In this document: one piece after another, positions 1 to 39,140 of the stretch
Layout of the letters: the number at the start of each line of letters is the position of its first letter
Numbering within the stretch: position 1 is the stretch's first letter
DNA from: a virus
Reading direction: 5' to 3' (one strand)
Virus record (IMG/VR): IMGVR_UViG_3300044800_000075
Coordinates: 1-39,140 of that record
Length of the DNA: 39,140 bases
The notes under the pieces: model-generated
Database searches by the model: none
The model's input: the letters and a program-made list of their open reading frames with translations, nothing else
Told to the model about the DNA's origin: nothing
Position numbers and translations under genes: made by a program

Positions 1-357
1 CGTAGTCAGGCAAACAAAAGCTTGGGGAGTGGTCAGCACCAGGTCAACAATCTGCTGAGCATCCTGACTGAGGGATTCCCAGAATGGTACACTTCTGACA
101 GGACGATCAGCATAAACATCATCAATACTTGGTGTATGAGTGTGCTTGGCATTGATTTTAAGATAGTTTTTCAGGTGACTGTGTATATACCACCAGGCGT
201 AGGTGGTGATCTTACCCCGTGAGGGATCATACTTTTTGAGTGATTCCAGATATGCCAGGGTTGCTTCAGCACAGAGTTCTTCTAGTTCAATACCAGTGGT
301 AGTGTGAAAAGACCATGCAATTTTTCTGATCAGATTTATATTTTTGATTTGTTTCAT
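1..357 (-). CDS. RNA polymerase sigma-70-like factor, N-terminal part (cut by window edge)
   Basis: Reading leftward from an ATG at 357, 119 codons stay open to the window edge. Residues 1-70 look like sigma region 2: an acidic helix (GIELEELCAEA), then YDPSRGKITTYAWWYIHSHL, which resembles the FSTYAYWWIRQAI core of region 2.3/2.4 used for promoter melting. Near the visible end WESLSQDAQQIVDLVL looks like the start of region 4. A phage-encoded sigma factor would redirect host RNA polymerase. It is the first visible gene of the minus-strand block and lies 17 nt beyond the next gene. The C-terminus cannot be seen, so region 4 is unproven. The region 2 match is by eye. Confidence 0.72.
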   Translation of the reverse strand, partial: MKQIKNINLIRKIAWSFHTTTGIELEELCAEATLAYLESLKKYDPSRGKITTYAWWYIHSHLKNYLKINAKHTHTPSIDDVYADRPVRSVPFWESLSQDAQQIVDLVLTTPQAFVCLTT

Positions 358-374
358 GATTCAGATTTTATAAT

Positions 375-605
375 TTATAAACATATAGCAGAAATAGGTT
401 TGTAATTTTTTTGATATTTATCTGAAAGATCATAAACAGAATACTCACCATAATACCAAGTATTGTTTGGTAGAGCATTATCTTTTACAACAGTTATTTC
501 TGATAACTCTTTTGGTGTATTATACCCATCTTCATATCCAGGAATAAGAACAACCAAATTTTCATCAAATTTGGATAATTTTTTAATTAGTTCTTTGATT
601 TTCAT
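375..605 (-). CDS. small conserved-type phage protein, function unknown
   Basis: This gene encodes 76 residues. The N-terminus (MKIKELIKKLSKFDENLVV) followed by a glycine/tyrosine-rich stretch (PGYEDGYNTP) is the layout of a class of small phage proteins that begin with an ELIxxLSKFDxN helix. The rest is mixed and soluble, with no signal peptide, membrane segment or cysteine motif. It lies between the sigma-like gene and the helicase in the same direction, so it is probably co-transcribed. No function can be assigned. Confidence 0.7.
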   Translation of the reverse strand: MKIKELIKKLSKFDENLVVLIPGYEDGYNTPKELSEITVVKDNALPNNTWYYGEYSVYDLSDKYQKNYKPISAICL

Positions 606-623
606 AATAACAAATTTTAAGGT

Positions 624-2324
624 TTAAACAATATTTTTATATTCATTCATTAATTCACTTAGTAAGGATTCCTGATCAGTTTCTTTACCGTCAAGCACGG
701 CATCGAGAATTTTACGTTTACGATCAAGTAGTTGAGCGATTTTTTCTTCAATGGTATCAGTGGCTAATAAATAATATATGTTGACACTATCTTTCTGACC
801 TATACGGTGACAGCGATCTTCCGCCTGGACTAATGCTCCGGGCTGCCATGGAAGTTCTAAGAATACAACATTACTAGCAGTGGTGAGAGTAATCCCAATT
901 CCGGCAGCCTGAATATTCCCAATGAATAGACGGCATTCAGGGTTGTGCTGAAATACATCAACTGCTCGCTGGCGGTCTGCCATTGGTGTAGAACCATCTA
1001 TCTTGACTGCCAGTTGAGTGCCAAAGTGAGTCATCAGTGCATCAATAACAAATTTATGTACAGCAAAAACAACCAACTTACCATCTGAGTCAAGAAAGTT
1101 CTGAATCCAATCAATAGCCTGTTTCATTTTACCCTGTACAGCAAGTTGCTTCAATCCTTCAATTTCAGCCAGAGTAGCAGCATTACTAGCTCGTTCAGCA
1201 GCATCTGTCCCCTTAGTGCGTTGTACAAAGCTAATAAAGTCCCGTTCAGCACTTTGGTATTCTTTTTCATTATCCAATTCAATAGGAACAAACGAATGTT
1301 GTTTATCAGGCAAGTCAGTAAGCACATCAGATTTAACGCGTCGTATCATGCAGGATTTTATAAGTTTGTCATGTAGTTCAGCAGTATTACTAGCTCCATT
1401 AAAATCCCATCCAAAACCATTGTTGTGGGCGTTACAGTAACGATGGGCGTATGACCAGAACGATCCGACTACTGTAGGATCAATCATATGTAGGGCGTTG
1501 AAAGCCTCTACTGGACGGTTGATGATTGGTGTACCACTCAAACCAATAATGTGTGGAATACCTTTAGCAAGTTGTTTAACGGCTTTGGTACGTTGTGCAC
1601 TGTTTGACTTACAGAAATGCACTTCATCCAGGATTAATACTTGTGGATATAAATCCTTGAGATAATCTAACCAGCCGGAATAATGTTTTTCAATTTGCTT
1701 TTTGGGGTCATTTGGATCAGGTTCATAATCATTGCTAAGTATGTCATAATTAATTATAATGATATTTCCTGTAAAAAGAGGACTTCCGGTAGTTCCTGAA
1801 AGTATTTGTATTTTAGGATTGTTCATCCAGTGTTGTGCTTCTCGCTGCCAGTTAATCTTTAATGATGCTGGCACAACAATGATAGCTGGACGATGTTTCG
1901 GATGAAGTTGGAGCCATGCTAGTGCCTGAATGGTTTTGCCCAATCCCATCTCATCAACTATCAATGCACGACCGTTCCGGCTTTCAATAAAAGCAACACC
2001 TTGGTTTTGAAACGGGAACAATTTACCTTTCAAACCGGGTATGTCAATGATAACAGTAGGATCAATGTGGGTATTAACTTTCTGAAGAAATATCTCTAGT
2101 TTGCTGTCGAGCATAAATCCCCATGACTTCAATAGTTCAACAGTCTCAATGCATACAGGAGCAGACCAAATCCGTTGTTCAACATGATAACGACGTCCCG
2201 ATAAAGAACGAACATTGTCTAAGTTAGTTGTGTTATAAGGAAAGGTAATTTTAACAACCCGGTCACCATGCTCGTTTTCTGCCATTGTAGCTGTACTTTG
2301 AATTGATTTAACAGGAGAATTCAT
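624..2324 (-). CDS. SNF2-family DNA helicase/translocase (SMARCAL1/HARP-like)
   Basis: The 566-residue protein has a full set of SNF2 helicase motifs: Walker A in DEMGLGKT (residues 124-131), the DEAH-type box as LDEVH (232-236), SGTPI (263-267), AAGIGITL (473-480) and the arginine-finger motif AEDRCHRIGQ (501-510). Residues 20-75 contain a short basic domain with an RIWSAP turn, like the HARP region of annealing helicases. SNF2 enzymes translocate on duplex DNA using ATP and remodel forks or remove proteins. In phages they sit among replication and recombination genes, and that role is likely here. The length is normal for single-polypeptide phage members. It starts at the ATG at 2324. No defect is seen. 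Confidence 0.93.
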   Translation of the reverse strand: MNSPVKSIQSTATMAENEHGDRVVKITFPYNTTNLDNVRSLSGRRYHVEQRIWSAPVCIETVELLKSWGFMLDSKLEIFLQKVNTHIDPTVIIDIPGLKGKLFPFQNQGVAFIESRNGRALIVDEMGLGKTIQALAWLQLHPKHRPAIIVVPASLKINWQREAQHWMNNPKIQILSGTTGSPLFTGNIIIINYDILSNDYEPDPNDPKKQIEKHYSGWLDYLKDLYPQVLILDEVHFCKSNSAQRTKAVKQLAKGIPHIIGLSGTPIINRPVEAFNALHMIDPTVVGSFWSYAHRYCNAHNNGFGWDFNGASNTAELHDKLIKSCMIRRVKSDVLTDLPDKQHSFVPIELDNEKEYQSAERDFISFVQRTKGTDAAERASNAATLAEIEGLKQLAVQGKMKQAIDWIQNFLDSDGKLVVFAVHKFVIDALMTHFGTQLAVKIDGSTPMADRQRAVDVFQHNPECRLFIGNIQAAGIGITLTTASNVVFLELPWQPGALVQAEDRCHRIGQKDSVNIYYLLATDTIEEKIAQLLDRKRKILDAVLDGKETDQESLLSELMNEYKNIV

Positions 2325-2348
2325 GACATTAAATATAATAAAAGGTAT

Positions 2349-2507
2349 TTAATTATCAAAATAATAATCTTTGCGTAATATTGTCAATGCAGTTGAATAC
2401 ACCCGGAAGTTGATGCCTGAGTGATATGTCCATATCAGAGGTTCTCTGGGAGCGGCTTCCAGACATTCATCAATGATGTCTACGAGAGGGCAGACTTTCT
2501 TTTCCAT
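2349..2507 (-). CDS. small hypothetical protein (52 aa)
   Basis: The frame could be extended to an ATG at 2540, but I place the start at the ATG at 2507 (MEKKVCPLVDII). That codon lies 4 nt after the stop of the 34-residue membrane peptide encoded just upstream, giving a compact polycistronic arrangement and avoiding overlap with it. The 52-residue product is soluble, with two cysteines and an aromatic stretch (PLIWTYHSG). It resembles no family I recognise. It sits between the helicase and a run of tiny minus-strand genes. Confidence 0.55.
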   Translation of the reverse strand: MEKKVCPLVDIIDECLEAAPREPLIWTYHSGINFRVYSTALTILRKDYYFDN

Positions 2508-2511
2508 AACA

Positions 2512-2616
2512 TTACTTTTTGAAGTAAGGGAAAATAACATTTTTGAATAAATCCTTTGTCAGCATGTATATCATTACAACGACAAAGACAACGAGTAAAA
2601 TACTTGGGTGTGGCAT
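2512..2616 (-). CDS. 34-residue single-span membrane peptide
   Basis: Reading leftward from an ATG at 2616 gives MPHPSILLVVFVVVMIYML, a hydrophobic helix of about 17 residues, followed by a basic tail (TKDLFKN...YFKK) and a TAA at 2514-2512. The positive-outside-the-helix pattern and position in a compact operon support a real membrane micropeptide. It begins 5 nt after the stop of the upstream gene and ends 4 nt before the next start. Function is unknown. Such peptides in phages can be holin-like, superinfection-exclusion or host-takeover factors, but nothing here decides between these. Confidence 0.5.
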   Translation of the reverse strand: MPHPSILLVVFVVVMIYMLTKDLFKNVIFPYFKK

Positions 2617-2620
2617 GGCT

Positions 2621-2866
2621 TTATGATTTAACAGTTTCAAAAAATCCTATTGGTCTACCGGGAGCAAAACCAAATTCTCCTTTGCTTTGTAATTTGAGTG
2701 CTGTTTTCCATTCTTCAACTTCTTCTTTAGTTGGAGTAAATGGCTTTTCAATACCCCAAACTTTCCATCGTTTACCTTGTGGGTGAACCGTAGTGATTAT
2801 AAAATTACCTTCTTCTGTACCAATTTTGTTCAGAAGTTCATCAGGAATTGTGAAAGTGTTACGCAT
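2621..2866 (-). CDS. small hypothetical protein (81 aa)
   Basis: The product is 81 residues and soluble, with a lysine- and glutamate-rich central helix (PTKEEVEEWKTALKLQSKG) and a GRPIGFFE motif near the C-terminus. It is in the same direction as its neighbours and 4 nt from the start of the gene before it, which supports coding. An overlapping frame on the plus strand (2556-2786) fits the gene order less well. No domain is recognised. Confidence 0.6.
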   Translation of the reverse strand: MRNTFTIPDELLNKIGTEEGNFIITTVHPQGKRWKVWGIEKPFTPTKEEVEEWKTALKLQSKGEFGFAPGRPIGFFETVKS

Positions 2867-2870
2867 GATT

Positions 2871-3134
2871 TTAATTATTAGGTTTTGTCATTACGTCAAT
2901 AAATTTAAAACACTGTGTGATATTATCGTGAAATGTGCCTGAAAAATAATCAGTCATCATATCATCATCGAGATCGTTTCTTTTAGTGTAGAAACAGGTT
3001 GCTTGATCTTCTGTCCCGTTTTGAGCAAAAGATATATTATAACCTTTGTATGGAAAGTTATAAAACTGACCAGATATAAAAGGTTTGGAACCTGATAATC
3101 TAGTAGCTTTTTTGATTGCATTGGTGAGTGTCAT
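2871..3134 (-). CDS. small phage protein of the MTLxNAIKKA type, function unknown
   Basis: The 87-residue product has an N-terminal helix (MTLTNAIKKATRLSG), a central YKGYNISFAQNG stretch, and an acidic tail (DLDDDMMTDYFSGTFHDNIT). I recognise this as the pattern of a small protein widespread in unrelated phages, always annotated hypothetical. There is no membrane segment. It is the second gene of the leftward unit, after the 59-residue gene. Family recall is by eye only. Confidence 0.68.
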   Translation of the reverse strand: MTLTNAIKKATRLSGSKPFISGQFYNFPYKGYNISFAQNGTEDQATCFYTKRNDLDDDMMTDYFSGTFHDNITQCFKFIDVMTKPNN

Positions 3135-3198
3135 AGTTTACGTTTTTATTGCAGTAACGAGGCTTTGAAGTGATCTCAGCCCTGACCGCAAAAATATT

Positions 3199-3378
3199 TT
3201 ACCAATTCATTAATGCATAAGGATTATAACCAAGAAATTTTACTTCTTGATAAAGTTTCTGAAATGTTTTCTCTTTAATGTTGAAAAAACTGGTGTGTTT
3301 AGTTGATTCAGTAAATTTTACTTTTGGCAGAATATTTTTTATTATCTGCTCATTCTGTTTAACAATTAATACTTTCAT
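3199..3378 (-). CDS. small hypothetical protein (59 aa), first gene of the leftward unit
   Basis: From the ATG at 3378 the frame reads MKVLIVKQNEQIIKNILPK, then KFTESTKHTSFF, and ends YNPYALMNW before TAA at 3201-3199. The charged helix followed by a sharply conserved-looking NPYALMNW end is typical of a compact folded protein rather than a chance frame. It is the first gene downstream of the divergent promoter region on the minus strand. A 64-nt gap separates it from the next gene. Function is unknown. Confidence 0.6.
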   Translation of the reverse strand: MKVLIVKQNEQIIKNILPKVKFTESTKHTSFFNIKEKTFQKLYQEVKFLGYNPYALMNW

Positions 3379-3602
3379 TTCTTTGCGGTTTTAGTTTAAC
3401 TCAATCTAATTATGCAGTAAAGATAAAAAGAATATTCCACATAAAAAAATATTTTTTAATAAATCTTTTAAAAAAATTAAAAATATTTTTAAACTGTTGA
3501 TAATGAGTAATATAAAAAACTAGGTTAAAAATAATTAAATTTGGTTATTTAATATGTTAATAAAAAGTTTTAACTTTTACAATTTAAATTTATACTATTC
3601 CA
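3379..3602. promoter_or_regulatory. divergent A/T-rich intergenic control region
   Basis: This 224-nt stretch separates the leftward and rightward gene blocks and is almost pure A/T. It contains a family A promoter-like element at 3463-3491 facing right, and on the minus strand an A/T-rich stretch with TATTTTTTTA that may serve the leftward block. An exact palindrome, AAAAGTTTTAACTTTT (3563-3578), lies 25 nt before the first rightward gene. It is a plausible operator, for example for the XRE protein encoded at 5661. That link is inference. Confidence 0.6.
3463..3491 (+). promoter_or_regulatory. family A promoter-like element 1
   Basis: An upstream block ATCTTTTAAAAA (3463-3474) is followed after 21 nt (start to start) by TATTTTTA at 3484-3491. 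The same two-block layout with the same spacing occurs at 10677, 19762, 22793 and 23308. This copy has the weakest upstream block. It faces the rightward operon starting at 3603. Confidence 0.5.
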
Positions 3603-3935
3603 GTGGAAAATAACTTCAAATGTACAGATTGCCGCCACGAATTTTTCATTCCTAGTTATTCTTTTCAGATTTCTAAAGACGTTATAATTTACGTTAACCC
3701 TCAATCAAAATTGTTTATAACCTGTCCACAATGTGATTCCAGTCATATTGACACTATTCAACGGTCAGGGGATTTAACCACAGTGTTTTACGGGAAGTTT
3801 AGTTCAGCCAGTGATGAAGAAAAGAAGATAATGCTCCGCAAACGTGCTAAGCAGGCAATGCGACGGGATGCTGACCAGCGTCATGAGATAGAAACTAAGT
3901 TTAGAGGTCGGTGTGACGAGATACAATATAAATAA
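3603..3935 (+). CDS. zinc-ribbon protein (FmdB-like type)
   Basis: The 110-residue protein starts at a GTG (3603). An N-terminal CTDC pair (residues 7-10) and a second CPQC pair (residues 41-44) form a four-cysteine zinc ribbon. The C-terminal half is a charged helix (SDEEKKIMLRKRAKQAMRRD). This ribbon-plus-basic-helix layout is common in phage proteins annotated as zinc-ribbon domain proteins; the role is unknown, with DNA or protein binding the general expectation. It is the first gene of the rightward block, downstream of promoter-like element A1. The next gene follows after 8 nt. Confidence 0.75.
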   Translation: MENNFKCTDCRHEFFIPSYSFQISKDVIIYVNPQSKLFITCPQCDSSHIDTIQRSGDLTTVFYGKFSSASDEEKKIMLRKRAKQAMRRDADQRHEIETKFRGRCDEIQYK

Positions 3936-3943
3936 TTATATAT

Positions 3944-4279
3944 ATGGAACAATGGCAATTAAGTAAAGACATTCTGGACACTGTCCGGCATGTGGCTCAT
4001 GACTGGTCACAGGGCGTGGTGATACTCAAGCCGTTCAACGGGGATTTCGTGATATTAGCCGTCGTAAGAGTAGATGCCTATTCGCCAAGTAATAACATTC
4101 ATAATTCAACCATCGTTGGTAAGGATGTCACAATGTTGGTACAGCAGAAGCTGAACGTGGCTAACCCACGGGGTGCTAGTCCTGTGGTGTCATATATTGA
4201 TGGTATTAAAGAGGAACAAACGTGGACGGTGCCTCACACAGAAACATGGTACTGGATAAAAGTTGCTGACGTGTTTTGA
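3944..4279 (+). CDS. hypothetical protein (111 aa)
   Basis: The product is a 111-residue soluble protein with alternating hydrophobic strands (GVVILKPFNGDFVILAVVRV) and an aromatic C-terminus (TETWYWIKVADVF), which suggests a small beta-rich fold. No cysteine motif, signal peptide or membrane segment is present. It sits between the zinc-ribbon gene and another unassigned gene. No family recognised. Confidence 0.65.
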   Translation: MEQWQLSKDILDTVRHVAHDWSQGVVILKPFNGDFVILAVVRVDAYSPSNNIHNSTIVGKDVTMLVQQKLNVANPRGASPVVSYIDGIKEEQTWTVPHTETWYWIKVADVF

Positions 4280-4306
4280 TGTTTGACATAATGAAAATCT
4301 AAAGCA

Positions 4307-4813
4307 ATGTATATTGGTGTTATGTTCCGAACGAAGTTTAACCGGCGCACCCGACGTCATAAGCCTGAAGATTGTCTAAAAACTAAGTATTATTATCGTC
4401 AGGGGGTGTTGACTGTTGAGCCAGTGGATAATTCCAGTCTGGGACTTTACCTTGGGGTGTATGTAATGATCAAGCGATATAGCAAGGAACGGGATCAGTT
4501 CCTGATTGAGTATGCTGGCGGGGAACTGGCATGGACGGATCAGGTGGTGCCCGTCCGACCAATGATCAACGGTTATGAATTGTACCAAACGTGTTTTGAG
4601 TTGCTGGCTGAACGTAACGTCCGGGCAGGTCAGGCAATTTGTTACCGCACACAGCGAGGGTTTGCTTTCCTGCGTAAAGAGATTCAGACCTGCTGTTTTG
4701 AATACCGAATGTTCATTGGTGGTCATCTGAACGTAGATAACGTGCCAAAGAACTTTAATTTTGCACTTGGGTATAGTGATTCAGAAACGATACCTGTTTA
4801 TGATATGATTTAA
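4307..4813 (+). CDS. hypothetical protein (168 aa)
   Basis: The 168-residue product starts with a strongly basic segment (FRTKFNRRTRRHKPEDC), followed by mixed strands with several cysteines (positions in CFELL, ICYRT, TCCFEY). An alternative start is the ATG at 4322. The basic N-terminus would suit nucleic acid or virion-interior binding, but this is a guess. A large opposite-strand frame inside it is a shadow. A family B promoter-like motif follows its stop. Confidence 0.6.
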   Translation: MYIGVMFRTKFNRRTRRHKPEDCLKTKYYYRQGVLTVEPVDNSSLGLYLGVYVMIKRYSKERDQFLIEYAGGELAWTDQVVPVRPMINGYELYQTCFELLAERNVRAGQAICYRTQRGFAFLRKEIQTCCFEYRMFIGGHLNVDNVPKNFNFALGYSDSETIPVYDMI

Positions 4814-4820
4814 AAAATTA

Positions 4821-4831
4821 TTTGTATAATA
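4821..4831 (+). promoter_or_regulatory. family B promoter-like motif 1 (TTTGTATAATA)
   Basis: TTTGTATAATA is preceded by AAAATTA and ends 14 nt before the ATG at 4846. The same 11-mer at almost the same distance occurs before 10006, 20286 and 22343, and farther upstream of 20848. TATAAT is sigma-70-like and TTTG recalls the Bacteroidota -7 element (TAnnTTTG), but the exact -7 spacing is not met. Confidence 0.55.
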
Positions 4832-4845
4832 GATAAATTTGAGTA

Positions 4846-5322
4846 ATGACAAAAGATTTGAAACTTTACATTCCCATCACGTGCATCAAGCCAGTGACAC
4901 GAATTAAGTCAGGTTCATTTAATCATCGGAACACCGTAACTACCAATGAACGTCACACAACATACGTTGCTGTTCATAATACAACGCTGATACGATCATT
5001 AATGCCTGTTACAAAGGATATCACAATACATATGATGGCTCAACAGATGATATTAAATAAAGGTGGTCATTATAGTTCAATCAAGATATCAGTAACACCT
5101 GAGCGGTTTAAACAGTGTTGTACTGAATTGGGTTGTAAGATGGGTGGAGCGTACCGTTCCCCGGTGATTGATTTGGTGGTTCAATCAGGTCAGCTGCCCG
5201 TTATTCAGATAGTGGGTAACAAAGAAGAAGTTGTTAAACCAAGGATGGTTATAGAACGCAGCAAGCCAGCAATGGTCATGGAACGTGCTAAGCCACCAAT
5301 GAAAATGGAAAGAACTAAATAA
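4846..5322 (+). CDS. hypothetical protein with C-terminal nonapeptide repeats
   Basis: The 158-residue protein has a body that looks globular and ends in three tandem 9-residue units: KPRMVIERS, KPAMVMERA, KPPMKMERT (residues 131-157), then a final Lys. The repeat keeps K-P-x-M-x-x-E-R at fixed positions and looks like an extended, possibly binding, tail. The body shows no known motif. It lies directly downstream of a family B motif. No function can be named. Confidence 0.62.
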   Translation: MTKDLKLYIPITCIKPVTRIKSGSFNHRNTVTTNERHTTYVAVHNTTLIRSLMPVTKDITIHMMAQQMILNKGGHYSSIKISVTPERFKQCCTELGCKMGGAYRSPVIDLVVQSGQLPVIQIVGNKEEVVKPRMVIERSKPAMVMERAKPPMKMERTK

Positions 5323-5338
5323 TAAAAATAAATTCGTT

Positions 5339-5647
5339 ATGAAAATTAAAATCATTAAATGTTCAAAAGAAACATACTGGTACAGTTCTCACGTGGGAGA
5401 GGCATTTGAAGTGACAGACAAACTTTCAAAAAATGATGAGTGGTACGGTGTATGGCGGGATAAAAAGCGGGATGCTGGTGGGTTTGTATTAAAGACGGAT
5501 GTCGTGATGGTCGAAAATGAAGACACATTGAAATTGACATTGTTTTTGGAATGGTTTATGAAGAACGATATTGATATGACAGAGGTTAATCCAGAAGCAA
5601 TTATAGAATGTTACCTGGAAGAACAAAAGGAATTAATGATTAAATAA
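5339..5647 (+). CDS. small phage protein (102 aa), function unknown
   Basis: The N-terminal half resembles a small beta-barrel-like domain (MKIKIIKCSKETYWYSSHVG, then EWYGVWRDKK...GGFVLKTDVV). The C-terminal half is helical, with FLEWFMKNDIDMTEVNPEAI. Both pieces occur in many short phage proteins of unknown role. The start region (AAATTCGTTATG) is the common A/T-rich leader of this genome. It is 13 nt from the XRE gene and probably co-transcribed with it. Confidence 0.65.
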   Translation: MKIKIIKCSKETYWYSSHVGEAFEVTDKLSKNDEWYGVWRDKKRDAGGFVLKTDVVMVENEDTLKLTLFLEWFMKNDIDMTEVNPEAIIECYLEEQKELMIK

Positions 5648-5660
5648 ATTAATTATAAAG

Positions 5661-5885
5661 ATGCTTACCAAAGAAGAAACATTGCTGATGTTAGGAAGAG
5701 AAATACGTTTTCTTCGCAATAGAAAAGGATTAACGCAGCGAGAACTTTCAGAGAAAGTGAAAGTATGTAGAACGTATATATCAGAATTAGAACACGGTAA
5801 AAAGAATATTGCTTATATTCTTTTATGCAAGATATTTAATGAATTAGATTATGAGCCAATTTTTATAATTGAAAGAAATAATTAA
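5661..5885 (+). CDS. XRE/Cro-CI family HTH transcriptional regulator
   Basis: The 74-residue protein is almost entirely an HTH_3 domain: LGREIRFLRNRKGLTQRELSE is helix 1 and the start of the helix-turn-helix, and VCRTYISELEHGKKN is the recognition helix and following turn. It is the size of a minimal Cro-like repressor or toxin-antitoxin antitoxin. No toxin-like partner is adjacent. Likely targets are phage operators; the palindrome at 3563-3578 is one candidate. It lies in the rightward early-type block. Confidence 0.88.
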   Translation: MLTKEETLLMLGREIRFLRNRKGLTQRELSEKVKVCRTYISELEHGKKNIAYILLCKIFNELDYEPIFIIERNN

Positions 5886-5910
5886 TTTTCTTAATAAGAA
5901 ATAAATTAAT

Positions 5911-6117
5911 ATGAAAGACTTAGTGAATCTTTGGCCTATTGGTTTGATAGTATTGATATTGATAATTACGTTGGTTTGGGGTTGGTTGGATGAAAAAGAG
6001 GCTAAGAAGGAAGTCAATTTTAAAAAAATATGGTATAATAAGATTAATTACATACCGGAAGATAAATTGCTTGATGAAGGATTGTCACCAAAAGAAAAGA
6101 AGTCATTTAATAAATAA
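5911..6117 (+). CDS. small single-TM protein (68 aa)
   Basis: The N-terminal segment WPIGLIVLILIITLVWGWL forms one membrane helix (residues 8-26), followed by a charged cytoplasmic-type tail with several lysines. It starts at an ATG preceded by ATAAATTAAT. The next gene begins 7 nt after the stop. Possible roles include accessory lysis or superinfection exclusion, but no motif supports either. Confidence 0.6.
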   Translation: MKDLVNLWPIGLIVLILIITLVWGWLDEKEAKKEVNFKKIWYNKINYIPEDKLLDEGLSPKEKKSFNK

Positions 6118-6124
6118 ATTTGTT

Positions 6125-6898
6125 ATGAAAACACTAATGTTCTTTTTACTTTTTTGCTTTGCCTGTACAAAGATAGAATACATCACAGAACAAGCTGCAA
6201 CAACTGGGACAGCTACTGATTCTAGCAAGGTGGGAGAAACAAAACCTGCCAAAGATACTGTGAAGAAACCAGTAAAACCTATTGATACAGTGATCGTGAA
6301 AAAGCCATATACCCTTCATGATTTTGACGGTAATGTCTATGATTCTGTTATTTTAGGTACACAAATATGGTTGGTTGAAAATCTTAAGACAACTCATTAC
6401 AATAATGGTACACCAATTCCTCTTATTATAGATAGGAGCATTTGGGCAAACTCATTAACACCTGCTATGTGTTGGTATGATAATGACCTAACTTATAAAA
6501 ATATAAGTGGTGGCTTGTATAATTATTATTGTGTTAACACTGGTAATATTTGCCCAATAGGTTGGCATGTGTCAACAGATGGTGATTGGAAGATATTAGA
6601 AATGTCAATGGGTATGAGTTTTACTGTAACAGACAGTTTAGGCTGGCGAGGTAAAGGGTATGCTTTCATTTTAGAATCATCTAATTTCAAAGCATTATTT
6701 GCAGGTTTTAGAAGTGCATATAACGGCGATTATGGGGATTATAGTCTAAGTACTGAATGGTGGACTAGTTCGAGGTATGACGAAACTACAGCATATACTA
6801 GAAGTATTGAAGCTCCTAGTAGTTATGTTAGTAGTTATATATATAGGGGATCAGCCACTGAATCAATGGGTGCTTCTGTCAGATGCGTAAAAAACTAA
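6125..6898 (+). CDS. lipoprotein with Fibrobacter succinogenes major paralogous (FISUMP) domain
   Basis: The start is the ATG at 6125, preceded by AATAAATTTGTT; a longer in-frame start at 5990 would overlap the previous gene and bury the signal peptide. Residues 1-14 (MKTLMFFLLFCFAC) form a lipoprotein signal with the lipidated Cys at 14. A Thr/Pro/Lys linker follows (to about 62). Residues 66-257 match FISUMP (TIGR02145): DFDGNVYDSVILGTQIW, VENLKTTHYNNGTPI, NICPIGWHVSTDGDW and the final SVRCVKN. FISUMP proteins are surface lipoproteins of Bacteroidota and Fibrobacter with unknown role. It would sit on the host outer membrane, possibly altering the lysogen or infected-cell surface. It was probably acquired from the host. 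Confidence 0.88.
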   Translation: MKTLMFFLLFCFACTKIEYITEQAATTGTATDSSKVGETKPAKDTVKKPVKPIDTVIVKKPYTLHDFDGNVYDSVILGTQIWLVENLKTTHYNNGTPIPLIIDRSIWANSLTPAMCWYDNDLTYKNISGGLYNYYCVNTGNICPIGWHVSTDGDWKILEMSMGMSFTVTDSLGWRGKGYAFILESSNFKALFAGFRSAYNGDYGDYSLSTEWWTSSRYDETTAYTRSIEAPSSYVSSYIYRGSATESMGASVRCVKN

Positions 6899-6902
6899 TG
6901 AT

Positions 6903-7043
6903 ATGAAAAAACTAATAAAATTAATAATCCTTCCATTTGTACCCGTAGCATTTATTGTTATGTGTGCAATATTCTTTATTGCAGGATTAATCGGGTTAAT
7001 TATTCCAAAATCAGGAATGATACCTCACTCCTTTGCCGAATGA
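6903..7043 (+). CDS. 46-residue membrane peptide
   Basis: The frame reads MKKLIKLIILPFVPVAFIVM and continues as a hydrophobic helix to about residue 34 (IAGLIGLII), with a short polar tail. It lies 4 nt after the FISUMP gene. Its TGA overlaps the next ATG by the ATGA arrangement at 7040-7043, which supports translation of both. The positively charged start and long hydrophobic segment suggest one or two membrane passes. Function is unknown. Confidence 0.55.
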   Translation: MKKLIKLIILPFVPVAFIVMCAIFFIAGLIGLIIPKSGMIPHSFAE

Positions 7044-7228
7044 ATGTAATTTCAACCACAATAGAATACAAGGGATGGCCTATTAAGATTGAAGATGGTA
7101 AAATATTTTTAAGGTCATTTGGAACGACAATCTATAATCATTTGATGCACTGGGATTGGATGGAAGTAAAGCCTGAAAACTTGACTAAAGAATTGAAGAA
7201 TTATCTTAAAGAAAATAAGTTAATATGA
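7040..7228 (+). CDS. small hypothetical protein (62 aa)
   Basis: The start is the ATG at 7040, coupled by a 4-nt overlap to the membrane peptide; an earlier in-frame codon at 6962 would overlap it deeply. The product (MNVISTTIEYKGWPIKIEDG, ending KELKNYLKENKLI) is a compact beta-plus-helix protein. Its stop overlaps the next ATG in the same ATGA manner. No family recognised. Confidence 0.55.
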   Translation: MNVISTTIEYKGWPIKIEDGKIFLRSFGTTIYNHLMHWDWMEVKPENLTKELKNYLKENKLI

Positions 7229-7371
7229 TAATCTGGAATTTTAAAACACCATTAACATTTTTGGCTTCATGCCTTTGGAATTTCTTTGAATATTTTAATA
7301 TTTCATGTGGTAATTTTGCACCTATATTGTTCGGATGGGCGATTGGATGTCGAAATAAAAAAATTAAATAA
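7225..7371 (+). CDS. 48-residue membrane-associated peptide
   Basis: The frame starts at the ATG overlapping the previous stop (7225-7228) and reads MIIWNFKTPLTFLASCLWNF, then CGNFAPILFGWAIGCRNKK. Two hydrophobic stretches separated by a polar loop and a basic end suggest a small membrane protein. Three consecutive ATGA-type overlaps (6903, 7040, 7225) make a translationally coupled trio. Function is unknown. Confidence 0.5.
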   Translation: MIIWNFKTPLTFLASCLWNFFEYFNISCGNFAPILFGWAIGCRNKKIK

Positions 7372-7388
7372 TTTAACAATAGAATACC

Positions 7389-8285
7389 ATGGAAACAACT
7401 GAACAATTTTATAAAACGATTTATATCCATTCTGAGGATGATTTGCCAAAAGAAAAGGGTAGATATGCAGTCGGGATAAAAGGAACTATCTTGAGAGATT
7501 TATACATAAAGGCAAATGATTTTAATCCTAATGAAGATATTACAAAGGTAAAATGTAACTATCTGGCAAGTTCTAAATATTGGTTAGAATCATTTGATTG
7601 GTACTTACTACCGTTTAATTTTGATAATTCAAAATCAAAAACTAAGGAGACTATTGCGGATGAGAAAGCACAGATATTAGAAAACTTTGCAAATAATTTA
7701 ATAAAGAATCAAAAAGATATTCCTTCAGACATTCAGAAAATCGTTAATAAATATTTCATGGATTTATGTGGTGAGCCAACCAATTCTTTTACTATTCCAC
7801 AGAATAAGTTATCTCACCAACCAGCAATGACGGATGAAGTTTGTCCTAATTGCAAAGAAACAATAAGGCCCTGTGCCTGTATGCGGAATACTTGTTTCAG
7901 ATGTGGTAAGCCTGTTGGAAATATAACTTTTACTGTTTGTGATGATTGTAAAGCTGAATCTTCCAAATCAAAAATGACGAAAATTGTTAAAGATGAAACA
8001 GGAAATGTATATACTCATATCTGCGAAAATTGTGGAATATTATTTTACGATACTAATCTTTGGTGTGATCCCAATGGAAAAATACTTTGTTCAAATTGTG
8101 CGAAGGATGTCAAACAAGCCAAATATGACATCAAGGCTGAAACACTGGAGAAGATAATAGCAAAACAAACGGAATTGATTATTAATCTTAAAACTGGTTT
8201 TGTTAATATAATAGGGGGGCAATTATCATGTCAGGAAATAACACGACTCGAAACCGAACTAAAATCTTTAAAAAAAAATAAATGA
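7389..8285 (+). CDS. multi-zinc-ribbon protein (298 aa)
   Basis: The first 120 residues are a soluble domain without recognised motif. The second half holds a run of paired cysteines: CPNC and a CAC (near 150-160), CFRC and CDDC (about 170-190), then CENC and CSNC (about 212-240), enough for about three zinc ribbons. The C-terminus is a lysine-rich helix. Such treble-clef or ribbon arrays usually bind nucleic acid or act as adaptors. It has the same orientation as the next, smaller zinc-binding gene. No enzyme motif is visible. Confidence 0.68.
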   Translation: METTEQFYKTIYIHSEDDLPKEKGRYAVGIKGTILRDLYIKANDFNPNEDITKVKCNYLASSKYWLESFDWYLLPFNFDNSKSKTKETIADEKAQILENFANNLIKNQKDIPSDIQKIVNKYFMDLCGEPTNSFTIPQNKLSHQPAMTDEVCPNCKETIRPCACMRNTCFRCGKPVGNITFTVCDDCKAESSKSKMTKIVKDETGNVYTHICENCGILFYDTNLWCDPNGKILCSNCAKDVKQAKYDIKAETLEKIIAKQTELIINLKTGFVNIIGGQLSCQEITRLETELKSLKKNK

Positions 8286-8326
8286 TATTGATTGCAATGA
8301 AATATTTACAAAAAAATAAATGATAT
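8272..8326 (+). repeat. 17-bp direct repeat around gene junction
   Basis: AAAAAAATAAATGATAT occurs exactly at 8272-8288 (the end of the 298-aa gene and its stop) and again at 8310-8326, where the second copy forms the leader and start of the next gene. It looks like a local duplication that copied a leader sequence. Confidence 0.8.
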
Positions 8327-8546
8327 GGAAAAGCTCACAAACTTCAAAACTTATTTATCTGGATGTACTTGGTGTAATGGGAAAGGTTACGTCAATAGTC
8401 CCTATCCAACAACAAGTTCCAAAATTGAACAATGTCCTGTCTGTCATGGTACTAAAACCATTATAGTGACCGAAGTAACTGAAGTCAATGAAATAGATGA
8501 ACACGGCATTCCTGGTAAGTCACTTGAAAATCCCCAAATCCATTGA
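8325..8546 (+). CDS. DnaJ-type cysteine-rich zinc protein (73 aa)
   Basis: The protein contains CTWCNGKG (residues 14-21) and CPVCHGT (37-43), which is one CxxCxGxG pair as in the DnaJ zinc-binding domain. The rest is short and polar (VTEVTEVNEIDEHG). Phages carry many such one-unit DnaJ-like ribbons of unknown role. It follows the larger zinc-ribbon gene and shares its direction. Confidence 0.65.
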   Translation: MEKLTNFKTYLSGCTWCNGKGYVNSPYPTTSSKIEQCPVCHGTKTIIVTEVTEVNEIDEHGIPGKSLENPQIH

Positions 8547-8550
8547 TAAT

Positions 8551-8658
8551 ATGAAATACTCAATTAAAGATAGGGTAAAAAAAGTTCCATTAAGGATAAA
8601 AATAATAGTTCGTTTACATATGATTTGGATTGATTTAAAACATTTGATAAATAAATAA
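8551..8658 (+). CDS. 35-residue basic peptide
   Basis: The frame is MKYSIKDRVKKVPLRIKIIV, continuing RLHMIWIDLKHLINK, amphipathic and strongly basic. It starts 4 nt after the previous stop, and the leader ends ATAAT. Length alone makes it uncertain. If made, it could be a membrane-active or nucleic-acid-binding peptide. Confidence 0.35.
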   Translation: MKYSIKDRVKKVPLRIKIIVRLHMIWIDLKHLINK

Positions 8659-8659
8659 T

Positions 8660-8734
8660 ATGAATATTTGCCAGAAGGAGATAGACTTTATTAAAGAGTG
8701 CCATAAAACCCATCGGTCTTTAGCTTGTAGGTAG
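8660..8734 (+). CDS. 24-residue peptide, doubtful
   Basis: An ATG one nucleotide after the previous stop opens a frame reading MNICQKEIDFIKECHKTHRS and ending ACR before TAG. Only the tight spacing supports it. It may be a leftover of a decayed gene. Confidence 0.2.
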   Translation: MNICQKEIDFIKECHKTHRSLACR

Positions 8735-8751
8735 TTCACAAGGATTGAACT

Positions 8752-8817
8752 ATGAAAACCTTCTTAATTCTACTATTAATTTGTCTGTTATGTACAAAAG
8801 ATAAAAACAATAAATAA
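8752..8817 (+). CDS. putative 21-residue micro-lipoprotein
   Basis: The frame reads MKTFLILLLICLLC and then TKDKNNK. A two-residue basic start region, an eleven-residue hydrophobic core and a Cys followed by a short charged tail match a lipoprotein signal whose mature part would be only 8 residues. Phage o-spanins such as Rz1 are also tiny lipoproteins, but they are proline-rich and lie next to an i-spanin, neither of which holds here. It is plausible but short. Confidence 0.35.
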   Translation: MKTFLILLLICLLCTKDKNNK

Positions 8818-8836
8818 AATATAAAGAGAGTATATA

Positions 8837-9979
8837 ATGAAAATAGAACGTTCTATAATTCCTATACCAATAGTTAATAAAGAGGGGTGGCGTGATGTAA
8901 TCATCGAAGAAGATTTTATAATCCCTGCTGAAGTACATGACCCCCAGGCATTTATAGAACGTGAAAAGATGATGCGTTATGTTAATACACATCCATTAAG
9001 GATTTATCACTATACTGTTGGAGATAATACATGGGAAGTGGATTGTAAACAGAATAGTCATTGGGTACACAAATGGATGGAAGCTAAGCAAGCTGATCAA
9101 CGGGATATAGACGTAGCAATGGGAATCAGTTCACAGTTACATTCTTTTTTTGGTAGAATAGGGGATCGAACGAAATATGCATATGGCAATAAGAATAGAG
9201 CTGGTGGGATATTAGAAAGTCATGCGGAAGACCTGTTGGATTTGTTCGGGCGGTTACACTCCATTGATGAAGTGCATAAGATGGTCGTGCAGGACTGGGG
9301 ATTGTCATTAAACCGTCAAACATTGGTGCATTGGTACAGTCGTAACCTGAAGGAAATAGACCGTCTGAGAGATCAGTATGCCAGTGATTTCAGTGATGTG
9401 GCACTGACCAAGAAGCGTGCCCGGCTGGACAAGCGTTCAGTAATGTTTTACACGTATTACAATAAGTGGATGAACGACCCACGTATTGAGTATGCACGGT
9501 TGATGCTTCAGATACTGGATCAGATTGAGAAGGAAGTAGAGGGTGAGAATATTAACATCAACGTCCAGGGTCAAATCAACGTGGATATGACCATCGAGGT
9601 GAATAAGTCATTGTATGAAGCCCAGAAACGGGTGCCAATGAATAATATGATACTGGCGATGGTAGCTGCTAAGCGTGGTATAGACCCTACACGGTTGATG
9701 GCACAGTTGACTACCAGTTATTACCGTAATATCACGGGGTTTGGTGTGTATGAGCCAGACAAGCAGTTGGTGCACCCGGTTGATCTGACCTATAACTGGA
9801 ATGAGATTGAACGTAAGCACCGGACGAAGGATAAGAGTGTAGTCGTTGAAGATGCTCAGATTGTTGAAAGCACTGGACGGTTGGAAGGTGATGCTGCTAT
9901 GAATACTATTAAAAACAAACTGTTGGAACTGTTGGAAAAGGATAAAACACAGAATGATAAACGTAAGAGTGGAAAATAA
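8837..9979 (+). CDS. DNA-binding phage protein, terminase small subunit-like (tentative)
   Basis: The 380-residue protein has a likely helix-turn-helix at about 128-172 (EDLLDLFGRLHSIDEVHKMV, WGLSLNRQTLVHWYSRN), followed by EIDRLRDQYASDF and LTKKRARLDKR. An HTH followed by EIxxLRxxY and a basic RLDKR stretch resembles small terminase or related packaging proteins in large phages. The second half is helical and ends in a lysine-rich tail. Against this reading, no large terminase gene follows; a carbohydrate gene cluster does instead. It could be another DNA-binding protein. Confidence 0.5.
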   Translation: MKIERSIIPIPIVNKEGWRDVIIEEDFIIPAEVHDPQAFIEREKMMRYVNTHPLRIYHYTVGDNTWEVDCKQNSHWVHKWMEAKQADQRDIDVAMGISSQLHSFFGRIGDRTKYAYGNKNRAGGILESHAEDLLDLFGRLHSIDEVHKMVVQDWGLSLNRQTLVHWYSRNLKEIDRLRDQYASDFSDVALTKKRARLDKRSVMFYTYYNKWMNDPRIEYARLMLQILDQIEKEVEGENININVQGQINVDMTIEVNKSLYEAQKRVPMNNMILAMVAAKRGIDPTRLMAQLTTSYYRNITGFGVYEPDKQLVHPVDLTYNWNEIERKHRTKDKSVVVEDAQIVESTGRLEGDAAMNTIKNKLLELLEKDKTQNDKRKSGK

Positions 9980-9990
9980 TTTGTATAATA
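9980..9990 (+). promoter_or_regulatory. family B promoter-like motif 2 (TTTGTATAATA)
   Basis: The 11-mer directly follows the stop of the terminase-small-like gene and ends 15 nt before the ATG at 10006. The intervening leader is A/T-rich and ends TTTGTT before the ATG. Confidence 0.55.
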
Positions 9991-10005
9991 TATAAAAAGT
10001 TTGTT

Positions 10006-10665
10006 ATGAAAAGAGAATTATTTGGGCTCACTGATGAGCATGGTAATAAAGTTAGTATTGTATTGGATGGTGCACCTATGGATAAAGATGGAAAAGCATA
10101 TTGGGATATAATACAGGTTAAAACATTAGCACCGGTTGAGAAAGAACCTAAATTTAAAGTTGGTGATTGGGTGATCAGAACTAGTGATGCATGTGGAATA
10201 CATTTTTTAGGGAAAGTTTTTAGGATAGTAGAAATAGGTGAATCTCCTGAAGGAGAACTTAGAGAAAATAATGAGGCTGGTGATTATGTAGGAACACATT
10301 GTATTTCTTCATGTCGTTTAGCTACCTTACAACAAATAGAAGATCATCTCAAAAAGATTTGTGATGAAAAGTATATTGGGAAGAAAGTTAGGAGTATGGT
10401 AACAAAAGATAATATTGGAATAATTAGAAAGTCTCCTTTTATAAGATATTATGGAGGGGCAGATGAATTATGGTATGAAACTGAATGTAGTTGTAATGTT
10501 TGTGTATATAGGAAAGGACAATTTGCTGAAATAATTGAGGACAAAAAGAAACTGCCAAAGACAAAAGAAGAACTAGAAAATGCAATAGTTACTTTTTTAG
10601 ATTTGAAACAGAAAATAGGAAGTGCTTATGCCTTTGAACGATTTCTCGAACAATATAAAGACTAA
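10006..10665 (+). CDS. hypothetical protein (219 aa)
   Basis: The N-terminal 45 residues form a strand-rich piece (FGLTDEHGNKVSIVLDGAP). Residues 47-110 contain KFKVGDWVIRTSD and GKVFRIVEIG, a small SH3-like barrel of the type seen in many phage hypothetical proteins. The C-terminus is helical (KTKEELENAIVTFLDLKQK). Several cysteines occur (CSCNVC). It is the last gene before the glycan operon and has its own family B motif. Role unknown. Confidence 0.6.
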   Translation: MKRELFGLTDEHGNKVSIVLDGAPMDKDGKAYWDIIQVKTLAPVEKEPKFKVGDWVIRTSDACGIHFLGKVFRIVEIGESPEGELRENNEAGDYVGTHCISSCRLATLQQIEDHLKKICDEKYIGKKVRSMVTKDNIGIIRKSPFIRYYGGADELWYETECSCNVCVYRKGQFAEIIEDKKKLPKTKEELENAIVTFLDLKQKIGSAYAFERFLEQYKD

Positions 10666-10676
10666 CCTCAAAAAAC

Positions 10677-10705
10677 TTATTTTTAACTTAAATTAATTAT
10701 TTTTA
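10677..10705 (+). promoter_or_regulatory. family A promoter-like element 2, before the glycan operon
   Basis: TTATTTTTAACTTAAA starts the upstream block at 10677 and TATTTTTA lies at 10698-10705, exactly 21 nt apart (start to start). It is placed directly before the first gene of the glycosyltransferase operon, so it is the natural candidate promoter. Confidence 0.5.
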
Positions 10706-10706
10706 T

Positions 10707-10725
10707 ATCACTAAATCGTAGTGAT
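10707..10725 (+). promoter_or_regulatory. hairpin over the start of the glycan operon
   Basis: ATCACT (10707-10712) and AGTGAT (10720-10725) form a perfect 6-bp stem with a 7-nt loop. The right arm covers the GTG at 10721 and the first bases of the ATG at 10724, so it could hide the start codon in RNA or act as an operator in DNA. Confidence 0.45.
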
Positions 10726-11350
10726 GATAATCAAAGGATTCTGGCACATATATTGCATTTCACATTGGTACACTATAATCACAGATCAGTTGCGTATTAT
10801 GCTGGACAGTGGGTTGTATGATGCCGTAGAGGAGATTAACATTGGTTGCATTGGTGACGAGCAGCAATGTGCATTACTGGACAAACTTTTTATTAATCAG
10901 TACTCGAAGCTTAAAGTCCAGTACACTTCTACTAATCCCCTGGATTATGAATATCGTACACTTAAACTTATTGAAGCAGACAACAGTGAATACACAGGTT
11001 TTTACTTTCATACCAAAGCAGTCACTCAACCTGCTAATACTATTCAGAACCACTGGCGGGCATGGTTGAACGAAAGTGTGTTGAACGACTGGTATCATCA
11101 CTTTCACAACATAGAGATTGGTTTCGATGTATCATCAGTCAATCATTGCACTCCACCGTTGCACCCGGAACACTTCTCAGGGAACTTCTGGTGGTTCAAT
11201 CGTAAGTATATTAATAAACTTCCGGCTATTGACTCACTGAACTGGACAAATCGTTACAATGCAGAACAATGGATATGTAAAGGTCATGGACGGTTTTATG
11301 CTAATGAGTTTAAAGAACCTGGTCGTGACGTATTTTTAATGAAACACTGA
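10724..11350 (+). CDS. putative glycosyltransferase, first gene of the glycan operon
   Basis: I choose the ATG at 10724 (208 residues); a GTG one codon earlier is also possible. The features are YTGFYFHTKAVTQPANTIQN, HWRAWLNESVLNDWYHHF, then HFSGNFWWFNRKYINKLP. The FHTKG-type motif and the SGNFWW stretch recur in bacterial proteins of polysaccharide loci, where they accompany sugar transferases. No classic DxD is clear, so the enzyme class is uncertain. The next gene follows after one nucleotide. Confidence 0.6.
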   Translation: MIIKGFWHIYCISHWYTIITDQLRIMLDSGLYDAVEEINIGCIGDEQQCALLDKLFINQYSKLKVQYTSTNPLDYEYRTLKLIEADNSEYTGFYFHTKAVTQPANTIQNHWRAWLNESVLNDWYHHFHNIEIGFDVSSVNHCTPPLHPEHFSGNFWWFNRKYINKLPAIDSLNWTNRYNAEQWICKGHGRFYANEFKEPGRDVFLMKH

Positions 11351-11351
11351 T

Positions 11352-12092
11352 ATGTATGATATTTTAATTTTAGTTACTGAAAAGGATTTTGTTAAACTCG
11401 AGTATTGTGTTGATGCTATCAGAAGGAATCTTGAGGGATTCAACAAGATTTACTGTGTATCTGATACGCCTGTTATAGATGTGATTCTGGGGCTTGAATA
11501 TTTCTTAGACAGGGATGTTGTTAATTTTAATTTTGCCAGCCTTACGGGTGATCCCGGGCAACATAAAGGTTGGTATCGTCAGCAATTCATTAAGTTATTT
11601 CAGAATGTAACTTCAGATGATTACTTGGTAGTTGATTCTGATGTCATTATAAACAGGAAACTAGTTGTAGAAGAAAGCAATAAGCCCTGTTTTCTATTAG
11701 GTAATGATCAGTGTCATGGATATTATTTTGATCTGATGAAGAAGGTGTTTGATCTAGACAAGGTGTACCCACATTCATTTATTTGTGAGGTGATGTATAT
11801 GAAGCGAGCTATTGTTCAGGAGATGCTTCATACATATAGTGTTGACAAGTATAGTTTTTTTGACAAGGTTGTGGGGGAGTTGAATGCTAGGAATTATTCA
11901 CCTGCCTTTTCTGAATATGAGTTTTATGGGAACTTTGTAACAAAGTATTTTCCTGGTTCTTATATGTATAAGCATGTTGTATCATGTTTTGGTGCAAAGT
12001 TTGAGCTTTGGAAGGAGTCTGATATTATTGAATATCTCAATTCACTCAAAAATTCTGAGTATGATTTAATAACACTACACTCATGGATTTAG
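11352..12092 (+). CDS. glycosyltransferase, DUF6492-type (GT-A fold)
   Basis: The 246-residue protein has an N-terminal nucleotide-sugar-type strand (ILILVTEKDFVKLEYCVDAI), GWYRQQFIKLF (73-83) and a DxD-type metal site in YLVVDSDVI (DSD at 95-97). The GWxxQQ-K and VVDSDV pair is characteristic of DUF6492 transferases of capsule and LPS loci. It overlaps the next gene by 10 nt. Sugar donor and acceptor cannot be read from sequence. Confidence 0.78.
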   Translation: MYDILILVTEKDFVKLEYCVDAIRRNLEGFNKIYCVSDTPVIDVILGLEYFLDRDVVNFNFASLTGDPGQHKGWYRQQFIKLFQNVTSDDYLVVDSDVIINRKLVVEESNKPCFLLGNDQCHGYYFDLMKKVFDLDKVYPHSFICEVMYMKRAIVQEMLHTYSVDKYSFFDKVVGELNARNYSPAFSEYEFYGNFVTKYFPGSYMYKHVVSCFGAKFELWKESDIIEYLNSLKNSEYDLITLHSWI

Positions 12093-12970
12093 TAATGTTT
12101 CATAGTGGAGGGACTTTGCCAGCGTTTCTGGAATGTAATTTTAAACAGATTCGTCTATTTAATCCTGATATTAATGTGTTTTTCTTAACAGATAGTGGTT
12201 TGATGAATGATCCCCTGTTTGAGAAGTATGAAGTAAAAGCATTGAACAAAGATAATTATTATTCTGATAAAATCCGTCAATTTGAATTCGTGTTTACATA
12301 TGATAGAAATGACTTGTGGTTCTTAGCAGCAGTAAGATTGTTTTATATAGAAAACTTTTTAAAGAGTCAGGGATTAACGGATGTATATCATTTTGAGAAT
12401 GATGTGTTGTTATATTATGATTTGAGTGAACATCATAGTAAGTTTCAACGTTTGTATCAGAACATAGCAATCACGCCCGGCGGCCCTGATAAGTCAATGA
12501 CTGGCTTCATGTTTATCCGGTATAGTGAATCACTGGCTAGGATGACCCAGTTTTTTATTAGTGTTTTACACATCTATGGAATGCAGGGGATAATAGATGC
12601 TTATCATATGGATATGCTTAATGAGATGACGTTGATGAAGGCTTACCATCTGGATTTTGGAGATAAATATATAACCGATCTACCTATCTTACCTTTTGGG
12701 GAGCATTCAGAGAATTATTCAGAGTTTCATTCTGTGTTTGATCCAGCTAGCTGGGGTCAGTTCGTGGGTGGCACCCAGACGTGGGGGCCAGGTGCTACAC
12801 CACCAGATCATTACATTGGACAGTTGCTGATGGCACATCCTGAATATACAGTCACTTGGTACAGAGATGAGCAAGGAAGAAATATTCCATATTTTAAGTA
12901 TGATGATGTTGAAGTAAAGATAAATAACTTACATATTCATTCAAAGAATTTACATTTATATATCAGTTAA
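12083..12970 (+). CDS. putative glycosyltransferase (GT-A-like)
   Basis: The 295-residue protein has an N-terminal Rossmann-like strand (MDLVMFHSGGTLPAFLECNF), a PDINVFFLTDSG stretch and an acidic metal-site-like motif in VYHFENDVLLYYD (E105, D107), in the usual place for a DxD in a nucleotide-diphospho-sugar transferase. A glycine/tryptophan-rich segment (ASWGQFVGGTQTWGPGATPP) may form the acceptor site. It is flanked by transferases and overlaps both neighbours. The exact family is not certain. Confidence 0.68.
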   Translation: MDLVMFHSGGTLPAFLECNFKQIRLFNPDINVFFLTDSGLMNDPLFEKYEVKALNKDNYYSDKIRQFEFVFTYDRNDLWFLAAVRLFYIENFLKSQGLTDVYHFENDVLLYYDLSEHHSKFQRLYQNIAITPGGPDKSMTGFMFIRYSESLARMTQFFISVLHIYGMQGIIDAYHMDMLNEMTLMKAYHLDFGDKYITDLPILPFGEHSENYSEFHSVFDPASWGQFVGGTQTWGPGATPPDHYIGQLLMAHPEYTVTWYRDEQGRNIPYFKYDDVEVKINNLHIHSKNLHLYIS

Positions 12971-13560
12971 TGATAGATTTTAACATCATATCATTTGGGG
13001 AAATGTTACCATATGAACGGTATAAACTTTATACATGGGTTGTTGACATCAATCCAAAAAGCATATTGGAAGTTGGTTGTGGGGAAGGTGGTGCAACATA
13101 CTGCATGGCGGAAGCTATTATGAAATTGAACTCTGAAGCAATGATACATGCTTGTGATCCCCGGCAGATGTTGGATGGGAAATTTTTTAAAACATATCCA
13201 TTTGTTAATTATTATCAGATGGAGTCCCATGAATTCATACAACATATTATTAAGGAAAAAATAAGTGTTGATTTCATACTGTTTGATGGTCCAGAGGAGC
13301 TTGATGTAGCCCTGGAAGATATTATGGTGCTAGAACAATATATTAAAGCAGGGACGTTCTTTTGTATGCATGATTGGGAATTACTCAGGCGAGGTTATGA
13401 CGGGGGAATGTCTACTAAAGCTCAAAAGATACGTCCATACATAGAGCAATCTGAACGATGGGTGAAGAAAGAAGTGTTGAGTGGGGTGCACAAAAACAGC
13501 ACAATTAATGATGAATGTTTTGATTCTGTTGGTTTATGTTTATATGAATTTATAAAATGA
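12970..13560 (+). CDS. class I SAM-dependent methyltransferase
   Basis: Motif I is SILEVGCGEGGA (31-42), which binds S-adenosylmethionine; DFILFDGPEEL later in the sequence marks the motif IV strand, and FFCMHDWELL follows as in methyltransferases acting on sugars (Methyltransf_24-like). It starts at a TAATG overlap with the previous stop. In a glycan operon the likely job is O-methylation of a sugar, though amino-acid or lipid substrates cannot be excluded. Confidence 0.8.
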   Translation: MIDFNIISFGEMLPYERYKLYTWVVDINPKSILEVGCGEGGATYCMAEAIMKLNSEAMIHACDPRQMLDGKFFKTYPFVNYYQMESHEFIQHIIKEKISVDFILFDGPEELDVALEDIMVLEQYIKAGTFFCMHDWELLRRGYDGGMSTKAQKIRPYIEQSERWVKKEVLSGVHKNSTINDECFDSVGLCLYEFIK

Positions 13561-14357
13561 CAGATTTTATACAGGGTGAACGGTTCATTGGATTAGCCAA
13601 CAATATGGATATCTTTTATCGTCATACACATGATGTGAATATGTTTTTTAAAAACCAACGGGTATTTAATGATTTTATACTGATCAGTCACAATAGTGAT
13701 GGGTGTGTGACTGACAATTTAGAGAACCCTGATAGTGCAGATTCTAGATTAATACCTAGTAATCTCGTTCATTGGTATGCTCAGAATGTTAACGTGGTTA
13801 ATGATAGGATAGAGTCTATTCCTATTGGCTTAGAAAACTCTCAGTGGTTCCCTGAAGTGCAGAAGCGACAGAAGATGATAACGAAACTCACTCAACTACG
13901 CAACATTAAAAATTTAGTATATGTTAATCATAACATAGGAACTAACATGGGGGAACGGTTGGTGGCTTATCAATTGTTAGAGGGCAAGCCATGGGCAACT
14001 ATAGGTAGGGGTGCTAATGGTTGTGGGTTTGATGAGTATCTTGATAACATATACCATCATCAGTTTGTTGTATGTCCAGATGGTCATGGTATTGACACAC
14101 ATCGGGTGTGGGAGACTCTGTATATGGGGTCTATACCTGTTCAGCGTCGTGGAATTAATAATCAGTTTTACAAGGATCTGCCTATTTGTTTTGTGAATAG
14201 TTGGGAAGAAGTGACTGAGGACTTTTTAAATGTTGAATACAAACGTATTTCAGAACAGTTATGGAATTTAGAGAAGTTAAATTTTAGTTATTGGAGCAAT
14301 AAAATATTAAATTATGATAAATCTAAAGTTATTAATTTGGGTGACCAGTGTTTGTAA
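13557..14357 (+). CDS. exostosin/GT47-like glycosyltransferase
   Basis: The C-terminal half has the hallmark FVVCPDGHGIDTHRVWETLY followed by MGSIPV (residues 170-195), the nucleotide-sugar site of exostosin-like transferases (CPxGxGxDTxRxWEALxxGxIPV). The N-terminal half is a second Rossmann-like domain (SNLVHWYAQNV...IESIPIGLEN), as expected for a GT-B enzyme. It starts in a 4-nt ATGA overlap and its end overlaps the radical SAM gene by 44 nt. Confidence 0.8.
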   Translation: MTDFIQGERFIGLANNMDIFYRHTHDVNMFFKNQRVFNDFILISHNSDGCVTDNLENPDSADSRLIPSNLVHWYAQNVNVVNDRIESIPIGLENSQWFPEVQKRQKMITKLTQLRNIKNLVYVNHNIGTNMGERLVAYQLLEGKPWATIGRGANGCGFDEYLDNIYHHQFVVCPDGHGIDTHRVWETLYMGSIPVQRRGINNQFYKDLPICFVNSWEEVTEDFLNVEYKRISEQLWNLEKLNFSYWSNKILNYDKSKVINLGDQCL

Positions 14358-14994
14358 TCTGACTTGTCCACTTTGTAACCAGAGTTATTCTATGACTCTC
14401 AACCCTGATTATCAAATGGGAATGGATGAATTAAAGAATATTATTAGTTCTTGTAAACGTCGTGGAATTCATTTTAGTATTATTGAATTAATAGGTGGGG
14501 AACCTACTTTATGGGTTAATCTCCAGGAAGGCGTTGAAGCATTAAAGGAAATTACAGATGATTTGTTCTTTGTAACGAATGGAAACAACCCTGAGTTGGT
14601 TATGAGTTTAGGATTGAAGCATTGGATTGTTTCAACAAGTCAGGCTTCTCCTGAACAGGTTAAAAAGTATGAATGTTGTAGTTCACAGTTCTTACGTAAT
14701 GATCATCACCATAAAAAAGTGCCAACAGTGCCAGTTCCTAATTCATTACCGGCTGATTGTGTAGTAGATAGGGATCCTTTCAATCCTGTTCAATTAGAAA
14801 ATGGAATGGCTTATTTGAAAGGAAATGTTTATTATTGTAACCTTGGTTTTGCTTTGAGTGACAGGGTGCCGTTGACAAGTGATATGATTTGTAACTTCGA
14901 AGATGATTTTGTAACGAAATTTTCAAACAAGAAATTTGATAAAAAAATATGTCAGTATTGTTTATGCAATGGTAATGTTTGGCGTGCAATATAA
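14314..14994 (+). CDS. radical SAM protein in the glycan operon
   Basis: The canonical cluster motif CNLTCPLC (C14, C18, C21) binds the [4Fe-4S] cluster and GGEPTL (61-66) is the SAM-binding motif. Extra cysteines in the C-terminal third (YYCNLGF, ICNFED, KKICQYCLCNG) could hold an auxiliary cluster as in SPASM or twitch proteins. At 226 residues it is short for this class but covers the partial barrel. The start codon at 14314 lies inside the previous gene (44-nt overlap), which suggests coupled translation. Its substrate may be a sugar, a peptide or a virion protein; this is open. Confidence 0.85.
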   Translation: MINLKLLIWVTSVCNLTCPLCNQSYSMTLNPDYQMGMDELKNIISSCKRRGIHFSIIELIGGEPTLWVNLQEGVEALKEITDDLFFVTNGNNPELVMSLGLKHWIVSTSQASPEQVKKYECCSSQFLRNDHHHKKVPTVPVPNSLPADCVVDRDPFNPVQLENGMAYLKGNVYYCNLGFALSDRVPLTSDMICNFEDDFVTKFSNKKFDKKICQYCLCNGNVWRAI

Positions 14995-15000
14995 TGATTT

Positions 15001-15519
15001 ATGAAGCTTGTAGAGTTGTTTAAAACAGGAATCTATCATACTGATAAGGGCTATCCCCATCATTATCTGGAATTGTATGATGAATTATTTGCACCGTTTC
15101 AGGATAAACCTATTAATGTTTTTGAAGTGGGTTATTATTTGGGAGGTAGTTGTAAGTTATGGGAGGATTATTTCACAAAAGCAAATATTAGATTTATTGA
15201 TATTAGAAAACCTTTAACATCTCCAAGATGGGGTGTGCTCACACTGATGAATAGTAAAGATTTGACAACTGAATATTTTAAAGATTTTCCACCAGATATT
15301 GCCATTGATGATAGTACACATTACTTGAGTGATCAGATTCATTTCATTAAAGTAACTTATCCAGCTGTACGTACAGGAGGTATATTGATTGTTGAGGATG
15401 TTATTGACTTAGAAAAATATAGACCTTCTTTCGAGGTATTGGGTATTCCTTTTGAAGTTGTTGACCAGAGAAAAGAATCAATGCAACCAGCAGATGTCTT
15501 ATTAATTTTTAGAAAATGA
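15001..15519 (+). CDS. SAM-dependent methyltransferase (sugar O-methyltransferase-like)
   Basis: The motif I equivalent is NVFEVGYYLGGSCKLW (39-54). DIAIDDSTHYLSDQI (99-113) and GGILIVEDVIDLE follow; the DDSTH and IVEDV pair is typical of macrocin- or mycinose-type O-methyltransferases that use a metal ion and act on deoxysugars. The length, 172 residues, is that of a minimal domain. It begins 6 nt after the radical SAM gene and overlaps the next gene by 4 nt. The sugar target is inferred from the context. Confidence 0.75.
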   Translation: MKLVELFKTGIYHTDKGYPHHYLELYDELFAPFQDKPINVFEVGYYLGGSCKLWEDYFTKANIRFIDIRKPLTSPRWGVLTLMNSKDLTTEYFKDFPPDIAIDDSTHYLSDQIHFIKVTYPAVRTGGILIVEDVIDLEKYRPSFEVLGIPFEVVDQRKESMQPADVLLIFRK

Positions 15520-16334
15520 TTCCAAAGAAATGTCATTTGTATTGGGATAAGTCCCCGATGGCTCAGTTGAATGTTTTAACAGTAGTGTCATTTCATAAAT
15601 ATAATCCTGATTGGGAAATTGTGATTTATCTTACTAAACAACCTTATTATGAACTTGGTAAGAATATATATGTACCGAATTATACTGGGAAGGATTATTT
15701 CTATAAGTTATCAACATTGGATTATGTTAAAATTGTAGAAATTGATCTTACAGAATGGGGAATTAATAAAGATATTCCTGCTTGTATGAGTTCTGATATA
15801 TTTCGTAGGAAAATATTGTATGAGCAGGGTGGAGTGTATTCTGATTTTGATACCGTATGGTTACGTCCGATTGAATATTTAAGTAATGTGGATTGTATTG
15901 GAAATCCTATAGATTTTGAGAGTCTTGTTTGTTTTTATGAGTTTACTCACGGGTTTCACAATGTATCAAACCTGATCTCAGAAGTGAGTAGTTTGTACGT
16001 AGCATCACTGATTGAAGAAGAAAAAAAGGTGCAACCGCCATACGGTCATCAGGATTTTGGATGTGATCTTTTATGTAGAAAATATCCTGACTGGGAATCT
16101 GTTGTATCAAGGTTTCCACGAATGTTGGCTATTAAGTATGAGACATTTTATCCATATTCAACGTATCATATGGAGAGATTGTTTATAGAAAATGATTTAA
16201 CCCCACTTAAAAACAAGAATGTGATGGGTATTCATTGGTTTAATGGTAATGATAAAAGTGTTAATTATGTTAATCAGGATAAATTCACTGATTGTAGTAT
16301 GACATCAATATTAAAAGTAGAAGGATACATATGA
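15516..16334 (+). CDS. GT32-type glycosyltransferase (Gly_transf_sug, OCH1-like)
   Basis: Residues 1-12 (MIPKKCHLYWDK) are the characteristic IPKxxHxxW start of GT32 enzymes. SSDIFRRKILYEQGG (92-106) and VYSDFDTVW (107-115) carry the SDxxRxxxLYxxGGxYxDxD signature, with the DxD at D110 and D112. These enzymes transfer mannose, galactose or related sugars. The gene overlaps its neighbours by 4 nt on both sides. Donor specificity cannot be read. Confidence 0.9.
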   Translation: MIPKKCHLYWDKSPMAQLNVLTVVSFHKYNPDWEIVIYLTKQPYYELGKNIYVPNYTGKDYFYKLSTLDYVKIVEIDLTEWGINKDIPACMSSDIFRRKILYEQGGVYSDFDTVWLRPIEYLSNVDCIGNPIDFESLVCFYEFTHGFHNVSNLISEVSSLYVASLIEEEKKVQPPYGHQDFGCDLLCRKYPDWESVVSRFPRMLAIKYETFYPYSTYHMERLFIENDLTPLKNKNVMGIHWFNGNDKSVNYVNQDKFTDCSMTSILKVEGYI

Positions 16335-17107
16335 TTTCAATCGTAACAGCTTATTACAACAGGAAAAGTTTGTTTTTGGCAACTTTGCAATCAATAGCAA
16401 GAACAGTGTATAAGGACTTTGAGGTTATTGCTGTTGATGATGCAAGCCGGGAAGAAGAGAGATTAGAGGATTTATTACCAAAGTTTCCTTTCTTACGAGT
16501 TATTCGGGTAGAAGAAAAGGATAAATGGTATGCTAACTCATGTATTCCTTATAATATGGGTGTTGCTAAGGCTATTGGTAATATTATTGTGCTTCAGAAT
16601 CCTGAATGTTTACACGTACACGATGTTTTAAGTTATGTAGCACAGGCAGTTCATAATGATAATTATATATCAATGTCAACATACTCTATTGATGCTAATT
16701 TAACACAGAGTGTTTTATTATCTACTGAACCACTTACATTTTTAAAGACTTTGCCTCAACGGCATGTTGACGGTTATGTGGGCTGGTATAATCATTCAGT
16801 GTACAACCCATGTGAATTTCATTTCTGTTCAGCAGTTTCAATGGTTAATATAATAAAGCTAGGAGGGTTTGATGAACGTTTTGCCAATGGAATCGGTTAT
16901 GAAGACAATGAGTTTCTTGATCGAGTTAATAGATTAGGGTTGCATAAGATTATTAACGATGATGTTTCAGTAATTCACCAATGGCATCCAAAGGTGTATG
17001 ACCTTAGCACTTCCACCTACCTATGGGATTTATATATTATGAATGGTAATTTGCATTTAAAAACACAGAATGAAACTATAATTCATGTTAAAAATAGTTA
17101 CGTATGA
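16331..17107 (+). CDS. GT2-family glycosyltransferase
   Basis: The N-terminus MISIVTAYYNRKSLFLATLQ and EVIAVDDASR (31-40) are the nucleotide-binding strand and first acidic motif of family 2 transferases. GGFDERFANGIGYEDNEFLD later in the sequence is the ED acceptor-side motif. IVLQNPECLH stands where the DxD normally is, with N/E in place of the usual aspartates, which may affect metal binding. It overlaps its neighbours by 4 nt. Confidence 0.88.
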   Translation: MISIVTAYYNRKSLFLATLQSIARTVYKDFEVIAVDDASREEERLEDLLPKFPFLRVIRVEEKDKWYANSCIPYNMGVAKAIGNIIVLQNPECLHVHDVLSYVAQAVHNDNYISMSTYSIDANLTQSVLLSTEPLTFLKTLPQRHVDGYVGWYNHSVYNPCEFHFCSAVSMVNIIKLGGFDERFANGIGYEDNEFLDRVNRLGLHKIINDDVSVIHQWHPKVYDLSTSTYLWDLYIMNGNLHLKTQNETIIHVKNSYV

Positions 17108-17832
17108 TAACGTTCCGAAATAAGTTTTTTGGTCACCGTCCGACGATTGATCATACAGAAGCATTTGATACAGGCTTTGGTAATCTGCTGTTCTGGATTG
17201 CTGGTACTATTGGTATTGCAGTAAAGAATGGTTATGAGTATACGTTTCCAGCATGGAACAACAGACAATTCTTTACACACCCCCTACCGGAGAGTGTGAT
17301 TGATGAAAGCAGGTATCAGGAGTTTGACATTCCTTGGGGGTTTCATGGTTTTGATGTTCCTGATAACGTTACTATTTTTGGTTTCATGCAGACAGATAAA
17401 TATTTTGCTCATTGTGGGGATTTGATACGTTATTATTTTGAGTTGAAGCCACCAGTGGGTATAAAACCGTACGAAGATTGTATATTAATGCATTATCGGA
17501 ATTATAAACATCCGTGGTTCGTTGATCTGGGGCGGGAATATTATCTGGAGGCATTAAAACATCTGCCTGACCGTCATGTGGTAATTGTCACCGATAATAT
17601 TACTGAGGCAAGAAAAGCAATTGGTGGAGACTTTGAATATGTTAGTAATACTCCTTGGGTAGATTTTTATCTATTGTCAAAGGCTGATTATATTGTGATA
17701 GGCAATAGTTCGTTCTCATGGTGGGGTGCCTGGTTATCCCGGGCTGTTACTGTGGCACCATCTCGTTGGTTTACGGATGAGTTACCACAATCAACTGAAG
17801 ATTTTTATTGTGAGAATTGGTTAAAAGTATAA
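17104..17832 (+). CDS. GT11-like fucosyltransferase (alpha-1,2-type fold)
   Basis: GFGNLLF (24-30) matches the G-x-GN-x-LF start of GT11, FGFMQTDKYF (92-101) the GYFQxxKYF motif, ILMHYRNY (127-134) the place of the HxRRGD donor site, and IVIGNSSFSWWGAWL (197-211) the signature C-terminal NSSFSWW motif. The HxRRGD site is altered (HYRNYKH), so donor preference may differ from GDP-fucose. The length, 242 residues, is slightly short for the family (about 280). It overlaps the previous gene by 4 nt. Confidence 0.85.
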   Translation: MITFRNKFFGHRPTIDHTEAFDTGFGNLLFWIAGTIGIAVKNGYEYTFPAWNNRQFFTHPLPESVIDESRYQEFDIPWGFHGFDVPDNVTIFGFMQTDKYFAHCGDLIRYYFELKPPVGIKPYEDCILMHYRNYKHPWFVDLGREYYLEALKHLPDRHVVIVTDNITEARKAIGGDFEYVSNTPWVDFYLLSKADYIVIGNSSFSWWGAWLSRAVTVAPSRWFTDELPQSTEDFYCENWLKV

Positions 17833-17835
17833 AAT

Positions 17836-18432
17836 ATGAAGATAGTTATTGACGAAGGTTCTGGGACTATTTTTGATGATGATCGTCCCTGGTTAGGGGG
17901 TAATATTCGTGGTGGGGATACTCACTGTGAGGATCCAGTAGTATGGGATTATTTAATTAGTAGGTTTAAACCTCAGAATATTATTGACATTGGTTGTGGT
18001 GAAGGACAGTTAATGAAATATTTTTATAATCACAATATTTTGGTTTTGGGTGTTGATGGGTTAGAAATAAACAAAGAAAATGCAGATTTGTCTATTGCTG
18101 ATATGATTGTTGTACACGATTATCAGAATGGGGCTTTGATTATTCCAGCGGATATGGTTTTATCATGTGAATTTGTTGAGCATGTTGATGTGAGGTATAT
18201 GGTTAACTTCCTTCCACAGTTTTGTGCTTGTAAAACCTTGATATTTACTCATGCTGTACCAGATCAATTAGGTTATCATCATGTCAACTGTCAAACAGAT
18301 GAGTACTGGGTCACGTTGATGACTACTTTAGGACTGACATTTAAAGAAGAAGAGACTGCTTATGCCCGGTCATTAGTGAAAGATAGTTTTTGGAAAACAT
18401 TACTAATTTTTGAACAACTTATTATAATTTGA
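17836..18432 (+). CDS. class I SAM-dependent methyltransferase
   Basis: NIIDIGCGEGQLMKYF (48-63) is motif I, VLGVDGLEIN motif II, and DMVLSCEFVEHVD the motif IV/post region of Methyltransf_11/23-type enzymes. It is the third methyltransferase of the operon. The N-terminus (DRPWLGGNIRGGD) is unusual for this class and may help position the substrate. The target is probably a sugar of the same glycan. It starts 3 nt after the fucosyltransferase-like gene. Confidence 0.82.
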   Translation: MKIVIDEGSGTIFDDDRPWLGGNIRGGDTHCEDPVVWDYLISRFKPQNIIDIGCGEGQLMKYFYNHNILVLGVDGLEINKENADLSIADMIVVHDYQNGALIIPADMVLSCEFVEHVDVRYMVNFLPQFCACKTLIFTHAVPDQLGYHHVNCQTDEYWVTLMTTLGLTFKEEETAYARSLVKDSFWKTLLIFEQLIII

Positions 18433-18436
18433 AAAT

Positions 18437-19138
18437 ATGAAAATAGAAGTCTATGCCCTTACAAACAATGAAGAACGGATAATGCCATATTTTATGCGTC
18501 ATTACATACAATTTGCCCATGTTATCCTGTTGGAAAACAATTCTACAGATCGAACGGTCGAGATAGCTCAGTCAATGGGTGCCGAGATTTGGCGGTATGA
18601 TGTACCAGATGAGATCAATGATGCATGGTATCTAGAGGTCAAGAATAACTGTTGGAAGAACAGCAAGGCTGATTGGGTAATAATTTGTGATGCTGATGAG
18701 TTTATATACCATTCACATATCGTTGAATATCTTGAAAAGACAGATGCAACAATTTTTCTGCCAGGGTTATGGAATATGTTTTCTGAGAAGTTTCCTACTA
18801 CTGTAGGTCAGATTTATGAGGAAGTTACTGGTGGACGTCCGGGTGGACCAAAGATGAATCTATTTCGTCCCTCAGAGATCAAGGAAATAAATTATGATGC
18901 TGGTTGTCACATGGCACATCCGACGGGGAATGTCCATTTGAATGCCAATTCTGAGATAATGACTTTTCACATGCGTCATCTGTCAAAGGAGTATGTTAAT
19001 GAGCGCAATGCAAGGAATTTTGCACGTCTGAGTGAAGTCAACAAAAAGAACAACTGGGGGTATCATTTTGGTAGTTCCTCAGAAGAAGTCAGCCAATTTA
19101 TGGATAATGAGATGACTGTATTAATAAAAGTTATATAA
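18437..19138 (+). CDS. GT2-like glycosyltransferase (Glyco_tranf_2_4 type)
   Basis: The protein opens with MKIEVYALTNNEERIMPYFM and HVILLENNSTDRT (28-40), the NEE and D/N-NSTD signature of the Glyco_tranf_2_4 group. The DxD is in WVIICDADEFIYH (D85, D87). The C-terminal part includes a histidine-rich stretch (HMAHPTGNVHLN, TFHMRHL). It starts 4 nt after the methyltransferase stop. Many homologues of this type sit in capsule and O-antigen loci. Confidence 0.86.
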   Translation: MKIEVYALTNNEERIMPYFMRHYIQFAHVILLENNSTDRTVEIAQSMGAEIWRYDVPDEINDAWYLEVKNNCWKNSKADWVIICDADEFIYHSHIVEYLEKTDATIFLPGLWNMFSEKFPTTVGQIYEEVTGGRPGGPKMNLFRPSEIKEINYDAGCHMAHPTGNVHLNANSEIMTFHMRHLSKEYVNERNARNFARLSEVNKKNNWGYHFGSSSEEVSQFMDNEMTVLIKVI

Positions 19139-19139
19139 T

Positions 19140-19733
19140 ATGGTACTTCATGTGCTTTGTGTAGCTTATAACCGAGTGTTACCCCTACGTGGGTTGATAG
19201 ATTCTTTTATGAACCAGACAGATGCCCGGTGGTCATTGTATATTATGCATGACGGACCAGCACCAGAAGGAGTGCTTAGGGTAGTCAATGATCCATTTTA
19301 TACCACTGATGGACGGGTGCATTATAAAGAAACACCTCAGTGCAATGGTGAGTTTGGTCACCCTAACCGTCGAATGATGCTGGAGAACCTGGCTGGTGCC
19401 TGTGATGATATGGTGTTGATTACTAATGATGATAATTATTATGTACCGGCTTTTGTAGAGGTTTTTCTTAAAGAATGCCGAGCAGATGTTGGGATGGTAT
19501 ATTGTAATACACTTCATAGTTATATGCAATATACGGTGATGTACACCCGTGTTAAAGAGAATTATATTGATATGGGATGTTTTATTGTGCGTTCTGACGT
19601 AGCAAAGTCAGTAGGGTTTAATCAGACTAATCATTCAGCTGATGGGGCGTATGCCGAGGCGTGTGCCCGGCGTTGTGCAGAACGACATCTGAGAGTTATC
19701 TATATTGACAAGCCCTTGTTTGTCCATAATTAG
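19140..19733 (+). CDS. GT2-like glycosyltransferase (GT-A), last gene of the operon
   Basis: The start MVLHVLCVAYNRVLPLRGLI and LYIMHDGP (33-40) mark a GT-A nucleotide-binding domain. MVLITNDDNYYVP (91-103) carries the metal-binding acidic pair (D97, D98). The length, 197 residues, is short for the family, with little C-terminal extension. It begins one nucleotide after the preceding gene and is followed by a 74-nt A/T-rich gap holding a family A element. Confidence 0.8.
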   Translation: MVLHVLCVAYNRVLPLRGLIDSFMNQTDARWSLYIMHDGPAPEGVLRVVNDPFYTTDGRVHYKETPQCNGEFGHPNRRMMLENLAGACDDMVLITNDDNYYVPAFVEVFLKECRADVGMVYCNTLHSYMQYTVMYTRVKENYIDMGCFIVRSDVAKSVGFNQTNHSADGAYAEACARRCAERHLRVIYIDKPLFVHN

Positions 19734-19761
19734 TTAATAATGTGATAGTTAGTCAAATAAG

Positions 19762-19791
19762 TTAATTTTTAAAAAATTTTATATATTTTTA
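19762..19791 (+). promoter_or_regulatory. family A promoter-like element 3, before the lysin
   Basis: TTAATTTTTAAAAA begins at 19762 and TATTTTTA at 19784-19791, 22 nt apart (start to start), then AACC. It heads the lysin gene starting at 19808. Confidence 0.55.
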
Positions 19792-19807
19792 ACCGAATTT
19801 TTAAGCA

Positions 19808-20248
19808 GTGATATTTGAATCTATATATTTTACTTTACCGGAACTTGTTTGTTCTGAGGTTTATGATAAATATGGGGATACAGCATGGCAGTTCTTTGAT
19901 ATTCGTTTACTTTTAACTATTGAAAAGATTCGGGAAGTTTTAAATAAACCGATGATTATTAATAACTGGCAGGCTCACGGGCAATTTTCACAACGTGGAT
20001 TACGCTGTGTTCAGTGTGATTTAATGAAGTCAGTTTATCAGGCAGGCACTTTATTTGTTGATCCTCATGCAATGGGGCAGGCAATTGATTTTGATGTTCT
20101 TGGTCTGGTTGCTGAGGAAGTTCGACAATGGATTGTCAAGAATCAGAATATATTACCATACGCAGTAAGATTAGAAGCAAATGTCAGTTGGGTACATCTG
20201 GATATTCGGGATGCTAGTAAAGGAAAAGTTTACATATTTAATGCTTAA
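19808..20248 (+). CDS. M15-type zinc D-Ala peptidase (endolysin)
   Basis: The 146-residue protein starts at a GTG (19808). The zinc site is DPHAMGQAIDFD (H87, D94) with WVHLD (H130), matching the SxHxxGxAxD ... WxH pattern of Peptidase_M15. SQRGLRC (61-67) is the upstream conserved stretch. M15 lysins cut peptide cross-bridges of peptidoglycan. There is no signal peptide, so export would need a holin; a two-TM protein is encoded 37 nt downstream. Length is that of a single catalytic domain without a wall-binding module. Confidence 0.88.
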   Translation: MIFESIYFTLPELVCSEVYDKYGDTAWQFFDIRLLLTIEKIREVLNKPMIINNWQAHGQFSQRGLRCVQCDLMKSVYQAGTLFVDPHAMGQAIDFDVLGLVAEEVRQWIVKNQNILPYAVRLEANVSWVHLDIRDASKGKVYIFNA

Positions 20249-20259
20249 TATAAAAATTA

Positions 20260-20270
20260 TTTGTATAATA
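20260..20270 (+). promoter_or_regulatory. family B promoter-like motif 3 (TTTGTATAATA)
   Basis: The 11-mer lies 11 nt after the lysin stop and ends 15 nt before the ATG at 20286. AAAAATTA precedes it, as in motif 1. Confidence 0.55.
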
Positions 20271-20285
20271 TAGTAAATTGAAATC

Positions 20286-20588
20286 ATGAAATGTCCATAC
20301 GCAAATATTGAATGTGATTATCTGGATACTGCTTTTATGATCCGAGAGCGGGATATTGAATGTGAACAGTGCTCACATTATAATAAAGGTGTTCAATTTA
20401 CTGACGTGTCACCAAAGTTAAGTAAGACCAGCAAAGTGGTTTTATCTGTTGCAATATTACTAGGGTTCGGAGCACTGATGGTTCGGGCTGCTGTTGTAGG
20501 TTCTCTTTTTAGTTTGGTAATCTTGGGAATTGTATTCCTGGTAGATGCCTGTTGGCTGATTGATCTAACGGTTAATAAAGAGTTATGA
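20286..20588 (+). CDS. two-TM protein, holin candidate
   Basis: The 100-residue protein has two hydrophobic helices (about 50-66 and 69-92) after a soluble N-terminus with paired cysteines (MKCPYANIEC, CEQCSHY) that could bind a metal. Two closely spaced membrane helices next to a lysin suggest a holin or accessory lysis protein. The cysteine-containing head is unusual for a holin, so this is tentative. Its stop overlaps the next start in an ATGA arrangement. Confidence 0.5.
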   Translation: MKCPYANIECDYLDTAFMIRERDIECEQCSHYNKGVQFTDVSPKLSKTSKVVLSVAILLGFGALMVRAAVVGSLFSLVILGIVFLVDACWLIDLTVNKEL

Positions 20589-20788
20589 CAGCAAGTATAA
20601 CCAATTGGGTGAGTAGTGAGACTAACGTGGGTGCTGTGCAGAGTGCTCAGACGGTGTTGGAACGGGTTAAAAAGGAACGTTATACTAAGCGTAAGCAATA
20701 TCAGTTAGTGAAAATAGGGGATCATCCCTTGACGTTTAAAGAAGTGTTAGTAGAGGATAAAAAAATAAAACCCTCAATTGAACGTTAA
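20585..20788 (+). CDS. hypothetical protein (67 aa)
   Basis: The product is a short, basic, soluble protein (SAQTVLERVKKERYTKRKQY). Its start overlaps the stop of the two-TM gene by 4 nt, implying coupled translation and perhaps a joint role. An opposite-strand frame across the region is a shadow. No motif recognised. Confidence 0.55.
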   Translation: MTASITNWVSSETNVGAVQSAQTVLERVKKERYTKRKQYQLVKIGDHPLTFKEVLVEDKKIKPSIER

Positions 20789-20799
20789 TATAAAAATAA

Positions 20800-20810
20800 T
20801 TTGTATAATA
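20800..20810 (+). promoter_or_regulatory. family B promoter-like motif 4 (TTTGTATAATA)
   Basis: The 11-mer begins 12 nt after the preceding stop, but here it ends 37 nt before the ATG at 20848, longer than at the other sites. The longer leader would fit a transcription start rather than a translation signal. Confidence 0.5.
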
Positions 20811-20847
20811 GGTTATAAAGGATATAAACAATTAAAAACTCACTATT

Positions 20848-21081
20848 ATGGAAAAGATTTTTGTTCACGGAAAAGGTTTGGTTGACAAATCAAGTGCAAA
20901 TAACGAAAAGTTTAATCTCTTTGGTCAGTTACCGGGAGATGCTAACAAGACTCTGATTGCTAATGTTAAAACAATGAGTGAACTCAAAATAGCAAAAGCT
21001 GAGTGGAATGATGTTTTTGAAAAGGAAGGCATTGTTCTGACCGTCGGAACGAATAAAGAAGTTGCCACAGTAGGCAAATAA
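20848..21081 (+). CDS. hypothetical protein (77 aa)
   Basis: The product is soluble and 77 residues long (MEKIFVHGKGLVDKSSANNE, FNLFGQLPGDANKTL, then a helix with ELKIAKAEWNDVFEKEG). The composition is ordinary and there is no membrane segment. It lies directly before the tmRNA locus and after a family B motif. A long-loop hairpin and T run follow its stop. Function unknown. Confidence 0.6.
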   Translation: MEKIFVHGKGLVDKSSANNEKFNLFGQLPGDANKTLIANVKTMSELKIAKAEWNDVFEKEGIVLTVGTNKEVATVGK

Positions 21082-21100
21082 AAAACAGGTGAGTTGAACT

Positions 21101-21184
21101 GGCAGGGTGGTTCCTTTTACATAATCAGGATTTTAGTTTAATAACCAGTACTTACATACTTCCAATAATCACCCTGCCTTTTTT
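21101..21184 (+). terminator. long-loop hairpin followed by a T run
   Basis: GGCAGGGTG (21101-21109) pairs with CACCCTGCC (21170-21178), extended by three inner pairs including one G-U, with a loop of about 54 nt, then TTTTTT. The strong G/C stem and T run suggest termination of the upstream genes. The long loop is unusual and may itself be a small structured RNA or a boundary of the tmRNA precursor. Confidence 0.55.
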
Positions 21185-21185
21185 G

Positions 21186-21266
21186 AAAGTTCTTTGAAGA
21201 CAGTTGTTACTAGAGGTCTGTAGAGTAGTCTGTTTGGACACGGGTTCAATTCCCGTCAGCTCCACA
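21186..21266 (+). ncRNA. ssrA: permuted tmRNA, acceptor piece (3' half)
   Basis: The 3' end is that of a tmRNA: the T arm ACGGG-TTCAATT-CCCGT (21240-21256) is followed by the acceptor strand CAGCTCC (21257-21263) and discriminator A. GGAC precedes the T arm, as in Escherichia coli tmRNA, whose end reads GCCAGCTCCACCA. CCA is not fully encoded (CAA), so enzymatic addition is needed. Upstream segments TTGTTACT (21204-21211), GGTCTGT (21215-21221) and CTGTT (21230-21234) form the 3' strand of helix P2 with the piece at 21463. The 5' end is approximate. It lies before, not after, the 5' half, so the gene is permuted. Confidence 0.85.
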
Positions 21267-21462
21267 ACTAGGATTAATAGAAGTAATACTCTGATTGATT
21301 GTGATAGAGTGCTTGATGTAAAATCAGTAAGACAAGCAAGAGTGCTTAATAAGACTAAAGCAATACTCTTTATTAATGTTGCTCTTCAGAGAGTTTACAG
21401 ATGTCGGTTATATCCTGTAAATGAAAGACAATCCTATTAATCCTTCGCCTTATTAAAAATAA
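21267..21462 (+). other. intervening segment of the permuted tmRNA gene
   Basis: These 196 nt join the 3' terminus to the 5' terminus and would be cut out of the precursor. AGGATTAATAG (21270-21280) and CTATTAATCCT (21434-21444) are a perfect 11-bp inverted repeat, which would bring the two mature ends together. Inner hairpins include ACTCT/AGAGT near 21288-21310 and TTTACAG/CTGTAAA (21394-21421). There is no believable gene; a frame running 21204-21440 is chance, since it crosses the tRNA-like part. Confidence 0.7.
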
Positions 21463-21630
21463 GGGGCTGATCTGGTTTTGACAGCAGAGGAGTGTAACAG
21501 ATCAATGAAGGTAACAAGCATGCCAATTAAATGGCAAAACAATTCAAATGCCTGAAAGGGCACAGGTTAACATGGCCGCATAGGCTGAAGACGACCGACT
21601 GAGGGGAAAGTACTCAGTGCATTCCCCTCT
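21463..21630 (+). ncRNA. ssrA: permuted tmRNA, coding piece (5' half with tag)
   Basis: It begins GGGGCTG (21463-21469), which pairs fully (one G-U) with CAGCTCC of the upstream piece, followed by ATCTGGTTTTGAC, close to the ATTCTGGATTCGAC D-loop of standard tmRNA. GACAG (21480-21484), ACAGATC (21497-21503) and GGTAACAA (21510-21517) pair in antiparallel order with CTGTT, GGTCTGT and TTGTTACT upstream, building helix P2. GCATGCC (21518-21524) matches the conserved stretch after P2, and TGCCA/TGGCA (21521-21536) is a possible pseudoknot-1 stem. A tag frame and a pseudoknot follow. SmpB would come from the host. Confidence 0.85.
21554..21583 (+). other. tmRNA proteolysis-tag reading frame (ends N-M-A-A-stop)
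   Basis: The frame reads Glu-Arg-Ala-Gln-Val-Asn-Met-Ala-Ala and then TAG at 21581-21583. tmRNA tags usually end in a hydrophobic residue plus Ala-Ala, the signal for ClpXP. The resume codon is not certain: GAA at 21554 (9 nt after the possible pseudoknot) and GCA at 21560 are both possible. The frame is open upstream past 21545. Confidence 0.6.
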
Positions 21631-21635
21631 TTTAT
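21598..21635 (+). terminator. pseudoknot / terminator at the end of the tmRNA locus
   Basis: ACTGA (21598-21602) can pair with TCAGT (21614-21618), and GGGGAA (21603-21608) with TTCCCC (21622-21627). The two stems interleave, so together they form an H-type pseudoknot, as found after the tag in tmRNAs. The GAGGGGAA/TTCCCCTC hairpin alone, followed by TCTTTTATTTT, also works as an intrinsic terminator. Confidence 0.65.
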
Positions 21636-21674
21636 TTTAAAATTATAAATATGATGATACGAACTGAACAAATA

Positions 21675-21752
21675 CGTTAATTAATACCACTTTTGAAGGG
21701 TCTATAAATTTGATTTGTAGACTTTTATCGTTTTAAATTAGAAGTATTAACG
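21675..21752 (+). promoter_or_regulatory. leader with nested hairpins before the transglycosylase gene
   Basis: GTCTATAAAT (21700-21709) and ATTTGTAGAC (21713-21722) form a 10-bp stem (one G-U) with a 3-nt loop, followed by TTTTATCG, like a weak terminator or attenuator. Outside it, CGTTAATTAATAC and GTATTAACG are an imperfect inverted repeat. The element lies in the untranslated leader of the gene at 21765. Confidence 0.4.
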
Positions 21753-21764
21753 AAAACAAGTGAG

Positions 21765-22313
21765 ATGAAACAATTAATTTTAATTCTTTTGCTACTGAGT
21801 ATTTCTCTGGCAAGTGGGTCTTCTGATCATGTGACTTTATATATTGAGCAGGTTCATCCCATAGTTAAGCCTCCTGAACGAGTAGACATACAGTTCCGGT
21901 TGTTCATTGAACATCTAGGACTGATTGAGAGTTCTAATCAATGGAAGGTGATAAATAGCATTGGGTGTATGGGTAAGTATCAATTTACTGCTACTACATT
22001 GGAGTTGTTAGGATATCATGGTATTACGCCTGAGCGATTCCGGGCTGATCCTAGCGTGTTTCCTGAACAGATGCAGGAACGAGCATTAAAGGATTTAATC
22101 GCTCACAATCTACATTATTTAAGTAAATTCACACAGTATATTGGTCATGTAGTGAATGGTGTACAGATTACACGGGCGGGGTTGATTGCTGCTAGTCATC
22201 TGGGGGGTGTGGGTGGAGTGCAACGGTTTTTAACTTCTAATCATAATGCAACAGATATGAATGGAAGTTCTATTCAGACGTATTTAAAGGAGTTCCAGGG
22301 ATATAGTGTTTAG
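21765..22313 (+). CDS. secreted lytic-transglycosylase/lysozyme-like protein
   Basis: A Sec signal peptide (MKQLILILLLLSISLASG) is followed by a domain with catalytic Glu in LGLIESSNQW (E55), then INSIGCMGKYQF, the SxxGxMGxYQF stretch of SLT/lysozyme-fold enzymes, and AASHLGGVGGV toward the C-terminus. The mature protein is about 164 residues. The signal peptide makes it periplasmic, so it could be a second lysin or a virion entry enzyme. The gene is preceded by a structured leader and lies just downstream of the tmRNA locus. Confidence 0.75.
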   Translation: MKQLILILLLLSISLASGSSDHVTLYIEQVHPIVKPPERVDIQFRLFIEHLGLIESSNQWKVINSIGCMGKYQFTATTLELLGYHGITPERFRADPSVFPEQMQERALKDLIAHNLHYLSKFTQYIGHVVNGVQITRAGLIAASHLGGVGGVQRFLTSNHNATDMNGSSIQTYLKEFQGYSV

Positions 22314-22316
22314 TTT

Positions 22317-22327
22317 TTTGTATAATA
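22317..22327 (+). promoter_or_regulatory. family B promoter-like motif 5 (TTTGTATAATA)
   Basis: The 11-mer begins 3 nt after the preceding stop and ends 15 nt before the ATG at 22343, the standard spacing of this family. Confidence 0.55.
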
Positions 22328-22342
22328 AATAAATTTGTTACT

Positions 22343-22753
22343 ATGAAAAAATTGACAATTCTTTGTTTTCTACTTTTTACTTTTGCATGTGCTGATTTGA
22401 CACAAAACAAAGACATTGAGAAAGTCAAAAACTCATCATTAAATTTAGGAGAATTAGGGATAGGGTTTGGATTATCTAATCCATGTGTAGTTGGTGATAT
22501 AGTAAAGCATATTACAGGTCTTAAGGGATTTGTCCAGTGGGAATCATTTAGACCAACAGGTTATGAGAACAATCCAAATGTTGTTTGTGTTCAGGTTGAT
22601 ATTACACGGAATTTGCCTAAAAACAATTTAGTAAAGATGCAATTTTTATTAAACAGAGAAACTGGCTTTGTTGAAATAAAATACTTAGCAATAGATAGTT
22701 TAAAAAAATCATTGACAGATTGGTATGAAATCTTTCCAGGTGAGTGGCATTAA
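22343..22753 (+). CDS. small lipoprotein (136 aa), function unknown
   Basis: MKKLTILCFLLFTFAC is a lipoprotein signal with Cys at 16. The mature 120 residues are soluble and contain two further cysteines (NPCVVGD, VVCVQVD), suggesting a disulfide. It ends with an aromatic WYEIFPGEWH. It may be an outer- or inner-membrane lipoprotein, perhaps an exclusion factor or lysis accessory. It is co-oriented with the transglycosylase gene and has its own family B motif. Confidence 0.62.
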   Translation: MKKLTILCFLLFTFACADLTQNKDIEKVKNSSLNLGELGIGFGLSNPCVVGDIVKHITGLKGFVQWESFRPTGYENNPNVVCVQVDITRNLPKNNLVKMQFLLNRETGFVEIKYLAIDSLKKSLTDWYEIFPGEWH

Positions 22754-22792
22754 ATTAACAATCTTGGAATTATTAAAAATTATATAAATTCC

Positions 22793-22821
22793 TTAATTTT
22801 AAAAAAACTATTTTATTTTTA
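22793..22821 (+). promoter_or_regulatory. family A promoter-like element 4, before the non-coding region
   Basis: TTAATTTTAAAAAAAC begins at 22793 and TATTTTTA at 22814-22821, exactly 21 nt apart (start to start). No protein gene follows for about 550 nt, so a transcript from here would be non-coding. Confidence 0.55.
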
Positions 22822-22835
22822 CGCCTGGTTAATAG

Positions 22836-22978
22836 ATCAATCATGTGTAAAATAAAGGAATATAATAAGCAAAGTAAATTTATAATTCTCTACCAGAGGA
22901 TTACATCATTGCCCCTATGTTCTGGTTGGAACCATTTTTCTATCTTACACATGGTTGATTGGTTTACCAGACATAGGG
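22836..22978 (+). other. overlapping long inverted repeats in the non-coding region
   Basis: ATCAATCATGTGTAA (22836-22850) pairs with TTACACATGGTTGAT (22945-22959), 15 bp with one G-U. CCCTATGTTCTGG (22913-22925) pairs with CCAGACATAGGG (22967-22978), 12 bp with one bulge. The two stems interleave, so they either form a pseudoknot or switch with each other. This sits 15 nt after a family A promoter-like element. A 64-codon frame across it is better explained by the RNA structure. Confidence 0.55.
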
Positions 22979-23047
22979 TTTTTGACACAGTTTTTCCCAC
23001 GTCTGATTATATCGAGACAAATCCAAAACAGAGGTAGTTATAGTACT

Positions 23048-23273
23048 TTAGGCACAAAACAGCGAGTTTACTCGCCTTGCATGAGAGACATAGTGCCTGG
23101 GGCGTAATGATAAAACGGTAGTCATTGGGAATATGAAGGGTTGCAAATCCGTCTGGAACGAAATAACAGTTAGGGGTCATTATTATAATTACAGGGATTT
23201 TAAATTAGATTTATTTTTCTAAATACTATTTCTATAAATCTAATAAATCTAATAACGACTCATCTATGCAAGG
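23048..23273 (+). ncRNA. candidate structured RNA
   Basis: TTAGGCAC (23048-23055) pairs with GTGCCTGG (23093-23100), 8 bp with two G-U, enclosing the hairpin GCGAG-TTTA-CTCGC (23062-23075). CCTTGCAT (23075-23082) matches ATGCAAGG (23266-23273) across about 180 nt, with ATGAG/CTCAT as an alternative. The segment 23099-23160 resembles a piece of tRNA (D-loop-like AACGGTA, anticodon-loop-like TTGCAAA) but does not fold as one. No known RNA family is recognised. Confidence 0.4.
23204..23253 (+). repeat. hairpin with direct repeat
   Basis: ATTAGATTTAT (23204-23214) and ATAAATCTAAT (23234-23244) form an 11-bp inverted repeat with a 19-nt loop. AAATCTAAT occurs twice in tandem (23236-23244 and 23245-23253), so the right arm has an alternative partner shifted by 9 nt. 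Confidence 0.6.
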
Positions 23274-23307
23274 GGTTTAGTTTTTATTATGTAGAATAGT
23301 GAAAAAC

Positions 23308-23336
23308 TTAATTTTTAAAAACTTTTAATATTTTTA
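23308..23336 (+). promoter_or_regulatory. family A promoter-like element 5, before the structural module
   Basis: TTAATTTTTAAAAACTTT begins at 23308 and TATTTTTA at 23329-23336, 21 nt apart (start to start), then TACC. It lies 38 nt before the ATG at 23375 and heads the genes leading to the portal. Confidence 0.55.
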
Positions 23337-23374
23337 TACCAAAATAAATTTGATCAGGTATAAAGATATATTCA

Positions 23375-24067
23375 ATGAATACAATCACAAAGGATGACTT
23401 CCTTACGATGGTGAAGTTGCAACACCTGGAAGTTCTCACCCAGGCTCAATTGAGTCAAAACACAAAAGTTATAAACGGTTATATGCAAAAGGCACTCACA
23501 GCGGAGCTTTCCGATGGTGAAATTGCCGTGAGTAATGCTATGATCACTGACGTCGGGTCGTTGCAACAATGGGAAGTATTACGCAATGATTTCACTAAGG
23601 CGGTAGTTTATACTCGTCACGAACAGGTTGAGTGGGAGGATGCTGAACGGGGTGAATTAGGAGAGATTATAAAAGCCAAAGGTGGAATCTATAAACTCAC
23701 TAGTGAAAATAAGAAACTGGGCAGGGTTGGTCAGAAGTATGGTGAAAAGAAAGAAACTTTGTCTGATTTAGATACTCCTATTGCTGGTATGTTAAAGAGG
23801 GTTAAGGAAGAAAAAGAGGGTAATGAGAAGAAAACTAAAAAGTACGATTTTGCAATGGCTAATGAAAAAGTTGTTAATGAATATAAACGAGGAAAATTTA
23901 ATATTAAGATTGCAAAAATGAATTCTCCTAGATTTGGAGATATGTATTATGGTATTTCTGATACTGGAGAACCTTTAATGACAACTCCTAATTTTTATTT
24001 GAGTGAAAAAGATGCTAAAAAGGAAATTGAAACTTTTGTAGATCAATATATAAAAGAACAAGAATAA
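23375..24067 (+). CDS. hypothetical protein (230 aa) at the head of the structural module
   Basis: The 230-residue soluble protein has a helical N-terminal half (TKDDFLTMVKLQHLEVLTQA, SQNTKVINGYMQKALTAELS), a lysine/glutamate-rich middle (LKRVKEEKEGNEKKTKKY) that is probably disordered, and a small C-terminal domain (GKFNIKIAKMNSPRFGDMYY). Its place before the portal suggests a head or packaging accessory protein, but there is no motif to confirm it. Confidence 0.6.
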   Translation: MNTITKDDFLTMVKLQHLEVLTQAQLSQNTKVINGYMQKALTAELSDGEIAVSNAMITDVGSLQQWEVLRNDFTKAVVYTRHEQVEWEDAERGELGEIIKAKGGIYKLTSENKKLGRVGQKYGEKKETLSDLDTPIAGMLKRVKEEKEGNEKKTKKYDFAMANEKVVNEYKRGKFNIKIAKMNSPRFGDMYYGISDTGEPLMTTPNFYLSEKDAKKEIETFVDQYIKEQE

Positions 24068-24079
24068 TAAATATACAAA

Positions 24080-24091
24080 TTTGATACAATA
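24080..24091 (+). promoter_or_regulatory. possible degenerate family B motif (TTTGATACAATA)
   Basis: TTTGATACAATA ends 17 nt before the ATG at 24109. It resembles family B with one inserted A and one change. It is a weak member. Confidence 0.3.
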
Positions 24092-24108
24092 TAAACTTTT
24101 TATAAAGC

Positions 24109-24441
24109 ATGAAAACATTAGTATTTAATAATAGTTCAGGATTAATGGTAGAACTCTTAACTGACCTGATAGGTGACAACCAACAATTTACTGTTTTCCA
24201 GATAAAGGAACGTATTTTGTCCACTGGTAAGTTCCAGATTGGTTTTCAGGATGCAACGATAGCAGCCGGGTGGGATTTTAAAATATTGGAATATGATCTG
24301 GGTACAATGATTGCCTGGGCAATAACAAAGGCTTGCACCCTCACAGCGGTAGAGACTGGTAAAGCGGACGTGGTGTTGCATCAGGGGACTTATTACGGTG
24401 GTGCCATAGGTGTAGATATACTGGATACGTATATTTATTAA
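24109..24441 (+). CDS. hypothetical protein (110 aa)
   Basis: The 110-residue protein is rich in small hydrophobic residues (DATIAAGWDFKILEYDLGTM, HQGTYYGGAIGVDILD) and appears to be a compact alpha/beta protein. There is no signal or membrane helix long enough to be sure. It lies 5 nt before the glycosyltransferase-like gene that overlaps the portal. An opposite-strand frame is a shadow. Confidence 0.58.
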   Translation: MKTLVFNNSSGLMVELLTDLIGDNQQFTVFQIKERILSTGKFQIGFQDATIAAGWDFKILEYDLGTMIAWAITKACTLTAVETGKADVVLHQGTYYGGAIGVDILDTYIY

Positions 24442-24446
24442 ACTCA

Positions 24447-25364
24447 ATGATCACTCGGGCTGTTTTTTCATACTTCAATGCTGATGATTCATTTAGCAAT
24501 AAAGCTGGTTACATGTTTTATTCTGACTTTTTGTATACCATGGCATTAGCTACTCATTGGGCTATGCAAAATTTTAAGTCAGTACACGTGGTAACCACCC
24601 AGTGGGGTGAACGTGTGTTAAGAACAGCAGGAATAGAGGTAACTGAATATTCTACAGAACTAGACACTATGAAAAATATTCCACGATGGTTCTGGGCGTA
24701 TGGTAAGATGATAGCTTATACGTTACAGACGCAACCGTTTGTCCACGTGGATAATGATATGATTATCCGACAACCACTGCCAGAAAGGGTATTGAATGCC
24801 CGACTGTGTTTCCAGAGTAAAGAACAGATGGTAGTGCCAGAATATAGGTGGTACGATGTTCTAAGACCTTGTTGGAACAGTGCTGTGGTACGTCCACAGA
24901 TTATTGTGAATAATGAAGTCACTGATTTTACTTATAACTGTGGCATCTGTGGTGGTCATGACCTGGAGTTTTTTAAGGAATGGATTAAGACCAGTGCTGA
25001 ATATATTTTTGCTCCAGAGAACCAGAAGGTGTTTTTTGAAGACTTCCGTCCTGTTCAGATGCATCAGAACTTGTGGCACGAACAATATTTTGCTGCTGCA
25101 CTGATTAAGGCACATCACCTGAGAGATCAGGTAGAGTTAATCACAGATGATATCAATGATCCATCATGGATATTAGATAATAAGAAGAATTTGAGGTATG
25201 CCCATCTGTGGGGAGCAACCAAGACTGATCAACACATTATGAAACGGGTGCGAGCTGGGTTGCAAACGTTTGCCCCAGCGTTATATGAACGGGTAACTGA
25301 TTTTGTTAATAATTATCTTTTTAGTGAATGTCCAAACGACGTGCGAGTAGGAGCAACATTGTAA
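24447..25364 (+). CDS. glycosyltransferase-like protein (DUF6734 type)
   Basis: The 305-residue protein starts with MITRAVFSYFNADDSFSNKA and has SVHVVTTQWGERVLRTAGIE, then FVHVDNDMIIRQPL with the acidic pair D102/D104 as the DxD metal site. ICGGHDLEFFKEWI further on is the acceptor-side region. This is the DUF6734 pattern, a GT-A-like fold of unknown specificity. It overlaps the portal gene by 37 nt, which suggests the product is made together with head proteins and may modify the virion. It is separated from the main glycan operon by about 4.7 kb. Confidence 0.7.
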   Translation: MITRAVFSYFNADDSFSNKAGYMFYSDFLYTMALATHWAMQNFKSVHVVTTQWGERVLRTAGIEVTEYSTELDTMKNIPRWFWAYGKMIAYTLQTQPFVHVDNDMIIRQPLPERVLNARLCFQSKEQMVVPEYRWYDVLRPCWNSAVVRPQIIVNNEVTDFTYNCGICGGHDLEFFKEWIKTSAEYIFAPENQKVFFEDFRPVQMHQNLWHEQYFAAALIKAHHLRDQVELITDDINDPSWILDNKKNLRYAHLWGATKTDQHIMKRVRAGLQTFAPALYERVTDFVNNYLFSECPNDVRVGATL

Positions 25365-27040
25365 GATTGCCACAATCATTGGCACAGATAGATACTCAGA
25401 TTGAAAAACTGAATATCCATAAGTCTTTGACGTATCAGCGATTGTTGGAGTCAAACAAGCCGGATGATATCATGAAGGCTTTAAAGTACCAGCAGGACGT
25501 TCAGAAAGCTAATAGTGTGATTGCCGACAACCAGCGGGCATTCTTGTACGCACCAGACAATGAGTTTTACACTGGTCTGGGATACAAGACGGCTATCAAG
25601 GTTGTGCCGTTTGAGTTCTTGCGTTCAATGGGTGGTACACCGATGATCTTCTCAGTGATCAGCACCCGTATAAATCAGATACTGGATTTTGCTAATTTCT
25701 CCACGGATGCTGACCGTCCAGGCTGGACAATCCGTAAACGTCTGGGACGGTTTGAGACTGAGTATGAAAACACTGATCAGGATAAACGTGAGATTGAGAA
25801 GATAGTAGATTTTCTGGAGAACGGTGGAATGGATGCCAAGTTTACTATTCATAATGATTTTCATGACTTTTTGAAAATATTCCCTAAGGATATGTTGGAA
25901 CTGGATCAGGGCTGTTTTGAAGTACAGCGTACCCGTGGGGGTGATCCAGTATCGTATGATTGTGTAGACTCATCAACAGTGCGCTTATTAGAAACTATTG
26001 ATCCCAATTATGATCAGCAAAACGAGAAGTACGAACCACTGACCTTTCAGGATCATTCGTACCTTCCACATTATTGTCAGGTATGGCGTGAACGCATACT
26101 GATCAATCCTAAGACTAAGCAGGAAGTGGTGTGGTATCCCTGGGAGATGTGCTTTGCTGTGCGTAATAAGACTAGTAACATCATGCAGAATGGTTACGGT
26201 CAGAGTGAACTGGAGGTGCTGATGCGAGTGGTGACATGGTTACTAGAGTCTATGGAATACAATGGACGGTTCTTTACTAATGGGTCAAATCCACGGGGAT
26301 TTTTTACTATGAAAGGTGGTGTTGATCCCCGGATGTTGAACGACTTTCGTATGGCATGGCGGTCAATGGTGACCGGTTGGCAGAATGCTCATAAAGTACC
26401 GATCTTTGAGGCTGACAAAATAGATTGGGTTGACATGCAACAGACCAATAAGGAGATGGAATTCAGTCAATGGATGGAGTTTCTGACCCTGGTAACTTGT
26501 TCAGTATTCAAGGTAGACCCCTCAGAATTAGGGTTCAAATTCTGTCAGCAGCATACTCTTTTTGGTGAAGGTGGACAGAAGCAACGTACAGAACATAGTA
26601 AGGATAAAGGATTAAAACCTTTATTAAAAGTGATTCAGAAGAATATTGACAAGTTTATTGTCAGTGAATTAAATTCGAACTATGAATTTGTATGGACTGG
26701 TGTGGATATTGAAGACGAAACAACTAAGCTAGACAACGATGTAAAGAAACTTGCTAGTGGGATGGTTTCAATGAAAGACAAATTTAAGGAATATACAGGA
26801 CGGGAATTTGATGAAAATGAAGATATAATATTGAGCCCGGTTTATAATCAGATAAAACAGATGCAAGCTTATGGCGGAAATAGTATGAATGATTTAGTTA
26901 ACAAAGAATCTGGAGGGGGTGATATTGGACAAAAAAATCCATTTTCAACTTTTGAAAGTGATATGGTAAAGGGTAAATCCAGTGATCCTATTACTCAGAA
27001 TTTAATAGACTACATAAATACCGAACTTGTGACAAAGTGA
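25328..27040 (+). CDS. phage portal protein
   Basis: The 570-residue protein has the layout of the HK97/phi29-like portal family (PF04860-like): an N-terminal arm, TAIKVVPFEFLRSMGGTPMI, a wing with LELDQGCFEVQRTRGGDPVS, then YYPW-type PWEMCFAVRNKTSNI, the stem SELEVLMRVVTWLLESMEYN and the crown region. Portal proteins form a 12-fold ring at one capsid vertex through which DNA is packaged. Its start overlaps the glycosyltransferase-like gene, and its stop overlaps the sigma factor start. The C-terminus (MVKGKSSDPIT) is disordered-looking. Confidence 0.88.
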   Translation: MSKRRASRSNIVRLPQSLAQIDTQIEKLNIHKSLTYQRLLESNKPDDIMKALKYQQDVQKANSVIADNQRAFLYAPDNEFYTGLGYKTAIKVVPFEFLRSMGGTPMIFSVISTRINQILDFANFSTDADRPGWTIRKRLGRFETEYENTDQDKREIEKIVDFLENGGMDAKFTIHNDFHDFLKIFPKDMLELDQGCFEVQRTRGGDPVSYDCVDSSTVRLLETIDPNYDQQNEKYEPLTFQDHSYLPHYCQVWRERILINPKTKQEVVWYPWEMCFAVRNKTSNIMQNGYGQSELEVLMRVVTWLLESMEYNGRFFTNGSNPRGFFTMKGGVDPRMLNDFRMAWRSMVTGWQNAHKVPIFEADKIDWVDMQQTNKEMEFSQWMEFLTLVTCSVFKVDPSELGFKFCQQHTLFGEGGQKQRTEHSKDKGLKPLLKVIQKNIDKFIVSELNSNYEFVWTGVDIEDETTKLDNDVKKLASGMVSMKDKFKEYTGREFDENEDIILSPVYNQIKQMQAYGGNSMNDLVNKESGGGDIGQKNPFSTFESDMVKGKSSDPITQNLIDYINTELVTK

Positions 27041-27597
27041 TAATACATAAACAAAATATTGATTTTCAGCTCATCCGAGAAGCTAAGCAGGGCAGCCAAC
27101 AGGCTTTTACCACTTTGTTTACACATTATCATAAACGGATTTTTAATTTCATCCGTGCTATCATTAAGGACACAACGGATACAGAAGATTTGACGATGTT
27201 GACTTTCGAGAAGGCATTTGCAAAGATTACTGAATACGAACCGTTATTTGAATTTCAGACATGGTTGTTTAAGATAGCAAAAAACGCCTGTTTTGATTTC
27301 ATTTTGTATAAAAAACGTAGACCTATCAATGTGGACATAACGGATTTGCATTACCTGGAAAGTTCTGTACAAACGCCTGAACAACTATTGATAAGTGCTC
27401 AAACGGTGAGTATCATAGAAGATTCTATACGTGAAATGCCTTTGAGACATCAGCGTATAATAGACCTGCGAGATCAGGGGTTGTTATGTCGTCAGATTGC
27501 TGAGTTGTTAAATATAAGTATCAGCACAGTAGTGGGGCAGATACGGTATGCCCGGTTGTGGTTAAATAGAATGTTAATTAAAAGACAGATAGCATGA
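27037..27597 (+). CDS. ECF-type sigma-70 factor
   Basis: The 186-residue protein starts at a GTG (27037) overlapping the portal stop. Region 2 is residues 14-95: AKQGSQQAFTTLFTHYHKRI, DTEDLTMLTFEKAF, and FQTWLFKIAKNACFDFI (the FxxWLxxIAxN motif). Region 4 is 128-182: EMPLRHQRIIDLRDQGLLCR and QIAELLNISISTVVGQIRYA, a clear helix-turn-helix. Such factors direct host RNA polymerase to specific promoters. No anti-sigma gene is adjacent. Being inside the structural module it could serve late genes. Confidence 0.92.
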   Translation: MIIHKQNIDFQLIREAKQGSQQAFTTLFTHYHKRIFNFIRAIIKDTTDTEDLTMLTFEKAFAKITEYEPLFEFQTWLFKIAKNACFDFILYKKRRPINVDITDLHYLESSVQTPEQLLISAQTVSIIEDSIREMPLRHQRIIDLRDQGLLCRQIAELLNISISTVVGQIRYARLWLNRMLIKRQIA

Positions 27598-28370
27598 GCA
27601 ATTTAATGTTTGGTCGGTTACCACGAAGGGAAGATCCACAAGGGCGAACTTTACTGATGTCAAATTATGTAAAAGCTGTAGCTGATCCTCCTTTAGAAGT
27701 GGACAATCTCAATAGAGTGTATACAAAACTTGGCATAAACGATCCTACAGTGCTGTTTCCAATGTTAGGAAATAATAATGCAGGAGATTGTACCATAGCT
27801 GGTTTTGGTCATTTTAAATCACTTATTTTGGGGCTTAGTGGTACTAAATACATCCCAACAGATCAGGAGATACTTGATTTTTATTTTGCTATGACAGGTG
27901 GTCAGGATACAGGTTGTAATGAGTTGGATGTATTAAAGAAATGTCATAAAAAGGGTTGTCTGGGTGATAAATTACCATATTACGTGGCACTCAACCCAAA
28001 GGATTTGCGGGAAGTACGTCAGACTATCTGGTTGTTTGGGGCTTGTTACATTGGTTTTAATGTGCAACAAAATGCTATTGACGATTTTAATAATCATGTA
28101 CCATGGACGCCGGGGGTTTTGACTGGGGATGGTCACTGTGTTATCACCCCGGATTATACCCAGGATATGTTTACTAACCTGACATGGGGTGATAAACAAG
28201 ATGGAACAGTTCCTTGGTGGAATCAGACCGTTGATGAAGCATGGTTACTGGTATTCCCAGAAGAGCAACAACCTGAGTATTTAAAGGATTTAGGTTTTGA
28301 CTGGGATACTTTAATGGCAGATGCTCAGGCTATTGCGACTACAAATAAAAAGAAATGTTGGTTTTTTTAA
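27594..28370 (+). CDS. cysteine-peptidase-like protein (C1/C39-like fold)
   Basis: The 258-residue protein carries LGNNNAGDCTIAGFGHF (catalytic-type Cys at 66) and TGDGHCVITPDYT (His at 181), followed by TNLTWGDKQDG, the order Cys-His-(Asn/Asp) of papain-like enzymes. The N-terminal region (RLPRREDPQGRTLLMSNYVK) resembles phage proteins with this domain. It may process a head protein or be an injected virion enzyme. It overlaps the sigma factor stop by 4 nt. Peptidase activity is inferred. Confidence 0.62.
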   Translation: MSNLMFGRLPRREDPQGRTLLMSNYVKAVADPPLEVDNLNRVYTKLGINDPTVLFPMLGNNNAGDCTIAGFGHFKSLILGLSGTKYIPTDQEILDFYFAMTGGQDTGCNELDVLKKCHKKGCLGDKLPYYVALNPKDLREVRQTIWLFGACYIGFNVQQNAIDDFNNHVPWTPGVLTGDGHCVITPDYTQDMFTNLTWGDKQDGTVPWWNQTVDEAWLLVFPEEQQPEYLKDLGFDWDTLMADAQAIATTNKKKCWFF

Positions 28371-28390
28371 TAATTTAATACTTGAAAATT

Positions 28391-28612
28391 ATGTTAAATT
28401 TTTTACTTACACTCTTGGTTGCCCTTCTAATTGGAGGGATCATTGTTGGTATATGCTTTTGGCTTATCAACTATTTTGTAACTAATCCACAGTTCAATAA
28501 AGGACTTAAAGGTGTTATCGTTCTGATTGTTCTTATTGTTATCCTTATCTATCTTTTTGGGGGTGGTGATATAGGAACTATCCATACAGGTACTCACAGG
28601 TTTTTAAACTAA
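28391..28612 (+). CDS. small two-TM protein (73 aa)
   Basis: The ATG at 28391 gives MLNFLLTLLVALLIGGIIVG and a second helix at about 40-56 (GVIVLIVLIVILIYLFGGG). A TTG start three codons earlier is possible but less likely. Two hydrophobic helices and small size suggest a holin-type or accessory lysis protein. It is co-oriented with, and 12 nt before, another membrane protein. Confidence 0.55.
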   Translation: MLNFLLTLLVALLIGGIIVGICFWLINYFVTNPQFNKGLKGVIVLIVLIVILIYLFGGGDIGTIHTGTHRFLN

Positions 28613-28624
28613 AAATTATTCGTT

Positions 28625-28999
28625 ATGACGACACAACAATTTTTGAAGGGATTACTTATGACGCTTGTTGCATTGTTTATTTCAATGTGGACAACAACAA
28701 TTAACTGGGTTTTATTGGGGATAAATGTAGTAAGTACTATACTAAGTTACTTTGGTAAGAATTTAATTCCCTGGCTTCACTCTGATTCACCTGCAGGACA
28801 ATTGAGTTTAATCAATATTGTCTCAGGTATATGTGTGGCTCTTGGAACAGGACTACTGGATGGTCTTGGTCAATATTTTATTACTGGTCAGATTGTCTGG
28901 CTGGCTCTTGGTAAACTCGTTTTATCTATTACGTTCACTTATCTGGGAGGCACTGCATTTCTGCCAGCCTATAATACAACAACATTTAAATTTAAGTAA
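28625..28999 (+). CDS. holin-like membrane protein (124 aa)
   Basis: The protein starts MTTQQFLKGLLMTLVALFIS and has about three hydrophobic helices (10-30, 60-80 and 92-115) with short loops. The T-Q-Q/E-F-L-K-G-L-L start is the pattern I recognise from holin-like proteins of Bacteroidota phages. The start region TTATTCGTTATG is typical for this genome. It could form the membrane lesion for the lysin, although the lysin lies 8 kb upstream. Confidence 0.62.
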   Translation: MTTQQFLKGLLMTLVALFISMWTTTINWVLLGINVVSTILSYFGKNLIPWLHSDSPAGQLSLINIVSGICVALGTGLLDGLGQYFITGQIVWLALGKLVLSITFTYLGGTAFLPAYNTTTFKFK

Positions 29000-29000
29000 T

Positions 29001-29507
29001 ATGAAAAAAAGAATTGTTATTTTATTTGCATTTTTGCTTTTTGCCTTCAGTGCCATTCAGGCACAGAGTGCTTGGAAAGGGTTTTTTAAACCCGTGAATA
29101 GTAGTATTTTTGATCAACCCCATCAGATGATGATAAAGATAGGTAGTAATCTGAAATTGGTAGATACTACAATAGTAATGCCATCTGCTTGGAAAGTTCG
29201 TCCGGCTGTGAATTTATCAGGAGTCGAGTTGTCTTATAATAAGTCAACAGCAAAGATTGAGTCGGTAGCAAGAAGTTTTGGGGGAGGTATAGGTATAACT
29301 TATAACTATTATATTAATGATAATGGTGTACCTTACAGTCCATTTGGTGCTGGTGCTTCTGTATTTTTTGATCCGACCGGAGTTTGTACCATTGGTACTA
29401 TTACAGCACTTCAATATTTAAACTTCGGAGGTGGTTTTAATTGGACAACTAAGCATGGTTTATTCTTAATAGGGGTATTGTATAGTTTCACACTAGGTGG
29501 TTTGTAA
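29001..29507 (+). CDS. secreted beta-barrel-like protein (168 aa)
   Basis: The start is the ATG at 29001; an in-frame upstream start at 28818 would overlap the holin-like gene. MKKRIVILFAFLLFAFSAIQ is a signal peptide cleaved near AQA/QS. The mature part has alternating strands and aromatic residues (VELSYNKSTAKIESVARSFG, GGIGITYNYYINDNG, FLIGVLYSFTLGG) like a small outer-membrane barrel. Lying beside holin-like genes it could take part in outer-membrane disruption, but no spanin motif is seen. Confidence 0.58.
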   Translation: MKKRIVILFAFLLFAFSAIQAQSAWKGFFKPVNSSIFDQPHQMMIKIGSNLKLVDTTIVMPSAWKVRPAVNLSGVELSYNKSTAKIESVARSFGGGIGITYNYYINDNGVPYSPFGAGASVFFDPTGVCTIGTITALQYLNFGGGFNWTTKHGLFLIGVLYSFTLGGL

Positions 29508-29538
29508 TAAATTCGAGAGTTTTTAACAACATGACAAA

Positions 29539-30072
29539 ATGGTAGCAATAGTAGTATCAATAGGACAGGTCACTGTAGGGGGTGTCGTCTATAATTCGCT
29601 TAAATATAAAGCAAGTATAGACGGTTCAGGTTTAATTACCATTCATAGTGATCCTGTAGGGGAGGATGTCTTACTGTATGGAGCAGCAGCCGGGGATGTG
29701 AGTCTAAATGGTACTACTTACGGTAGTGTGACGGCATTCGTTGCTGCCTTCAATACAGCTATTCAAAATGCTAATTTAGGAGTGAATGTCGGGCGTAATA
29801 CCAGTTATCCCGACACTCCTTTTTCAGCACATATAACAGCAAACACTATCGCATGGGTTGCTAATTATGTCAAGCCTGGCTGGGTGACTATTAAAGCACT
29901 AAGTACTAACGGTGGTAATGTTTATGTTGGCCCAACAGGATTAACTGCTGGTAGTGGTGAACTTGAACCAGGGGAGAGTGTCACATATGAAGTGGCTGAT
30001 TTGAGTACTGTCTGGGCTTTGAATATTACAGTTGGATATATTATTAATGTATTTGGGGCATATAAAAATTAA
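29539..30072 (+). CDS. putative virion decoration protein (177 aa)
   Basis: The protein is beta-rich with many glycine, alanine and valine residues (GQVTVGGVVYNSLKYKASID, GNVYVGPTGLTAGSGELEPG). WVANYVKPGWVTIKALSTNG and ESVTYEVADLSTVWALN resemble outer fibre or decoration proteins. It is the first of a group of virion proteins with carbohydrate-related domains. Function is inferred from composition and position. Confidence 0.5.
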   Translation: MVAIVVSIGQVTVGGVVYNSLKYKASIDGSGLITIHSDPVGEDVLLYGAAAGDVSLNGTTYGSVTAFVAAFNTAIQNANLGVNVGRNTSYPDTPFSAHITANTIAWVANYVKPGWVTIKALSTNGGNVYVGPTGLTAGSGELEPGESVTYEVADLSTVWALNITVGYIINVFGAYKN

Positions 30073-30075
30073 AAT

Positions 30076-31224
30076 ATGCAAAGTCGTTTACGACATAGTG
30101 CAAAACGTTTCAATGAGGGACAGCAATCGTTGAGCAGCAAATACAAACCTACGAATGTTGTTGTTATTCAAATTTCTGGTGGAATAAGAATTACATGGAA
30201 TGCATTGGCTAATATTGATAATTATGAGGTTTGGGTGTCTATAAACAGTGCGCCATTTGTTATATTAGCAATTATAACAAGCGGGACTACTTATTATGAT
30301 GACTTGACATATTATGCAGGAGTTCCAATTGCTTATAAAATAAGGGCAATTACCGGGAGTATTTATTCTGACTTTTCAGCAGAAGCAATAATTCAATTAA
30401 GTTATGTGCCTGCCTTTTTATTGGGAATGCATACTTTTGCAATTTATGAACCGTTAGCAACAAATGGACGTTTGGCTGCATCAGGAATAGAGAGTATTTA
30501 TTGGGATCAAAAAATTGCTTACGGAACATTAGGTGCAGAACAGAATAGCGGTGTAATAGTTTTGTATGCAGTTTATAAGATAACGGCCTGTCAGACTAAT
30601 TTCTTTTATACAGGATGTACGGTTGGGGATACATTTGTTTGTGGAACAGTTAAAACCTGTGATTCAAATAATAAGGTACAACTATATACTGGCAATCACT
30701 TAACGCAACCAGTAGTAGCTAGAAGACCGACAAATCAGGTTTTTAATGGTGTACATGGTGCTTCAGGTAGTTTTATGAAAACTGCACCATTCACGTTAAC
30801 TCAACCATTTTTCATATATATAGTTTTTAACCCTGTTTCATGGGCTAGTCTTGATGTGATTTTTGATGGTAGTGCTGATTTTGCGGCAGCACTTATACAA
30901 CATACGGCAACCCCTCAGGTTCAAACATTTGCAGGTAGTTATATTGGAACATCCGTAAATCCTACTGTTGGTCAATCCTGTATCATGCGTTGTTTATTTA
31001 ATAATACAAATTCAAAAATGATCTTAGCAAATGGTATACCAGTAACAGGTACTGTAGGAAATACCGCTAATAGTGGATTTACTCTTGGTAATGGCGGCGG
31101 AGGAGGTACCTCTTATTCTGCAAATATTGGATTTTCCTATGCTGCAATTACTGATGGATCGGAGGCAGGAGGATCAAATGAGACAGCAATATATAATTAT
31201 TTAACAGCAAAATACTCCTTATAA
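30076..31224 (+). CDS. FN3 plus LamG-like virion adhesion protein
   Basis: Residues 25-110 form a fibronectin type III domain: GGIRITWNALANIDNYEVWV, ITSGTTYYDD, IAYKIRAITGSIYSDFS. The C-terminal 200 residues have the strand pattern of a LamG/concanavalin-like lectin fold (FTLTQPFFIYIVFNPVSW, LDVIFDGSADFAAALIQH, IGTSVNPTVGQ, FTLGNGGGGG). Such proteins bind glycans on the host surface or on the virion exterior. The stop overlaps the next start by one nucleotide (TAATG). Confidence 0.72.
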   Translation: MQSRLRHSAKRFNEGQQSLSSKYKPTNVVVIQISGGIRITWNALANIDNYEVWVSINSAPFVILAIITSGTTYYDDLTYYAGVPIAYKIRAITGSIYSDFSAEAIIQLSYVPAFLLGMHTFAIYEPLATNGRLAASGIESIYWDQKIAYGTLGAEQNSGVIVLYAVYKITACQTNFFYTGCTVGDTFVCGTVKTCDSNNKVQLYTGNHLTQPVVARRPTNQVFNGVHGASGSFMKTAPFTLTQPFFIYIVFNPVSWASLDVIFDGSADFAAALIQHTATPQVQTFAGSYIGTSVNPTVGQSCIMRCLFNNTNSKMILANGIPVTGTVGNTANSGFTLGNGGGGGTSYSANIGFSYAAITDGSEAGGSNETAIYNYLTAKYSL

Positions 31225-33128
31225 TGACTATACCAACTAATCCACAATGCACACAAATAACCGGGGCAATCCAAGTAACTTGGGTAGAAGGTGCTAATCC
31301 CGCTGATCAATACCAGGTATGGAAGTCTGTGAATAGTGGAACATATTCATTATTAACAACTATCCTGAGTGGCATTCAATTATATAATGATACGGCAGCG
31401 ACTAATCTTGGTGATTTAATAAAATATAAAATCAGGGGAAAGAATGGATTAACGGTTTCTAATTTTTCAAGCCCTAAACAAATTACCAGTAGAACATGGA
31501 GTGAATTGATGCAATATAGTTATACTGATGTAATTAATACTCATGTAACATGGACTACGGCACAAAAAACGTTAATACTTGGCAGGTTACAGGAACAATA
31601 CATAATTGATACATTCGGCCCGGCAGGACAAAATAAAACTGTTTGTGATTTCTTTATATTTTTACAGGTTAATCCTGCATATTTAACGCATATTGCCAGG
31701 ACGATAACAAAATCTGGTGCAACATTACGATGGAATTTTGGAGGTGGAAATATTTATTCTCAAAATAATTTACCTGCACAGACAAGTACTACTGAAGTTT
31801 CTTTTACATCAACTGATGGATTTTCTGGTGTAACGGCACTTTCATTGAATCCAAATGGATTTATAAATAATATATTTAAGATTACATATTATTTTCCAAA
31901 TGCTACCACTATAATAATAGCTGGTGATGCTAATGGTAAAATGTCGGGTAATATTTCTTCATTTAATTTTATAAATACTGCTGCATATATTAATCTCTCC
32001 AATAATCTTTTTATTGGCGATTTGTCTGCAATGACAATACCGGATAGTTGTGGTTATTTTGATTTGAATAGTAATTTATTTACTGGTACCGCTCCTTCTA
32101 TATCAGCTAATCATCTTGGGGGCGGAGCACTTCTATATTATTGTTATAGTAATAAATTTACAGGATTTGGAGGTTCATTGGTAAGTAGAAACACGTGGGA
32201 TTTTCAACTTGGAAATAATCAAATAAACACTACGGGCATTACATCAATAATTACAAAATTTAATAATTATTTCTCAGCACATGCACCTACGCATAATTTA
32301 AGTATAACTTTAACTACCGGGGCACATACCACTAATGGGACAATTACAGGTGGAGAAACAAATTCCGATTTGGTTAATTTAAAAGCTGTTTTTGTTAATG
32401 CAGGATACACCTGTACTGTTACATATAATGCAGTTTCATTTTTAGCATTGCCTCTTAATGTTCCATTTATGGCAATCACTTTTGATGATGAATATATTAC
32501 TCAATTTACTACACTCTATCCGGTGCTGGCAGCGAGGGGATTAGTAGGAACACTTTATGTCGCTGCCTATCATGTCGGAACAGCAGGGTATATGACTGTC
32601 TCTAATTTACAGGCTCTTTATGCTGCTGGATGGGATATTCAATGTCATACATACGATCATATTGATATGACAACTTTAACACAGGCACAACAAGAAGATC
32701 AATATGCGAGATTAAATACATTTTTAACAACAAATAGTATTCCTTCTCCAAATCATACAGCCTATCCATATGGTACTTTGAATGCATTAGTGGAACAAGT
32801 AGCTGCTGAATACAGACTGACTGGACGTGGTGTTGACTGGCAAACACTTAATGGCTTAATATATAAGGATATGGATTATTATAATCTTCCTGTTATAACC
32901 TGGGGAACACTTAATGCAACCACCGATACTGTTGTCCGAATAGAATCAGTAATAGATTTAGCAGTAATAGCAAAAGCAGGGATGATAAGTTATCTTCATA
33001 CATTTGTAACTAATGCAACAGGAAGTGATACGGATATAGATATGTTTGCATCATTTATAGATTATGCAATAAGTCAAGGAGTTACTGTTGGTACAATATC
33101 ACAACTATATGCAAAATTAATTGCTTAG
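31224..33128 (+). CDS. FN3 / leucine-rich-like / polysaccharide deacetylase virion protein
   Basis: The 634-residue protein has three parts. An FN3 domain (residues 8-90: GAIQVTWVEGANPADQYQVW) is followed by a leucine-rich-like stretch (about 200-390: YINLSNNLFIGDLSAM, FDLNSNLFTG). A NodB/CE4 domain fills 414-634: PFMAITFDDEY (D421, D422), HTYDH (H475, H479) and TAYPYG. These are motif 1 (TFDD), the HxxxH metal site and a PYG-type motif 3, so the metal ligands are present. CE4 enzymes remove acetyl groups from polysaccharides. It probably acts on the host capsule during adsorption. Confidence 0.85.
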   Translation: MTIPTNPQCTQITGAIQVTWVEGANPADQYQVWKSVNSGTYSLLTTILSGIQLYNDTAATNLGDLIKYKIRGKNGLTVSNFSSPKQITSRTWSELMQYSYTDVINTHVTWTTAQKTLILGRLQEQYIIDTFGPAGQNKTVCDFFIFLQVNPAYLTHIARTITKSGATLRWNFGGGNIYSQNNLPAQTSTTEVSFTSTDGFSGVTALSLNPNGFINNIFKITYYFPNATTIIIAGDANGKMSGNISSFNFINTAAYINLSNNLFIGDLSAMTIPDSCGYFDLNSNLFTGTAPSISANHLGGGALLYYCYSNKFTGFGGSLVSRNTWDFQLGNNQINTTGITSIITKFNNYFSAHAPTHNLSITLTTGAHTTNGTITGGETNSDLVNLKAVFVNAGYTCTVTYNAVSFLALPLNVPFMAITFDDEYITQFTTLYPVLAARGLVGTLYVAAYHVGTAGYMTVSNLQALYAAGWDIQCHTYDHIDMTTLTQAQQEDQYARLNTFLTTNSIPSPNHTAYPYGTLNALVEQVAAEYRLTGRGVDWQTLNGLIYKDMDYYNLPVITWGTLNATTDTVVRIESVIDLAVIAKAGMISYLHTFVTNATGSDTDIDMFASFIDYAISQGVTVGTISQLYAKLIA

Positions 33129-33155
33129 ATATGCAATTCAACGAAATGAAATGAT

Positions 33156-33728
33156 ATGACAGCAAAACTTAAACTTGCTATTCGGAAACAGGATCATTAC
33201 TGCACTCAGGAAGATAATATTAAACATCTTATTGAGAATAATAATAAGTTATCAGTTATTATCACAGGGAATAATCACCCGGAAAATGGTATAATGCACC
33301 AGGTGGCAATAATAGGGGAACGTCAGGCAGGAGTACTAACTAAATTGGATAATATAAATAAAGAGTTAAAAGGCGTTAATGAAAACCATAATGTTCTGCT
33401 CGGTGAGATAACGAGGGTGGGGGCTAAGGTTAATGGTTTTGAAAAACAGGGTGAAAAAGATCAGATTGCTGCGGACTTGGCAGAAAAGAAGCGTCAGGAT
33501 AGATGGCAACGGTGGGTATGGATAGTAACAACATTGTTAATGATGACAGGGATACTTCTTAGTAATATACATACCAGTAGGAATAGCAGGAAGATAGATA
33601 ATTTAGGAACTCCAGTTATAATGAATCCTAGAGGAACAGTTGTACCACTTCAACGAGGAGAAGTTCTGAAAATGTATCCAAGGGATTTCACGGGTGATAC
33701 AATGAAGAAAGTAGATGTAAAGAAATGA
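33156..33728 (+). CDS. coiled-coil single-TM protein (190 aa)
   Basis: Residues 50-118 are helical with heptad-like spacing (LTKLDNINKELKGVNENHNV, EKQGEKDQIAADLAEKKR). A membrane helix follows at 119-137 (RWVWIVTTLLMMTGILLSN), then a short polar C-terminal domain (VIMNPRGTVVPLQRGEVL). A long soluble coil ending in a membrane anchor could be a scaffold or a spanin-like protein. It overlaps the next gene by 4 nt. Function uncertain. Confidence 0.58.
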   Translation: MTAKLKLAIRKQDHYCTQEDNIKHLIENNNKLSVIITGNNHPENGIMHQVAIIGERQAGVLTKLDNINKELKGVNENHNVLLGEITRVGAKVNGFEKQGEKDQIAADLAEKKRQDRWQRWVWIVTTLLMMTGILLSNIHTSRNSRKIDNLGTPVIMNPRGTVVPLQRGEVLKMYPRDFTGDTMKKVDVKK

Positions 33729-34750
33729 AACGAATACTTTTTATATTAAAAGAAAAGCAATACAGTCTGTCCCTGACATCTTATGGACTTATTAACTCAG
33801 CAAATCATATTGCACATTACCTGGAAAGCAAACATTACCAGTGCAAAATAGTACAGGTTGTTGATGCAAACGGTATTGACAAGGAGGTACATGACTATAA
33901 TCCTGATATTGTTATCATTGAAGCCCTGTGGGTAACTGCACCTAAGTTATCAGAGATAATGTCTTTGTGGTGGTATAAACATATCAAATGGGTAGTACGC
34001 ATTCATAGTGACATAGGATTCCTGAGTACAGAGGGGTGGGGTGTGAAATTGATCAATGATTATATTGAATTGAAAAGAGATAATTTGATAATAGCTTTTA
34101 ATAACCATGGTTTTGTAAAAGCATTATCTAATGTGATGGAATATGATTTTACATATCTACCAAACGTAATGACTGTTCTTGAACCGGAGGATAATGATTC
34201 TGAAGAAAAATCATACATGAAGATTGGTTGTTTTGGTGCGTTGAGGTTACTTAAAAATCAGTGTTTCCAGGCTGTATGTGCAATAATGGCAGCAAATAAA
34301 CTCAACAAGAAACTATTTTTTCATATAACACCTAATCTGGCTATCCAGGATGATTCAGTATTGAAGAATCTTAGGGAGTTGTTTAAAAACATTGGGCATG
34401 AATTAATGGTTCATAACTGGATGCCTAATCATACGTTTCAAAGTCTTATAGGAAAGATGGATCTGGGATTACAACTTTCCTATACAGAAAGTTTTAATAT
34501 TGTCACAGCAGATTTTATCAACAACAATAAACTTATTATTGTTAGTGATGCTATTGTATGGATGCCCCCTTCGATGCGAGTTTCTACAACAGATTATGAA
34601 GAGGTTGTTGATAAGATTGTTCACATTTATAAACATCGTAATAGTAATCTTATTAAAAGTTTGGTGAGGAGGCACTTGAGGGAATATAATGAAGGGGCAG
34701 AGAAAGTATGGGATGATTTTTTAAAGCAGCATCATGGAAGTAAAAAGTGA
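33725..34750 (+). CDS. GT-B glycosyltransferase (GT4-like) in the structural module
   Basis: The 341-residue protein has two Rossmann-like halves: the N-terminal part (MKRILFILKEKQYSLSLTSY, NPDIVIIEALWVTAP, IKWVVRIHSDIGF) and the C-terminal part (YMKIGCFGALRLLKNQCFQA, VHNWMPNHTFQSLIGKMDLG, LQLSYTESFNIVTAD). The SYTESFNIVTAD stretch matches the E-x7-E-type donor site of Glycos_transf_1, with the second Glu replaced by Asp. Sugar and acceptor are unknown. It lies directly before the MuF-like head protein, so virion glycosylation is a reasonable guess. Confidence 0.8.
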   Translation: MKRILFILKEKQYSLSLTSYGLINSANHIAHYLESKHYQCKIVQVVDANGIDKEVHDYNPDIVIIEALWVTAPKLSEIMSLWWYKHIKWVVRIHSDIGFLSTEGWGVKLINDYIELKRDNLIIAFNNHGFVKALSNVMEYDFTYLPNVMTVLEPEDNDSEEKSYMKIGCFGALRLLKNQCFQAVCAIMAANKLNKKLFFHITPNLAIQDDSVLKNLRELFKNIGHELMVHNWMPNHTFQSLIGKMDLGLQLSYTESFNIVTADFINNNKLIIVSDAIVWMPPSMRVSTTDYEEVVDKIVHIYKHRNSNLIKSLVRRHLREYNEGAEKVWDDFLKQHHGSKK

Positions 34751-34886
34751 ACATTTTGATCCACCACGTTATCCGAAGCTCATTGTGCCGATAGAGGATG
34801 AGATGAAACATTCGTTTGACGTTACAGTAAAGAAAATAATGATTGACGTTACTAAACAACTTACTCAAGCAGTTAAAACAAAATGA
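34734..34886 (+). CDS. 50-residue hypothetical protein between glycosyltransferase and MuF-like gene
   Basis: The ATG at 34734 lies inside the end of the glycosyltransferase gene. The frame reads MEVKSEHFDPPRYPKLIVPI, then a helix to the end (VKKIMIDVTKQLTQAVKTK). Its TGA overlaps the next ATG (34883-34886, ATGA). Overlaps at both ends support real translation in a coupled chain. Function unknown. Confidence 0.5.
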   Translation: MEVKSEHFDPPRYPKLIVPIEDEMKHSFDVTVKKIMIDVTKQLTQAVKTK

Positions 34887-35827
34887 TACTTAACACCCAA
34901 CAGATAGAACGAGTATTGCAGCAAATCAGCAAAAACATACTACTGTATATTGGTGTGAACTTAGGGGAAGCAGTGCTGACTGAGGTTGACCGGGCATTGC
35001 TGACTTCTCTGGGGTTGAACCTGGCTGGTCTGGGTGGATTATTTCCACCTTATTATAGGATGTACCTTTTGGGACGGTTAACACAGGTCATTGGTGATTA
35101 TAATTCTGGTCGGTTAGCATACAATGATTTTGAAGAGTATCTACGAAGGGAACAATATCAACCCCTGACACCGTTTGAAGAGATTCAATACACTCTGGCA
35201 CGTCAGGCAACATATCACCACCTGAAGAACTTGGAGAACCGGGTGCGTCAGGATGTAGAAACAGGTATAACCGAGGAGTTGACCCGGAGTGAGTATGAAA
35301 ACATATTTAAAGAGGAAATTGCTACTGGAGTGAAGGAACGTAAGTCTGTGACTAATATTATAAGTGATATTGGTCATCGAACGCAGGATTGGTCTAAGGA
35401 CTTAGGACGCATAGTAGATACTGAGATGAATAATATTTTTCAGCGTGGACGGGTGGTAGAGATAATGCGTCAGAATCCTGGTAGTGATCCCCTAGTGTAT
35501 AAGGATGTGTATGCTGGTGCCTGCCGTCATTGTATTGCTTTGTACCTGACCGATGGGTTGGGCAGTGCTCCACGATTGTTTAAACTGAGTGTTTTGGTGG
35601 CAAACGGCAGTAACATTGGTCGTAAGGTTAAAGACTGGCGTGCCACGGTGGATGGTTGTCATCCATTTTGTCGCTGTCTTTTGAGAACCCATACGGAAGG
35701 TACAATTTGGGACAAAAAGAAAAAACAGTTTGTTTATGATACAGAGGCTTTGAGACGTGAAGAAAAACGGTTGGGGATAAAAGGAACTGTGAAGGTTACT
35801 GTGGGTGAAAAAGTTTACATCGTATAA
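34883..35827 (+). CDS. MuF-like head morphogenesis protein
   Basis: The 314-residue protein has a helical N-terminal half and the MuF region at about 175-275: LGRIVDTEMNNIFQRGR, VYKDVYAGACRHCIALYL, FKLSVLVANGSNIGRKVKDW, then CHPFCRCLLRTH. The A-C-x2-C ... H-P-x-C-R-C cysteine/histidine pattern and GSNIGRK stretch are the family hallmark. MuF proteins are minor head components near the portal. The length is ordinary. It is separated from the portal by about 7.8 kb of adsorption and membrane genes, which is more than usual. Confidence 0.85.
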   Translation: MILNTQQIERVLQQISKNILLYIGVNLGEAVLTEVDRALLTSLGLNLAGLGGLFPPYYRMYLLGRLTQVIGDYNSGRLAYNDFEEYLRREQYQPLTPFEEIQYTLARQATYHHLKNLENRVRQDVETGITEELTRSEYENIFKEEIATGVKERKSVTNIISDIGHRTQDWSKDLGRIVDTEMNNIFQRGRVVEIMRQNPGSDPLVYKDVYAGACRHCIALYLTDGLGSAPRLFKLSVLVANGSNIGRKVKDWRATVDGCHPFCRCLLRTHTEGTIWDKKKKQFVYDTEALRREEKRLGIKGTVKVTVGEKVYIV

Positions 35828-35844
35828 ATTTAATATAAAGTATA

Positions 35845-36345
35845 ATGGAACGTAATGAAAATGTAAAAATAACAGATAAGATGAGTTTTGGATTAGATAA
35901 AAGAATCAAAGACGAATTATCTATGAAAACAAATCTGAAGATAGAACTTTGGGATGCTGATGGTCATCTTAAAGAAGTCCGTGAAGTTCATAATACAACT
36001 ACATCAGCGGCATTGGCTGGGTTGATGGATCAGATATTAGCTAGTCCAACGTTGGCAAAGCCAGGGTGGATAGAACTTGGTACAGGTTCTCCAGCAGCCA
36101 CTTTGTTAGGTGCTTATATTGTAGGATCACGTGTCGCTGTTACAACTAAAACTCGGGTGACTAATGTAGTTACGTTAGTTGGTGATTGGGGTGCCGGAGT
36201 TGGTACCGGGTCAATAACTGAAGCCGGTATATTTGATGTGGTAACAGCCAATACTGTTAACATGTGGTGTAGTGCTTCATTCGGAGTGGTTACAAAAGGG
36301 GTAAATGATGTACTTAAACTCACATGGACTTTGACACAGAATTGA
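35845..36345 (+). CDS. virion structural protein, probable fibre/tail type (166 aa)
   Basis: The start could be 35845 or 35881 (MSFGLDKRIKDELSMKTNLK). The core has KIELWDADGHLKEVREVHNT, GWIELGTGSPAATLLGAYIV and SITEAGIFDVVTANTVNMWC, ending VNDVLKLTWTLTQN. This pattern (ELWD-G...VREVHNT...TEAGIFD...LKLTWTL) is found in phage structural proteins near head genes. It is beta-rich with no enzyme motif. It overlaps nothing and lies 17 nt after the MuF gene. Confidence 0.68.
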   Translation: MERNENVKITDKMSFGLDKRIKDELSMKTNLKIELWDADGHLKEVREVHNTTTSAALAGLMDQILASPTLAKPGWIELGTGSPAATLLGAYIVGSRVAVTTKTRVTNVVTLVGDWGAGVGTGSITEAGIFDVVTANTVNMWCSASFGVVTKGVNDVLKLTWTLTQN

Positions 36346-36359
36346 TAATAAATAGTTAA

Positions 36360-37544
36360 ATGGCTGATAATATTGTATTACCGGGTACTGGTCAGAATGT
36401 TGCTACTAAAGATGACGGAACCGGACGAGAGTTTCAGGAAGTCATATTAGTTGAGACTGCTGGTTATACTCCTGTTAACCCGGCTACTAATGAAAAACTG
36501 GATGAGGTATTGGATAATCTTGGTACATCCGGCCCATTACAGCAGCATGAACCAGAGGGAGGGTCAAATTATCCTGACAGGGAATTACTTACATTAGATG
36601 CTAATCTTCAGGATATATTTGGTAGTCAGAATTTATTAACTCCTGATAGACGGTTGAAAGTTGCGGATAACCCAGCAATAGATAGTATTGTATATGGTAG
36701 GATGGCTGCTGTCAACCAGGAAGTAATAATGCCATTACAGGGACAGGGAACAGTTTCTGTTCAACTTATTGGAACATGGGCAGGAACTATTAGTTTCTTT
36801 GGTAGCAATGACGGTCAGGGATGGAATGCCATTGGAGGTAATCCCTTGAGTGCAGGTGCATTTGTTACTACTACTACGGCAAATGGACTTTGGCGTATGG
36901 GAGCAATGGGGTTGAAATATTTTAAAGTTGCGTTTACAAGTTATACATCTGGTATTTGTCAGGCTTTAATAACAAGCAGTCCGATAACGCTTGGCGTGGG
37001 TGCAATCCCGGCAGCAGTAACAATGTCAGGTTCAGTTGGTACAGTTTCGCAGAAAGCATCAACGAGTGAATTGAATACGTTTGATACTAATATGAACCCA
37101 AATAATGCTGTAATAAAAGATGCTTTACAATATCCTGACCCGTGGAATCCTTTACAGGCAAACTATTATATTGGAGATACTTGTTTTTATAACAATCAGA
37201 TTTACATTTGTATTTTAGCACATTCAGCATTAACAGCCAATCAGACCCCGGCAAATACAACATATTGGATTGTTGATAAACGACAGAATAAATCAACTAT
37301 TGCTAATCAATATTGTTCTCCTCCAGCAGCAGCAAGGGTAAGAGTGGAAATAGACCTGGATGCGTATCAATACCGTCTTGCAGAAAACACACTTATAATT
37401 CAAACACAGCAATTTATAAGTAATTTATTGCTTGAAGATTATATTTTAACATTGGAACAATCTGGTATTGGTGGACAGATGGGTAAGCAATATGCAATAG
37501 GGCAATCAGGAATGGGAGTTTATAATTTTGACGAGATACGATAA
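36360..37544 (+). CDS. virion protein with chitin-binding-like CBM5/12 domain
   Basis: The 394-residue protein begins with a short disordered part and has repeated beta-sandwich stretches (VSVQLIGTWAGTISFFGSND, QGWNAIGGNPLSAG). Residues 260-309 match a CBM5/12 module: DPWNPLQANYYIGDTCFYNN, QIYICILAHSALTANQTP, TTYWIV, the W-x-Y-GD-x-V-Y-N-x-Y-C-x-H pattern. Such modules bind chitin or other GlcNAc polymers. It likely helps adsorption to a glycan. The C-terminal 80 residues are helical and may be the attachment point. Confidence 0.72.
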   Translation: MADNIVLPGTGQNVATKDDGTGREFQEVILVETAGYTPVNPATNEKLDEVLDNLGTSGPLQQHEPEGGSNYPDRELLTLDANLQDIFGSQNLLTPDRRLKVADNPAIDSIVYGRMAAVNQEVIMPLQGQGTVSVQLIGTWAGTISFFGSNDGQGWNAIGGNPLSAGAFVTTTTANGLWRMGAMGLKYFKVAFTSYTSGICQALITSSPITLGVGAIPAAVTMSGSVGTVSQKASTSELNTFDTNMNPNNAVIKDALQYPDPWNPLQANYYIGDTCFYNNQIYICILAHSALTANQTPANTTYWIVDKRQNKSTIANQYCSPPAAARVRVEIDLDAYQYRLAENTLIIQTQQFISNLLLEDYILTLEQSGIGGQMGKQYAIGQSGMGVYNFDEIR

Positions 37545-37573
37545 ATTTTATTAATAATTAAAAACGAAATTAA

Positions 37574-38227
37574 ATGTTAGCAGAAGTAAGAGCAGGTATG
37601 ACATTATTGTCAGATGGCACAGTAGCACCGGCAAGAGCATCCCGTCTTGGTGCGATAGTTACGGGAGACGCACAGGGGAGATATTATGAACAGGCTTCAC
37701 GTGGACTGATATTTTCCCTTATTCTTTCAGCATGGTCTTCAACGATCAATGCTGGTAATATTGTAGGGGCAGCAGCAGGAGCAACTACACAGTTTGCCCT
37801 ATGGAATCCAAGTGGAAGTGGTAAAAACTTATCACTCTTGAAATTTGGTGTATGGCCTATTTCAGGAACGGCACCTGTGCCACCGGTAATTCATAGCTTT
37901 TCGGTAACAGCACCGTCAATAGCTACATCAGTAGTTACACCAATAGCTTGTAATAACGTTGGTATGGCAGCTTCGTCAGTGGCACGTGCTTTGACATCAG
38001 CAGCTGGTGCAGCATTGACCGGGTCTAGTATTCTTCAGTATCTCCGGGCAGCTGACCTGTTTATCACAGCAGGTGCTGCAGCAAACCTTCAGGGTATGAA
38101 ATGTATTGAATACATTGATGGTGATATAGTGATCCCCCCAGGAACATGTTGGGTGCCTACCTGGATGGCAGCTGGTACCACTTTCTTAGGTGGTTACAGT
38201 GTTGAATGGGAAGAAATACCTTGCTAA
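37574..38227 (+). CDS. putative virion structural protein (217 aa)
   Basis: Alanine- and glycine-rich beta protein: LLSDGTVAPARASRLGAIVT, RYYEQASRGLIFSLILSAWS, ALWNPSGSGKNLSLLKFGVW, FLGGYSVEWEEIPC. The RYYEASRG ... NPSGSGKNLSLLK signature is the one I recognise from a family of structural proteins in Bacteroidota and proteobacterial phages. No capsid fold can be confirmed. A perfect hairpin follows its stop, as is common after abundant virion protein genes. Confidence 0.65.
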   Translation: MLAEVRAGMTLLSDGTVAPARASRLGAIVTGDAQGRYYEQASRGLIFSLILSAWSSTINAGNIVGAAAGATTQFALWNPSGSGKNLSLLKFGVWPISGTAPVPPVIHSFSVTAPSIATSVVTPIACNNVGMAASSVARALTSAAGAALTGSSILQYLRAADLFITAGAAANLQGMKCIEYIDGDIVIPPGTCWVPTWMAAGTTFLGGYSVEWEEIPC

Positions 38228-38239
38228 TAATTAAAAACT

Positions 38240-38277
38240 AATATAGTGGGTAGTCGGATAAGATTACTCACTATATT
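38240..38277 (+). terminator. perfect hairpin after the virion structural gene
   Basis: AATATAGTGGGTA (38240-38252) pairs along all 13 positions with TACTCACTATATT (38265-38277), with one G-T, leaving a 12-nt loop. There is no T run on the plus strand (AAAAATTT follows), so it may be an RNA processing or stability element rather than a standard terminator. Confidence 0.5.
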
Positions 38278-38291
38278 AAAAATTTGTTAAT

Positions 38292-38531
38292 ATGAATAAT
38301 AGATTAGAAATTGCATCAAGAATGCTTCCTGAACTTATGAGATCGGGTGAGAGTCAGACCTATGTTGATAAAGACGAAACGATTCATTATCTTGTTAGGT
38401 TAGCTTATCGTTATGCTGATAAGTTATTGGAATTTGAAAATACTAAGTTGGAGGATATTGAAAATATCTTACCGGCAGTCCCCGGGATTAGTCAGATTAT
38501 ACCTGGGCAAAGGATTAGAAAAGTAAATTAA
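38292..38531 (+). CDS. hypothetical protein (79 aa)
   Basis: The protein is a soluble, helix-rich 79-residue chain (LEIASRMLPELMRSG, YVDKDETIHYLVRLAYRYAD, KLLEFENTKLEDIENILPAV) ending IIPGQRIRKVN. Its size and position after a hairpin and before a repeat protein suggest a tail assembly or connector accessory, but nothing proves it. The start ATG is preceded by AAAATTTGTTAAT. Confidence 0.55.
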   Translation: MNNRLEIASRMLPELMRSGESQTYVDKDETIHYLVRLAYRYADKLLEFENTKLEDIENILPAVPGISQIIPGQRIRKVN

Positions 38532-38541
38532 TTGAATTAAT

Positions 38542-39140
38542 GTGAGTCTATTATTACTTTTTAATCAACCGAGTGGGCAGACATATAATCAATTATGTGC
38601 TGATAGTTTTGCTTTGAGTGATGCTTTGGTAAAAGATATCAGACCTAACTTTGCAGATTCATTTGCCTTGAGTGATGCATTGACAAAACAATTCTCTTTA
38701 TCTCCTGCGGATGTATTTTCATTAGTTGATACCGTAATAAAAAATTATCAGACAACAGCAAGTGATTTATTTGCATTGACGGATGGACTCAGTAAGACTT
38801 TTACAAAATCATTAGCTGATACCGTGACTTTGTCAGATGCTTTGGTAAGACAGTTCTCTTTATCCCGGGCTGATAGTTTTACATTAGCAGACATCATAGT
38901 AAAACAATTTACATCCTTACGGGGGGATAGTTTTACGTTGACAGATACATTGATAAAAGATATAATATCTATTTTATCAATAGTGCTTTCTGATTCATTC
39001 ATGCTTACTGATAATCTGATAAAAGGAGTTTATAAGCCCGTAGCAGACAATTTTATTTTAACAGATGTCGTTAGTAAATCTTTTAACAAACGTCTTTCTG
39101 ATACTCTGACACTTGCTGATGCTCTGGTAAAGGAATGTCA
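38542..39140 (+). CDS. tandem-repeat tail/fibre protein (cut by window edge)
   Basis: From a GTG at 38542 a frame stays open to the window edge (199 codons; no ATG lies nearby). After VSLLLLFNQPSGQTYNQLC it becomes a chain of repeats of about 18-21 residues such as ADSFALSDALVKDIRPNF, ADSFALSDALTKQFSLSP, ADTVTLSDALVRQFSLSR, ADSFTLADIIVKQFTSLR. The repeat keeps A/S-D-S/T-x-x-L-x-D-x-L-x-K. Such chains occur in phage tail or fibre proteins and usually end in a globular tip. About nine repeats are visible. Confidence 0.65.
   Translation, partial: MSLLLLFNQPSGQTYNQLCADSFALSDALVKDIRPNFADSFALSDALTKQFSLSPADVFSLVDTVIKNYQTTASDLFALTDGLSKTFTKSLADTVTLSDALVRQFSLSRADSFTLADIIVKQFTSLRGDSFTLTDTLIKDIISILSIVLSDSFMLTDNLIKGVYKPVADNFILTDVVSKSFNKRLSDTLTLADALVKEC

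Follow-up and report, generated by a model that had tools for sequence, protein, structure and literature searches.

A cassette of 13 genes, all on the + strand, occupies positions 10724-19733 of the window, and we consider it reasonably likely that the phage carrying it decorates one of its own virion proteins by stepwise glycosylation in the cytosol. The window is the whole stretch of DNA analysed (39,140 nt, IMG/VR record IMGVR_UViG_3300044800_000075, positions 1 to 39,140), and it belongs to a Bacteroidota-type myophage, not to host DNA. The analysis directly supports the gene content, the enzyme families, the conservation of catalytic residues in a GT114 enzyme, the soluble nature of the encoded proteins, the exchange of a module between phages and, in relatives, the placement in capsid operons.

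Organization of the cassette

The first of the 13 open reading frames was called from either a GTG at 10721 or an ATG at 10724, and the ATG appears to be the better start because homologues begin there. An earlier note, made from the letters and reading frames of the same DNA, had counted nine glycosyltransferases or transferase-like proteins, three methyltransferases and one radical SAM enzyme; this count was correct, with support that is unequal among the genes. Six of the nine are assignable glycosyltransferases (GT114 at 13557, GT32 at 15516, GT11 at 17104, and GT2 at 16331, 18437 and 19140), three are glycosyltransferase-like with weaker assignments (10721, 11352 and 12083), and only one of the methyltransferases (12970, 15001 and 17836), namely 17836, is weak. 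The 12 junctions measure, in order, +1, -10, -1, -4, -44, +6, -4, -4, -4, +3, +4 and +1 nt, so that the overlaps of 1-44 nt described earlier hold for seven junctions, while the other five have gaps of 1-6 nt. A scan of the coding (+) strand for intrinsic terminators found none inside the cassette, as the note had said. The promoter-like element that it placed upstream found no support, as neither sigma-70-like sites (64 observed versus 55.6 +/- 6.6 in shuffles) nor TANNTTTG sites (47 observed versus 53 expected) rose above chance.

The product of 13557 is a GT114 glycosyltransferase

The gene at 13557..14357 (+), previously labelled GT47-like, encodes an A075L-like protein that sequence comparison places in CAZy family GT114; its GT47 match fell under the Pfam cut-off, and that family was rejected in favour of the better-fitting GT114. 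The protein matched PDB entries 8q8i/8avq/8asa (E 1.2e-40, 38% over 188 aa), and its profile aligned with A075L at E 3.7e-58, covering positions 65-281 of the 282-residue chain and both GT-B domains. In this alignment D48 corresponds to D73, the proposed catalytic base of A075L, and R134, R183 and E186 to its donor-site residues R158, R208 and E211 (roles from PMC11571054), and across 145 aligned rows the Asp73 equivalent was found in 138 and those of R158 and E211 in all 145. A075L is a chlorovirus xylosyltransferase that adds Xyl to Fuc in the capsid glycan of PBCV-1 (PMC11571054), and the shared family with a capsid-glycan enzyme is one reason for our reading of the cassette; 13557 is itself a probable pentosyl/xylosyl transferase. 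The A075L acceptor contacts T112, H122 and N202 differ in 13557, an observation that speaks against our reading, as does the occurrence of GT114 in bacteria, where its neighbours are often multi-TM proteins.

The remaining cassette genes

Gene 1 (10724..11350, +), the conserved left end, encodes a GT-A/NDP-sugar-transferase-like protein whose match is at fold level and to the superfamily only: its predicted model (pTM 0.74) retrieved RmlA/GtrB-type folds in Foldseek (E 4e-5, TM 0.4-0.55), and its profile matched no PDB sequence. Homologues 55-70% identical are present in G3, L023, L024 and L025, and none was confirmed in bacterial genomes (genome_contigs) by a scan that reaches close relatives only; at the sensitivity used, gene 1 is predicted to be phage-restricted.

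The inner block (11352-17107) begins with a GT-A-like DUF6492 protein bearing a VDSD motif (11352..12092, +; PF20102, E 2.8e-6), a family for which Pfam gives function unknown. Its homologues, 42-48% identical, occur in five siphophage loci, each directly 5' of a homologue of 12083. The latter gene (12083..12970, +) encodes a putative GT-A-type glycosyltransferase, so labelled from a conserved HFEND motif and its context, with homologues 54-61% identical in six siphophage loci; it matched nothing in Pfam or, even by profile, in the PDB, and its single-sequence structure model was unusable (pLDDT 35). A class I methyltransferase (12970..13560, +; Methyltransf_24, 1.3e-7, passing the Pfam cut-off) comes next, and the gene in the corresponding place in siphophages encodes an FkbM-like methyltransferase that is unrelated to it. 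The radical SAM enzyme (14314..14994, +; PF04055, 2.3e-8) carries a CNLTCPLC motif and a C-terminal Cys cluster and showed a weak BlsE-like match. It is followed by a MycE/TylE-type sugar O-methyltransferase (15001..15519, +; PDB 8ia9 1.9e-9 and 3ssm 7.8e-8; phrog_21658 9.6e-15), in which AIDDSTHYLS...IVEDV aligns to IIDDGSH...VIEDL, the homology spanning the catalytic domain and including the IDDxxH...ED motif. A GT32-type glycosyltransferase (15516..16334, +; Gly_transf_sug, PF04488 6.4e-9; 60% identical to its L044 homologue) and a GT2-family glycosyltransferase (16331..17107, +; PF00535 1.2e-12; 61-62% identical to homologues in L041 and L044) complete the block.

Further downstream lie a GT11-family, fucosyltransferase-type glycosyltransferase (17104..17832, +; PF01531 6.6e-11; phrog_2644 2.4e-31) and a weakly assigned class I methyltransferase (17836..18432, +; PF13489 3.1e-4, under the cut-off), 25% identical to G3_9027 from the same locus in G3. 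The conserved right end consists of two GT2 glycosyltransferases, one at 18437..19138 (+; Glyco_tranf_2_4, PF13704 1.3e-11; homologues 69% identical in G3 and 50% in L023), and the other, the 13th and last gene, at 19140..19733 (+; PF00535 2.6e-5; 61% in G3, 52% in L023 and 45% in L024). The earlier labels GT2, GT32, GT11-like and DUF6492 agree with the Pfam matches of 16331/18437/19140, 15516, 17104 and 11352, respectively.

An exchangeable module linked to capsid operons in relatives

The cassette ends (10721, 18437 and 19140) are common to related myophages and a second lineage, and the inner block was found in the same gene order in siphophages. Siphophage locus L044 holds homologues of 11352, 12083, 13557, 14314 and 15001 (these two fused into one protein), 15516 and 16331 in window order at 46-62% identity, which also argues for a virion role. 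By these comparisons the cassette is a mosaic, its inner genes forming an exchangeable module. The siphophage GT114 cassettes are flanked by the major capsid gene on one side and the head-tail connector on the other, a further reason to favour virion glycosylation; the order major capsid gene, GT114, connector was seen in 14/14 siphophage loci showing all three, and GT11 was present in 17/17 with the capsid gene visible, each figure describing one clade and not independent events.

In the window the portal gene lies 5.6 kb downstream of the cassette and the major capsid gene about 25 kb away, and the cassette adjoins lysis genes, so that the capsid link rests on homology; this distant position is a point against a virion target. 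Linkage to a virion gene in the window itself is provided by a GT-A-like DUF6734 protein (24447..25364, +; PF20508 1.4e-38), encoded 4.7 kb downstream of the cassette by a gene that overlaps the portal gene. The DUF6734 gene also directly precedes the portal gene in G2 and G3, adjoins gene-1 homologues in L024 and lies upstream of the cassette in L025; no match to it was found in named phages. Its product is probably a functional part of the cassette system, and this neighbour of gene-1 homologues overlapping the portal gene adds to the case for virion glycosylation. A tentative GT-B-like protein (33725..34750, +), encoded inside the virion module, matched phrog_2170 at E 0.008 only and has a homologue in G4 (E 3.7e-147).

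The siphophage cassettes open with an MptE-like gene. This gene was considered as a Maf-type protein glycosyltransferase, but its best PF01973 match (2.9e-5) is under the cut-off and suggestive only; its profile also matched a pterin kinase (E 0.07). No initiating protein glycosyltransferase was identified, which counts against a virion acceptor.

Membrane machinery and sugar donors

None of the 13 cassette proteins has a predicted TM segment, and Wzx (PF01943) and phosphoglycosyltransferase (Bac_transf, PF02397) were absent from nine partial phage records in which the controls were positive. The flippase and initiating phosphoglycosyltransferase of a Wzx/Wzy-type polysaccharide locus were thus missing from these nine records, and the GtrA flippase and membrane-bound Gtr of a Gtr operon from the cassette. 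A neighbour with at least five predicted TM segments was found at 0/73 viral GT114 loci versus 27/68 loci in assemblies of bacterial genomes (p 1e-10). The absence of a membrane enzyme, Wzx and Bac_transf is another reason for our reading. Pfam searches found no sugar-nucleotide synthesis gene among the 13, which bears out the earlier statement that such genes and a flippase are missing and fits the suggestion that donors come from the host; related loci, however, encode FdtA, Polysacc_synt_2 and DegT, so reliance on host donors only would be particular to this phage. The earlier proposal of a methylated oligosaccharide transferred directly to a protein or to a surface glycan already present, rather than a new capsule, agrees with the MycE/TylE homology and with the missing Wzx, phosphoglycosyltransferase and TM segments, and as far as testable that reading is supported.

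Discussion

In the mechanism that we propose, soluble glycosyltransferases in the cytoplasm would successively modify a head or tail protein as it assembles, with host nucleotide sugars as donors. The GT11 (fucosyl-type) and GT114 (pentosyl-type) enzymes would probably make a Fuc/Xyl-like core, the GT2 and GT32 enzymes would lengthen it, the MycE/TylE-type and other methyltransferases would cap hydroxyls, and the radical SAM enzyme probably alters a sugar of the same chain. We infer the acceptor, the sugar identities, the order of steps and the benefit.

An unlikely alternative is remodelling of the host surface, in which the cassette would extend or methylate the LPS core or O-chain and so block superinfection or re-adsorption to debris. 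Cyanophage and pelagiphage clusters comparable to this one are usually interpreted in this way (PMC7824862, PMC7029224), which weighs against a virion target. LPS-type clusters such as those of P-SSM2, S-SRM01 and the pelagimyophages are likewise large, variable and rich in glycosyltransferases, S-SRM01 has a gene-1 homologue, in a cluster that follows tail-fibre genes and includes a sulfotransferase and a nucleotide-sugar epimerase, and cytoplasmic LPS-core glycosyltransferases are soluble too. Those clusters, however, often include sugar-nucleotide genes and lie near tail fibres, whereas this cassette has none and its relatives lie near capsid genes. The lack of a flippase, phosphoglycosyltransferase or membrane protein, and the concentration of inner-block relatives in virion modules, also tell against a host-surface role. 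Phage serotype-conversion (Gtr) operons share phage-borne glycosyltransfer, but Gtr requires a flippase, a bactoprenol glycosyltransferase and a membrane glycosyltransferase, all absent from the cassette. Because the cassette is linked to capsid operons in relatives, the gene context favours a virion protein over the host surface as the probable target.

Glycosylation of virions by phage glycosyltransferases is established in mycobacteriophages (Freeman 2023, cited in PMC12363180), and this precedent also underlies our reading. Che8 gp110, Corndog gp38 and Myrna resemble the present case in having phage-encoded glycosyltransferases with a capsid or tail protein as the proposed target; the literature consulted names one essential glycosyltransferase per phage, whereas here, from genes only, there are 13 genes with methyltransferases, a radical SAM enzyme and exchange between lineages. 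The PBCV-1 pathway is similar in its virus-encoded soluble glycosyltransferases and in a GT114 enzyme whose base and arginines that bind UDP are conserved, and differs in being that of a eukaryotic algal virus with a proven N-linked Glc-Fuc core, as against one tailed-phage operon known from its genes and with different acceptor-site residues.

It is improbable that the glycosyltransferases add a multi-sugar group to a hydroxylated base of phage DNA. Phage enzymes do put diverse glycans on DNA (Pyle 2024, as cited in PMC12619734), but the thymidylate-synthase/hydroxymethylase family (PF00303) was absent from five incomplete records, including the 86.9-kb relative G2, and the MycE-type methyltransferase and GT114 indicate a sugar chain made in the context of protein; TET/JBP (PF12851) gave no match, and its control was silent as well. 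Still less probable is a product released during infection as a secondary metabolite or small soluble glycoside, which the MycE/TylE-type methyltransferase and the BlsE-like match might suggest, given that no aglycone-forming enzyme or exporter was seen and that relatives keep the cassette in a capsid operon. The many carbohydrate genes standing together in a phage contig might suggest a glycan island of the host at the edge of a prophage, an outcome that the note said would refute its reading, or a chimaeric assembly, but either is hardly credible: downstream on the same strand come the portal and virion genes, G2 and G3 hold the same locus, the closest gene-carrying genome_contigs loci whose neighbours can be recognised (L045, L047) belong to phages themselves, and a second record is 99.9% identical over 34.9 kb, which argues against misassembly.

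Virion glycosylation was already known from mycobacteriophages; what is new here is an exchangeable cassette linked to the capsid operon. Phage glycosyltransferase clusters are usually catalogued under host LPS, and sugars on the particle influence antibody recognition of mycobacteriophages. Since the inner genes form an exchangeable module, phages that are otherwise unrelated could trade surface glycans, with plausible effects on adsorption, stability or recognition. More tentatively, and with somewhat less than even confidence, we suggest that a mobile locus for virion serotype is shared among tailed phages from several lineages that are unrelated to one another. It would be an exchangeable cassette with gene-precise limits, making a fucose/pentose-based, O-methylated capsid glycan and swapped like bacterial O-antigen loci, and its GT114 core enzyme would be one that phages have in common with algal giant viruses. 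For the chlorovirus member of this common enzyme family the structure, the donor and the acceptor are all known. A cassette that occupies the interval from capsid to connector genes, and that a myophage and siphophages have exchanged, turns glycosylation of the virion into a default assumption that can be tested for many environmental phages.

Organization of the cassette and its source record

The glycan cassette comprises 13 genes on the + strand (10724-19733), with junctions of −44 to +6 nt, while the genes immediately flanking it are spaced by 26-74 nt; a scan found no terminator-like site on the + strand within the cassette. The gene counts and coordinates of the earlier note were confirmed, and its nine glycosyltransferases (GTs) or GT-like proteins, three methyltransferases and one radical SAM enzyme were recovered as six GTs of assignable family, three GT-like proteins, three methyltransferases and one radical SAM enzyme. 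The promoter-like element that it had placed ahead of the operon was not supported, as promoter-like sites were found only at chance level in scans. An ECF-type sigma factor gene (27037-27597, +; Sigma70_r2 5.1e-10, Sigma70_ECF 3.7e-7) overlaps the portal gene and the gene that follows it, and no homologue was found in the related myophage records G2 or G3. This sigma factor could drive late transcription and, if so, would explain the blank sigma-70 promoter scans.

The window is a complete linear IMG/VR record of 39,140 bases and is probably a fragment. IMGVR_UViG_3300044796_000187 shares 99.9% identity with window 4239-39140 and extends 14 kb farther right, reaching the major capsid protein (MCP) and tail-sheath genes. 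Related portals were found in G2 (77% identity; 86.9 kb), G3 (74%; 52 kb) and G4 (74%; 8 kb), and the closest portals among named phages were those of a faecal phage (40%) and of Chryseobacterium phage MA9V-3 and DAC19-type Bacteroides phages (33%). The window phage is a myophage of the Bacteroidota-infecting kind, the host itself being presumed. Outside the cassette, a FISUMP domain protein and possible adhesin (5990-6898, +; PF09603 3.6e-32) has two copies in G2 and one in G3, at the contig end behind baseplate genes. The virion module also encodes a candidate receptor-binding or surface-degrading protein (31224-33128, +), a long polypeptide that combines FnIII-like and LRR-like regions with a polysaccharide deacetylase domain at its C terminus (PF01522 5.9e-20). 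A permuted (two-piece) tmRNA gene lies at 21175-21674 (+; ARAGORN and Rfam RF04321, 63 bits), with counterparts in G3 (70.5 bits) and in MA9V-3 (64.7 bits). Its conservation among Bacteroidota-type phages was unexpected, since reports of two-piece tmRNAs come chiefly from alphaproteobacteria, some beta- and gammaproteobacteria, cyanobacteria and aquatic phages (PMC9004378).

Exchange of cassette modules among phages

The cassette is a mosaic whose modules have been exchanged. At the same locus, G3 keeps homologues of the end genes 10721 (70%), 18437 (69%) and 19140 (61%), while its middle differs: the counterpart of 17836 reaches just 25%, and the gap holds two unrelated ORFs, another GT2 and another methyltransferase-like protein. 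G2, whose contig ends here, has FdtA (PF05523, 1.2e-44), a GNAT protein and a pair of GT2s in the corresponding position, ahead of its lysozyme and portal genes. Three further loci (L023-L025) have another TerL (phrog_6681) and another portal (phrog_6547), and carry varying subsets of the 10721, 18437, 19140 and DUF6734 genes in a cassette upstream of TerL, directly or by a few genes; L023 additionally encodes a Polysacc_synt_2 enzyme and a DegT aminotransferase.

Searches with 13557, 12083 and 14314 as queries led to contigs with a series of head-protease, MCP, connector, tail-tube and tape-measure genes, and the inner block (11352-17107) is common to the window phage and these siphophages. 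In siphophage L044, the MCP gene is followed by an MptE-like gene, GT11, homologues of 11352, 12083 and 13557, a methyltransferase, a fusion of the 14314 radical SAM enzyme with the MycE/TylE-type sugar methyltransferase 15001, homologues of 15516 and 16331, another GT, a sulfotransferase-like gene and the connector; the homologues share 46-62% identity with those of the window. A broader scan found GT114 in 74 viral contigs. The order MCP, GT114, connector held in all 14 loci showing all three, GT11 was also present in 17/17 loci with a visible MCP, and the siphophage cassettes span 7.0-10.3 kb. The 14 loci all come from one phage clade, and therefore represent a single retained arrangement rather than 14 events. 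Overlapping sets of cassette genes occur in three unrelated virion backgrounds (the window lineage, L023-L025 and the siphophage clade), and in a fourth, cyanophage S-SRM01, a distant gene-1 homologue lies in an overlapping cluster behind the tail fibres.

GIY-YIG/NUMOD3-type homing endonuclease-like genes, possible agents of module exchange, are dispersed in head modules (G1 38216-39037 and 43823-44611; several in G3), and one lies directly between MCP and the glycan cassette (L038 4535-5266). An apparent multi-GT fusion was seen in a 735-kb phage (LR756501; L031 11527-16794), where a single 1755-aa ORF joins 18437-like, 10721-like and 19140-like GT regions. Two contigs that are phage head operons carrying a glycan cassette, L045 and L047, belong to MAGs with the labels Firmicutes and Spirochaetota; these labels are possibly host hints or binning errors.

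GT114 and the likely acceptor

The GT114 protein 13557 matches A075L of chlorovirus PBCV-1 (E 1.2e-40, 38% over 188 aa), as does a profile built from eight phage members (E 3.7e-58). In PBCV-1, A075L attaches beta-Xyl to the Fuc of the major capsid protein's core glycan, with Asp73 as the proposed base and the diphosphate held by Arg158 and Arg208 (PMC11571054). The catalytic residues are retained in 13557, where D48, R134, R183 and E186 occupy the base, phosphate and ribose positions and are near-invariant across 145 family members. The acceptor-contact residues of A075L are not matched, so 13557 may use another acceptor. A FastTree phylogeny of the 145 sequences places 13557 in a clade of 47 (support 0.99), 42 of them viral; 29 of the 47 belong to loci that also hold head or tail genes, and two of the five genome-assembly sequences are themselves phage loci. 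GT114 proteins of viral contigs L167-L174 cluster with A075L (support 0.99).

No transmembrane (TM) segment was predicted in the cassette proteins of the window, G3, G2, L023, L035, L039 and L044. A neighbour with at least five TM segments was found at 0/73 viral GT114 loci versus 27/68 bacterial genome assembly loci (Fisher p 1e-10), and Wzx and Bac_transf were absent in nine records, while control genomes were positive. Without lipid-linked initiation or export, a pathway can act on cytosolic acceptors, namely proteins, DNA or the inner-face LPS core. Similar cyanophage and pelagiphage clusters have been read, from gene content, as host-LPS changes (PMC7824862, PMC7029224), and virion glycosylation is established in mycobacteriophages, according to Freeman 2023 as cited in PMC12363180. 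A protein acceptor is favoured by the location of the cassette in the capsid operon of relatives, by the homology to A075L and by the 37-nt overlap of the DUF6734 gene (24447-25364) with the portal gene. Action of the GTs on DNA is less likely, as no thymidylate-synthase-family hydroxymethylase was found in the records searched, which are incomplete.

Proposed pathway

On a protein acceptor, which would be a head or tail protein, GT11 may add Fuc and GT114 a pentose, GT2 and GT32 enzymes would extend the chain, the radical SAM enzyme may alter a sugar and the methyltransferases would cap the chain, with sugars presumably supplied by host pools. The MptE-like first gene of the siphophage cassettes is a weakly supported candidate for the initiating enzyme, and 10721 or the DUF6734 protein are candidates for this role in the window, by conservation only. 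Every single element of the cassette has precedent; the open-licence literature searched held no example of the combination, in which a multi-enzyme, exchangeable cassette is fixed between capsid and connector genes in relatives and has a GT114 in common with algal viruses. By function, the cassette is a putative variant of phage virion glycosylation.

Follow-up and report, generated by a model that had tools for sequence, protein, structure and literature searches.

Permuted tmRNA genes, the product of a rare kind of rearrangement, have so far been reported from a few bacterial lineages (alphaproteobacteria, betaproteobacteria and cyanobacteria) and from organelles and phages. The Methylophilales phage Melnitz possesses a two-piece tmRNA, and excerpts of the same report count 53 two-piece forms in a set of 133 unique phage tmRNAs, with 50 of these two-piece forms coming from marine or aquatic phages (PMC9004378). 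The original prediction of the gene studied here mentioned ordinary tmRNAs in phages but omitted these permuted ones. Excerpts of other reports cover 79 phage sequences (PMC11915505) and ten phages with ssrA (PMC4131195), or bring in permuted tmRNA as background only (PMC10085705). The excerpts of PMC11915505 contain no discussion of crAss-like or Bacteroidota phages, and those of PMC10537231, which deals with another phage of the host of Chryseobacterium phage MA9V-3, do not mention tmRNA. Among the matches listed from open-licence papers, none treated permuted tmRNA in Bacteroidota phages. The gene analyzed here is not the first permuted phage tmRNA; its kind is ordinary and its detail is new.

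The gene is located on the plus strand at 21204–21638 of the window, i.e., the whole 39,140-nt stretch of viral DNA that was analyzed, and its acceptor piece precedes its coding piece according to both RF04321 and ARAGORN. RF04321 (tmRNA_permuted) scored 63 bits against a gathering score of 47 (E, 5.1e-10), with a match at 21205–21583 that spans the whole model; this was the sole Rfam match at or above a gathering score in the window. RF00023, the standard tmRNA model, gave 31.9 bits, below its cut-off of 47, and the ends are not in the ordinary order. ARAGORN called a permuted tmRNA at 21175–21674 with the tag GKTIQMPERAQVNMAA, while 100 shuffled windows preserving nearly all dinucleotides yielded no tmRNA call, permuted or standard. 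The covariance-model and ARAGORN checks proposed with the original prediction thus both came out in its favor, and their agreement supports a permuted tmRNA in a phage of the Bacteroidota type, with the host assigned as described below. The reversed ends were found where they had been predicted, the T stem and loop with CAGCTCC (21240–21263) preceding GGGGCTG and the D-loop-like ATCTGGTTTTGAC (21463–21482). The 7-bp acceptor stem is exact, with G-U as its third pair, and the predicted end at 21630 falls directly past the terminator-like stem. The three P2 segments do pair in antiparallel order, but their lengths were recounted as 7, 7 and 3 bp instead of the predicted 8, 7 and 5 bp. Given the sequence, a structure with covariation in one relative, the reading frame and the distribution that we observed, the gene taken as a whole is very probably a phage-encoded circularly permuted (two-piece) tmRNA. 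Its features are compiled in Table 1.

Table 1. Features of the permuted tmRNA gene (L004, diverged relative)
Feature	Position in window	Strand	Remarks
Acceptor (tRNA-like 3') piece: P2 3' strands, T arm, acceptor strand, discriminator A	21204-21264	+	5' end inferred; 80% identity to L004
P2 distal strand UUGUUAC	21204-21210	+	Pairs with 21511-21517
P2 middle strand GGUCUGU	21215-21221	+	Pairs with 21497-21503; two double-sided changes in L004
T stem and loop ACGGG-UUCAAUU-CCCGU	21240-21256	+	Two double-sided changes in L004
3' acceptor strand CAGCUCC	21257-21263	+	Pairs with 21463-21469
Spacer (intervening sequence), 198 nt	21265-21462	+	Expected to be excised; unconserved relative to L004
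5' acceptor strand GGGGCUG and D-loop-like region AUCUGGUUUUGAC	21463-21482	+	RF04321, ARAGORN, sequence
P2 5' strands ACAGAUC and GUAACAA	21497-21517	+	Co-folding, pair count
Small stem UGCC/GGCA ending in resume codon, at the expected PK1 site	21521-21536	+	Invariant in L004, hence no covariation support
Tag reading frame: resume codon GGC at 21533, GKTIQMPERAQVNMAA, stop TAG at 21581-21583	21533-21583	+	ARAGORN; in frame in L004
Hairpin within tag frame UGCCU-GAAA-GGGCA	21549-21562	+	Two double-sided changes in L004
Terminator-like 3' stem-loop (21601-21629) with U tract	21601-21638	+	-18 kcal/mol, z -3.0

The CCA end is not encoded, as CAA directly follows the discriminator A21264, and the D-loop reads UUUGAC. 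When the two pieces were co-folded, the acceptor stem, the T stem and both of the longer P2 helices were recovered; relative to 60 shuffled versions of the acceptor piece, the interaction energy had z = -2.0. Co-folding was tried on 15 genes, and z values more negative than that of the window, which L236 shares, were obtained for L092 (-3.7), L095 (-3.1), L242 (-2.5) and L004 (-2.2); the others were L175 (-1.9), L168 (-1.8), L094 (-1.0), L177 (0), L291 (+0.1), L290 (+0.7), L275 (+1.3, wrong T arm picked) and L123 (+1.5), with L285 left out. P2 was not recovered in several of these relatives, and on these results we claim P2 for the window and L004 only. At the expected PK1 site upstream of the tag, folding without pseudoknots gave a stem of 4–5 bp. 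The stem at the resume codon, which had first appeared by eye to be specific to the group, was rejected as such a feature: a hairpin of at least 4 bp around this codon was found in 5 of 13 genes with GKxI-type tags, 1 of 6 with GN-type tags, 20 of 66 AND-type phage genes and 7 of 35 standard Bacteroidota genes, a host set mostly chosen by other searches and thus non-random. The terminator-like stem was absent from the output of a consensus terminator scan; by eye, an alternative pairing of 21598–21603 with 21613–21618 could form a pseudoknot there. A sigma-70 promoter scan, the consensus of which does not cover Bacteroidota promoters, returned 2 sites versus 3.8 in shuffles.

An independent copy of the gene was found in L004 (IMGVR_UViG_3300047586_000094), the portal protein of which is 74% identical to that of the window in the portal search. 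The L004 copy scored 70.5 bits with RF04321 and occupies the same place, adjoining the same gene, which is lysozyme-like by a weak PHROGs match. The two copies are 80% identical in the acceptor piece and 83% in the coding piece (118 nt). In contrast, the spacers (198 nt in the window and 188 nt in L004) are unconserved: their identity of 0.586 is no higher than that of shuffled spacer, which averaged 0.588 over 100 shuffles. Among 38 proposed pairs, 28 are the same in both, 4 changed on one side, 6 changed on both sides and none is broken; as the pairs were picked from these very sequences, this is strong but not blind evidence. The double-sided changes are divided equally among the T stem, P2 and the tag hairpin (two each), and the 17 P2 pairs of the two sequences contain two double and three single changes with none broken. 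The tag of L004, read by eye as GKTINMVERPQALRLAA (ARAGORN gave another tag), keeps its frame with a 3-nt insertion, and both tags begin with GKTI and finish with AA. L002/L006 duplicates the window's phage almost exactly, with 100% identity in the portal and in ten further proteins, and was excluded as independent evidence.

The nearest phage by portal protein, L003 (77%), is the sister of the window in the portal tree with support of 98/70 and matched neither RF04321 nor RF00023, so the gene is dispensable. The leader GTTCTTTGAA, which directly precedes the acceptor piece both in the window and in L004, recurs at 4274–4300 of L003, a similarity that 2 or 3 of 200 mononucleotide shuffles equaled. 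The L003 stretch at this site looks non-coding. A decayed tmRNA copy in L003 was considered and rejected: the short leader alone is shared, and the coding piece gave no signal.

The distribution of the gene was examined in 84 portal-family records, comprising the window, three named phages and records from the wider portal scan (the best 80 of 109 loci). In this set RF04321 exceeded its cut-off in eight records representing seven distinct phages: the window, G001, G003, G022, G046, G048, G056 and Chryseobacterium phage MA9V-3. ARAGORN made no tmRNA call in G022 or G046, the latter being barely above the cut-off (48.7 bits). Four further RF04321 matches were below the cut-off, two of which, G066 and G067, bear the standard form. 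RF00023 exceeded its cut-off in 5 of 83 records (G030, G037, G042, G066 and G067; G004 left out). The counts of both forms are lower bounds, as many records are short fragments. MA9V-3 is a cultured phage (PV245944.1; circular, 103,203 bp), and its tmRNA is annotated as 'transfer-messenger RNA SsrA'. In the maximum-likelihood portal tree of 83 rows, the rows of the permuted-gene carriers MA9V-3, L057 (G046) and L059 (G048) form one clade (100/100); its sister, the L048 group, has a standard-form gene, and the joint six-row clade has support of 99/96. The standard L048 tag GKQINFRPSFSPMRFAA resembles, by eye, the tag AKVINLFTPQMRFAA of the permuted L095 (the record of L059). In-place rearrangement was rejected as the origin, as protein comparison showed that the records of L048 and L059 share ordered genes but not around their tmRNAs. 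Because the genes around the two tmRNAs were not found to correspond, the switch cannot be read as the scar of a local inversion or duplication.

A BLAST search of the phage collection with the tmRNAs of MA9V-3 and L123 led to crAss-like genomes. Among eight loci selected by similarity, a count that gives no prevalence, ARAGORN called six permuted (cr60_1, cr114_1, cr125_1, cr10_1, cr50_1 and cr272_1) and RF04321 exceeded its cut-off in four (cr53_1, cr114_1, cr10_1 and cr50_1); seven were permuted by one or the other and cr56_1 by neither. Their tags are of the GN...V.DYT kind. In five crAss-like phages (among L286, L288, L289, L290, L291 and L295), the tmRNA has a RAGATH-9, RAGATH-20 or RAGATH-22 RNA no more than about 1.5 kb away, and a RAGATH RNA is also near the matched stretch of cr56_1. 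The Cellulophaga phages phi38:1 and Calle_1 have standard-form tmRNAs.

A pattern search of IMG/VR for permuted genes in which the spacer is short returned at least 120 rows. Among the matches listed, 83 unique ARAGORN-permuted genes had a parsed 5' end; 70 of them have AND/AN tags and all of these read UUCGAC, and the other 13 comprise eight with UUUGAC and five with UUCGAC. Two GKxI-type genes (L172 and L242) had been removed as duplicates beforehand, and the count does not cover a few loci where ARAGORN made no call, one of them being L236, which exceeds the RF04321 cut-off. Virus contigs commonly carry permuted tmRNAs, with the window's kind forming a minority among the matches listed. The D-loop and tag marks are not exclusive to this kind: UUCGAC is found in MA9V-3, and a Gly-first tag in Pelagibacter phage Mosig. 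The ARAGORN tag of Mosig (L298; alphaproteobacterial host), GEDNFALAA, is near Bacteroidota host tags such as GEDNYALAA.

The host of the window's phage is probably a member of Bacteroidota, as judged from its best portal relatives with a stated host, namely, Chryseobacterium phage MA9V-3 and the Bacteroides phages DAC16-23 and SJC03 (about 33% identity); a FISUMP-domain protein encoded in the window fits this assignment. The single best named-phage match of the portal protein was an unassigned fecal phage (40%), and most of the 636 records matching it are weaker matches in Staphylococcus, Bacillus, Enterococcus and Listeria phages. All 20 genome contigs that matched GGGGSTGANNYTGGNTTTGACAGC were titled as Bacteroidota, among them those of Blattabacterium and Muribaculaceae, which we take to belong to this phylum. 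As to other contents of the window, the FISUMP (Fibrobacter succinogenes major paralogous domain) gene is a phage gene at 5990–6898, and a run of glycosyltransferase, methyltransferase and radical SAM genes occupies 10721–19733, upstream of the tmRNA; eight of nine frames scanned in this run had a Pfam match, some weak or below the cut-off.

We also searched bacterial genomes. With strict filters, RF04321 gave matches with E ≤ 0.001 in 33 of 395 Bacteroidota genomes and exceeded its cut-off in one; the 11 next-best matches examined (L124–L134) were standard genes by ARAGORN, and none of seven further genomes (one, G082, also among the 395) exceeded the cut-off. The sole genome over the cut-off, G321, carries a permuted gene with the tag GKVIQMNNAPVRLAA on a 1.6-Mb contig, adjoining phage replication genes (DnaB-like helicase, Sak4-like, DNA polymerase and exonuclease), and has its own standard tmRNA of 160 bits. 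Given these replication genes, a 5143-residue open frame and the separate standard tmRNA, we read the permuted gene as lying in a prophage at about 936200 (left end approximate) to 998380 of G321:C1, which is presumably crAss-like from its gene content. In 99 Bacteroidota genomes, most of them also among the 395, RF00023 found a full-length standard tmRNA over its cut-off in 96; ARAGORN called 95 of these, all standard and none with a [GA]KxI tag. A Gly-first tag is present in 33 of the 95, and the D-loop reads UUUGAC in 22 of 73 parsed, 18 of these 22 having a Gly-first tag. A standard Bacteroidota tmRNA missed by ARAGORN was recognized by eye at 1–460 of L107 (CALGDB010000078.1).

The permuted form in these phages may have arisen by a separate permutation or been acquired by transfer. 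Descent from the permuted alphaproteobacterial, betaproteobacterial or cyanobacterial lineages, and not from a Bacteroidota-type one-piece tmRNA, is a serious possibility, if on balance doubtful. A single permutation followed by spread would require fewer rearrangements, and virus contigs hold many permuted genes with AND/AN tags, as counted above among the matches listed. However, UUCGAC was found in every one of those AND/AN-tag genes versus UUUGAC in 8 of the 13 others, the UUUGAC of the window recurs in Bacteroidota hosts (22 of 73), and related phages carry the standard form, with the L048 tag being similar by eye to that of L095. Since both gene forms occur in related phages with a similar tag and the D-loop is common to part of the Bacteroidota hosts, the data lean toward permutation within Bacteroidota phages, which is plausible. 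A broader proposal, which we put forward tentatively and regard as rather doubtful in its full extent, is that Bacteroidota phages evolved their own permuted tmRNA from the Bacteroidota-type one-piece form, independently of the alphaproteobacterial, betaproteobacterial and cyanobacterial permutations and perhaps repeatedly, and use it with a tag of their own (GKxI... or GN...V.DYT...) by which rescued proteins meet a different fate from that set by the YALAA-like host tag.

RNase P, RNase Z and CCA addition act on tmRNA ends, tmRNA tags generally direct proteolysis, and a G-U third acceptor pair is the identity element for alanine. Permuted tmRNA precursors are cut by tRNA-processing enzymes, according to the excerpts of PMC11915505. 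We infer the following scheme of transcription, processing, charging, ribosome use and benefit to the phage. One transcript, with the acceptor piece leading, would terminate at the terminator-like stem near 21630. Host RNase P would cut at G21463, and RNase Z or other 3' processing after A21264 would be followed by CCA addition, so that the spacer is removed while P2 and the acceptor stem keep the two RNAs together. Through the G-U third pair, host alanyl-tRNA synthetase would be able to charge the tmRNA, which may then enter stalled ribosomes with host SmpB. Translation would switch to the GGC codon, adding, after the charged Ala, a 16-residue tag that ends in Ala-Ala; the ribosome would be freed and the stalled product marked for proteolysis. 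Because the window's tag lacks the YALAA/YAMAA-like end typical of most of the 95 sampled host tags, and some related tags end in AVA, ATA or IGA, degradation cannot be assumed. The phage may benefit from ribosomes being kept available during infection, possibly via a tag unlike that of the host.

SmpB (PF01668) was found in none of 11 phage records, among which MA9V-3 is the sole complete genome, so smpB could be missed in the others; on this count host SmpB would be needed, and these records, most of them fragments, do not contain a complete phage-borne trans-translation system with its partner protein. The same absence would suit a decoy, i.e., a tmRNA-like RNA that sequesters host SmpB and blocks host trans-translation, as has been proposed for the tag-less tmRNA of mycobacteriophage DS6A (excerpts of PMC4131195 and PMC11915505). 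We consider this improbable for the window's gene, as the gene has a tag frame, complete with resume codon and stop, that stays in frame in L004, and tag frames are also read in other permuted relatives. A decayed or functionless remnant, which the patchy occurrence (8 of 84 portal-related records) and the lack of a tmRNA in L003 might suggest, is very improbable in view of the compensating double changes, the conservation of the pieces versus the spacer, and the intact acceptor stem with its G-U third pair. That a standard gene was cut and rejoined in reverse during assembly, conceivable for a 39-kb metagenomic virus record, has a negligible probability, as the arrangement recurs in the separate diverged contig G003, the cultured MA9V-3 record and several RefSeq crAss-like genomes.

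The permuted tmRNA of the window belongs to a little-described set in Bacteroidota phages, whose hosts mostly use the one-piece form. Related phages with both gene orders, linked to a phylum in which nearly every sampled genome has the one-piece form, make it possible to study the timing and manner of permutation, and the cultured MA9V-3 provides a system for testing how a phage profits from having a ribosome-rescue RNA and tag of its own. A proper description is likewise due for the tmRNAs that are annotated in RefSeq genomes of crAss-like phages.

In its general plan the gene is similar to those of Melnitz and other marine or aquatic phages, which are permuted and yield two pieces from one precursor; however, the Melnitz tmRNA groups with alphaproteobacterial ssrA and is associated with a glutamine riboswitch (excerpts of PMC9004378), whereas the window's group has mostly UUUGAC, tags of the GKxI kind and Bacteroidota-linked phages. 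The window's match spans the full RF04321 model above the cut-off, but the model was built from alphaproteobacterial, betaproteobacterial and cyanobacterial sequences only (excerpts of PMC11915505), and the group scores low (49–71 bits). From the commoner permuted tmRNAs of virus contigs with tags of the ANDxxxALAA type, the set differs in tag and mostly in D-loop. The one-piece tmRNAs of Bacteroidota hosts (RF00023) share UUUGAC (22/73) and Gly-first tags (33/95) with the window but have the other gene order and tags such as GENNYALAA and ADDYSYAMAA, with [GA]KxI in 0/95. Permuted tmRNAs are also found in crAss-like cr10_1, cr50_1, cr60_1, cr114_1, cr125_1 and cr272_1 and in MA9V-3, where they are called by ARAGORN and/or RF04321 and have Gly-first tags, as in the window; the crAss-like tags (GN...V.DYT...) are unlike that of the window, and the records say only 'transfer-messenger RNA, SsrA'.
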